A stretch of 39,670 bases of DNA, from IMG/VR virus record IMGVR_UViG_3300032182_000282, positions 1 through 39,670 of that record; one strand, 5' to 3'. Shown here in pieces: positions 1 through 39,670 of the stretch; position 1 is the first letter of the stretch, and each line of letters opens with the position of its first letter. The position numbers were made by a program, and so were the translations under genes. The notes under the pieces were generated by a model, which saw only the letters and a program-made list of their open reading frames with translations, was not told the DNA's origin and searched no databases. The stretch is from a virus.

Positions 1-202
1 TCTCCTGAGCGACCTCTAAGGCACCGTTAACCGCCTCCTGACCCTTGTCTATGAGACTGTATAACTCACCCCTGGTATATTCATAATCCTTCTCACGATC
101 GTTCTTATCGACCTTAGGTGGAACTGGTTTAGATGGTTTACTTTCCTCTACAGGTTCAGCACTGATGTTGAGGATTTCCTCCATATTTTCTTCTAGGCTC
201 AT
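1..202 (-). CDS. 16: Terminase small subunit gp16, N-terminal part
   Basis: This is the first 67 codons of a gene that runs off the left window edge, so the product is incomplete. It starts with ATG at 202-200, overlapping the gp15 stop in an ATGA junction, which indicates translational coupling. The N terminus (MSLEENMEEILNISAEPVEE) is acidic and followed by a proline/lysine linker. After that comes DYEYTRGELYSLIDKGQEA and then NGALEVAQE, which matches the helical start of T4-type small terminase subunits as I know the family. Small terminase recognises concatemeric DNA and regulates the large ATPase/nuclease gp17 during packaging. Its place directly behind gp13-gp14-gp15 is the T4 order and supports the call. 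The oligomerisation core lies outside the window. Confidence 0.85.
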   Translation of the reverse strand, partial: MSLEENMEEILNISAEPVEESKPSKPVPPKVDKNDREKDYEYTRGELYSLIDKGQEAVNGALEVAQE

Positions 203-996
203 AAGAATTCAAGTCCTTCATTAAATCCAAAGTCATCAGCAGCTGTTACTAATGCGTCATCATTTACATCGACGACACCATCAGAGTTAATGTCTGTAGT
301 TGCTTTGGGTGTATATGTTCTAGTAATAGTTCTACGGTTGACTGCACGATCACCAATGGTCTCGTGAATAATTGCCTTCCTGATGATGTCAGAAGTGCTA
401 TATGGACCGTAGAGGTAAGACTTCATTGTGAAGTTCAGAGTATATGCAATGTATCTACGATCATTGAAACTCTCATCCCACTCATCTTCACCTGTAATAC
501 TATTGAGAACAATAGCAACATCACGTTTCTCATTCATGTCAGGGATCATGTTGAGAGTGATACTGAAAGATGGTTGGAAGTATGGTAAAATTTGTTCTAC
601 GATTTGTAGTGCATCGTCCTGAGACTTTGCAATAACTCCCAATTCAAAACTAATATTATATGGTACAGGAACATACTGAACCTTTACTTCATTACCATTA
701 TCAGCGATAATAGTTTTATACTTCTGAATTGGCGATGTCTTTCTAGAAGCATCATATTCAATACCAGTCATCTCAAAGTAGATACGTGGTAATGTGATTG
801 CTACTTTAGATTGTGAGACATCTGTCAAACGGACAAGAAACTTCTGCTTAGGTCCATAGTTCAATGGAACCTTAGTTTCTTCTAAAACAGAACCGTCGTT
901 AGGATCAGTGCTCTTCAATGTAATATTATTGAAGAGTGTACCAAACGCAATAATGTTCTTGCGAACAATTTGATTATAAAAATGTGATCCTAACAT
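199..996 (-). CDS. 15: Tail sheath stabiliser and completion protein gp15
   Basis: The product has 265 residues, close to T4 gp15 (272). T4 gp15 forms the hexamer that caps the tail tube and sheath and joins the tail to the neck. The clearest signature is QIVEQILPYFQPSF at about residues 131-144, nearly the same as the T4 sequence in that place. The N terminus, FYNQIVRKNIIAFGTLFNNI, also follows the T4 start (FYN...R...GDLFSNI). The C-terminal 40 residues are less conserved and end with an acidic stretch (DINSDGVVDVNDDALV) that resembles a calcium-loop or dockerin-like DxNxDG pattern, though I would not assign binding from that alone. The gene starts with ATG at 996, overlapping the gp14 stop by one base (TGATG). 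It overlaps gp16 by four bases at its end. Confidence 0.93.
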   Translation of the reverse strand: MLGSHFYNQIVRKNIIAFGTLFNNITLKSTDPNDGSVLEETKVPLNYGPKQKFLVRLTDVSQSKVAITLPRIYFEMTGIEYDASRKTSPIQKYKTIIADNGNEVKVQYVPVPYNISFELGVIAKSQDDALQIVEQILPYFQPSFSITLNMIPDMNEKRDVAIVLNSITGEDEWDESFNDRRYIAYTLNFTMKSYLYGPYSTSDIIRKAIIHETIGDRAVNRRTITRTYTPKATTDINSDGVVDVNDDALVTAADDFGFNEGLEFL

Positions 997-2120
997 CAGA
1001 TACTACCTGTAAAATTACCTGCTTCACCAAATGGGTTGCCTTCTGTCCAATCAATAATGTCATCCGCAGCATCCTCAATCTCACGATTTTGATCGTAAGC
1101 TGCTGCGCTGGTATTATTTAGAGTGTCAAATGTCTCAGGAGACCACTTAGCACCAGAAGTTAGACCAGTAATTACTTCAGCAGTAGTGAAGGTTCCTGTT
1201 CTATTGATGACTTCGAGAGCTCTGGTTGCACTATCCCAGGACTTGACTTCTGCTCTGTTATCTTTGGGGGAGTAGTCAATTGTGACAGTTGGTGCAGAAC
1301 TATAGCCACTCCCACCAGATGTAACGAGGATGCCATTAACAATACCAGTAGAACTGACTGTAGCAGTCGCAGTAGCACCACTTCCGTCTCCTGTAATGGT
1401 TACTGTTGGTGGTGTGGCAACCTTGTAATGCGAACCACCATCTGTAATAGTTATACTAGTAACAGCATCACCTGTAATACTTGCTGTAGCTTTAGCAAGG
1501 AACTCATCACCAACAACCTCCTCTCCTACAGTGAAGTCTCCACTACCACCAGGATCCATGAAGAGTTTGATAGCATTGTCAAACGTCTGTTCGATAACAT
1601 CAATCTCCTCAACTCCAGTGTCAAAGTCATCACTGCCAACCTCATAGATTTCAGCAGTGATAGAATAGAATTGGATCTTACCAAACTGGAAGAATGGTTG
1701 TTCTTTTTCTACAAACTTAATCTCGTAGATATCTTTAGTCAATGGGAAGTACAATAGATCTCCCTCATTGGGTCTGCTGTCAGTTGTAAGAGTAGGATTG
1801 TATTGCGCTACTACTTCATCCCACCTTCGTGTAGACACACGAAAAATTACCTCGTCTGTAATACGAAGTCCAAACTTACTGACAAATTCTGAGTTGTCTC
1901 CAAATCCAGTTACGTTTTGGAGAAGCATTTCTACTTGAAACTGTTCCTGATACTTTGAGTATCTTACTTCATCAAGGGTGTTATCTTGTAGAATAGTTCT
2001 TGGTAAGTAGTAGATGTCAGATCCAAATAGTTTGATCTGCTCATCCACAAGATCTTGATACAGACCTTGTTCGCCTGTATCACCTTGATAATACGTTGGA
2101 AAATAGGGACTGGTAGGCAT
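996..2120 (-). CDS. 14: Neck protein gp14 with an inserted GGSGY module
   Basis: The product has 374 residues and sits between gp13 and gp15, as in T4. gp14 is part of the head-to-tail neck ring that receives gp13 and the completed tail. The N-terminal 170 residues (YFPTYYQGDTGEQGLYQDLV, LFGSDIYYLPR, GLRITDEVIFRVSTRRWDE) are the recognisable gp14 core. T4 gp14 has 256 residues; the excess here comes largely from about residues 195-285. That part carries two glycine/tyrosine motifs (TDGGSHY near 227 and TSGGSGY near 270), each followed by a PTVTI strand and a Gly/Ala-rich stretch. The same pattern recurs in the giant virion proteins of this window. The gene starts one base after the gp13 stop (TAA G ATG). 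Confidence 0.9.
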   Translation of the reverse strand: MPTSPYFPTYYQGDTGEQGLYQDLVDEQIKLFGSDIYYLPRTILQDNTLDEVRYSKYQEQFQVEMLLQNVTGFGDNSEFVSKFGLRITDEVIFRVSTRRWDEVVAQYNPTLTTDSRPNEGDLLYFPLTKDIYEIKFVEKEQPFFQFGKIQFYSITAEIYEVGSDDFDTGVEEIDVIEQTFDNAIKLFMDPGGSGDFTVGEEVVGDEFLAKATASITGDAVTSITITDGGSHYKVATPPTVTITGDGSGATATATVSSTGIVNGILVTSGGSGYSSAPTVTIDYSPKDNRAEVKSWDSATRALEVINRTGTFTTAEVITGLTSGAKWSPETFDTLNNTSAAAYDQNREIEDAADDIIDWTEGNPFGEAGNFTGSI

Positions 2121-2121
2121 C

Positions 2122-2922
2122 TTATCCGATCATATCCATTGGTGGGATTGCATACTTACTGAGAACTTCGCTTTCGATTTTCTCAATTTCTGCTAGTGCG
2201 TCTGTGTATAACTCTCTTCCGTTGAGGGTGATACCACCAGGCAACTGAACATTGTTATACTTGATCAGGTTCATACCCCACTGCTTTTTCATTAAAGCAG
2301 TAGCATATCTCTTGACAAACATATCATTATACATTTCAGTAGCATCTTCAGGATCAATCAATCTGTGAGCTTCAATAACAAGATACATTCCTTCTTTTAG
2401 GAACTTCTTATTGATGTCAAGATACAAACGATCACGACGCATTGTGTATCTAAACTGCTGGAATGATCCGTTGTTGAGGACCATATCTAGAGTTTCTAGA
2501 TACTGCTTGTTCATATAATAGTTGAGGATATCAAGTGATCCGAATGCATACAAATCATTCAAGAACAACTGATACTCAACACCAAAAAGATTAGAACGGA
2601 TTGAGTTGCTGACTAGTCCAAAGACTTTGGTAATACCTACAACATGATCTGGAATAGGAATATAGTTTGTTGCCTCTTCCCAGTTTGTTGTACCACTAGA
2701 TGTAGTTACTTCACCATCAAATCTAGTCTTATCGTCAGCAGTGATTTCATGCCTTAGATATGACCTCTCCATACCATTGTAGCAGTTCTCTTGAAAGAAC
2801 TGAATGGTATCGTCAATAACGTTGTTTACCTGTTCGTCGTCAATGTTTACTTGCAGGACAGGCTCACCCAACTGTCTCTTACAATATGTTATGAGATCAG
2901 CTCTTGAGTTTGGAGATGCCAT
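2122..2922 (-). CDS. 13: Neck protein gp13
   Basis: The product has 266 residues from ATG at 2922. The frame is open a little further upstream, but the first possible start there is a TTG at 2931 without support. gp13 joins the filled head to the tail through the neck. Family features are the N-terminal helix (SRADLITYCKRQLGEPVLQV), the next helix (VNNVIDDTIQFFQENCYNG) and a mixed C-terminal region with KRYATALMKKQWGMNL. This fits cyanophage gp13 in length and position. There is no good Shine-Dalgarno sequence in the 12 bases before the ATG; the only candidate (AAGAAGGGA) lies in the 3' arm of the hairpin at 2933-2967. That arrangement could couple gp13 translation to hairpin opening. gp14 follows immediately. 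Confidence 0.92.
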   Translation of the reverse strand: MASPNSRADLITYCKRQLGEPVLQVNIDDEQVNNVIDDTIQFFQENCYNGMERSYLRHEITADDKTRFDGEVTTSSGTTNWEEATNYIPIPDHVVGITKVFGLVSNSIRSNLFGVEYQLFLNDLYAFGSLDILNYYMNKQYLETLDMVLNNGSFQQFRYTMRRDRLYLDINKKFLKEGMYLVIEAHRLIDPEDATEMYNDMFVKRYATALMKKQWGMNLIKYNNVQLPGGITLNGRELYTDALAEIEKIESEVLSKYAIPPMDMIG

Positions 2923-2932
2923 TACACACAAA

Positions 2933-2967
2933 AAATCCCTTCTTACCTATTTAGGAAGAAGGGATTT
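2933..2967 (-). terminator. Intrinsic terminator / leader hairpin before gp13
   Basis: Perfect 12-base arms at 2933-2944 and 2956-2967 are separated by 11 bases. Within the loop, CCTA and TAGG can extend the stem. Read on the minus strand, the hairpin is followed by a run of T (2936-2931). It lies just behind the 63-residue gene, so it can end the transcript that carries the oxygenase genes. It also forms the leader of gp13, whose ATG is 10 bases beyond it. Confidence 0.8.
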
Positions 2968-2969
2968 AG

Positions 2970-2977
2970 TATTTATT
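2970..2977 (-). promoter_or_regulatory. Possible late promoter for gp13
   Basis: The minus strand reads AATAAATA, 7 of 8 matches to the T4 late promoter element TATAAATA. It overlaps the stop codon of the 63-residue gene and lies just upstream of the terminator-like hairpin. Transcription from here would include that hairpin in the gp13 leader. A single 8-base match in AT-rich DNA is weak evidence on its own. Confidence 0.4.
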
Positions 2978-3164
2978 CAGTTGGTGCTTCTGCTGGAACA
3001 TCTGGGTCTGCTTCACTCTCTAGAAGTCCGAGAGTTTCTAGACCACCCTCTAGTTTGATTTTATATTCTCTTGCTTTTTTCAGGTTATCTTCTAGTTCTG
3101 TAATTTGCTTTACAGTCTGAGCAATTTGGTCTTCAAAGTTTTTCTTTAATGCTGCTGGATCCAT
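2973..3164 (-). CDS. 63-residue coiled-coil protein, unknown function
   Basis: The ATG at 3164 is preceded by GAGGT at 3174-3170 with a 5-base spacing, and that Shine-Dalgarno sequence overlaps the TGA of the upstream oxygenase gene. The frame can be extended to a TTG at 3176, but the ATG is much better. The product starts MDPAALKKNFEDQIAQTVKQ and continues as one long charged helix with heptad-like spacing (ITELEDNLKKAREYKIKLEG). It ends in an acidic, proline-rich tail (PDVPAEAPTE). Small proteins of this kind occur near gp13 in related cyanophages as far as I recall. A structural or chaperone role is possible, but nothing in the sequence decides it. The terminator-like hairpin follows within 10 bases. 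Confidence 0.8.
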   Translation of the reverse strand: MDPAALKKNFEDQIAQTVKQITELEDNLKKAREYKIKLEGGLETLGLLESEADPDVPAEAPTE

Positions 3165-3172
3165 AGTATACC

Positions 3173-3868
3173 TCAAAATTTAGATTGGTCGAATGCGTAT
3201 TCTGCTCTCTCACCATCTTGTAGAACATAATGGAAGAAAGCCTGATGCCAGTACGTATCGTCTGGTATCTTCAACAATTTATTTATTCTTTGTGAAAGTT
3301 TCTTGTTTTTATATTTGGACGGTAAACCCTCCCTCCAGTGTGGAACTTCACAACCTTTGTAAATTATACCATCTCCTGGTTCTGTAGTCATTCTTTTTAT
3401 TCCAGATACACTGTTGTAAAAAGAATAAAATGGATACTCCCCATAGTCTGGAAGATTACTACTGATGGTTACAGAAACAGAAATCTCACATGATGGTCTG
3501 TCAATGTGCTGTGGTAGATCTTGTCCTACGAAATAAAATCTATCATAGTAATAAGTTGGATATAACTTCCTGCCAATTACTGCTTCTGTTTTTTTCTTAA
3601 TTTCGTAGTGAAGTTCTTTATAATCTGGATGGTTATATCTACAGCAAGATCCTTCTACTTGATCTTCTACTTCTTCATATGTGTACTTATCTTCACTCCC
3701 AAAGTAGTTTTTTACACCTCTCCAATTAGGAACAGGAACAAACCACTTCTTCGGATCAATCATATCAGAATACCAGTAGGCACCATCGTGTTCTAGTTCT
3801 TCTAGTTTTGTTGGTGCAGTTCCTCTACTTTTCTCTGCCCAGTATGCTGTTTCGATATCAATTTCCAT
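3173..3868 (-). CDS. 2OG-Fe(II) oxygenase-like protein (HxD...H)
   Basis: The product has 231 residues from the ATG at 3868-3866. This ATG overlaps the stop of the preceding gene (TAATG) and has GAGGTGG at 3880-3874, so it is preferred over the longer frame starting at 3895. The likely iron ligands are H121 and D123 (LPQHIDRPSCEISVSV) and H177 (EVPHWRE), each in the strand context expected of the double-stranded beta-helix fold. A third histidine-rich strand (WHQAFFHYVL) follows near 207-216. No clear 2-oxoglutarate-binding Arg-x-Ser is visible, so cofactor use is less certain than for the preceding gene. The substrate is unknown. It is the last of four coupled oxygenase-type genes and is followed at once by the small coiled-coil gene. 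Confidence 0.72.
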   Translation of the reverse strand: MEIDIETAYWAEKSRGTAPTKLEELEHDGAYWYSDMIDPKKWFVPVPNWRGVKNYFGSEDKYTYEEVEDQVEGSCCRYNHPDYKELHYEIKKKTEAVIGRKLYPTYYYDRFYFVGQDLPQHIDRPSCEISVSVTISSNLPDYGEYPFYSFYNSVSGIKRMTTEPGDGIIYKGCEVPHWREGLPSKYKNKKLSQRINKLLKIPDDTYWHQAFFHYVLQDGERAEYAFDQSKF

Positions 3869-4488
3869 TACTTCCACCTCGGACCAACTACCCATCCCAC
3901 GAGAGATTTACGTACACCTTTTGTCACTTTGAGAACTCTATGTTGTGTACGAGAATCGAAAACAATCATCGTTCCTCTTTTCCTTGGAGCGAAATAGTTT
4001 CTACCATTCTCATCTAGTAACTGAAGATTACCACCTTCATAATCATCAGGATTAGATAGTTGCAATACAAATGAAAGTTTTCTTACCTGTTCATGAGACA
4101 CTGCAACTTGATCGTTAATGTATTGATCTCCAGAAGTATCTTGAGATTGTGGTTTATACATGGTCAAGATACCTGCATCATTATGCCAGTTATAAAACTG
4201 ACCCTCTTCATATCTAGTGTATTGGATACTGTTTTGATCAATAGCTTTCAGATCATATAGAAAGTTATTGTCATTTGCTAGGGTGATATAGTTCCAAAGA
4301 AATCCACTGATCCAGTGTCCTGTAGGAACCCAAGCGTTTTGTGAATTTCTAATTTGTTTATTTACGTCACCACCAGATAGACCAGAATCCTCAAAAGATG
4401 CATCGTAGTTTTCTACTAGATCTTTTTCAAGAGTGGTACAAATTTCTTCGGGCAACCCTGTATAGTACCAGACAGACTGAAATGCCAT
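3868..4488 (-). CDS. Prolyl-4-hydroxylase / PKHD-type 2OG-Fe(II) dioxygenase
   Basis: The 206-residue product has the full catalytic set of the 2OG-FeII_Oxy_3 type. H102 and D104 lie in YEEGQFYNWHNDAG, H183 in FDSRTQHRVLKV and R193-x-S195 in GVRKSLVGWV. A conserved strand (VRKLSFVLQLSNPDDYEGGN) lies between them. Such enzymes couple decarboxylation of 2-oxoglutarate to hydroxylation of a substrate, often a proline or another side chain in a protein. The closest resemblance I see is to phage and bacterial PKHD-type hydroxylases (PiuC-like), which are about this size or slightly larger. There is no signal peptide, so it should act in the host cytoplasm. It starts one base after the preceding stop. 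The nearby glycine-rich adhesin with GPP-like triplets is a possible substrate, as inference only. Confidence 0.9.
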   Translation of the reverse strand: MAFQSVWYYTGLPEEICTTLEKDLVENYDASFEDSGLSGGDVNKQIRNSQNAWVPTGHWISGFLWNYITLANDNNFLYDLKAIDQNSIQYTRYEEGQFYNWHNDAGILTMYKPQSQDTSGDQYINDQVAVSHEQVRKLSFVLQLSNPDDYEGGNLQLLDENGRNYFAPRKRGTMIVFDSRTQHRVLKVTKGVRKSLVGWVVGPRWK

Positions 4489-4489
4489 A

Positions 4490-5038
4490 TTAATATTTGG
4501 GAATTAAGTTAAACGAAAAAACTATTCTTTCAAGATCACTAGTATTTGGATCTGTATAATGAAGTATTGATGAAGGGAAGAACAATAGCGTTCCACTCTT
4601 TACTTCTGGGTAGTAGTAAATTGGTTCTCCATTTATAAAATTATTGAATGGAGAGACGAATGTAACTGCTTTGTGTTGCTCTTCATCGAATTGAATATAG
4701 AGAACTGCACTATATCCTATAGCACCATGGTTATGAACACCATGATACATTCCTTTCTTTGCACTCTCAAACCAATATCCATTAGTTTGTAAATGCATCT
4801 CTACAGTATTGGCAAAGTCTTCTAGTTCATCTGTAAAATAAGATGCAACTTCTTCCCAATAGTCATGATCATATAAACTATGATAATCACTTAATACATG
4901 ATCATCTTTTTCTTCCGCAACAACATAGGCATCTGACCTTTTCTTGTGTAGTGCCAGAAGTTTCTCTTGCTTTTCTTCCCAGTTTTTTACTTGATACTTA
5001 AAAAGTGGTATAGCAAAAAGAGTTTCAATTTCACTCAT
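4490..5038 (-). CDS. 2OG-Fe(II) oxygenase-like protein of the HxH type (copy 2)
   Basis: The product has 182 residues. It shares its layout with the preceding gene: an N-terminal helical part, then H102-x-H104 (GMYHGVHNHGAIGYSAVLYI), a hydrophobic strand with VTFVSPFNN, then SGTLLFFPSSILHYTDP with H160, and R171 in the last strand (RIVFSFNLIPKY). This pattern matches the phage-common 2OG-FeII_Oxy_5 type as I know it. The HxH instead of the usual HxD/E is a feature of that group. The ATG overlaps the preceding gene's stop in ATGAGTGA, so translation is likely coupled. Substrate unknown. Sequence identity to its neighbour looks low outside the motifs, so an old duplication or separate acquisition are both possible. 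Confidence 0.82.
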   Translation of the reverse strand: MSEIETLFAIPLFKYQVKNWEEKQEKLLALHKKRSDAYVVAEEKDDHVLSDYHSLYDHDYWEEVASYFTDELEDFANTVEMHLQTNGYWFESAKKGMYHGVHNHGAIGYSAVLYIQFDEEQHKAVTFVSPFNNFINGEPIYYYPEVKSGTLLFFPSSILHYTDPNTSDLERIVFSFNLIPKY

Positions 5039-5609
5039 AATCAGATGGGTCTGTAGATAGACTTACATCGGTATTGAAAGAAAGGATTGTTTTCCTTCTA
5101 TCATCTTTTATTTCTGGAGCACAGTGAATAATAAATGACGGGAAAGTTAAAATGTCTCCTTCCTCAACATCGTCGATGTCAAAGGTGCCATCATTATTTA
5201 GTGGGTTGACAAAAACGGTTTTTGGAGATCCTTCTGGATATTCTAAGTAATAGACAGAAGACCACTGGCACTGGGTATGAACATGCCACTCATGCGAAGC
5301 ATTTTTCTCATACTGCTGAAACCACATGTTGATCATCTTGACAGCTTGATATCCTCTATCAAAAAACATTTGTGCATGTTCTTTGTAGATAGCTTCTTGA
5401 ATATAATTCAGATATTCTCTTGGTTCTTCTCTAGAAACATTCCAATCACATTTGGAGATGTTCGTTTTCAGATACCCATGATCATCAACTGCTTGATATG
5501 AACCAGCATTCATTTGATCAATCAACTGGAGAGTTTTTTCTCTCATTTCATCATGAAGCCCGAACCTCATTTTGAGGATCGGGCATGGAATATTATAAAT
5601 TTGGTGCAT
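5031..5609 (-). CDS. 2OG-Fe(II) oxygenase-like protein of the HxH type (copy 1)
   Basis: The 192-residue product has the same fold signature as the next gene: H109-x-H111 in SHEWHVHTQCQWSSVYYLEY, then VFVNPLNND, then EGDILTFPSFIIHCAPE with H162, and R171/R172 before ILSFNTDV. These are the expected metal and 2-oxoglutarate contacts of the 2OG-FeII_Oxy_5 type. The N-terminal 90 residues are mostly helical and probably form the usual support for the beta core. It is the first gene of the oxygenase cluster. The gap from the adhesin stop is only 27 bases and carries a sigma70-like -10 element. Its Shine-Dalgarno sequence is poor: AAGGA lies about 15 bases from the ATG. No substrate can be read from the sequence. 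Confidence 0.83.
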   Translation of the reverse strand: MHQIYNIPCPILKMRFGLHDEMREKTLQLIDQMNAGSYQAVDDHGYLKTNISKCDWNVSREEPREYLNYIQEAIYKEHAQMFFDRGYQAVKMINMWFQQYEKNASHEWHVHTQCQWSSVYYLEYPEGSPKTVFVNPLNNDGTFDIDDVEEGDILTFPSFIIHCAPEIKDDRRKTILSFNTDVSLSTDPSDYE

Positions 5610-5630
5610 GATGTATGTTTGTTTGTCCTT

Positions 5631-5659
5631 ATTATACTATGGGTTCCACTCAATCACAA
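5631..5659 (-). promoter_or_regulatory. Possible sigma70-type promoter for the oxygenase cluster
   Basis: On the minus strand TTGTGA (5659-5654) and TATAAT (5636-5631) are separated by exactly 17 bases. The -10 is a perfect consensus and the -35 matches 4 of 6. The -35 and spacer lie in the end of the adhesin gene. The expected start near 5624 would leave a leader of only about 15 bases without a Shine-Dalgarno sequence, which argues against strong use. Confidence 0.45.
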
Positions 5660-6617
5660 CTCTACCAGATCTTTGAGCACCACCACGATCACTTCTTCTG
5701 GGTCCAGGTCCAACAGCGTTGTTTCCTGGTGCTTGTGATAACGATGGACTTGTAATGTAACTTGGGTTGGTGTGTCCTGAACCACCGCCACCACCAAATC
5801 CACCAGAATCACCGCCGCCTTCACCGCCGCCGTAACGACCACCGCCGCCACCGCCCGATCCACGGTCTCCAGGGTTTCTAGCACCATATCCACCTTGATA
5901 AATGTTATTACCAAGAGAGCTTCGACCACCTGGGTTTCCTGGTGGTCCAGTTCTTCCCTGACCACCTCTTGTTCCAGATCCAGGATTTCCTCTTCTTCTG
6001 GGAGCAGCTCCGCCAGCACCTACGCCGTTTTGTGTTCCGCCACCACCACCTCGTGGTCTTCCAGGTTGACCGTTATTACCACCGCCACCATATCCAGGGC
6101 GACCAGCACCACCGCCGCCACCACCTGCAAGAATACGAATATTACCTCTTGCAGTAGGACCAACGTAGATACCAGAAGCAGCACCACCGCCAGCACCAGT
6201 TCTACCACCACCTGGGTTTCCTCTTCCTCCAGTAAATACTCTGTATGATGTTCCGCCAACAAATGTCATGTTGCCTTGAGCAAAACCACCAGCGCCACCA
6301 TTACTATCTCCTCCACCAGCACCCCAAACATAAACTGTAGCTGGGGTATCAGCATCAAAAGTTAAGGTCCAGTTTCTTCCTGGTTCATTTGTGCTACTAG
6401 GATGTTGGAGGACTAAAGGACTAACAGCTAAGTCTCCACTACCAGTAGATCCACCACTATAACTGAAAGTAGCAGGATCCTGAGCAGTATAAGTTTCTCT
6501 CCAAGTTCCTGAGACATTATTGTAAACATTCTGTGCTTGTCTCCAAGTTCCAGTAACGTTATTATAAATCTCAGCGATTTCTCTCCAAGTTCCAGATACG
6601 TTATTAAAGATACCCAT
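5637..6617 (-). CDS. Glycine-rich tail adhesin
   Basis: The product has 326 residues in three parts. Residues 3-44 are three 14-residue tandem repeats (IFNNVSGTWREIAE, IYNNVTGTWRQAQN, VYNNVSGTWRETYT). Residues 45-90 form a short beta-rich piece with WTLTFDADTPATVYVWGAGG. From there to the end is a very glycine-rich domain with ILAGGGGGGAGRPG, collagen-like GRTGPPGNPGG and a closing beta strand (GRVVIEWNP). The pattern fits the Gly_rich_2-type domain and recalls the tip adhesins of T-even phages, where glycine runs form packed polyglycine-II helices that present receptor-binding loops. Receptor binding here is inferred. It follows a tail-assembly-chaperone-like gene and a short fibre gene, the usual setting for such adhesins. 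Its DNA is locally much richer in G+C because of GGN codons. Confidence 0.75.
   Translation of the reverse strand: MGIFNNVSGTWREIAEIYNNVTGTWRQAQNVYNNVSGTWRETYTAQDPATFSYSGGSTGSGDLAVSPLVLQHPSSTNEPGRNWTLTFDADTPATVYVWGAGGGDSNGGAGGFAQGNMTFVGGTSYRVFTGGRGNPGGGRTGAGGGAASGIYVGPTARGNIRILAGGGGGGAGRPGYGGGGNNGQPGRPRGGGGGTQNGVGAGGAAPRRRGNPGSGTRGGQGRTGPPGNPGGRSSLGNNIYQGGYGARNPGDRGSGGGGGGRYGGGEGGGDSGGFGGGGGSGHTNPSYITSPSLSQAPGNNAVGPGPRRSDRGGAQRSGRVVIEWNP
6486..6611 (-). repeat. Three 42-base tandem repeats (NNVSGTWR)
   Basis: Three consecutive 42-base units encode a 14-residue motif with the core YNNVSGTWR. At the DNA level the phrase CTCCAAGTTCC on the plus strand recurs at the same place in each unit. They form the N terminus of the glycine-rich protein and probably its attachment or spacer segment. 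Confidence 0.85.
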
Positions 6618-6625
6618 AGGTCAAC

Positions 6626-7339
6626 TCAAGCGTAATAATTTTCTTCTGCTGGTTTTGTAGGCCAAATAGCATCATCTTCTAGACGTGTGTTTGGTCTATC
6701 AATTTCACGAATGTTTGTGACAGTAGCAGGGAAGTCACGAAGTGCTTGACGATATGTCTTTACTTCTTCAGAGATTGTTCTTCCACTTTCTAGACCTCTG
6801 AGCATGATAACATCAGTCTCAGCAAGTCTTCTATTTCTGTGCTCTCTAAGAGATTCCCAGATGATTTCTTCTTTCTCTGCTACATCTTCTTCTGGCAAAG
6901 AAACTACAGAGAAAGTTTTTGTGATGGTTTTGAGTTCTTCATTTCTAACCCATCTATCTTCTTCATCGACATAGAAAGTTTTATCAAAATCTAATACATC
7001 TTCATTTGGATAGTTTCCTTCGATGATGTCCCAGACTTCGTATTTAACATTAACAGTTTTTCCGTTTCCAGCAACTGCCCACTCTGAGATAGGACGACGA
7101 TTAATCTCATGGGTATCATCGTTCTTTTCTTCTGGGAAGTTATCGACGACAAGCATCCATCCTTCATTTTTATAAAGGTACTCGTCATCTACGAGAGCCT
7201 GGTTTTGATATGTCCAACCAGGATGCTTTCTCTCTTTGCTTTCTGGGGTTAGATATGACTTTGCTTTTTGCCTTGATTGATACTCTTCGGTAGGAGAAGG
7301 GAGAGTATCTGGCATCCAAAAATCTTGTTCTTCTGACAT
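6626..7339 (-). CDS. Tail-assembly-chaperone-like protein
   Basis: The 237-residue product has an acidic N terminus rich in Trp, Tyr and Pro (EEQDFWMPDTLPSPTEEY, then HPGWTYQNQALVDDEYLY). The C-terminal part has LREHRNRRLAETDVIMLRGL at about 165-184, followed by VKTYRQALRDFPATV at about 198-212. The R-N-x-x-L-x-x-TD plus YRQALRD pattern is typical of the Phage_tail_APC family (tail assembly chaperones beside fibre genes). A role in folding or attaching the neighbouring fibre or adhesin is therefore likely. Some related proteins stay in the virion as tail-fibre components, so that alternative remains. The ATG at 7339 has AGAGG four bases upstream. The next gene follows after eight bases. Confidence 0.65.
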   Translation of the reverse strand: MSEEQDFWMPDTLPSPTEEYQSRQKAKSYLTPESKERKHPGWTYQNQALVDDEYLYKNEGWMLVVDNFPEEKNDDTHEINRRPISEWAVAGNGKTVNVKYEVWDIIEGNYPNEDVLDFDKTFYVDEEDRWVRNEELKTITKTFSVVSLPEEDVAEKEEIIWESLREHRNRRLAETDVIMLRGLESGRTISEEVKTYRQALRDFPATVTNIREIDRPNTRLEDDAIWPTKPAEENYYA

Positions 7340-7352
7340 TTTTCCTCTTTAA

Positions 7353-7769
7353 TCAGTATTTGTACCAGATATCACCGTTGCTTCCACCAGATGGGTTGCC
7401 AGTAGAAACTGTCTTAGCACCCCATCCGTTAGAATAAGCACCTGATGTTGGGTTAACAGTAATGTTTGCAGAACCATCAAACGATACACCGTTAATGTTT
7501 CTAGCAGTGGCAAGTCTGGTAGCACTATCAACATCCAAAGTATTGATATTCAACCATGTTGGGGTAGTACCGCCCGACAAAACTTGTGCGCTTCCACCAG
7601 CAGTTAACTTTGCAGTTGTTCCTGATGCAGACTGATATAAAATCTGTCCAGCAGAACCACCTGTGATATTTGTTGCAGCGGTAACACCCGATCCAACAAA
7701 TGAACCGTTAGAAACGTATGTTACCCCTGCAGTAGTCTGCAAAGTATCACACTTTAGAATACTTGCCAT
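7353..7769 (-). CDS. Short tail-fibre-like protein
   Basis: The 138-residue product resembles the distal segments of phage fibres. MASILKCDTLQTTAGVTYVS is a typical opening of cyanophage fibre proteins. It is followed by GGSAGQILYQSASGTTAKLT, GGSAQVLSGGTTPTWLN, LATARNINGVSFDGSANITV and a C-terminal GSNGDIWYKY, all recurrent in trimeric beta-structured fibres. A small fibre or fibre-tip subunit is the best guess; the receptor is unknown. A perfect TATAAATA lies at 7799-7792, 22 bases upstream of the ATG, so this gene probably starts its own late transcript that continues into the chaperone-like and adhesin genes. Confidence 0.75.
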   Translation of the reverse strand: MASILKCDTLQTTAGVTYVSNGSFVGSGVTAATNITGGSAGQILYQSASGTTAKLTAGGSAQVLSGGTTPTWLNINTLDVDSATRLATARNINGVSFDGSANITVNPTSGAYSNGWGAKTVSTGNPSGGSNGDIWYKY

Positions 7770-7791
7770 TTTACTATCTTGTTCCCGTTGT

Positions 7792-7799
7792 TATTTATA
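7792..7799 (-). promoter_or_regulatory. Late promoter TATAAATA before the short fibre gene
   Basis: The minus strand reads TATAAATA in the 35-base gap between the 2931-residue gene and the 138-residue gene. It is a perfect match to the T4-type late promoter element recognised by a gp55-like sigma factor. It is 22 bases from the ATG, which leaves room for a start about a dozen bases downstream. Confidence 0.7.
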
Positions 7800-7804
7800 T
7801 TTAT

Positions 7805-10800
7805 TTAGATGATAGACCATGCACCGCCATCTAGAATAGTGACGATGTTGTTTCCAGTAATTTCAATTGGTCCAGCAGACATACAGTTTGTGTTTGCAGG
7901 AACAGTGACGTTTTCTGCAATTGTATTTCTGTTTGCCTTCATGACGCCATAGGTATCAATATACTGTCTGTCGCCCATCACTCTCATAGCGGTGTCGTTA
8001 TTGTTATTGGATGCACTTGCAGTAGTGGTTCCGAAAGAAGCACCAATGAAGTTAGAAGATCCATTAACATGTAGAGTGTAATCAGGATCTGCCTGATTAA
8101 TACCAACACTAGAAATCCTGTAAATATTTCCGCCAGTTGTACTTTCTGTCCATCTAGAAGTAACGAATGGATCTCCATTTTGATATAGATTACCATTCAT
8201 GTTGATGTTACCTTCAACATTCAACTGCATGTCAACACTGTTGACAGTAGTAGTTGTGGTGTTGATACCAACTCTATTTGTAGAACCGATAATTGTAATC
8301 GCAGGTGTAGAGTTCCAATCAACAGCACCGTTTGAAGTTGATGCTTGAATAGTGAATAGATCGTCTGCTACGAGTTGGTTACCAATTCTAAAGTTTTTAA
8401 AGGAACTGGAACCACGGAAGACAACTGGAGCGCCGCTGTTGTCAGCAGCATCATCAATTGTAATACCATCCTTAGTATAGACACTACCATTAACTTCAAG
8501 AGTATAAGTTGGTTGACGGTTGATACCAATACCAATATTTCTGGATGCAAGAATGTCACCAGTAACTTTAAATGCTAGTTCTGTTTCGGTGCCTTCAACG
8601 TTGAATACTTCGCCATAGTCACTGTTAGGAGTTGCACCATCAGAGTGATTATATCTGATAGTACCTTGCTGAGCATAATTTCCACTCTGATGATCACTAA
8701 ATCTAATTCTTGCTCCAGTAGAAGGAGCATTAGCAGCAGTGCGGACTACGATGCCACCATCACCTCTAACTTCCAAAGGAGCCATTGGTGCGCTGCCAGT
8801 ATTAATACCGAGACGCTTAGTAGATACATCGACAAATATTACTTCAGTTTGACCGTCAGCTCCAACCGAAAGATCGTCACTGACTGATAAAGTAGACTGC
8901 AGTGTGGTAGTACCACCAACTGTTAAAGATGCACTAGTGCCACTTAGGATCAAAGATCCTGTCATAGTGTCGCCAGCTTTCAGTACGTTATTAGATGCAG
9001 AACCATTCAATGCTGCGGTGATTGTTCCTGCAGAGAAGTTACCAACAGCGTCACGCTTAACAGCAGTATTAACAACGTTAGCAGATTGGAATGTAATGTT
9101 TCCAGCGTTCCAAACTTGGTTGCTGTTAATTGTAAAACCATCAGCGTTGATAACTTGTACGTTCAGAGTACCAGAACCATCAGTTCCGTTACCACCAGCT
9201 GCTACAAGTGCAACGTTATAGTTTGCTGCTACAGCAGAACTGTTGAAATATAGACCAGGAGAAGATGCAACTCCATCTGTTCTGCCAAGTCTTAAGTTAC
9301 CTGTTCCGCTGTCACTTTCTAGTTTAGCAACATCAATTGTATTTCCAGGTTCAATACTAAAGTCTTGGAATGGTTCACGTACTACAGAAGTACCAATTGT
9401 AATTGCACCAATGAAGTTACCAGTAGTCAGACGACCGATAAGGATGGTGTAGTCTGCAAAACTGTCTGCTTCATCATTGATGATGACGTTATCAATTGTA
9501 AACTGTCCAGTTCCCTGAGTTTGAGCATTGTAAAGGTTGACAGTATTACCAGGAGTAAATGGCGATGCGTTTAGAACTCTACCGCTGATGTAGATTTGAT
9601 ATCTAGGATCTCCATTGAATGATTTAATTGTGATATCATCACGGATAGATGTTGCACTAATAAATCTAGGAAGTCTCTCATCAGATAGAGTTCCGTAGTT
9701 TACGTTTAGTGCATTTTGATACCAAACTCCTTGTTTATTGTCAAGTCTGTCAGCGTCAAGTCCAGAACCAACACCATCATTACCAGAACTCCAAATCTTA
9801 TACCAAGATCCAAATGTGGTTACTCCAGTTCCAGAACCACGAATCCACATGTTGTCATTATCAGTAAATGCCAACTGTCTAACACCACCGTATGTGGTGT
9901 CAAAACCTTGACCGCCATTTCTAATAGTTAGTGCTAGGTTTTTAGATCCACCATCACTCAATCCATTTGCAGCATTATTGACAGTGTTTGCAATAATACC
10001 TTCAACAAAGTTGTTTGGTGATGGGTTTGAAGTTGGGTTGTTAGTACCAGTAATCAGACGAATAGTATTCGCAGAAGAACCAGAAATACTGATGTTGTAT
10101 GTACCAGCAAGTCTATCTGGATTAACTGTACCAGAGTTAAGGTTTGTTGCATTCAGGTAGAAAGAACCTTGTGCGCCATCTAGCAAGTCAGCGTCTAGAC
10201 CACTATCAGCACCAGTTTTCAGTGTGACAGAACCGTTACCTTCTGTACCAATATCGAATTGGGATTTCTTAAATCTGGAAACACCAATTGTACCGAACAG
10301 GTCAGCAGAAACTGTTAGGTCTGTTACTCTAGCAACGTCAATAGAAACGTTTGCAAATTGTTTGTTGACAGTAGAGAGTTTTGCTGCAAGAACCATGCTA
10401 GATCCTGCACCAATATCAGTTGGAGCAGAAATGACATTGAAGTCAGCTGTGTATCCAGTACCACCATCAGTAACAGTGACATCAGTAATAGTATTACCAG
10501 AAACAGTAATGTTTGCTCTGAGACCAGTACCAGTTCCACCAAGTAGTTGTTGGTCAAAATACTGACCGTCTGTAAAACCAACACCACCATTTGCAATTAC
10601 AATACTGTCTACATATCCACCTTGAGTATAAGTAGATTCAAACTGAACAGGTGATGGACCTCTATCAAATTCAATGATAGTTCCTGCGGGAATTGTAGAA
10701 GTTAGTGTACTACTGAGAGAAATTGTTGTAGTTCCGCCAGATGTTAATACTCCATCGATGTTGGTATTTGGTTGAATACCAGTTACATTATTAACAACCT

Positions 10801-13800
10801 CATGTCCAATAAGAACATCAGAGTTGGTTGCAAACCTCATTTCGTTTGAACCAGAGGTTGCAGAAACGGTTAACTTCGCGAAGTATCTTTCTTCGCTACT
10901 CTTGAGAGATTGTAGTGCGAGTGCCCAGTTCTGGTCTCCACGTAGGAAGGTGAACGAGTTTGCCGTTCCACCAGATGCAATAACATTTGCTGGAATTGGA
11001 CCACCAATTAGAGTAGAACCATCGACTGTACTGGAAGTTAGCGATACCCAGTTGTTAGCATCAAACGATGAAGTATTGAGAACTCTGGTTAGAGTTACAG
11101 TCACTGATGGAATATCACTACTCTCAATAGTGTCGTTCTGATCAATTGCGACATTGTTGACAATATCACCGTATAGTCTGCTTTCAATTAGACCAACACC
11201 ACTAGCTTGTGTTCCAGATCCTGGTGGAGCAGAGAATGTGATTGTTGGTGCGGTGGTGTATCCTTTACCACCCTTATAACCATTAAATTCAATAATAGTT
11301 ACGGTAACAACTTCTCCATTAGCAATGGTACAATTTGCAGCTGCCTGTACAGCACCCAATCCAGGGTTACCGCCAGTAATTTGTACTTGGGGTGGTTGTG
11401 TATATCCAGAACCACCGTCAGTGATATTGATTTGGTGTAGAATACCCTGTCTATATTCTGTAGCTTGAATACGACCAGTTGTAATACTTCCTTCAAAGAT
11501 ATCACCAATGGTGAACTGAAGTGTAGGATCTACATTAAATGCCAAGAACAGACTATCAAGATCATTGTTTAGAATGAATGATCTTGTAACGTCCTGTTGA
11601 ATGGCAATGTCGCCAGCAAGTGCGCCTTCTAATTGCAGTCTTTCATTCTGGTCTGCAACAGTATAGACTTCAAAAGGTCTGAGTGCTGGGATCTGGTCAA
11701 TAGAAATCTTACCACTATCAGTAAGTTCAACCAATGCTCTAGGAACAGCGTTCGTGGAATATGGTTTGTTGATGTAAGGTCCAAGGTTGTTAGTGATATA
11801 ATCCTTAACTGCCTTCTGAGTAGGTAGTTTAGAATCAGTGGAGTTAGCGCCACCCAGTGTGTTGGATGCGTCGAAACCAGTAACAACAACGTCACCGCCC
11901 TTCAGTTTCAAGAATTCAACTTCAGAGATAGTAACCGTACCAGTAAAGGTGATAGCACCAGTTCTGTTTTCAATTCTTGCGAATGTACCAACCTTGAAGT
12001 CGCCAAGTTCGTCAGTACCAGAGACATAGACACGACCATAATTTTCAGATACTTGCTCGTTTGCCTCAACCTTTGTACCACCGTTCTCAGGCAGTGCTAG
12101 GTAGTTAGTACCAGAACCTGCAAATTCCCAGGTGTGGGAGGAGGAGTTAACAATAGATGGTCTGTGTAGTCTGATTGTTTGTCCTAGAAGATTTGGAGCG
12201 CCTACAGCAGCCTGATCACTATCTCTAATTACACTCAGTGGATCTCCAGTACCATTGTCGATTGTTAGTGTTGCAGAGAAAGGAGGACCAACAGTAACTC
12301 CAGATACAGTATCAATGAAGAATTCAATATCTTCATCAACGTTGGAGTGTCCGTCAAACTTACAGATATAGTGTTCTAGTGGTTCTCTTCCTAGACCATC
12401 AACGGTAAGAATAGTTCTACCTGTTGGTGTTGCAGAAGCATTTACGACAGTACCAACGTCAAAGGTGTATGCTTCCTCTCTATATCCAGTACCTCTTAGT
12501 GCAAACTGACCGAAGTTTGTAGCAGAGTTGGTGATAGATGCATAACCACCAGATTCGCAAAGAACACCATCAGCACAGAAGATAACGAAGACCGAAACCA
12601 ACTGGGTGTAACCATCTTCAATAACCTTATAACCTGTACCACCAAAGGAGACAATGGTGAATGCAGATGCAACCATCGACTTACCCTGATTGGGGAAGGT
12701 TGCAGAACCATCTAGTTCTAGACCAGGGAATGGGCAGTTGGGTTGCTTGACCTTAGAACCATCAATCAGAGCACCGCCACCACCTAAGAAGGAGATAACA
12801 GATGCGTTCTGTGTATATGGTGATGCTTCAATGATTGGATAATCATCATAGTCACCACGAATTGCCATGCGCTGATTGTTAGCGTCATAGATGTAAGAGT
12901 TTGCATACTCTGTAATCTTAGAGGTATCGAATAAAGTACCGTAGGTCTTGACGGTGCTTCCAGGTTCGATTGCAGTTCCACTAAGAGGATTATCTGCATA
13001 TTCTAGAATTCCATCTAGAATACCCATCGAAGTTGTGATAGATGCTTCTACGTTTGCACATAGAGGATTTCCTGCGGGATCTGCTAGAATAGTAGCATCA
13101 ACAAACTGTGGAATAGGAGAAGATGTAGTTACTGCAGTTCCTGCGCCATCTTTCCATCCACGCATTGCTGCAATAGCAAGGTCTCTTACCTCTGTGTATG
13201 CATATCTTGTTTCAGCTAACTGAGATGCATCGATACCAGAAAGAGCAGTGCCACTATAATATGCTTCAGCATTAGTTACAATGCCAGCATTACCTCCAAG
13301 TACAAGGTCTCTGATTAGACCACCTAGGATATAGTTAATATCTCTACGGCACTTTCTCTGATGGATATCCGTCAGTCCTAGAGAAGGATACTGTGCTTCA
13401 GTATTGATTAGCGCCTGATCTGCAATTAGATCTCTGTTTCTAGCGATTAGATATGCAGCATCTAGATATGTGCCAGAAGCATCGTTTGCAATTACATCTA
13501 CCCAAAGGTATGATAATGTATCAATAGCAGATCTAACATCAGAACAAGATGTACCATCACCAGCAGATCCATCTGCATTGAGGTTAGAAGTAGTTGTAAT
13601 TACGCTATCGTCAAAGTATCTGGGAACTGAAGAATATACAGGAGCATATACGGGATCTGCTGGGAAACCATTGCCAGTTCTCCAGTTGTTGATAGCATAT
13701 AGTGCTAGTTCTCTAGCATATTCAATTGCACGAACTGTTTGAATAATCTCATTTTCAATGTATGCAATCTTTGCTCCAATGATATACTTTTGAGCAGCTT

Positions 13801-16600
13801 CAATTATGTTATGATTAGTTCCAAATTCCAAGTCTCTAATCAGAGCATTGAGGAAGTGAGTTACATCTTGTCTGCACTGTTCATCACCATTTGAACCAGT
13901 GTTAGTTACAGTTGGAGAACTGTAAGAAGGATAGATTTTTTGTCCAGCATCGCATTCAATTAGCAAGTCTGCAAGTTGAACAGTATCATCCTCACTAAGT
14001 GATAGTTCAACATCAGTTGTAACTGTAGCAACACCTGTTACATCCGTATCATAAACAAATCCAGTGACATTAGCAGTAGTGCCACCAAATGTTACTGTAC
14101 CACCACTGACCCAAGTATTTTCATGATCTAGAGTTCCTAAGAAAATGTCAAAAGAAGTACCAGAAACATTGTATACTGAATAATAATCTCTCTTAAACTG
14201 ATCGTTGATTTTACTTACAACTTCATCAGCAATAAACTCTCTGTTATTACGGAGGAAAGTGCAAGCATCTTGATATCTTCTTGCCTCTGGAGTTGAGATT
14301 GGGAATTTGTTTGGAGAGTTAAGTAGCGATAGTGTAATTACTTTCGAGTATGACTTAACAGTCGCAAACTGCCCTGGATCCAGATTTGCATCGTTAATTG
14401 CAGGAGCTTTCTTTGGAATGACAAATCTTCTAGAACGACCATCAGCGTCTTCTAGAACTTTGTAAATTCTCTGTTTCCCCATCAAGAATGATAGGTCTGG
14501 ATTGCTGGTTGGTAAATTAGAAAGTTCAATTTCTTGACCTTCTCTAAATTCGTGAATGTTGTCTCTACCAACCAGAGCATTCGTGTAGAAAACAATACCG
14601 CCTAGGTCTTCTGCATTACCATATAGTTCACTTTGGAAACCACCAGTAGCAATAGAAGCATCACCTTGTAGCGAAAAGTCAATTCTAACAATAGGTAGAG
14701 TTGATGTAACATCTTCGTCAATAGATACAACTTCACCTTCTGCTCTAATTGATTTGAGTGATGTGGTATCAAACTGATTTTCTGTAATGCTAGCTTCAAA
14801 AACATTGATAGTAGCGGATGAAATGCTATCCCAAGATGGAGATCCTAAGATAGGAACAAATGTCACATCCCAGGAAGTTGGAGCATTCTCATCATCAACT
14901 GCTGCTACTTCATAGTATCCTGCAGTAAATTGTGCATCTACAGTATCATCTAGATACACATATGTGCCAGGAAGAAGATCTGCAGTTGGGTTTGTAGTAA
15001 AACGGAGAATATTATTGCCGTTTGTGCTAGACTGTCCAGATAAGGAATTAATCTGATTTCCTTGAGTACCAGATACTAGATATCTGAATTGCTCACCTTC
15101 AACAAAAGAACCAGATGTTAGTTGAACGTCAAGTTTACCGTTGACATATGCGTTTGCACCAGATGTCTCGTCAAATTCTACAAGAGTAACTTTTGCTCTA
15201 GCACCAGTGTTGACACCAATAACGTCAAGTCCAGCGATAAGAGCTGACAGACCAGTGTTCTGCTGGAATATGACACGGAATTGATCTGGTCCAAAGATCT
15301 GATGACCGATTGGGAAATCAACACCAAAGTCTCCATTGACTTCATTATCAATGATGACTTTTTGCTTATCGTCAAAGACCATAGCAAAGTCCCAAGTGGA
15401 GACAGGATCTCCAAGGGAATCAATCTTATCTCTATAAGTTACACCAATGACATAGTTCTTATCACCAAACTTAAAGATGTGCTTTCCTTGATTGTTTGGT
15501 CTGATAATTACCAGACGAAGGTTGTCACCAACAACCGAGCAATCGGGTGGTAGAGAAATGGGGTTATCTTCTACATAGTCACCACCAGAAACAATAATCG
15601 TTTCTTTAACGCCAGGTGTTGACCATGCTAGTTGTGCCGCTTTCTTAATTGTTCTAACTGGGTTTACAGCAGAACGACCGTCGTTTAGGTCAGAACCAAT
15701 CTGCTGTGAAACGTAAATACGACCACCAACGTCATTCGTTGCTAGATTGAGGACGTATTCTGTAGTTGCAATCTTGTCTGATCTATCACCAAGTAGTGGT
15801 GTGATAGATCTTGGGAATACTCCAGCGTCACCTGTTGTGTTATAACCAAATGCAGCCTGATCGTCTACTCTGAAACCAATATGCTTAAATTGAACTTCTC
15901 CGTTTAGTTCAATACCATCTAGGTGTTCTGGTGCCTCGGATCCAGTTTGTCCAGCATTCAATGCTTGATAAACGTTTGCACCAAACCAACGATAACTATC
16001 TTTCTGTAGAATAACTCCAGGTGCCCATTGGATGCCTGTGTTATTAATAAAGGTCTTTAAGTTTGGTCCTCTAAAATTAGTGTCTGGAGTAACAAAGTTA
16101 TCAATATCCAGGTTTAGAATTCTCGCCGTATCAGAAATGATAGACGTGGATGTTCTAATAGCACCGTTGATGTCAAGTTCAAAATCAACAGTATCTAGAG
16201 TTGATGTTGCAGCTGCACCAACTCCATTACCACCAGTGATTGTAACTTGTGGTGCCGTGGTATAACCACTACCAGGATTATTAACAGCGATGTTAATAAC
16301 TCTTCCATTGAAGATAAAAGCGGAAGCTAGTGCTTGTACACCATTTGGTGGTGGATCAATAGTTACAGAAGGAGCACTGGTATATCCAGAACCACCCTCT
16401 GTGATTGTAATTCTGTCAATTCTTTCACCTGTTCTATTAATACCAACACGAGGTAACTGTGTGTTAGCATCAAGTTGAGTTCTCAGGATCTCTCGTTCAA
16501 GAGCACCCGAACCACCTCTAATAGTTAATTCATTATCACCGATGAATTGAGGACTACCTCCTCTAATTTTCTCCTTATCGGAATTAATGTTAAAACTCAT
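7805..16600 (-). CDS. Giant fibre-like virion protein (2931 residues)
   Basis: Parts can be placed approximately. Residues 50-150 hold two GGSGY modules (EGGSGYTSAPSVTI, NPGSGYTTAPQVTI). Residues 290-390 look like a pectin-lyase-type beta helix (GRIYVSQQIGSDLNDGRSA). Residues 770-1155 hold two helical modules with CRQDVTHFLNALIRDLEFG and CRRDINYILGGLIRDLVLGG. Residues 1250-1385 form a second beta-helix-like segment (VISFLGGGGALIDGSKVKQP). GGSGY-type modules return around 1710-2080. Residues 2130-2300 have fibre motifs (SGLDADLLDGAQGSFY, GLDADRLDNKQGVWY). From about 2590 to 2845 there are four GIN/GIG...L.V.G repeats typical of endosialidase-type fibres, without a following peptidase S74 domain. 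It ends MSAGPIEITGNNIVTILDGG. It probably forms a long side or tail fibre; the receptor and any enzyme activity are unknown. The ATG at 16600 has GGAG about 14 bases upstream. Confidence 0.8.
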   Translation of the reverse strand: MSFNINSDKEKIRGGSPQFIGDNELTIRGGSGALEREILRTQLDANTQLPRVGINRTGERIDRITITEGGSGYTSAPSVTIDPPPNGVQALASAFIFNGRVINIAVNNPGSGYTTAPQVTITGGNGVGAAATSTLDTVDFELDINGAIRTSTSIISDTARILNLDIDNFVTPDTNFRGPNLKTFINNTGIQWAPGVILQKDSYRWFGANVYQALNAGQTGSEAPEHLDGIELNGEVQFKHIGFRVDDQAAFGYNTTGDAGVFPRSITPLLGDRSDKIATTEYVLNLATNDVGGRIYVSQQIGSDLNDGRSAVNPVRTIKKAAQLAWSTPGVKETIIVSGGDYVEDNPISLPPDCSVVGDNLRLVIIRPNNQGKHIFKFGDKNYVIGVTYRDKIDSLGDPVSTWDFAMVFDDKQKVIIDNEVNGDFGVDFPIGHQIFGPDQFRVIFQQNTGLSALIAGLDVIGVNTGARAKVTLVEFDETSGANAYVNGKLDVQLTSGSFVEGEQFRYLVSGTQGNQINSLSGQSSTNGNNILRFTTNPTADLLPGTYVYLDDTVDAQFTAGYYEVAAVDDENAPTSWDVTFVPILGSPSWDSISSATINVFEASITENQFDTTSLKSIRAEGEVVSIDEDVTSTLPIVRIDFSLQGDASIATGGFQSELYGNAEDLGGIVFYTNALVGRDNIHEFREGQEIELSNLPTSNPDLSFLMGKQRIYKVLEDADGRSRRFVIPKKAPAINDANLDPGQFATVKSYSKVITLSLLNSPNKFPISTPEARRYQDACTFLRNNREFIADEVVSKINDQFKRDYYSVYNVSGTSFDIFLGTLDHENTWVSGGTVTFGGTTANVTGFVYDTDVTGVATVTTDVELSLSEDDTVQLADLLIECDAGQKIYPSYSSPTVTNTGSNGDEQCRQDVTHFLNALIRDLEFGTNHNIIEAAQKYIIGAKIAYIENEIIQTVRAIEYARELALYAINNWRTGNGFPADPVYAPVYSSVPRYFDDSVITTTSNLNADGSAGDGTSCSDVRSAIDTLSYLWVDVIANDASGTYLDAAYLIARNRDLIADQALINTEAQYPSLGLTDIHQRKCRRDINYILGGLIRDLVLGGNAGIVTNAEAYYSGTALSGIDASQLAETRYAYTEVRDLAIAAMRGWKDGAGTAVTTSSPIPQFVDATILADPAGNPLCANVEASITTSMGILDGILEYADNPLSGTAIEPGSTVKTYGTLFDTSKITEYANSYIYDANNQRMAIRGDYDDYPIIEASPYTQNASVISFLGGGGALIDGSKVKQPNCPFPGLELDGSATFPNQGKSMVASAFTIVSFGGTGYKVIEDGYTQLVSVFVIFCADGVLCESGGYASITNSATNFGQFALRGTGYREEAYTFDVGTVVNASATPTGRTILTVDGLGREPLEHYICKFDGHSNVDEDIEFFIDTVSGVTVGPPFSATLTIDNGTGDPLSVIRDSDQAAVGAPNLLGQTIRLHRPSIVNSSSHTWEFAGSGTNYLALPENGGTKVEANEQVSENYGRVYVSGTDELGDFKVGTFARIENRTGAITFTGTVTISEVEFLKLKGGDVVVTGFDASNTLGGANSTDSKLPTQKAVKDYITNNLGPYINKPYSTNAVPRALVELTDSGKISIDQIPALRPFEVYTVADQNERLQLEGALAGDIAIQQDVTRSFILNNDLDSLFLAFNVDPTLQFTIGDIFEGSITTGRIQATEYRQGILHQINITDGGSGYTQPPQVQITGGNPGLGAVQAAANCTIANGEVVTVTIIEFNGYKGGKGYTTAPTITFSAPPGSGTQASGVGLIESRLYGDIVNNVAIDQNDTIESSDIPSVTVTLTRVLNTSSFDANNWVSLTSSTVDGSTLIGGPIPANVIASGGTANSFTFLRGDQNWALALQSLKSSEERYFAKLTVSATSGSNEMRFATNSDVLIGHEVVNNVTGIQPNTNIDGVLTSGGTTTISLSSTLTSTIPAGTIIEFDRGPSPVQFESTYTQGGYVDSIVIANGGVGFTDGQYFDQQLLGGTGTGLRANITVSGNTITDVTVTDGGTGYTADFNVISAPTDIGAGSSMVLAAKLSTVNKQFANVSIDVARVTDLTVSADLFGTIGVSRFKKSQFDIGTEGNGSVTLKTGADSGLDADLLDGAQGSFYLNATNLNSGTVNPDRLAGTYNISISGSSANTIRLITGTNNPTSNPSPNNFVEGIIANTVNNAANGLSDGGSKNLALTIRNGGQGFDTTYGGVRQLAFTDNDNMWIRGSGTGVTTFGSWYKIWSSGNDGVGSGLDADRLDNKQGVWYQNALNVNYGTLSDERLPRFISATSIRDDITIKSFNGDPRYQIYISGRVLNASPFTPGNTVNLYNAQTQGTGQFTIDNVIINDEADSFADYTILIGRLTTGNFIGAITIGTSVVREPFQDFSIEPGNTIDVAKLESDSGTGNLRLGRTDGVASSPGLYFNSSAVAANYNVALVAAGGNGTDGSGTLNVQVINADGFTINSNQVWNAGNITFQSANVVNTAVKRDAVGNFSAGTITAALNGSASNNVLKAGDTMTGSLILSGTSASLTVGGTTTLQSTLSVSDDLSVGADGQTEVIFVDVSTKRLGINTGSAPMAPLEVRGDGGIVVRTAANAPSTGARIRFSDHQSGNYAQQGTIRYNHSDGATPNSDYGEVFNVEGTETELAFKVTGDILASRNIGIGINRQPTYTLEVNGSVYTKDGITIDDAADNSGAPVVFRGSSSFKNFRIGNQLVADDLFTIQASTSNGAVDWNSTPAITIIGSTNRVGINTTTTTVNSVDMQLNVEGNINMNGNLYQNGDPFVTSRWTESTTGGNIYRISSVGINQADPDYTLHVNGSSNFIGASFGTTTASASNNNNDTAMRVMGDRQYIDTYGVMKANRNTIAENVTVPANTNCMSAGPIEITGNNIVTILDGGAWSII
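13140..13472 (-). repeat. Helical module copy 2 in the 2931-residue protein
   Basis: This about 110-residue unit starts LDAAYLIARNRDLIADQ, continues with KCRRDINYILGGLIRDLVLG and GNAGIVTNAEAYY, and ends VRDLAIAAMRGW. The same order occurs in the preceding unit and twice in the giant protein encoded at 31621-39670. Function unknown. Confidence 0.75.
13670..14290 (-). repeat. Helical module copy 1, split by an insertion
   Basis: It starts YQDACTFLRNNREFIADEVV, is interrupted by a beta-rich insert of about 80 residues, and resumes with QCRQDVTHFLNALIRDLEFG and later ARELALYAINNW. The insert is the feature that separates it from the other three copies. Confidence 0.65.
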
Positions 16601-16637
16601 GGTGCCGTCTAGCTCCTGACCCGTTTATCCTCTTTTA

Positions 16638-16645
16638 TATTTAGC
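16638..16645 (-). promoter_or_regulatory. Weak late-promoter-like element before the 2931-residue gene
   Basis: The 46-base gap before this gene contains GCTAAATATAAAAG on the minus strand. GCTAAATA and the overlapping TATAAAAG each match TATAAATA in 6 of 8 positions. There is no hairpin in this gap. Position supports a promoter, the sequence only weakly. Confidence 0.3.
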
Positions 16646-16646
16646 A

Positions 16647-17150
16647 TCACTGCCAGGCAATACTCACTACTTGTGCAGATACTACCCATTTGATATTATT
16701 AGTTGTACCAGCTCTGAGTGTACTGTAACTAAATGTATTTGTACCACCAGTCAATGGTTCAATAGACCATGTTTGACCTACTGGAATGTCATCTTTAATG
16801 ATAGTGTTTAGACTTGACAATACACTTACCAATCCAGAATTGTCACATAAAACCGCACTCTCTATCTTTTCTGAATATACTGTGCCAGACTGATTAACTC
16901 CAATAGCATGTCCTGTGATATAATTTAGAGTATTGATTTCAAGAGGAATTTGAGATCCTACATCATCAATCTGTAGTACCGCAGTATTCAGACCACGTAA
17001 AATATAATGAGATACTTTACTGTCTGCATAGAACGAGTTCTTAAGTTCTAGAGTGTTGATGTCTTTTGCATTTCTATCTTCATCGATAACGATTGTTTTA
17101 TCGATAGAAAATCCACCAACTGAATCAAACTTTTCTAGTGATGTTGCCAT
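16647..17150 (-). CDS. 167-residue virion-type protein, unknown function
   Basis: I do not recognise a defined family. The product starts MATSLEKFDSVGGFSIDKTI and is mainly beta-rich, with regular hydrophobic/polar alternation, and ends NIKWVVSAQVVSIAWQ. It lacks a signal peptide, membrane segment or glycine modules. It begins one base after the stop of the 1407-residue gene (TAA A ATG), with a GAAGAAG Shine-Dalgarno-like stretch that overlaps the last codons of that gene. The position between two large fibre-like genes suggests a small structural subunit or connector that is made with the 1407-residue protein. A C-terminal fibre fragment separated by gene fission is another possibility. Confidence 0.7.
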   Translation of the reverse strand: MATSLEKFDSVGGFSIDKTIVIDEDRNAKDINTLELKNSFYADSKVSHYILRGLNTAVLQIDDVGSQIPLEINTLNYITGHAIGVNQSGTVYSEKIESAVLCDNSGLVSVLSSLNTIIKDDIPVGQTWSIEPLTGGTNTFSYSTLRAGTTNNIKWVVSAQVVSIAWQ

Positions 17151-17151
17151 T

Positions 17152-20100
17152 TTACTTCTTCGTTATTTGGGAAACAATTTTGATATCAACGTCTTGAGAT
17201 GTTCCTACGTTATCACCAACCGTTAGGTTTACTCTTGCAATATTTGTTGCAGTAAATTCAAACGTAGTAGAGAACAACTGTACTCCTGTTCTGATATTTC
17301 CATATTCTGTATGGTAAATGTCAGTGCCATCATCAGTTAAGAAATATTCTGTAACTTCTCTGTCACCAGTCACATTGTTAATTGCTGTAATCATTACTTT
17401 AGAAGAAGCTTCTGTAGAACCATCATAGCAATTGAAAGATCCAATATCTACTGTATCTTTCACAAGTTCTACAATTCCACTTAGAATTCTATAATCAGTA
17501 AGTTCAAAATCTTTCAATTCAGAATCGAAGACCTTAACACCGTTAAAGTTTCCTGTACCAAATCCAATATTAAAATACACATCACCTGCATTATCTAGTC
17601 TTAATACAGGATCAACAGTTAATCCAGCAGAAAGACCAATGTCAAAATATTGCTTACTAGTATGTAAGAATGTTGATGCTGTATCTGTATTATCTAGAGT
17701 TGTATTACCACCAGCAAATACAATTGTATCAGCATTGATTTCTAATTCATTTGTTACTGGACTGTTGATAACATCAACTCCTCTAAACTCCAGAGCGGAT
17801 GTCGTTAAGTTTAGAGTATTGTTTCCATCGTTGTAGAAGAACAGTGTGTTCTCATTTGCTCCAGGAGAAGTCTCAGGAATAATATATGTGTTCTGATCAA
17901 TGTCTTTAACACCACCAAGAGATCCCCAGTTAGTTCCATCATAACCTTCATATGTGAAAGTTGTTTGGTTGAAACGGATAGATCCTTGAACTGCAATTCC
18001 TCTATCTGCAGTTGTTCCAGTTGGAATTGCAATAGAAGTGCTTGAAGAGATAACAGTTTTTTGACCAGGGTTTGGTCTGATGACCAAATCACTTACATCA
18101 GTTGAAATTGTATTTCCAACCAATCTCAGATCACTGCTGATTACAAGAGGAACATCAATATCAGGACCAATTCTTAATTCATTGATCTCCTCAAATATTA
18201 GATTATCAACAGCTGTTGTGTTATACTGAAGTGTAGATGTGCCATTGGAGAAGACAGAACCAGATGTATCATTTGGTTCTTCACCAGCAGCACCAGTAGT
18301 GCCAGTGGTAATTACTTCATAGATATCATGACCAAATTTTAGATAATCGCCTGCAGTAACAGGAGTGCTAGATGTCCAATCAGTATATGCTGGTGCAGAA
18401 AGATTTGGCGATCTTACTTTCTTAACTCCTTCAAACTCTAGATAGAATGGACTTAACTTGAGAGTGTTAACTGCATCATTGTAGAACCAGAAAGTATTGT
18501 CATTGCTACCTACAGTTTGTTCAGCAGTAACATAAGTATTACCATCTAGATCTCGAATACCACCAAGAGAAGTCCAACTTGCTGTTTGACTGCTGTATCC
18601 TTCATACTGTGTAGTATCTGTATTGTATCTAATTTGACCATCTGCAGCAAATCCAAGTGGAGGTCTTGCAGAAGTAGAACCAGCGGGAATTTGAATGGAT
18701 GATGTTGCATTGACAACAACACTCTTTCCTGTATCTGGAGTTAAGATCAGATCAAATCCAGCAAACGTAGCAATGTTTGTATTTGTAATGGTCAAGTAAC
18801 CATTTACATTCAACTCATTTGTTGTCTTAAGTACACCAGATGTAGTAAAGTTACCAGTGAGTGGAATAACTTCAATAGTTGTTGCACCCAAAGGACCATA
18901 ATAAACTTGACCAGCATCAACTCTGATGTTGCCCAGTCCTGCTTCCATAGCGAATGAGTTTCCGCTATTTGGACCAATTAAATCAACGTTTAGGGTATCA
19001 GCGATTGATAGTGGAGTGGTAAAACTAGTGGATGCTGCTCCAGTCTCTGTTAGTGAAGTTGTACTATTTACAGCACCAACAACATTAAAGCTTCCTGTAT
19101 TGCTTGCTGAAATAATTGTCTCGGATCCAACACCTGTAACAGTGATCTGTGCATCAATCTGATTGCCAGAAAGATTAAGTAGATCTGCAACTAGTGCTTC
19201 TCTGTCTAGGTTTAGAACATCACCGTTGAAGTAATCTCTACCACCATTAACAATTTCGATACTGCCAATAGATCCTTCTTTTGTGATCTCAAATTCAAAT
19301 CCGTTATCTCCACCATAAGTTCCAGGATCTGCTGGAAGGAATAACTTATCTCCAACTACATAACCAGAACCATAATTGGAGAAAGAAATATTTGAGATAC
19401 CTCTTCTATTTGAAATACGATATTGGAAACCAACACCATATCCTCTAGTAATAACATTTGAGAATGTTAGAATATCACCTTCTACATACCCACTACCAGC
19501 AACTGTTTCAACAACATCAGTAATAGTACCAATGACATTGACACTGGTGAAGTTTACTGCAAGACCAGAACCAGTTCCGCCAATGTTTGATGGATGAACA
19601 GTAACATTGTCATTAGCTTTCCATCCGCTTCCAGGTTCTGTTACGGTAAAACTAATTACGTTACCATTTGCATCGACATCAACATCTGCCAACATATCAA
19701 AGATATAACTTCCAGTTCCACCAGGAAGCAATCCTGCTTTTACTGGTTCTCCATACAGTCCTATAGTTGGAGTTAAGGAAATGCCAGACAATCCAGCATC
19801 TGTAGCTGTACTATTAAGAACTAAATCAGTGTATGATCCAGCACTTCCTGGTGTACCATATGCAATAGTTCTTGCTTCTGTTGTAACAATTGAGATGCCA
19901 AATTCATCTAGAATTCCAAGTGTGTATCCAGCATTACTAGCATCTGAAGTATCAAATCTATAAGTACCACCTGCACTGAAAGTTAGAGCAGTAGTAGTAA
20001 TTTCTGATCCATTTCCTTGATACTGGAAAACACCAGAAAGATTTTTTGCAATACCAAAAGCACCAGCACCATCACTAATTTCTTCATTAACATTAAAAGT

Positions 20101-21375
20101 TCCAGTAACACTGGTGAAGTACATTGCTGGTTGCTCATCATCAAATGATGTAATTGTTCCACTTCCAGAAGCAGAAGTTACAGTAGCTCCTGCAGCAAAT
20201 TCTGTAAATGGATTATCAATTAACTCAATAGTACCACCCATTGCTGAGTGATTTTGACAAGTATAGTAAATCGTTCCTGTTAGATATTCTGATGTATCGA
20301 AAACGATAGTGCCATTATCAGTACCGTTGTTGGTAACACCATCTTCTACTACTAGTACACTAGATGCATCATAACCACCAGCAGCACTCTGGATCCAGAA
20401 TGGATGTCCTGGTGAGTTCACATTGATAGTAATAATACTACCTTGTGCTACGCTAATGGAAATGTCATTACCACTAGTTGAGATAGCATTTTGTCCCGTA
20501 AATACGTAATCTGTAGCAAGACCATCATCAGTTACATTCCACTCATACAATCTACCATACACAAAGTCTAGTTTCTGTCTACTAACAACAGTTAGTGTAG
20601 TGGTAGAAGATGGAATATTATCTACGGCAACACTAGTATATGTTCCCTCTGTATATCCAGTACCAGCGTTGGTAATTGTATTTTGAATATCAACAGAACC
20701 AGTGACGGTGATATTAGCAAATTTGCCACTGCCAGTTCCGTTGACAAGTTCTACATTATTATAGGTTCCTGGATAGTAACCAGTACCAGCATTATCAATA
20801 ACACCTTTCGTTGCAACTTCTAGCGTAACGATATCGAAACTCATCAGAGCATTGATACCACTATAATCAGTGGTAACAGGGATGTCTGTATATGATCCAG
20901 TAGTATACTCGTCTACATTACTATTGGCGGTTACAATACCGTCCCATGGCACAACAGTAACGTTTGCTGTTGCCTGAGATCCGCCACCACCAAAGATAGC
21001 AACATCAGTGTAAACACCAACATCATATTCAGATCCACTTTCTGTAATCGTTACATCTGCTGTTTCGAGGAATGTCTTCTCAACGAAAAAGTCTCTAGCA
21101 AATGTTGTACCAGTATCAGCAAACGAGACAATCAGATTTTCGCTACTAGTAAACGAGAAAGTCTTGTCTTGTCTTTTGAATAGACCTAAACTTGTGTCTG
21201 ACTGGAATGCCAGCGACGGAGATGCTTTGGTTCCGTCTTGAATTGTAATGGCACTTGGAGAGATAGTTGCTCCCCCAGAACCACCTGTAATCTCAAAGAG
21301 ATCAGAAGCGATCAGATTAATTTTGTCCCTTTGTTGTTCAAAGGTATCTGTTCTTGCTACACTAATTGCTGGCAT
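17152..21375 (-). CDS. Virion structural protein with embedded cupredoxin-like domain
   Basis: The product has 1407 residues. The N terminus (ARTDTFEQQRDKINLIASDL) is a common start of cyanophage structural proteins. Residues 110-260 carry AGTGY/GTY modules (NAGTGYYPGTYNNVEL, NAGTGYTEGTYTSVAV). Residues about 272-387 form a cupredoxin-like domain with H324, C373, H376 and M379 in the order of a type-1 copper site. A second, degenerate copy follows at about 452-545. Residues 560-740 contain more GSGY modules. Further on, two copies of a segment with RPPLGFAADGQIRYNTDTTQ and IAVQGSIRFNQTTFTYEGY are typical of fibre shafts. The C-terminal 150 residues look globular. The ATG overlaps the preceding 68-residue gene by 14 bases. 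A tail or baseplate fibre role is likely; copper binding is a prediction. Confidence 0.8.
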   Translation of the reverse strand: MPAISVARTDTFEQQRDKINLIASDLFEITGGSGGATISPSAITIQDGTKASPSLAFQSDTSLGLFKRQDKTFSFTSSENLIVSFADTGTTFARDFFVEKTFLETADVTITESGSEYDVGVYTDVAIFGGGGSQATANVTVVPWDGIVTANSNVDEYTTGSYTDIPVTTDYSGINALMSFDIVTLEVATKGVIDNAGTGYYPGTYNNVELVNGTGSGKFANITVTGSVDIQNTITNAGTGYTEGTYTSVAVDNIPSSTTTLTVVSRQKLDFVYGRLYEWNVTDDGLATDYVFTGQNAISTSGNDISISVAQGSIITINVNSPGHPFWIQSAAGGYDASSVLVVEDGVTNNGTDNGTIVFDTSEYLTGTIYYTCQNHSAMGGTIELIDNPFTEFAAGATVTSASGSGTITSFDDEQPAMYFTSVTGTFNVNEEISDGAGAFGIAKNLSGVFQYQGNGSEITTTALTFSAGGTYRFDTSDASNAGYTLGILDEFGISIVTTEARTIAYGTPGSAGSYTDLVLNSTATDAGLSGISLTPTIGLYGEPVKAGLLPGGTGSYIFDMLADVDVDANGNVISFTVTEPGSGWKANDNVTVHPSNIGGTGSGLAVNFTSVNVIGTITDVVETVAGSGYVEGDILTFSNVITRGYGVGFQYRISNRRGISNISFSNYGSGYVVGDKLFLPADPGTYGGDNGFEFEITKEGSIGSIEIVNGGRDYFNGDVLNLDREALVADLLNLSGNQIDAQITVTGVGSETIISASNTGSFNVVGAVNSTTSLTETGAASTSFTTPLSIADTLNVDLIGPNSGNSFAMEAGLGNIRVDAGQVYYGPLGATTIEVIPLTGNFTTSGVLKTTNELNVNGYLTITNTNIATFAGFDLILTPDTGKSVVVNATSSIQIPAGSTSARPPLGFAADGQIRYNTDTTQYEGYSSQTASWTSLGGIRDLDGNTYVTAEQTVGSNDNTFWFYNDAVNTLKLSPFYLEFEGVKKVRSPNLSAPAYTDWTSSTPVTAGDYLKFGHDIYEVITTGTTGAAGEEPNDTSGSVFSNGTSTLQYNTTAVDNLIFEEINELRIGPDIDVPLVISSDLRLVGNTISTDVSDLVIRPNPGQKTVISSSTSIAIPTGTTADRGIAVQGSIRFNQTTFTYEGYDGTNWGSLGGVKDIDQNTYIIPETSPGANENTLFFYNDGNNTLNLTTSALEFRGVDVINSPVTNELEINADTIVFAGGNTTLDNTDTASTFLHTSKQYFDIGLSAGLTVDPVLRLDNAGDVYFNIGFGTGNFNGVKVFDSELKDFELTDYRILSGIVELVKDTVDIGSFNCYDGSTEASSKVMITAINNVTGDREVTEYFLTDDGTDIYHTEYGNIRTGVQLFSTTFEFTATNIARVNLTVGDNVGTSQDVDIKIVSQITKK
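19740..20020 (-). other. Degenerate second cupredoxin-like repeat
   Basis: The segment with ALTFSAGGTYRFDTSDASNA and then YTLGILDEFG has the strand pattern of cupredoxin-like domains in marine phages, which usually read SGHPL at the ligand position. Here a tyrosine (Y484) replaces the histidine, and the C-x-x-H-x-x-M strand is missing. It should not bind copper at such a site. Confidence 0.5.
20217..20560 (-). other. Cupredoxin-like domain with type-1 copper ligands
   Basis: Within the 1407-residue protein, SPGHPFWIQ supplies H324 and YYTCQNHSAMGGTIEL supplies C373, H376 and M379. Spacing between the first His and the Cys is 49 residues, near the 47 of plastocyanin, and Cys to His is 3 in both. 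His to Met is 3 here against 5 in plastocyanin. The domain is flanked by structural beta modules, so it is part of the fibre and not a separate electron carrier. Confidence 0.7.
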
Positions 21376-21568
21376 TTTTTATCAACTCTCGCAGTAGGGA
21401 TTTGATCTCAGAAACTTCATTCTTCAACATATTTATGTCATCTAACGCGGAACTCAACTGTTTTGACTTACGTCTTGCAGCTATTGCCGAATTGTCCAAA
21501 TTCAAGATGGCACCTGTGGTCTCGTCCCTAACGAGACCATCATGTCCTTCAACTTTGATGTAACCCAT
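21362..21568 (-). CDS. 68-residue coiled-coil protein, unknown function
   Basis: The product starts MGYIKVEGHDGLVRDETTGA with a short beta hairpin, then has a basic stretch (IAARRKSKQLSSALDD). The C-terminal half is a coiled coil with heptad leucines and isoleucines (INMLKNEVSEIKSLLRELIK). It has no clear Shine-Dalgarno sequence and starts 9 bases after the stop of the 2697-residue gene, so it is probably read by coupling. Its end overlaps the start of the 1407-residue gene by 14 bases. The coding signal is supported by this tight packing and by its sensible protein sequence; related small proteins appear in this place in other T4-like cyanophages as far as I recall. It could be a virion trimerisation or assembly factor. 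Confidence 0.75.
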   Translation of the reverse strand: MGYIKVEGHDGLVRDETTGAILNLDNSAIAARRKSKQLSSALDDINMLKNEVSEIKSLLRELIKNASN

Positions 21569-21577
21569 ACGCGGAAA

Positions 21578-24500
21578 TTAGAATGCAGCGACTGCTCTGA
21601 TATCTTGTACTTTTGGTACAATTGTTGGATCCTTACCCTTCATGATAATCTTGATAGCAAACGAAGAGAATTCGGGTAATTCTGCAACACTATAAGTGAT
21701 ATCTTGATATGCAGATTGCTTTTCAAGAACTCCAGAAGCACTGTTTTCAGGAGATGCAATTTCTAGACTATCTGGTTGACCATCTTCATTGAAGTAGATC
21801 CAATCGATGTCATCGAAGTTCTCCTGACTAGATGCATTCTTGAACTTATAAAGAACTTCTACATTCTCAGTTTCTTTTGCATTTAGTGTCAAGTGTACAT
21901 TGATTGCAGTTGCTGGACTGCTAATTGTTACTTCCTTAGTTACATATTTTGCAACAGAAGAAGAATTCTTAGAGGCATCATCTGCAACATATTCAACGCC
22001 ATTCTCATAAGTAACTTTTGCTACTTCGAGGAATGTTACTTCTTCATCTGGTTGGTTAGGATATGAGATAATATCACCAACACGGAAGATATCCTTTTGC
22101 TGATCTTCTGTATCAGCTTGTCTAGCAAAGAATGTGCTATCGATAATTCTTCCTGTATAATCATCATTGATAGGTCTCGTATCATTTCTGACAGATGCCT
22201 TTCTGGTTTCTTTATCCCAAACAACAACCTTACCACGAATTACGTTATCGTAAATTTCTAGAGGTACGGATGGATTTCTTGCTGTCAGAACCTGAGCGGT
22301 ATTTAGTGTGATTGGTAGAGCAGCTGGTGTTCCGCCAACCGTTCCGCCCGTGATTGTAGTCTTTTGATTTTCAAAAACAAGATCTTCACCATTGATGAAT
22401 ACTTGCTTAGTCTTAAGTTTGATGGTGATTGTATTATCTGCTACTTTAGCAATAGTTCCTAGAGCACCAGAACTTACACCCTCAACTTTTTGATTATTGA
22501 AAATCTGTACACCTTGTGTACCGCTAACCGCAAACTCATATAGTGGGAAGAATTCTAGAACTTGATTTCTTCTACCATATCTGTTCTCACTACCAGTAGC
22601 ACTCTCAATTCTGTTAGAGATAGTCTTGACACTTGCTGTGGAAAGATCAATTACTGGAGATAGATACGAAACATTAGAAGTGAGATCAAACTTATAAGTT
22701 AGTGATCTATCTACATCGTTTAGAACTTCATTGATCTCAGAAGCAATAAACTTCTGATTGGTGAAGTAATGGGGTTCATTCAAGAAAGTCTTTTCATAAT
22801 CACTTTGAGAATATGAAGTGTAGTTAGTTGTTGTAGAATCTACAGGAATAACATTGGTTGTTCTGACCATGCTAGCAATCTTTGTCTGTGAGAAAGATAA
22901 GTATTGCATTTGTGGATATAGAACCTCATACTTTCTGTTGTAGGTTCCGTATACAATGTCACCACCACCAATAGAACTTGTAGCAGCAGAGATTTCAGAC
23001 ACTACATCATACGTATCAACGCCACTATTTGTTACTTGGAATAAAGTTGTATTCAAGATATCAGCAGTGATACCACCTGTGGACTTTGCACCCTTATAGA
23101 ATACATAAGAGTTGCCACTAGTCTCAAAACCATTATCTCTGTGTCTTACTTTGATAACCTTATTGTTATTTCTGAAGAGAGTAGCAGTTGCATTTGAATC
23201 TGATGCACCATCAGTCTTGAATGGGTTCAAACCAAGCAATTCGTATCCTAAGTTCTCTGTTGTTAGTAGAAGTTCACATGGTCTGTCGATCTGGAATTCT
23301 GCTCTGTATAGAGTAAACTTGAGATCTTCAAAAATATCCTCAGTCCAGTTATCGACATTCTGTGATCTGTATACAGAACCAAGAGATGGTTGAGTTGTGA
23401 TGACTGTGCTGGTTGCAACATCAATCTCACCTAGTTTAGATGACCATAGAGCGTAGTCAACAGAATCAGTCTCAACAGTCAATGCATACTCAGTATCATT
23501 CTGTAGGTATACAGGATGCTCGAATGCGAAGTGTGTTGGAACAGTAGAAGCGGTTAGACCCTCCTGGTCTACAGCAACACCCATTGTTACTGCAGGAGTA
23601 TCGAACTCAATCACTGTCTCTACTTCACAACCACCAGCACCATTACCAATGCCCTTGATAACAACAGATGGTGCTTCGGTATATCCAAATCCGTTGATTG
23701 ATAGATTGATGTTGTAAATCTTTCCTCCAGATACCTGTGCTCCAGCAGTTGCAACAGAACCACCAGGAAGTTGTGGACTTTCAACAGTGATAATCGCATC
23801 ATCATAATTTAGACCAGGATTTGTAATCTTGATCTCAGAAACCTTACCACTATCTTTAGCAATAGTTACAACACCAGACTTACCTTCTGTATTGTTAGCA
23901 AGAACAACAGAAGGAATGACTAACGTTTCATTTGGACGGAATGCTCTTCCATTATGGTTCTCAAGAACCATGGTATATACTTGCTCGTTTGTTAGCAAGA
24001 ACCTACCAGTAGACGATGGAACGAGATCAATACCATTCTTATCAATAATCTTAAAGATAGGACCACTTGCAGCAGAACTAGATCCTGTTACATTTTCTCC
24101 TTTGGTTACGTAAACATTTGAGTTTACAAAGAACTTCAAGAATGTAAATGGAGATAGAACTTTCTCTGTTCCTGGTACAATATTCTTTCCAGGTTTGTCA
24201 CTATCTACATTTGTAAGATATACTCTGATAGGAATAGAGTTACTCTTAGACTGGAAGAACAGATCAACACCAGTAGTAAACATACCACCATCATAGTTTT
24301 CAACCTTAAAGGTTTGTGCTAGTGGATTTGGTCTAATTGGGTTTTCTGTGTTACTATCAACAAACTGAACACCTTCGTTTGCTTTGAAGAACGATGGTTT
24401 TGTAGAGATGATAGTTGCAGGGTTCTCGGGAAGAATACCTGTTGCATAGTATTTGACTTCTGCATAGGTATCTACATTCAACTTATCTTCGTCAGTGGGA

Positions 24501-27500
24501 CTAGATGTAAATCTAAAGGTCTTGATGCCAGTAGTTACATTGTACTCTTCGGAAGTTTGATCATATGCAACAGTAGCAACATCACCAGTCCAAGGTGTAT
24601 TCTCTCTAGGAGCATATCCAGCAGGAACAATAATGATACCACTAGCATCACCATTCTCATTGGTTACCACTTCTCCATTGAAAGCAGATAGAGAGTTACC
24701 AGCAATGCCAGTAAATCTCAAGTCAGGATTAACCCAACGAGAAATATCTCTTCCTTCTAGGAAGACAGAGATTTTTGTATTAGGCTTCAGTCTTCTAACA
24801 ACAAACTTGACTGCTTGACTTCTAGCAAAGAACTTAACAGAATCTGAAACATTGTTTCCTCTGACACTCTTAACTTGGACACCCTTGGCAACATCATTGT
24901 TTACAGGGCTAATATTAGAAGAGCTGCTAGTAGAGGCAATGCTAATTTCAGAAGTAACGCTATCAGCATTAGTGTTGCCGAGAGAATTGATAGAAGTGAA
25001 TGAAGGAGCAGAACCAACCCAGTTGACAATAAATGAATTATAGAAACTTGCAAAACTTTCCTTTACCTCTGGTTTCGCTAGGAAGATAGTATACAGATCT
25101 GTATTAGTATCTACGATTAGGGGTTCTTCATTTTGATCATACCATTGATCAATACTTGGAGATAGAGATGCATCTCCAACATACTGAAGAACAACGAATG
25201 GATTTGGATTTAATGTGCTGGAAGCAAAATCATTACCAAGAACTTTTAAGTTGCTGTATGGTAATGTAATAATGTCTCCTGACTTCTTATATCCAGAAAC
25301 AACACGCTGGTCATCTCTAACATTGACTTCTCTTAGTCTAAATGAATCTTCTTTGGTCTGTGGTCTTAATACAGACTGTTGTGGATCAACAGCACACTGA
25401 TAATCAAGAGATTGGAGATTACCAGATCTATGAGCTTCAAAGTTATCTACGATAAATCCACTCTTAAATCTATCAAAACCAACTTCATCTTTGACTTGCA
25501 TGTTTAGAGCTTGTTGCTCAAGGATGCTTAGCGTGGTATAATACTCAAGGCGTTCAATACGCTTCTCTAGTTTACCGATGTCACGCATTGTGTAACGACG
25601 GTTGTCAACTGGAGTAATTCTTACATCCTTACTTGTTTGAGTATATGCAGGAATATATGCATAGAACAGAGGAACTGCATCATCAATTGGATCTGGTTTT
25701 GTTGGGTTGAGTGAGGAGTTGCCTTCCTTGACTAGGAACTGACCCTTCTTATTTAAGAATACACCGTCAATTCTGTCAAGATATTCTACCTGACTGAACG
25801 AGATGCTAAACTCTAGATTTACATCGGGTGCAGGTGGAGCAGAAATTACAGAACCTGCAGATGCAAACTTACCTCTGGTAATAGAGAGACTAGATTGATC
25901 TTGGAAACCAGGGACAACTGTCGTGTTGTCTACTTTTGGTCTAAAGTCAATAACGTTCTTGAGATTTACGTTACCATGTACAGTTGAGTTGAATGTTGGG
26001 ATCTCATCTTCAGTAACACCCGAAGCATGGAGATAACTATCAATTGTACAAATGTCACCTTGAGAATGCTCGAAGTAATCAAACGCAATTACTAACTGAC
26101 CATTGGTTGGTTCAAATCCTGGTTTGAGAACAATACGAGACACGTCATACACAGTGTCTCTCTGACCATTGTCAAAGGTAAATCTATCAGTTACATCTGT
26201 TCCTTCTACAAGGTTACCTGCGGCGTCAACAACTGGAGGTTGTACAGACGAACCCTCGTATACATACGCTAGCTTATAAGCATCGGAATATGAAATGATA
26301 TCCACTGCATCGCTATCGTAATCATTTCCTCTGAATGGAATTACTCTATCACCAGAAGATGTGACTACAATTCTCTTAGAGACAGATGTCTTAAGTCTTG
26401 GTTTTGCATTATCAACTTCCAAAGTAGAAGTTAGTTTTAATTTAGGGAACGTTCCATTTTCGGGAATAGTTCCAAAGTAATCCTGTGGAAGTTCTAGACG
26501 AATGGATCCAGAGATGAGACCACTAGCAGTATCTGTAGAAGAAGTTGCAATGACATTATCTGGATTGATGTATACAATATCTCCAGCAACCAGTTTTGTA
26601 GAATCGCCTGGATCAAGTACAGTTACAATGAAGTTGTCTTCTGTGAACGTGACAAACCTCTGTGTACCAAATGGTAGGTCTGCCTTAAATGTTAAGATAC
26701 CACCACCTGAAGATGCTGTTGTGATAAAGTCTCTACGGATATAGTATTTGATTTTACTATCTTCCTGACTTGCAACAATCTTATTGATCTGTCTGCTTCC
26801 TGTTGGGAATACAAGAGATCCAGATGCAGAATTTTTAACCTTGCAGCGGAGACGAACAATACCAGCGTTTACAACATCAGCAAGTAGAACACTATCTAGA
26901 TAAATTCTAGTTTTGAATGATCCTTCCTGAGGAGTTGCATACTGAACAACAGAACGAATAACATTGTTGTCTTCATCAGCAAACTGTACAACGTCACCTT
27001 GCTGTAGAAGTTGAGTAGCATCAGCATTGAAACTAGTACACTCAACAAAATTGGAACCTTTAGATCCAAAGAATGTAAAATCAGTAACACTAGTAATCTC
27101 TGATAGAAGTCTATCATCTGTTACTACATCTGCAGTAAACTTGTTAGCGTTACCAGAACCATATCCAGCAGACAGTGACTTGACGTTCTGTGCTGTATAG
27201 GTAGTTACACTATCTCTGAATAGAACAGGTCTTACAACCGCTCCAGACGTTGCTGCAGGAGATCCTTCTGGTTGTTTGACTGTGACTGCAGGTGGTTGAG
27301 AATATACAGTGTTAACCGCTTCTCTATCAGTAATATCAACTCTAACTACAAAGTCGTTACCAAGAACATCAACATTGATTTTATCTCTACCAAAATCAAC
27401 ACCATTGACGAGAAGAGTTGCATTTTCATTGTATCCAGTACCACGATTAGTTACAATGAAGTGAGAAATAGTACCATCTAAACCGATACGTGCAGTATTC

Positions 27501-29671
27501 TCATCTTCATCTCTAATTGTTTCTCCAGATTTAAATCTTCCAGACAAAGTTTTTACGAACAACTGTCTGCCATATGAATATACTCCAGATGGAGCACCTT
27601 CAATAACACCATATGCTCCAGTAGTGAGACCGAATACATATTTTCCGATTTGGAAAGTTCCTGGAACAGGTTCTCTTTCTAGTAGGATCTTGGTGAAGAA
27701 TTCTGGATCAAAGTACGATACGCCAAATACAGCATTATAATTTGCTTGTCCAGCAGCAGATCTACCTCTGGAAAGAACAACATCAGCATCTTGATTAAAT
27801 CCAGATCCTCTCTTCTCTAGGTAGAAGTTATTTGGTCTTGCTCTACCAACGACTGGTGTAATGGTTTCGCCGTAATCAATGATGTTACCATATCTCGAAG
27901 TGTTTGCTCTTGCCTGTGCTTCTGTCAAGTACAGACTTCTTTCACGAGAGAACTCAGAATTTCCATCATCATAGGTCAAAAGGATCTTCTCAGCAATATC
28001 CTTTGTAGCAACTACAGTTAATTCTAAGTAAGTTGCAGTTGCACTAAACTCTGGTTTGATAACCTTAGCATATGCCAAAGACTTGACTGTACCAACCTCT
28101 GTTACTGTACCATCTAGTGCTCTGGTTTTTACAAAATACAGAGTTCCAATATCAGTCTGGAAATTGCTATCATTTAGTCCTGTTAGAGGATTTGTCGAAC
28201 TATCAACATCAAGGGTGATAGTTTTGATTGCATCGTTGGAATCAAAAGCAAGACCTCTTCTATTTACTGTTTGCTTAATTGCATCAGTTTCTTCTTCATC
28301 GTTAAGACCAATAGATCCATCATTGAATACCTGATGAAGATATAGATCTGGATATGCGGTTAGATCAGCACCCTCTTTGTTTACAGGAACACTACCATAG
28401 ACATTCTTTACATTATAAGTTGGTAGACCTTTTAGTTTAAGTGTCTTATTGTCACTACTCAGACTTTCTCTTGCTTTGTTGAGTTCAAGATACTTAGTCT
28501 CTTTGTTGACAATCTCATATCCTCTAATGTAAGCTTTACCAGGACCAACGCTGGCAATCATTTTTCTAGATGCTTCAGTAACATCTAGTCCGTTATAAAG
28601 ACCAAACTCATCAGCAGCGTAGAGACCTCTGTTTCTATCTTTCTGCTGATATTCTCTAATTTCAATATTAAAATTATCTACAACATAGTCACCACTCTCA
28701 TCATATGTTCTTCTTGCTAAAGTTTGCTCTAGAAGATTATAATCAGCAGGCGATACCTTTCTCTGTACATTTCCTCTTAGTACAGTGATTAGTTGAATAA
28801 AGTTTTTATCAGTAGTCTCATTAAGTTCAAACTCTTTCAAGTTGAGACTAATTTTTAGTCTGTGTGCTCCAGGAGCAGTATAGTTTGAAGATCCGATAGA
28901 ATTATCGTATAGACTTGCGTCTTCTTCTGGAGTTACAATAGTTTCGGAAATAGTAAAACCAACCTTTGCAGATGGTCTATCATAATACTCATCAATTACT
29001 AGTAACTGCTGATCATTTCTTACAAAGTAACCATTTACAAAGTAAATACCTTCTTCTACTTTAACAGCAGAACCATATCCCATAGCGGGACTTTCGATTG
29101 CAACTACATCTCCAGTATCTGGATTTGTGACATCAATGCTAGTTGGTAGAACACTACCATCTGTTCCTACGACAAGAAGTGGTGTATTGACACCATCAAC
29201 AACCTCTAGTGTTTCGCCCTGTCTAAAAGTAACGTTAGAATTAGAATCGCCACTGTTTAGATAATTAACAAATACAGTGTCTGCGGAAGATGGTGTTGCA
29301 AGACTAACCTCAAGAATTGTTGCAACAACGCCAGAACTGAGACCTTTTAACTGTCTTCCGATTAACTGAGTAATGTCATATTTCTTATAAACAATATCAT
29401 CTCCCTCAGAGATTGCAACCTCAGAGACAGATGATAGTTTAACGAAATCTAATTTGGTGTTTAGACCTACTTCTCCAGGGACAACTAAATCTCCCTGCTT
29501 AAAAGCATACTTACCAAAGCTTTCAATCTGATTTTGTAATACAGACTGAATTTGTGTTAGTTCTCTACTCTGGATAGCATATCCTGGACGGAATAGGAGT
29601 TTGTAGAAATTCTTATTCGCGTCGAAATCCTCGTAGTAAGGATTTACATTAAGGTTAGTCTTTTGTGGCAT
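21578..29671 (-). CDS. DUF4815-type giant virion protein, baseplate region
   Basis: The product has 2697 residues from ATG at 29671, with GGCGGAGA directly upstream. A slightly longer frame begins with TTG at 29683 and is less likely. The N terminus (KTNLNVNPYYEDFDANKNFY, then LLFRPGYAIQSRELTQIQS) is the DUF4815 signature known from phage structural proteins. The long middle part has beta-rich repeats including NRGTGYNENATLLVNG and NGFGYTEAPSVVIKG. A collar-like segment with AFEHPVYLQNDTEYALTVET precedes TLYRAEFQIDRPCELLL at about 2090-2150. The C-terminal domain (VAELPEFSSFAIKIIMKGKD) is compact. Its position behind gp8 is where T4 has gp9, gp10 and gp11, so it may take over their baseplate or fibre-anchor roles, but I see no sequence match to those proteins. 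Confidence 0.82.
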   Translation of the reverse strand: MPQKTNLNVNPYYEDFDANKNFYKLLFRPGYAIQSRELTQIQSVLQNQIESFGKYAFKQGDLVVPGEVGLNTKLDFVKLSSVSEVAISEGDDIVYKKYDITQLIGRQLKGLSSGVVATILEVSLATPSSADTVFVNYLNSGDSNSNVTFRQGETLEVVDGVNTPLLVVGTDGSVLPTSIDVTNPDTGDVVAIESPAMGYGSAVKVEEGIYFVNGYFVRNDQQLLVIDEYYDRPSAKVGFTISETIVTPEEDASLYDNSIGSSNYTAPGAHRLKISLNLKEFELNETTDKNFIQLITVLRGNVQRKVSPADYNLLEQTLARRTYDESGDYVVDNFNIEIREYQQKDRNRGLYAADEFGLYNGLDVTEASRKMIASVGPGKAYIRGYEIVNKETKYLELNKARESLSSDNKTLKLKGLPTYNVKNVYGSVPVNKEGADLTAYPDLYLHQVFNDGSIGLNDEEETDAIKQTVNRRGLAFDSNDAIKTITLDVDSSTNPLTGLNDSNFQTDIGTLYFVKTRALDGTVTEVGTVKSLAYAKVIKPEFSATATYLELTVVATKDIAEKILLTYDDGNSEFSRERSLYLTEAQARANTSRYGNIIDYGETITPVVGRARPNNFYLEKRGSGFNQDADVVLSRGRSAAGQANYNAVFGVSYFDPEFFTKILLEREPVPGTFQIGKYVFGLTTGAYGVIEGAPSGVYSYGRQLFVKTLSGRFKSGETIRDEDENTARIGLDGTISHFIVTNRGTGYNENATLLVNGVDFGRDKINVDVLGNDFVVRVDITDREAVNTVYSQPPAVTVKQPEGSPAATSGAVVRPVLFRDSVTTYTAQNVKSLSAGYGSGNANKFTADVVTDDRLLSEITSVTDFTFFGSKGSNFVECTSFNADATQLLQQGDVVQFADEDNNVIRSVVQYATPQEGSFKTRIYLDSVLLADVVNAGIVRLRCKVKNSASGSLVFPTGSRQINKIVASQEDSKIKYYIRRDFITTASSGGGILTFKADLPFGTQRFVTFTEDNFIVTVLDPGDSTKLVAGDIVYINPDNVIATSSTDTASGLISGSIRLELPQDYFGTIPENGTFPKLKLTSTLEVDNAKPRLKTSVSKRIVVTSSGDRVIPFRGNDYDSDAVDIISYSDAYKLAYVYEGSSVQPPVVDAAGNLVEGTDVTDRFTFDNGQRDTVYDVSRIVLKPGFEPTNGQLVIAFDYFEHSQGDICTIDSYLHASGVTEDEIPTFNSTVHGNVNLKNVIDFRPKVDNTTVVPGFQDQSSLSITRGKFASAGSVISAPPAPDVNLEFSISFSQVEYLDRIDGVFLNKKGQFLVKEGNSSLNPTKPDPIDDAVPLFYAYIPAYTQTSKDVRITPVDNRRYTMRDIGKLEKRIERLEYYTTLSILEQQALNMQVKDEVGFDRFKSGFIVDNFEAHRSGNLQSLDYQCAVDPQQSVLRPQTKEDSFRLREVNVRDDQRVVSGYKKSGDIITLPYSNLKVLGNDFASSTLNPNPFVVLQYVGDASLSPSIDQWYDQNEEPLIVDTNTDLYTIFLAKPEVKESFASFYNSFIVNWVGSAPSFTSINSLGNTNADSVTSEISIASTSSSSNISPVNNDVAKGVQVKSVRGNNVSDSVKFFARSQAVKFVVRRLKPNTKISVFLEGRDISRWVNPDLRFTGIAGNSLSAFNGEVVTNENGDASGIIIVPAGYAPRENTPWTGDVATVAYDQTSEEYNVTTGIKTFRFTSSPTDEDKLNVDTYAEVKYYATGILPENPATIISTKPSFFKANEGVQFVDSNTENPIRPNPLAQTFKVENYDGGMFTTGVDLFFQSKSNSIPIRVYLTNVDSDKPGKNIVPGTEKVLSPFTFLKFFVNSNVYVTKGENVTGSSSAASGPIFKIIDKNGIDLVPSSTGRFLLTNEQVYTMVLENHNGRAFRPNETLVIPSVVLANNTEGKSGVVTIAKDSGKVSEIKITNPGLNYDDAIITVESPQLPGGSVATAGAQVSGGKIYNINLSINGFGYTEAPSVVIKGIGNGAGGCEVETVIEFDTPAVTMGVAVDQEGLTASTVPTHFAFEHPVYLQNDTEYALTVETDSVDYALWSSKLGEIDVATSTVITTQPSLGSVYRSQNVDNWTEDIFEDLKFTLYRAEFQIDRPCELLLTTENLGYELLGLNPFKTDGASDSNATATLFRNNNKVIKVRHRDNGFETSGNSYVFYKGAKSTGGITADILNTTLFQVTNSGVDTYDVVSEISAATSSIGGGDIVYGTYNRKYEVLYPQMQYLSFSQTKIASMVRTTNVIPVDSTTTNYTSYSQSDYEKTFLNEPHYFTNQKFIASEINEVLNDVDRSLTYKFDLTSNVSYLSPVIDLSTASVKTISNRIESATGSENRYGRRNQVLEFFPLYEFAVSGTQGVQIFNNQKVEGVSSGALGTIAKVADNTITIKLKTKQVFINGEDLVFENQKTTITGGTVGGTPAALPITLNTAQVLTARNPSVPLEIYDNVIRGKVVVWDKETRKASVRNDTRPINDDYTGRIIDSTFFARQADTEDQQKDIFRVGDIISYPNQPDEEVTFLEVAKVTYENGVEYVADDASKNSSSVAKYVTKEVTISSPATAINVHLTLNAKETENVEVLYKFKNASSQENFDDIDWIYFNEDGQPDSLEIASPENSASGVLEKQSAYQDITYSVAELPEFSSFAIKIIMKGKDPTIVPKVQDIRAVAAF

Positions 29672-29681
29672 GGTCTCCGCC

Positions 29682-29709
29682 AAATACTAGCATCTTGTCT
29701 CTAGTATTT
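29682..29709 (-). repeat. Inverted repeat in the leader of the 2697-residue gene
   Basis: Perfect 9-base arms AAATACTAG (29682-29690) and CTAGTATTT (29701-29709) are separated by 10 bases. The inner arm on the minus strand ends directly before the GGCGGAGA ribosome-binding site. The outer arm contains CTAAATA, a 6-of-8 late-promoter-like element (29705-29712). An RNA hairpin or a protein-binding site are both possible. Confidence 0.6.
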
Positions 29710-29718
29710 AGTAGAGAT

Positions 29719-29744
29719 AAAAAAAATCCCCCCTTTCGGGGGGA
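29719..29744 (-). terminator. Intrinsic terminator behind gp8
   Basis: On the minus strand TCCCCCC, a GAAA loop and GGGGGGA form a 7-base stem (29744-29727), followed by a run of eight T (29726-29719). It begins 6 bases past the gp8 stop codon. This is the clearest intrinsic terminator of the window and separates gp8 from the 2697-residue gene, which then needs its own promoter or antitermination. Confidence 0.92.
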
Positions 29745-29750
29745 GATTAA

Positions 29751-31559
29751 TCAGAACTCAATTACTAGTTTGATGTCTTCAATTTGGTCTGGAGCGCGAG
29801 TGATGAGACGACGGTTCTCAACATAGATGATATCGCCAGAGTTATTCTCGATCTCTGTATCTGCAAGACCAGCAGTGAATGTAGCACCACCAGATGTTCC
29901 AGCATATCCAGTATCGACATTACCAGATGCAGCAGACTGACCACCAGAGACTGCGTTAGAAGCATTGCTCTCGAAATCTCTTACAACACCTTGATCTAGG
30001 TGAGCAGTGGTCGTTTGGAGATACTTAAGAACACCTGCGGTGGTTGATCCTGTATCTAGGGTCCAAGAAACAACGGTGCCCTTAGCAGTACCACCAGTTA
30101 CAGTCTGAGTGATTTCTTCATCAGGAATGAAGTCAGCGGTTGCACCAGTGATCTTAACTGCCTTGAGACCAGATAGGGTATCAGAAATAGCAACTGCAGA
30201 TGTGTCTGTGCTTACGGGATCCTTTACAATACCGATACGACGGAAGTCGTTATCAACAGGGAAGTCACCAGAACCTTCTGCATAAGTTAGGCGAATATTC
30301 GCCATTACTCTCTTAGCGTTAAGCTCTTGCTCGTGATTAGAACCATGACCACCTTCGGGCGACATGATAATCTCGATTGCACCAGTTGCGTTTGCAGCAG
30401 TTGTAACTGCGGTGGATAGACCAACTTCCTCGAAGAGGTTGCCATTTCCTAGAAGAACATTAGCATAGGTGTAGTCTTGACCACGAGTTGCCATCTCAGC
30501 AGCAGTAATGCTACCAGAAGCATCAGTGGTGATCTTAACAACAGCACCTGTGCCGTCACCTTTTACAGAAGTGAAGAAGGATTGGGATGCAGGTAGGTTA
30601 GCACCAGCGTCTTCAATGAACGCAACTTCAAGAGCACCGTCAATAGCAGCATTGACTACGTTAACTCTCGATGTGTTGGTAGCAAGAACGATTGGCATGA
30701 AGTCAGAAGACAAGAACTTCAGAACATCATTGGTTGGGATGGTGTACATGTACTTCCAGATGTAACCAGCACCAGTGGTCTCAGTGTAAAGACCAGTACC
30801 AGAAGCGTAGTTAGCACCTGTAGTTTTTGGTTCTTCAGTTGCATTAGCACCACCAGCGGTTAGATCTTCACCGTTGTAGAGGCACTTGAATACTTCATAG
30901 TCGCTGTTCATTACGTAGAACTTAGCGTCAGCGATCGAATCTGCTGCAAGAGCAGTCTGCTTACCAACTTGACCACCCTCAGCAGGAGTAGCAGAGTAGT
31001 CAGGTTTCCACATGTCGAACTTAGGGTTCAACTGGGTGTTCCAGTTATAACGACGGATAACTGGTCTAGCGTGCTCATCTTTGATGCGCTTTGCTGCGAT
31101 GATTTCATCATAGATGTCCTTCTTCTCTCTGAGGTTGTCTAGAGGAAGAGGAGGAATTTCTTCGGTAGCATAACGATAAACGCCAGACTTAGCAGTGGCA
31201 CCTGTAGTAGAAACACCAGCGTCGTTAGTTTCTAGTAGTGTTGCACCAACACCTGGAGTTGAAGCTGTACCATTGCTGCCAAAAACGTCGGTTAGAAGGA
31301 GGGCACTATCATAAACTGCAGCGACGGTTGCTTTAAACGAAGTGGAACCATATGTTCCAACGAATACTTCGTTACCAGCAGTAAAGTTAGTAGCACCTTT
31401 TGAATACACCTCTAGGTACGCTCTCCATGGTTGGGGACGACCAACGAAGAAGTACATTCTAGTACGTTCCGCGCTCGTCTCGGAAGGACCCTCAGTAAGA
31501 GATTCTAGGAATTGTGTCGCATTAAAAATGCGAAACTTATCAGAAATAATTGCAGCCAT
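29751..31559 (-). CDS. 8: Baseplate wedge subunit gp8
   Basis: The product has 602 residues. The N terminus (IISDKFRIFNATQFLESLTE, then TRMYFFVGRPQPWRAYLEVY) is the hallmark of cyanophage gp8. T4 gp8 is a 334-residue dimeric wedge protein; the cyanophage forms are about 600 because of added segments. The added parts here include beta-rich stretches between residues 55-120 and 300-540. A conserved central block contains HARPVIRRYNWNTQLNPKFD and GAGYIWKYMYTIPTNDVLKF. The C terminus closes with GDIIYVENRRLITRAPDQIE. gp8 binds gp7 and gp6 in the wedge, which agrees with the giant gene just upstream. Two overlapping TATAAATA motifs lie 40 bases before the ATG, and a strong terminator follows. Its DNA looks richer in G+C than the neighbouring giant genes. 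Confidence 0.93.
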   Translation of the reverse strand: MAAIISDKFRIFNATQFLESLTEGPSETSAERTRMYFFVGRPQPWRAYLEVYSKGATNFTAGNEVFVGTYGSTSFKATVAAVYDSALLLTDVFGSNGTASTPGVGATLLETNDAGVSTTGATAKSGVYRYATEEIPPLPLDNLREKKDIYDEIIAAKRIKDEHARPVIRRYNWNTQLNPKFDMWKPDYSATPAEGGQVGKQTALAADSIADAKFYVMNSDYEVFKCLYNGEDLTAGGANATEEPKTTGANYASGTGLYTETTGAGYIWKYMYTIPTNDVLKFLSSDFMPIVLATNTSRVNVVNAAIDGALEVAFIEDAGANLPASQSFFTSVKGDGTGAVVKITTDASGSITAAEMATRGQDYTYANVLLGNGNLFEEVGLSTAVTTAANATGAIEIIMSPEGGHGSNHEQELNAKRVMANIRLTYAEGSGDFPVDNDFRRIGIVKDPVSTDTSAVAISDTLSGLKAVKITGATADFIPDEEITQTVTGGTAKGTVVSWTLDTGSTTAGVLKYLQTTTAHLDQGVVRDFESNASNAVSGGQSAASGNVDTGYAGTSGGATFTAGLADTEIENNSGDIIYVENRRLITRAPDQIEDIKLVIEF

Positions 31560-31599
31560 GGTTTTCTTGTTCCGACGTTGTGTTGATTTGTGCCTGAGT

Positions 31600-31613
31600 T
31601 ATTTATATTTATA
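31600..31613 (-). promoter_or_regulatory. Two overlapping late promoter elements before gp8
   Basis: The minus strand reads TATAAATATAAATA, two perfect TATAAATA motifs offset by six bases and sharing two. They lie in the 61-base gap before gp8, 40 bases from its ATG. With the terminator behind gp8 they can form a single-gene late transcript, in addition to read-through from upstream. Confidence 0.75.
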
Positions 31614-31620
31614 CCGATAT

Positions 31621-34600
31621 TTAGTCAATTGTAAACGGAATAATTTCATCACCAGCGGAGAGTGCATTAGGTCCACTGACAAAAGTCACTCCAGTAAACG
31701 ATGTATCTGTCTTGCCAGTATACTGAACTAGAGCACCCTGCGAAGTAAACAGATACCCGCTCTCAGGGAAGTACGTGGTATCCGCAACAGTAATATCAGT
31801 GATTGCACTGATTGCAACATCCAATTGCGTTGTGGTGACTGGGTTTTGGATAGATGCATTAGCAAGGTTAAAATATTCACCTGCTTTATTGTAACTAGAT
31901 TCAGATCTATCCGTAAAGTCTGCAATAGTCATTTGTGGATATAGACGTGTAAATTCGCCAATAGTAATGTTTGATACATTTGCTGCACCATCATCGAATG
32001 ATGGATACCAGTTTCCTAGTGTAGGTCCAGCATTTGTAGTCGCGTAATTACCAACATAATCATTAGCAGCTGTTACTGCATTCTCAATTGTGAAATCAGT
32101 ACCATCTCTCAAAGTTACTGTATAAGTAGTTGTTCCAATTAGGTCTAGGAAAGTACCATCTCTGAGTTTAATAGGATCACTGAAGAATAGACTTTCCTCG
32201 AAACCATCGACGGCACCCGATGGTGGCGTAATCATCAAGACTTCAAATTGAGCCTTATCAACTACGAACTGACCTTGAGTATTATCAACTTGTAGTTCTG
32301 TTTGAATTTCATCTAAACCAGCAGAGAAACGAACAAAATCAGATACAATCTTAGTATCACCTGCAGGAATAACTCTCAGTGTTTCAACAACTACCTGATC
32401 TGCAACGTTGACAGCATCTTGATACTGCTGTTCCTGAGTAATTTCTCTAACAGCATCATCATTGAGTGTTACAACTGGATCATTATATCTTCTCTCAATG
32501 ACATACTCAAGTCCGCCAATATTTGAACCGCCATCTACTGTAGTAATAGTAGATTCAGCAGTGATACCAATGATACCACCAGGAGCGATAGAGACTGGAT
32601 CTGGGATCTGTCTGATGTAAGTTCCTGCAGGCCATGCTTGAGCAGTAGTTCCATCCTGTCCTCTCTGGACCATTAAGAAACGATCATTGATCTTACGCAT
32701 GTAGCGTACAACTTCATCGCCAATTAGCAAGAATCCATTTGTCTTAAACTTAGAGGTATCTGGAATGTATACAATACTATCTGTAGGATCAAGAGCAACC
32801 TCAAGGAATGCAGCAACTTCGTAGTAGTTGATGTTAGACAGTGATGTATTATTAATTACATTATGTAATGTCGTTGTTAATTGTCGATTTACCCTTTCAT
32901 TTGTAATGGTAGTTTGTACAATATCAGAAACACGACCTGAAACAACAGTGAGAATGTCATCGGTTTGTGCATCAATATCAACTACAAGAATTTCATCGAT
33001 GAATGGATTTTGTGTAATTTCAATCTCATTTACACTTGTAGTCAGTTCAGTACCAACATTCTCATCTAGGTATAGTTCAGATGTAATTCTTCTACCAGAT
33101 ATATCATCAGTTGCTTCCTGTTTAGGACTGTTGAATAGGATAGATGTGAAGGAGTTGATACCTGCAACCTGATTACCTAGAATATCAACTGTACTGATAA
33201 TTGATAATCTATCTGATACATCTACTTGAGGATGAATACCTGCACTGATTAGAGATACAGCAATATCTCTGTCAGAGAGAACTTCAAATCTTCTAGCAAC
33301 AACAATATCAGGAGCCTGTGTATAACCAGATCCTCCATCAATCAATTCAACACTGATAACTTGACCTTTGCTTACTAGAACTTGTGCTCTAGCACCACCA
33401 CCATTTCCATCCTTAGGAATGAAGTTTAGAACTGGTGCTGTGTAATACTGATATGCAGTAGGTTGTGTGATAGGTTCATAACTACGTTGGTTCCATGTTA
33501 AATCAACAACAGAACCATTTTCAATAGTTGCAACAACTGCAAGACCCTCACCTCTAGTAATACCGTTGTATCTTTCAATATCAACAGTAGCAAATGGTTT
33601 GTGAGATACTGGTTGTTGTGGTCTCTGTTCACTAGAGATTGCTTTTGTTGGTAGATTTTTAATTCTTCTAAATCTGTTCTGACCATCAATCCTGATCAGA
33701 TCTCCATTTGTCAAACTTACAAATGGTGTCTTATAAGTAAATCTCCAATTAGTTCCTGCCCACGCTTGATCATCGCTGCGAAGAACAACTCTACCATCGT
33801 TGTCTACTTCATAATCAATAGTAGCACTTCTTAAAGTTAGTCCAATGGTATAATTAAGGTTGTTAAGGGTAGAGAAATCTAGACTTAGATTTGTATCAAT
33901 TTCTGCTTTGTTGCCTCTAATATCAAACTCAAATGTATCTCCATCATAATATTCATTTGACAATATACCAATAGTATTAATTGTTTGATCAGCACGTCTT
34001 TGTGTTACAATAATAGGATCAGAAGATAGATCCCTCTTCCAGAATTTAGACTTGTAAATGTCCAAGTTAGATGCAACATCTAGAGTTACATGACCAGTTG
34101 CAAGCAATCTGTCACGATCATAATCATACAGATTAAGAACAGATCCAACATCTCTACCATAGAGATATCTTAGATCAACTTTCATCTGTTCAGTGATTGG
34201 GAAAGTGAACTGAATATTTGGACCAGAAACAGTATAAGACTTTCCTGGTTGTTGTAGAACACTATCGATAAAGACTAGTAAGAAGTCACTATCTTCTACA
34301 TTTTGAACTGTTAGGTCTTCCAAGTCCAACATTAAGAATGGACCACTTCTGGAGTTGTCGATTAGGTTTTGATCAATCGTCAGTCTCTTATAGTTACCAA
34401 CACCATGACCAATTACTTTTTCAACTGCAGTTGGTTCACCGAGACCCTTAGCACCTAAATCTTGATCCCAAATAGGTGCAACATCAAAGATTAGTTTGTT
34501 TGGTGTGGAAGACTTATCGATGTAATAAGCATCGCCACCAGGATAATCAGCATTATATTTGGTCTGCTGAAGAACAGCATTAATTGTAATCAATAAATTC

Positions 34601-37600
34601 TCATCTTTTTCTGTAACAACAGGAGTGCCATCAGACCAATACAGGTCAAATACAGTCTCCTCTCCATCAATATAGTCTGGTCTTGCTACATCGTATGAAT
34701 TGGAATTGATAACATCATCAATATTACCAAACAGAGAATTCATCGATGAAACGACATCACTACACTCATTCTCTGTAAGTTCTGGATCAGGAATAATGGT
34801 TGGGTTGGAGAATGTAGTTAGTGGTGTCCAGTTTCCACGCTTGTTCTCATTTTGCTTCACGATTTCAACTGCACCAGGACCATTGTCAATAATTTCTTGA
34901 ACAATGTCAATATAAGTGTTGATAGCATTTTCTACCTCAACACATGCAGGGAACTGATTATCAGTAGATACATCATTATCTACTACAGGATCAGGAGATC
35001 CTGGATAAGTAGGAGATGCGAGAGAATTTCTCATCGCATTTACACAGTAAGTGCCAACTAGGTTCCAAGCATACTCAGCAGCAATGAGTTCTGTGGCAAG
35101 AGTGCCACCCAAGTATGTTAGTTCTTCTCCGTATGGATACTTATTGAATGTGTAGTATAATGATGCAAATTCCACAACATTAGCATTGCCACCATATCTA
35201 AGATGGTATACAATTGCATCAACCAAATATCCAATGTCTCTCTTACATTTCTCTTCAGAAACGCCAGGCAGTGAGAATTGATCAAAAGTAAAGTTGCTAA
35301 CTTCATTTTGAATATGTTCTTTGTTTGCTGCAATTAGATTAGATGCATCATAGAACGTTCCGTTATTTACATTACTCCAGATAAACGTTGCTGTTGAACT
35401 GCTAGCAAACGAAGTAGGAACTTGTACCGTATCTCCAGGTGATACTTGATATTGATTTCCTGGTTCAACAACACCAATACTAGATGGTAAGATAACATTA
35501 CCGTTAGTAGTTCCGTCAAGACTAGTCTCAGTAGCAGAAGCACCACCGCCACCACCTGAGTTTTGCAAAGCAGCTTTGTTAAGTCTGACAGTGGTTTCGT
35601 TGACAATTTCTACAATCTGAGTGTCTGTAGTAAATGATCTACCAGAACTTACATACATTCCAATTGCCAGATCATCACTGTTTGCAACAGTCATCAAACG
35701 TGATCCAGTAAAATACTGAACATCTTGAGTGAGATCCCAGTTTCTGATTGCAAGGTTTGCTAGTTTCTTAGCATAAGAGAAGATATCGAGAGATTCTGTT
35801 TTCTTGGATTTGATATAATCAAACTCGGCAATTACTTCTGCATAACTGGTAATCTTGACATTTCCACCAAATCTTAGATCATGCTCATATGCCTCAAGTA
35901 AGTATCTGATGTTATCTTGATAATCATCAGTCTTAGTGCTCCAATCTAAAGTTGGATGCGCGGATCTACCATAACCTACACTTTCTGCTACAATAAATTC
36001 TCTATTTCTTTCAATTTGATTTGCAGAATCTAACCATCTACCATTACGCTGGAAAATATTTCTGGTCTTTCTAAAGAACCTGTCGTTATACTGACTGTCT
36101 TTTAAAGTAATATATCTGCAATTGAATTTTGTTCCCTCGTAATATGTTACATCACCTTCCAAAGCTCCAGTGAATTTTTGATATGGTCCTAAAGGTGGTT
36201 GTGCAAATATAATAGCATCACCAATAACGGTATATGCTACTCCTGGTTCTTGAAGAATACCATCGAGAGTGACAATTAGATTTTCTGCACTAGCAGGTAC
36301 AAATGGTTGATTATTGTCATCTAACAGTTGGAATGTGTCTCTTCCTATAACACCACTATCTGCTGGAGGATTAGATCCAATATAATCTTCTGCTAAAACG
36401 CCATTGAAAGGTTCAAACAATGATACTGAGAACCCAGTCATTTCATTGAAGTTAAACTCAGAAGAAGCAGCAGATCCAATTGCTTTGCGAATTCTGCTGT
36501 TCTCTACCTTAATAATAGTATTAGTAACTTTAGTTACTTTGTGATCAGAAGTAATCGTATTCTTTTGTGGATCCCACAGTTCAATTGTAGTGAAAGAAGA
36601 AGATCTGTTTTCATCTCCACTTGGCATTGGTGCAGATTGATCGGTCTCGATATCAACGTGACCAAATAACTTAAATCCAGCAGGGTGGGTGGTAGACTTA
36701 ATTAAGTCTCTCCATTGTTCGATCGATGTTTTAGACTTGACAACATAAGAATAATCTTGATAGAAGAAACTATCAGTGATCTTCTGATTTTCAATGCTAA
36801 GTCTTCCTCGATCAGAATTATAGTATCCAGAATTGTCATAGAAACTAGTAATACTAGTATCAAAGACAGACACAAAAGATGTCTTTACTGTTCCTGATGC
36901 TCTAGAAACTTTTCCTTCAATAACTACATCTTTGCGGATAAATCCAGTAATATCCTTAATTTTCAGTAGATTAGAAGATGAACGATATTCAGAAACTCTC
37001 GCACGAAGAACTTCAACATTGTTGATAGTTTGAGTTACCAACTCACCTTCTTTGAAATCACCAGAGAAGTTTTTAAGTGCAAGTGTATACTGAGAAGATA
37101 CTTCTGGAGATACGGTCTTATCTAAGTGATAAGCTCCTCCGTTCTGAATGATGTTAACACTTTGAGGAACACCAATTGTAGAACTCTCAACATACAAAGA
37201 TGCATCACTTTCGATGATATCTACTGTAGGAGCACTGGTATATCCTTTACCAGGATTTTCTAAGATGATGGAGAAAATAGAACCATCTGTTCTAGTGGTT
37301 GCAGTAAATCTAGCACCACGACCATCACCATGAACAACAACCATAGGGTTGCTATAATTCAAACCAAATTCATCAATTCTGATACCAGTGATTATCTTCT
37401 GTGCTTCATCAAATAGTACAGTAGCAGAAGCTCTATAGTCTGCAGTAACGTCAGCACCAAGAATTGTAGGTGCTTTCTTATAATTCAAACCAAAGTTGAT
37501 AATGCTAGCACTGTTAATAGAACCAATAGCAAATTGACCTGTTGTTGTGTAAGAAATTGTTCCAGAACCATCCCATAGGGGTTCTCTATCAACTTCATAT

Positions 37601-39670
37601 ACAAATCTGTTACTGGTTACATAATTGACAGTCTTTGTTCCTTGTAGAGGATCATCAATTAACTTTAGATAAGAATTTTCTGAGAGTACATTTCCATTCT
37701 TATCGTAATAGTAGAATAGTGTGAAGTTAGTGCCTACTTTAGTATCGTAGTTGTTAGTTGCTAGTCTAGGACCAAATCCAAATTTAACATCTAAGAATGC
37801 ACCAGCATATCCAGGACGAACATCAGAAATAGTTCTTTCCAATGTTAGCAAAGTTAGTCCAGTGCTTGGACTAATATCAAAGTTAACACCATTCATAGAT
37901 GAATGTGATGTATCAAATACGTAACGATAAAATTCCTGTACGTCTACATTTGGATTTGGGTTAAATGAGGTGTTATCTTCAGAGAACTCAAATTTAAATA
38001 CTGGAGTTTCTGCTGATTTTACTTTTGCAAGTCTTGCTGGTGTTCCAGCATCAAAAAATGTGCTGCTAATAGTAACTCGCGAAGCACTAATGACATCAAT
38101 ACCATAATCATAAACAATAGTAGCTTGTTGTGTCTCTAGATCATATGAGACAATAGTTCCAGCACCTGCTCCACTACCAATCTGATAATTGTCACCAAAG
38201 TGATATCTTGGTTTGTATAGTCTTACAGATTGAGCATTGAAGTGGTCAATTGCTGTAGTACCTTCCTGTGCTCTCTCAACTGTTAGAACTTTGCCAGATA
38301 CACGAGTGATCTTCAATACTTCATCGCCAGTAGCAATTAAATCATTCTCTGCAAATCCATCACTTGATTTTACAATTAAATCTGTAGATGTCGATGCAAA
38401 TCCAACATGTGTGAGATATAAGACTAGTCTGACTGTGCTGCTGGTAGCTTCACCTGATCCAGATCTTCCTAGTTGATCATCATCAACACCTAGGTAATCC
38501 CCTTGTGCATAACCAGATCCACCGTTAGTCAAGACAAGACTAGAGACACGACCATTCGCATCTACTGTAATATCTGCGGTAGCACCAGATCCAGAACCAC
38601 CAGTGAGAGGAACGTCTTCATATGTTCCTTCTGTATAGAAAGCACCAACGTTTAGATTATCAAATCTACCAATACCAGTGTAATCAATGGTAGTAATTTG
38701 TCTTGGAGTTTGGAATACTACATTTTGATATAATCTCTTTCTGACGTAGTATGTCTTGGTTTTTCTTACATCATCTGGTATAATATCAATAGCAACACGA
38801 TCACCAATTCCAAGACCATGTGGTGCGCTTGTTTCAATCAAAGCAACACTCTGATTGACATCAAAAGGTGTTAAGTTATCACTTAGAGATTGAATAGTTA
38901 CAATTTTTGTTCCTACTGTATTGAAGAGATCATCTGAACGAATAGTATAATCATCGTCAATGATCCAAGTTCCAGATAGAACTTTGAGAGTAACAGAATT
39001 CTGTCTTACTGTTCCTTCTAATACTTCAGCAGTTGCAATAGGATCATTGATACCATCGGTCAAACTTACGATAGCACCTTTGGTGTAGGAACTGTCTTGA
39101 TCTAAGAATAGAGTTAGAGTTTTGATATCAGCAGAGAACGTGCCAGTGTTGTTGAACGTTCCACTTACATTTCTGAGGACAATAATGCTATCATTAGCAA
39201 CTGTTCCAACAATTTGTCCAAAAGCACCACTCGCTGGTTGTCTTAAGAAGTCATTCTCAAACAAGTATGCACTTTCGACAGTGATTAGTCTTACTACCTT
39301 ATCTTCTTTGCTTTCTAGATAATTAACTGGTTTTCCTTTGACAGAGCTAACAATTGCTTCTGCTTCGGATCCTTCAGTTCCAGCATTATCAAAATACAAC
39401 TGTGAGTTGACAGAGAAGTTGTCTGCTGATGCATCGATGACAACACCTTCGACACCACCAGATCTTACTTCTGCAATATTAGCAATTAGACCACCACCAT
39501 TGGTAGGCATACCTGCCTGGAACAGTCTCTTTGCATTTTTTGGAATATCGTCTTGATTGATTGGGGAATTGTAATTACTATCTACTGGTAATGAGTAGAA
39601 ATTGTCACCTAGAATGTATGGGAATTGCGGTACTTGATTGCTATCAATAGTAATGAAATAAGCATAAGTT
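31621..39670 (-). CDS. Giant baseplate-region virion protein (gp7 position), N terminus cut
   Basis: The frame stays open from the right window edge to the TAA at 31621, giving at least 2682 residues. The ATG at 39510 is internal, because the 160 bases before it translate without stop (FITIDSNQVPQFPYILGDNF, then DDIPKNAKRLFQAGMPTNGG). The sequence contains GGSGY modules (TNGGSGYAQGDY, NPGKGYTSAPTVDI, DGGSGYTQAPDIVV). Two copies of the helical module sit at 35729-36035 and 35028-35358. A segment with GVAYTVIGDAIIFAQPPLGP and its relative SYTVSGPNIQFTFPI recur as hydrophobic beta hairpins. It precedes gp8, the T4 position of gp7 (1032 residues, baseplate wedge initiator). A gp7-like role is therefore plausible, but it rests on position and on general annotation of similar cyanophage proteins. 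Confidence 0.78.
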   Translation of the reverse strand, partial: TYAYFITIDSNQVPQFPYILGDNFYSLPVDSNYNSPINQDDIPKNAKRLFQAGMPTNGGGLIANIAEVRSGGVEGVVIDASADNFSVNSQLYFDNAGTEGSEAEAIVSSVKGKPVNYLESKEDKVVRLITVESAYLFENDFLRQPASGAFGQIVGTVANDSIIVLRNVSGTFNNTGTFSADIKTLTLFLDQDSSYTKGAIVSLTDGINDPIATAEVLEGTVRQNSVTLKVLSGTWIIDDDYTIRSDDLFNTVGTKIVTIQSLSDNLTPFDVNQSVALIETSAPHGLGIGDRVAIDIIPDDVRKTKTYYVRKRLYQNVVFQTPRQITTIDYTGIGRFDNLNVGAFYTEGTYEDVPLTGGSGSGATADITVDANGRVSSLVLTNGGSGYAQGDYLGVDDDQLGRSGSGEATSSTVRLVLYLTHVGFASTSTDLIVKSSDGFAENDLIATGDEVLKITRVSGKVLTVERAQEGTTAIDHFNAQSVRLYKPRYHFGDNYQIGSGAGAGTIVSYDLETQQATIVYDYGIDVISASRVTISSTFFDAGTPARLAKVKSAETPVFKFEFSEDNTSFNPNPNVDVQEFYRYVFDTSHSSMNGVNFDISPSTGLTLLTLERTISDVRPGYAGAFLDVKFGFGPRLATNNYDTKVGTNFTLFYYYDKNGNVLSENSYLKLIDDPLQGTKTVNYVTSNRFVYEVDREPLWDGSGTISYTTTGQFAIGSINSASIINFGLNYKKAPTILGADVTADYRASATVLFDEAQKIITGIRIDEFGLNYSNPMVVVHGDGRGARFTATTRTDGSIFSIILENPGKGYTSAPTVDIIESDASLYVESSTIGVPQSVNIIQNGGAYHLDKTVSPEVSSQYTLALKNFSGDFKEGELVTQTINNVEVLRARVSEYRSSSNLLKIKDITGFIRKDVVIEGKVSRASGTVKTSFVSVFDTSITSFYDNSGYYNSDRGRLSIENQKITDSFFYQDYSYVVKSKTSIEQWRDLIKSTTHPAGFKLFGHVDIETDQSAPMPSGDENRSSSFTTIELWDPQKNTITSDHKVTKVTNTIIKVENSRIRKAIGSAASSEFNFNEMTGFSVSLFEPFNGVLAEDYIGSNPPADSGVIGRDTFQLLDDNNQPFVPASAENLIVTLDGILQEPGVAYTVIGDAIIFAQPPLGPYQKFTGALEGDVTYYEGTKFNCRYITLKDSQYNDRFFRKTRNIFQRNGRWLDSANQIERNREFIVAESVGYGRSAHPTLDWSTKTDDYQDNIRYLLEAYEHDLRFGGNVKITSYAEVIAEFDYIKSKKTESLDIFSYAKKLANLAIRNWDLTQDVQYFTGSRLMTVANSDDLAIGMYVSSGRSFTTDTQIVEIVNETTVRLNKAALQNSGGGGGASATETSLDGTTNGNVILPSSIGVVEPGNQYQVSPGDTVQVPTSFASSSTATFIWSNVNNGTFYDASNLIAANKEHIQNEVSNFTFDQFSLPGVSEEKCKRDIGYLVDAIVYHLRYGGNANVVEFASLYYTFNKYPYGEELTYLGGTLATELIAAEYAWNLVGTYCVNAMRNSLASPTYPGSPDPVVDNDVSTDNQFPACVEVENAINTYIDIVQEIIDNGPGAVEIVKQNENKRGNWTPLTTFSNPTIIPDPELTENECSDVVSSMNSLFGNIDDVINSNSYDVARPDYIDGEETVFDLYWSDGTPVVTEKDENLLITINAVLQQTKYNADYPGGDAYYIDKSSTPNKLIFDVAPIWDQDLGAKGLGEPTAVEKVIGHGVGNYKRLTIDQNLIDNSRSGPFLMLDLEDLTVQNVEDSDFLLVFIDSVLQQPGKSYTVSGPNIQFTFPITEQMKVDLRYLYGRDVGSVLNLYDYDRDRLLATGHVTLDVASNLDIYKSKFWKRDLSSDPIIVTQRRADQTINTIGILSNEYYDGDTFEFDIRGNKAEIDTNLSLDFSTLNNLNYTIGLTLRSATIDYEVDNDGRVVLRSDDQAWAGTNWRFTYKTPFVSLTNGDLIRIDGQNRFRRIKNLPTKAISSEQRPQQPVSHKPFATVDIERYNGITRGEGLAVVATIENGSVVDLTWNQRSYEPITQPTAYQYYTAPVLNFIPKDGNGGGARAQVLVSKGQVISVELIDGGSGYTQAPDIVVARRFEVLSDRDIAVSLISAGIHPQVDVSDRLSIISTVDILGNQVAGINSFTSILFNSPKQEATDDISGRRITSELYLDENVGTELTTSVNEIEITQNPFIDEILVVDIDAQTDDILTVVSGRVSDIVQTTITNERVNRQLTTTLHNVINNTSLSNINYYEVAAFLEVALDPTDSIVYIPDTSKFKTNGFLLIGDEVVRYMRKINDRFLMVQRGQDGTTAQAWPAGTYIRQIPDPVSIAPGGIIGITAESTITTVDGGSNIGGLEYVIERRYNDPVVTLNDDAVREITQEQQYQDAVNVADQVVVETLRVIPAGDTKIVSDFVRFSAGLDEIQTELQVDNTQGQFVVDKAQFEVLMITPPSGAVDGFEESLFFSDPIKLRDGTFLDLIGTTTYTVTLRDGTDFTIENAVTAANDYVGNYATTNAGPTLGNWYPSFDDGAANVSNITIGEFTRLYPQMTIADFTDRSESSYNKAGEYFNLANASIQNPVTTTQLDVAISAITDITVADTTYFPESGYLFTSQGALVQYTGKTDTSFTGVTFVSGPNALSAGDEIIPFTID
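35028..35358 (-). repeat. Helical module copy 4 in the giant gp7-position protein
   Basis: It reads YDASNLIAANKEHIQNEVSN, then KCKRDIGYLVDAIVYHLRYG and GNANVVEFASLYY, and ends TYCVNAMRN. The order and spacing equal those of the copies in the 2931-residue protein. Confidence 0.75.
35729..36035 (-). repeat. Helical module copy 3 in the giant gp7-position protein
   Basis: It reads LDSANQIERNREFIVAES, then YQDNIRYLLEAYEHDLRFGG and VKITSYAEVI, and ends AKKLANLAIRNWDL. The cysteine of the other copies is replaced by tyrosine-glutamine here, the rest of the pattern is kept. Confidence 0.72.

Follow-up and report, generated by a model that had tools for sequence, protein, structure and literature searches.

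The window analysed here, a stretch of 39,670 nucleotides (IMG/VR record IMGVR_UViG_3300032182_000282), comes from a T4-like, Kyanoviridae-type phage, a marine cyanophage-type virus. At the gp13 end of its tail-fibre (host-recognition) module, four oxygenase genes are found behind a gene for a protein with 30% glycine, a putative adhesin (Table 1). The genes and coordinates given in the original prediction were borne out, as were the oxygenase motifs it had listed: HxH...H in both genes adjoining the adhesin gene, HxD...H...RxS in the following gene (hereafter P), and HxD...H in the last one (hereafter F). Adhesin and first oxygenase genes are separated by +27 nt, while subsequent spacings are -8, +1 and -28 nt, with -4 nt to the gene after F. 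The oxygenase genes are thus tightly packed, whereas the adhesin gene has no overlap. The giant fibre-like protein of the module has no match in Pfam.

Table 1. Genes of the oxygenase cluster and its surroundings (positions in the window)
Coordinates	Strand	Feature	Basis
996..2120	-	Neck protein gp14 (T4_neck-protein)	PF11649 3.8e-20
2122..2931	-	Neck protein gp13, anchor for comparisons	PHROG 211 9e-45; 94% identity to S-H9-1 gp13
3173..3895	-	F, second DSBH oxygenase, T4-GC_615, usual partner of P	PHROG 2954; conserved residues; predicted fold
3868..4488	-	P, prolyl-hydroxylase-like 2OG oxygenase, T4-GC_412 family, proposed adhesin prolyl hydroxylase	PF13640 8.9e-16; conserved residues; predicted fold
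4490..5038	-	2OG-Fe(II)-oxygenase-like, HxH...H	PF13759 1.5e-13; PHROG 81; alignment
5031..5609	-	2OG-Fe(II)-oxygenase-like, HxH...H	PF13759 8.8e-10; PHROG 81; alignment
5637..6617	-	Gly-rich, Pro-rich putative receptor-binding protein/adhesin, proposed substrate	ORF; 326 aa
6626..7339	-	Tail fibre assembly chaperone (Phage_tail_APC)	PF16778 5.4e-12; PHROG 4912
7353..7769	-	Small tail-fibre-like protein	PHROG tail fibre matches
7805..16600	-	Giant fibre-like protein, 2931 aa, host-recognition module	ORF; position of a structural protein of S-H9-1

The glycine-rich segment of the adhesin contains 36% glycine and 7.6% proline; the N-terminal 49 aa weakly match PHROGs without known function. Used as a query, the protein retrieved no homologue among GenBank phages and only two loci in IMG/VR. 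It had been described as glycine-rich and partly collagen-like. The glycine richness and a GRTGPPGNPGG stretch are there, but the collagen-like part is weak: the longest run with glycine at every third position spans 6 triplets, a length reached by 29% of shuffled sequences of the same composition (p=0.29). A regular (Gly-X-Y)n collagen was rejected, since triplet regularity is no greater than chance.

Alignment of 31 sequences revealed that the Fe(II) triad of P (HxD...H; H102, D104 and H183) is invariant, as are R193 and S195 of the 2OG-binding RxS motif that follows the distal histidine. When the structure model of P (pLDDT 86.5) was searched with Foldseek, ranks 1-7 were occupied by the Pseudomonas putida prolyl hydroxylase PPHD and a Dictyostelium PHD, followed by PiuC, PHD2 and the viral enzyme vCPH. 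The best solved structure is PPHD 4iw3 (TM 0.70/0.72, 21% identity). By active site and predicted fold, P is a putative 2OG-Fe(II)-dependent prolyl hydroxylase. Bacterial PPHD and PHD2 rank closer to it in structure than collagen P4H does.

F has no Pfam match of any kind, yet its HxD...H residues (H130, D132, H186) are invariant in 42/42 aligned sequences. The top match of its structure model (pLDDT 91.4) is again PPHD, with scores lower than those of P (TM 0.47-0.51/0.59-0.60, E 4e-7); AlkB is also among the matches. The HxD...H motif and the predicted DSBH fold place F in the 2OG-Fe(II) oxygenase superfamily. Relatives of F carry the label 'ferrochelatase', which is apparently wrong: the 50 best structure matches all have the 2OG-oxygenase fold and none is a ferrochelatase.

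Both middle genes exceed the Pfam cut-off for PF13759 (51.4 and 39.3 bits vs 27), and the second position of the putative metal site is histidine instead of Asp/Glu in 9/9 aligned sequences. One of the two enzymes also has weak similarity to PhyH.

The co-variation of adhesin type and oxygenase content, suggested earlier as a check, was then examined across related loci. A Gly-rich gene is present within 4 kb upstream of 63 of the 75 dereplicated P-F pairs (84%), compared with 16 of 103 other oxygenases (16%) in loci without P or F (p=1e-20), the baseline for ordinary genes being 12.6%. On the downstream side, the figure is 22/58. With oxygenases skipped, the nearest upstream gene is Gly-rich in 29 loci, where 15.5 +/- 3.3 would be expected (reached in 0/5000 shuffles). 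For about 16% of the pairs there is no Gly-rich gene in the 4 kb interval; in S-SM2 such a gene, with 4.3% proline, is located ~5 kb upstream, beyond ordinary fibre genes. In dereplicated loci that were not selected for P or F, a comparison of the mere presence of a Gly-rich gene gives no more than a suggestive difference (5/6 vs 19/46, p=0.08). On a gp13 tree, P-F recurs at about five separate, scattered places, with differing adhesins of 5.6-7.6% proline. For the PF13759-type enzymes there is no tie to Gly-rich proteins: the 16/103 count is close to baseline, so they occur independently of such genes, and the original idea that all four oxygenases serve the adhesin is rejected for this half of the cluster. 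The co-variation is supported for P and F, with proline as the residue concerned.

Proline is the residue of the Gly-rich segments that covaries most strongly with the pair: 7.0% in P-F loci (n=222) vs 2.8% in loci without it (n=48; p=1e-19), with Gly, Ala, Ser, Thr, Lys and Arg unchanged. His, Tyr and Cys differ as well, so part of the contrast may reflect adhesin subtype. The proline contrast is stable to dereplication and window settings, and with two later samples added, more than 6% proline was found in 65% of P-F adhesins vs 0/61 others. It also persists between nearest homologues (3.1 to 6.2%, p=5e-5, 20 unique pairs) and within gp13 clades A (5 vs 14, p=0.0014) and B (p=0.012). Other proteins of the loci exhibit no rise in proline; proline declines with distance from P, and a within-locus test gave p=0.02. 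Genome GC does not correlate with the difference and was rejected as its cause; distant F homologues were likewise rejected as the covarying factor, given that proline is 2.5% where a locus has just F-like and PF13759-type genes. Two loci, L412 and L413, were apparent exceptions (9.1% proline without P-F), but in the record of L413 P and F lie just past the fetched stretch; the GC30-anchored sample (14 loci) is informative mainly for these two. An independent, helicase-anchored sample was small, with only two P-F loci among those having enough upstream sequence, and proline was not significantly different there; its P-F-negative adhesins reach 5-5.7% proline, and some of their records, though not all, encode a distant P homologue at another place. 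Because P or F served as the entry point for most P-F loci, lineage is only partly controlled.

An approximately twofold proline content near the pair suggests that the phage modifies its own receptor-binding protein. We propose, with a probability of roughly 60%, that P and F constitute a phage prolyl-hydroxylase module devoted to the Gly-rich receptor-binding protein encoded next to it. P would hold Fe(II) through H102, D104 and H183, bind 2-oxoglutarate through R193 and S195, and hydroxylate prolines in proline-containing Gly-rich adhesin segments (of the polyglycine-II or Gly_rich_2 type) before the adhesin is mounted on the fibre. F may work alongside P as a second hydroxylase or a partner. 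The resulting hydroxyproline could make the packed Gly-rich helices stiffer or change the surface that faces the receptor.

The target of P might alternatively be a host protein, either EF-Tu, as for PPHD, or a ribosomal protein, as for OGFOD1, in which case P-F and adhesin travel together merely as parts of a shared, co-exchanged host-recognition island. The nearest structure to P was indeed solved with EF-Tu, and genes are exchanged especially often in this island (PMC7029224). We consider such a scenario unlikely, because other oxygenases in similar islands are not linked to Gly-rich genes and hitchhiking leaves unexplained why proline is enriched in the adhesins but not in other proteins of the loci. 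Less probable still is that a proline-rich class of Gly-rich domain is co-inherited with P-F on grounds that have nothing to do with catalysis. The differences in His, Tyr and Cys, as well as the 5-5.7% proline reached without P-F in the helicase-anchored sample, would fit a subtype effect; however, the contrast holds between best homologues and inside both gp13 clades, and the pair turns up at about five points of the gp13 tree, beside differing adhesins.

Two further possibilities concern all four enzymes. They could modify a glycan or lipid of the host envelope and so exclude competing phages, as is thought for glycosyltransferases in such islands (PMC7029224), and the PhyH similarity of one PF13759 enzyme points the same way. 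This appears very improbable for the four together, since it does not predict proline covariation and since the fold neighbours of P are protein prolyl hydroxylases, though it may apply to the two PF13759 enzymes. DNA repair has also been tentatively suggested as the role of marine cyanophage 2OG oxygenases (PMC2984593, PMC9146016); others of them adjoin uvsX/uvsY (PMC2984593), as we also see in ACG-2014f, and AlkB is among the F matches. Repair or modification of nucleic acids is nevertheless hardly credible for a cassette that lies among fibre genes and whose P best matches prolyl hydroxylases.

Hydroxylation of the phage's own adhesin by P-F would mean that some abundant ocean phages have receptor-binding proteins with a host-recognition layer beyond sequence, with collagen-like stabilisation chemistry at work in bacterial phages. 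Among the genes of marine cyanophages that lack an explanation, 2OG oxygenases rank with the most common; for P-F there is now a specific candidate for both substrate and residue, in phages whose hosts are cultured, such as Bellamy (WH8109), S-SSM5 (WH8102) and S-MbCM25 (WH7803). More broadly, and this we regard as possible but doubtful, marine T4-like phages may possess two enzymes devoted to prolyl hydroxylation, a module that is co-exchanged with proline-rich polyglycine-type receptor-binding proteins and matures them, and that belongs to a set of fibre-side tailoring enzymes (hydroxylases, flavin halogenases, carbamoyltransferases, sulfotransferases) chemically diversifying such proteins. 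The general idea of a phage P4H acting on fibres is already in print; the specific pairing of P-F with an adhesin was not found in the literature searched.

Relatives of P and F are known from marine cyanomyoviruses as T4-GC_412 ('2OG-Fe(II) oxygenase') and T4-GC_615 ('ferrochelatase'), and are adjacent in S-SM2, Bellamy, S-SSM5, P-RSM4, S-CAM8 and others; in the literature searched they are annotated genes only, with no function or adhesin link. At the sequence level, the best relatives of P in NCBIfam and PDB are PKHD-type hydroxylases of the PiuC/YbiX family, which P matches with 62.6 bits against a cut-off of 143, whereas structurally PPHD is closer. PPHD (PDB 4iw3/4j25) shares the Fe/2OG ligand pattern, but it acts on the translation factor EF-Tu, while the genomic data for P favour a structural protein of the phage as substrate, and P has the partner F. 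The collagen prolyl hydroxylase vCPH of PBCV-1 (PDB 5c5t) is likewise virus-encoded and resembles P in fold (TM 0.62/0.70), though it belongs to a virus of eukaryotic algae, P is nearer to PPHD, and the putative substrate of P is Gly-rich instead of regular collagen. For the adhesin itself, the closest parallel by type is the T2-type gp38 adhesin with its polyglycine-II sandwich (S16, PP01; PMC12892980), likewise small, Gly-rich and receptor-binding, and likewise from a T4-like phage.

The window (39.7 kb of a virus record) spans the neck genes gp13 and gp14 of a T4-like marine phage, together with the fibre region next to them. Its gp13 shares 94% identity with the one in Synechococcus phage S-H9-1. 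The genes are transcribed from the minus strand, giant fibre genes first; after them come a small fibre-like protein, a PF16778 chaperone for fibre assembly, a Gly-rich protein that is a putative receptor-binding adhesin, two PF13759 enzymes, a prolyl-hydroxylase-like 2OG oxygenase (P), its usual partner (F), a conserved 67-aa protein and gp13. In pelagimyophages and cyanomyophages, the island from the structural genes to gp14 has been described as a host recognition cluster (PMC7029224). Both PF13759 proteins (4490-5609) and every aligned relative have an HxH...H metal-site pattern, which is unusual among 2OG oxygenases.

Linkage of the P-F pair to Gly-rich genes was evaluated in IMG/VR and GenBank loci. 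A non-oxygenase protein counted as Gly-rich if Gly made up 35% or more of an 80-residue window (the distribution is bimodal), and the enzyme families were delimited by HMM bit-score cut-offs of 140 (P) and 200 (F), set at score gaps. Dereplication and a requirement for at least 4 kb of upstream sequence reduced the 170 P-F pairs to 75. A Gly-rich gene was found within 4 kb upstream of 63 of these 75 pairs versus 16 of 103 other oxygenases (p=1e-20), the baseline for ordinary genes being 12.6%. The first upstream non-oxygenase gene was Gly-rich in 29 loci, compared to 15.5 expected from gene-order shuffling (0/5000). Loci anchored on gp13, and so chosen for neither gene, followed the same trend, weakly after dereplication (5/6 versus 19/46, p=0.08).

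We found that Gly-rich segments contain 7.0% Pro in P-F loci versus 2.8% in loci without the pair, a contrast stable to dereplication and choice of window. No other residue rises as much, with Gly, Ala, Ser, Thr, Lys, Arg, Val and Leu showing no difference. His, Tyr and Cys are less frequent in the Gly-rich segments of P-F loci, and the two kinds of adhesin domain are thus not otherwise identical. When each P-F-negative protein was paired with its best P-F homologue, Pro was higher in the P-F member in 39 of 48 cases (p=2.8e-7; unique pairs, n=20, p=5e-5), and the contrast held inside gp13 clades A (p=0.0014) and B (p=0.012). Pro showed no rise with P-F in other proteins of the same loci (3.3 versus 3.7%) and no significant difference outside the Gly-rich part of the adhesins themselves. 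It drops from 8.0 to 6.0% as distance from P grows, and where a locus has several Gly-rich genes, the one nearest P has more Pro (p=0.02).

In a tree of the gp13 region, P-F appears to occupy about five distinct positions (the window, L108, L121, L109/L158 and L095). The Gly-rich proteins visible at these positions have 5.6-7.6% Pro, and interspersed P-F-negative adhesins 1.3-4.6%. At the corresponding place, S-H9-1 lacks both the enzymes and any Gly-rich gene. In a helicase-anchored sample, sufficient upstream sequence was available for only two P-F loci, with adhesins of 4.7 and 5.9% Pro; P-F-negative adhesins of this sample reached 5.7%. Three intermediate-Pro cases (L341, L334, L351) have a distant P homologue elsewhere in the record; whole-record search of the incomplete records of five others (L194, L381, L411, L420, L213) revealed none. 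Mean Pro is 4.5% in records that contain a P homologue versus 3.3% in those without (p=0.049). Another sample included an adhesin with 9.1% Pro whose locus, over the stretch compared, had no P-F; the longer record of L413 has both genes just outside that stretch. With all samples pooled, Pro exceeds 6% in 65% of 222 P-F adhesins versus 0 of 61 others.

P matches PF13640, and H102, D104, H183, R193 and S195 are kept in 31/31 aligned sequences. The best structural match of its predicted structure (pLDDT 86.5) is PPHD, the EF-Tu prolyl hydroxylase of Pseudomonas putida (4iw3; E 2.6e-12, TM 0.70/0.72), followed by Dictyostelium PHD, PiuC, PHD2, PBCV-1 vCPH and algal P4H. F has no match in a Pfam profile search but retains HxD...H and is predicted to adopt a 2OG oxygenase fold (pLDDT 91.4); PPHD is again the top match, scoring moderately (TM about 0.5/0.6), and AlkB-type proteins follow closely. 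The 'ferrochelatase' label of the F family in GenBank cyanophage records (T4-GC_615) looks wrong given this predicted fold. The adjacency of P and F, and a single 362-aa protein of ACG-2014f with an N-terminal F match and a weak C-terminal P match, support the suggestion that the two act together. The fused gene lies near ribonucleotide reductase (nrd) genes, away from fibres, and fused forms may therefore have other roles.

Given the specific linkage, the Pro covariation and the predicted prolyl-hydroxylase fold, the simplest account is that P, with F, is a putative hydroxylase of the Gly-rich adhesin. DNA repair has been proposed as a role of cyanophage 2OG oxygenases (PMC2984593; PMC9146016). 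A Baltic Sea study noted viral P4HA and that collagen can belong to tail fibres, and called viral use of the enzyme cryptic (PMC9301287). Full-text searches of an open-access library revealed no report of the pairing.

Other tailoring-type genes occur near fibres. Flavin (tryptophan) halogenase genes, two confirmed as PF04820, occupy the same slot, adjoining fibre and oxygenase genes; a fibre protein could be the native substrate of cyanophage halogenases. In several lineages a carbamoyltransferase separates the Gly-rich gene from P, and sulfotransferase-like genes are found close to Gly-rich adhesins and oxygenases.

Coordinates of the window genes and of tailoring-type and collagen-like genes in compared viral loci
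Feature	Locus	Position	Strand	Family
Gly-rich protein	window	5637-6617	minus	
PF13759 enzymes	window	5031-5609, 4490-5038	minus	PF13759
P	window	3868-4488	minus	PF13640
F	window	3173-3895	minus	
gp13	window	2122-2931	minus	
Halogenase	L105	5276-6769		
Halogenase	L203	4219-5778		
Halogenase	L104	3037-4617		
Halogenase	L121	6856-8430		
Halogenase	L171	7840-9396		
Carbamoyltransferase	L006 (also L109, L158, L168, L169, L170)	6825-8435 (L006)	opposite	PF02543/PF16861
Sulfotransferase-like	L121	3607-4383		PF13469 (tested for this locus)
Sulfotransferase-like	L150	4840-5622		
Fused F/P-like	L176 (ACG-2014f)	9839-10927		
Collagen-like	L423 (ACG-2014f)	13505-18993		

ACG-2014f encodes a long, genuine (Gly-X-Y)n collagen-like protein; a glycosyltransferase and an enzyme matching the P4H profile lie a few genes downstream. 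In this enzyme GVK replaces the usual GxRxS. The collagen-like protein and the P4H-profile-matching enzyme are a parallel case to P-F and the adhesin.

Follow-up and report, generated by a model that had tools for sequence, protein, structure and literature searches.

A predicted type-1 cupredoxin domain in a structural protein from the baseplate region of a T4-like marine cyanophage

The cupredoxin fold and the type-1 copper site are already known. In plastocyanin, the copper ligands H37, C84, H87, and M92 follow the spacing H-x46-C-x2-H-x4-M, and the ligand loop of amicyanin reads CTPHPFM. A type-1 copper protein is also known from T4-like cyanophages, namely the plastocyanin encoded by petE (T4-GC 225; PMC3037559), and a metal has been proposed for the tail fibers of marine phages, where HxH motifs would hold iron for siderophore receptors according to the Trojan Horse hypothesis (PMC11705849). 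The domain described here lies in a 39,670-nucleotide stretch of viral DNA (IMG/VR record IMGVR_UViG_3300032182_000282), the whole of which is hereafter called the window. With the plastocyanin/azurin family (PF00127), and especially with amicyanin, it shares the cupredoxin beta-sandwich, the order His...Cys-x2-His-x2-Met, and the length of the amicyanin loop; unlike these small soluble carriers, it is embedded in a 1407-aa virion protein, and its first ligand stands in a GHPF context instead of the usual H-N of blue copper proteins. petE differs in being a separate photosynthesis gene of the kind found in the host, outside the virion protein. Like the HxH motifs, it is a proposed metal site in a marine phage tail protein, whereas those motifs concern iron and fiber-trimer histidines without a cupredoxin fold.

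The source of the window is a T4-like marine cyanophage. The 1407-aa protein (17152..21375, minus strand) matches PHROG 6005, "virion structural protein," with an E value of 0, while a Pfam scan of the whole protein returned no family. Upstream lie a 2701-aa protein (21578..29683, minus strand; PHROG 358), whose orthologues are annotated as a "virulence-associated" structural protein, a DUF4815 protein, or a baseplate wedge initiator, and a gp8-like baseplate wedge subunit (29751..31559, minus strand; PHROG 438, PF09215). Downstream are a 167-aa virion structural protein (T4-GC 512; 16647..17150, minus strand), assigned by PHROG 5449 and synteny, and a 2931-aa tail-fiber-like protein (7805..16600, minus strand; PHROG 5342). 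Orthologues of the 1407-aa protein occur in S-CAM4, Syn1, S-PM2, S-RSM4, ACG-2014e, and ACG-2014h, with the labels T4-GC 829 in S-PM2, 1069 in Syn1, and "similar to T4-GC_350" in ACG-2014h. They are flanked on one side by the "virulence-associated/baseplate wedge initiator" gene and a small ORF and on the other by the 167-aa virion protein and then the tail-fiber-like gene, and the gene order in the window is the same. This position of the orthologues places the 1407-aa protein in the baseplate region. The initial annotation had proposed a copper site in a domain of a fiber: the cupredoxin fold, the maintained type-1 set, the virion-type structural protein, and the beta-rich neighboring segments all held, but the word "fiber" is less secure, since the orthologues are named "virion structural protein" and sit between baseplate-type and tail-fiber-type genes. 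Judging from gene order, "baseplate-region structural protein" seems to fit better. Its status as a virion protein comes from the annotation of the orthologues; virion proteomics has been published for S-PM2, Syn9, and S-SM1 (PMC3037559). Another viral contig (L001) encodes a 1407-aa protein identical to that of the window at the protein and codon levels and probably represents the same virus. Elsewhere in the window (3868-5609), three neighboring genes encode 2OG-Fe(II) oxygenase-like proteins (PF13640, PF13759).

The domain spans residues 272 to 387 (20215..20562, minus strand) and is supported by the hidden Markov model (HMM) of its relatives, by AlphaFold2, and by VIA. Its ligands, all on the minus strand, are His324 in the motif GHPFW (20404..20406), whose counterpart in alignments with azurin-type proteins is the His of MGHNF/MGHNW, Cys373 (20257..20259), His376 (20248..20250), and the axial ligand Met379 (20239..20241). 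The four residues are thus where they had been reported, and the earlier description of their spacing as nearly that of plastocyanin was fair: the order is H-x48-C-x2-H-x2-M, with a ligand loop, CQNHSAM, as long as the amicyanin loop and two residues shorter than that of plastocyanin. Cys373 is one of only two cysteines in the protein, the other being C1316. Taken by itself, the ligand motif is only suggestive. When the loose pattern H.{35,60}C.{2,4}H.{2,4}M was run against shuffled versions of all the window proteins, 0.042 matches were expected and 3.4% of the trials gave at least one, against a single match observed, and no further H-C-H-M motif of this kind was found in the genes of the window. 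It is the conservation in relatives, together with the predicted fold and consistent sub-threshold matches to blue-copper HMMs, that raises the motif far above chance.

Relatives were collected from several sources. A single-domain search of viral contigs gave 18, and an alignment-based search raised the number of candidates to at least 493, from which 80 loci were retained. The scan of bacterial genomes, with a pattern search based on alignment A1 because alignment A2 was too diverse, yielded 66 loci, mostly from marine Bacteroidota and Alphaproteobacteria and none from cyanobacteria; the plasmid records searched for the domain gave no match. The HMM built on the relatives recognizes the window domain with 118 bits (i-E 1.8e-37, residues 277 to 387). 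The His, Cys, His, and Met are each kept in 94 of 95 distinct full-length viral domains, the lone exception lacking all four. Also conserved are several glycines, the P-F that follows the first His, and a Tyr two residues ahead of the Cys. Because the search patterns contained GHPF, conservation of the first His is partly by construction; the Cys, second His, and Met lie outside those patterns.

When viral and bacterial domains were pooled, the whole His-Cys-His-Met set was present in 182 of 192 distinct domains, including 180 in which the four residues align and 2, from S-RSM4 and ACG-2014e, which keep the set although a long insertion misaligns the first His. Among these 182 motif-bearing domains, 181 have the spacing C-x2-H-x2-M. 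Four aligned exceptions (NSSF, QSSM, HSSM, and TSNQ) have lost both the Cys and the second His, and the remaining rows are truncated or poorly aligned, apart from S-PM2 with C..Q. A metal site would be expected to lose its Cys and second His jointly in this way; four fold residues that vary independently would not. Between the window and three orthologues (L002 to L004), the ligand codons vary only silently, as with TGT/TGC for the Cys and CAC/CAT for the second His. Computation on the aligned sequences thus shows a complete and selectively maintained type-1 ligand set. In S-PM2, the sole copy detected (L168:3593-3694) has lost the ligand His (CATQ) and would offer copper measurements a naturally occurring negative control.

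The AlphaFold2 model of the domain, computed with 13 family sequences, has a pLDDT of 90.7, a pTM of 0.84, and eight strands, which agrees with the Greek-key beta-sandwich of seven to eight strands that characterizes the cupredoxin superfamily. In this model the first His precedes strand 4, the Cys ends the penultimate strand, and the second His and the Met lie in the loop that leads into the last strand, a predicted placement consistent with the standard type-1 arrangement. A Foldseek search of the PDB returned cupredoxin domains of nitrite reductase, rusticyanin, plastocyanin, laccases, and azurin loop variants, some of which carry seven-residue loops (CTPHPFM and CAAHAAM) of the same length as that of the window; the TM-scores were moderate (0.5 to 0.6), and the unrelated SO1698 was also among the matches. 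In the VIA alignment, the best 50 rows were all cupredoxin proteins (Z 9.3 to 10.8), the best of them being the N-terminal cupredoxin domain of copper nitrite reductase (Z 10.8, rmsd 2.1 over 94 residues). The best structural matches include rusticyanin, the N-terminal domain of the three-domain nitrite reductase of Hyphomicrobium, and the domains of two-domain laccases (Z 9-11, rmsd 2.1-2.6, 93 to 98 residues), which, unlike the phage domain, are enzymes or soluble carriers, with 9 to 17% identity. The structural comparison suggested at the outset therefore gave a confidently predicted cupredoxin fold whose top matches are type-1-site cupredoxins, plastocyanin among them. On the strength of this model, residues 272 to 387 are a genuine predicted cupredoxin domain, with the canonical order of His-Cys-His and axial Met conserved across the family, as in type-1 sites.

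Known blue-copper families are approached from several sides. The isolated window domain scores 14.3 bits against PF00127 (E 0.054, model positions 17 to 97 of 99), below the cut-off of 21.2 bits. The NCBIfam models for amicyanin, plastocyanin, and rusticyanin match 8, 7, and 4 of 37 family members, with a best E value of 5.8e-5, and none of the NCBIfam blue-copper models matches the window's own domain; for amicyanin (TIGR02657), the shared loop length and the 8 matches therefore indicate likeness, not membership. Plain plastocyanin membership was rejected, the site being Cys-x2-His-x2-Met in a 1407-aa protein versus Cys-x2-His-x4-Met in a small soluble carrier. A phmmer search of PDB sequences with the single domain returned nothing relevant, and the profile of the relatives brought up blue-copper proteins with E values of 0.01 to 1. 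In profile alignments with four bacterial proteins that score above the PF00127 cut-off, both azurin-type proteins match the family at the His and the Cys, a third is aligned over His-Cys-His-Met, and the fourth over C-x2-H-x2-M. We accordingly file the domain, from its sequence, as a putative type-1-site cupredoxin outside the curated families. Two family members (L084:5917-6255 and L008:3783-4088) also gave matches to PF25489, a plant At5g54830-like model, with E values down to 1.2e-5, and another member reached 4e-6; where shown, these matches stay below the cut-off, and they may connect the family with a eukaryotic domain.

The claim that similar segments exist in marine phages was right and even understated. 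Matches to the window's domain occur in 108 phage records; for a related domain the number is 336 of 50,697, nearly all from marine Synechococcus and Prochlorococcus phages. All 19 phage records searched in more detail gave one or more matches at E <= 0.01; 13 of them had been picked for carrying the domain and six (S-RSM4, S-CAM4, Syn1, S-PM2, ACG-2014e, and ACG-2014h) solely because they encode an orthologue of the 1407-aa protein. The same domain stands at the end of gp9, the connector between baseplate and fiber (phrog_677), in 36 of 37 members, and it also occurs in tail fiber, tail spike, and protease-like structural proteins. In gp9, all four ligands are present in P-SSM4, Syn19, S-SM1, S-RIM8, S-RIM2, P-SSM7, ACG-2014a/b/d, and P-TIM68; the host protein is different, the stretch between first His and Cys is mostly shorter than in the window, and the annotations examined contain no description of a cupredoxin. 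In the ten cyanomyoviruses checked (L180, L181, L182, L184, L185, L186, L188, L189, L173, and L174), the ligand Cys is the sole cysteine of gp9. The T4-GC 399 gene that follows gp9 contains a further H...CxxHxxM cupredoxin-like segment with a long insertion (L182:2929-3132; same place in L180, L181, L186, and L189), and in the baseplate gene that follows gp9 in ACG-2014d (L173:5000-5700), such a segment is immediately preceded by a YHYH-like motif (DGYPIYGPYG).

Within the 1407-aa orthologues themselves, the slot at residues ~250 to 365 is occupied in S-CAM4, Syn1, and ACG-2014h by a divergent cupredoxin (HPLxF...CxxHxxM) and is empty in S-RSM4, ACG-2014e, and S-PM2, where a relative sits further along the protein. 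In the window protein, residues 446 to 530 (19786..20040, minus strand), next after the live domain, probably form a degenerate cupredoxin of the divergent type without ligands: profile comparison with the B-type cupredoxins of the orthologues gave a probability of 98.5%, the Cys and second His are missing, a Tyr takes the place of the first His, and the structural model is of low confidence (pLDDT 57). Since dS was saturated in the orthologue comparison, ratios were left aside and dN alone was compared, which gave 0.146 for the live domain versus 0.381 for its ligand-less neighbor with L002, 0.286 versus 0.722 with L003, and 0.372 versus 0.702 with L004. In the tree, viral and bacterial domains are interleaved; its well-supported branches require three or more switches between the two, and many forks are unresolved. 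Some of the bacterial relatives consist of this domain alone, as small exported proteins or lipoproteins, which is how cupredoxins usually occur. Computed from these sequence comparisons, the domain behaves as a mobile module of cyanophage baseplate and tail genes.

Several readings of the conserved site have to be weighed. A coincidental motif in an unrelated beta module could appeal to the chance of about 1 in 30 of finding the motif alone in the window, but it is effectively refuted by the conservation over 192 relatives, the confident cupredoxin fold, and the blue-copper profile matches, and we give it hardly any weight. A site for another metal such as zinc, or a metal-free Cys-His-Met cluster kept for fold stability alone, would suit a fold that is able to persist without its ligands, and virions are assembled in a copper-poor cytoplasm, with copper scarce in seawater. 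Ordinary fold residues should, however, be lost singly, whereas here the Cys and second His go together, and a set completed by an axial Met is that of type-1 copper, which makes this reading improbable. On balance, the predicted site probably holds copper.

What such copper would do is a separate matter. It might shuttle electrons or react with reactive oxygen or sulfur species at the host surface, for instance as an attachment trigger or as a protection, and the ligand set is indeed that of electron carriers, rusticyanin and a T1-containing nitrite reductase domain are among the best structural matches, and two bacterial relatives (L102 and L125) have nearby genes with CxxCH heme motifs. Most bacterial relatives nevertheless lack a cytochrome neighbor, their gene neighborhoods show no consistent redox partner, neither a redox partner nor a docking surface was identified in phages, and the domain behaves like a module for display that recurs in structural genes unrelated to one another; we thus regard such chemistry as unlikely, and a physiological electron-transfer role as equally doubtful. 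By analogy with the iron of tail fibers, a metal-uptake receptor at the host surface could instead recognize the copper-loaded domain. The published HxH precedent (PMC11705849) and the location of the domain in baseplate and tail genes speak for this possibility, but a buried type-1 site would be a poor metal donor, and we hold it to be less probable still. A role in display or contact, with copper stabilizing the site, stands at about even chances.

The explanation that we favor overall, with somewhat better than even confidence, is an intact type-1 site in a movable baseplate-region module that is displayed for contact and loaded with copper. We propose a model in which the domain would be carried on the outside of the baseplate or tail apparatus as a beta-sandwich module, presumably exposed at the virion surface, where it could contact the medium or the host surface. 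The apo-protein would fold in the host cytoplasm, and each copy would take up one copper ion in the mature or released particle. Copper would then lock the Cys-His-Met loop and so fix the exposed contact surface, and the bound ion would probably be redox-active too. More tentatively, and on balance doubtfully, marine T4-like cyanophage particles in general could be copper proteins whose baseplates display several type-1 domains, on gp9, the adjoining GC399 protein, or the window protein, with copper serving host contact or a redox switch of infection.

We found no description in the open-access literature of the place of this domain in a virion protein, of its absence from curated blue-copper models, or of its spread in marine cyanophages; InterPro may already tag it as cupredoxin superfamily. 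If the reading is correct, a domain now filed as unknown or within tail-protein families would receive a name, and the proposal could be tested simply through the copper content of purified particles of cyanophages already in culture. Should these sites contain copper, metalloprotein particles would be found among the ocean's most abundant viruses, carrying a redox-capable metal where the virion meets its host. Infection would then be tied to the copper chemistry of seawater, and the idea of iron in phage tails would be widened to copper.
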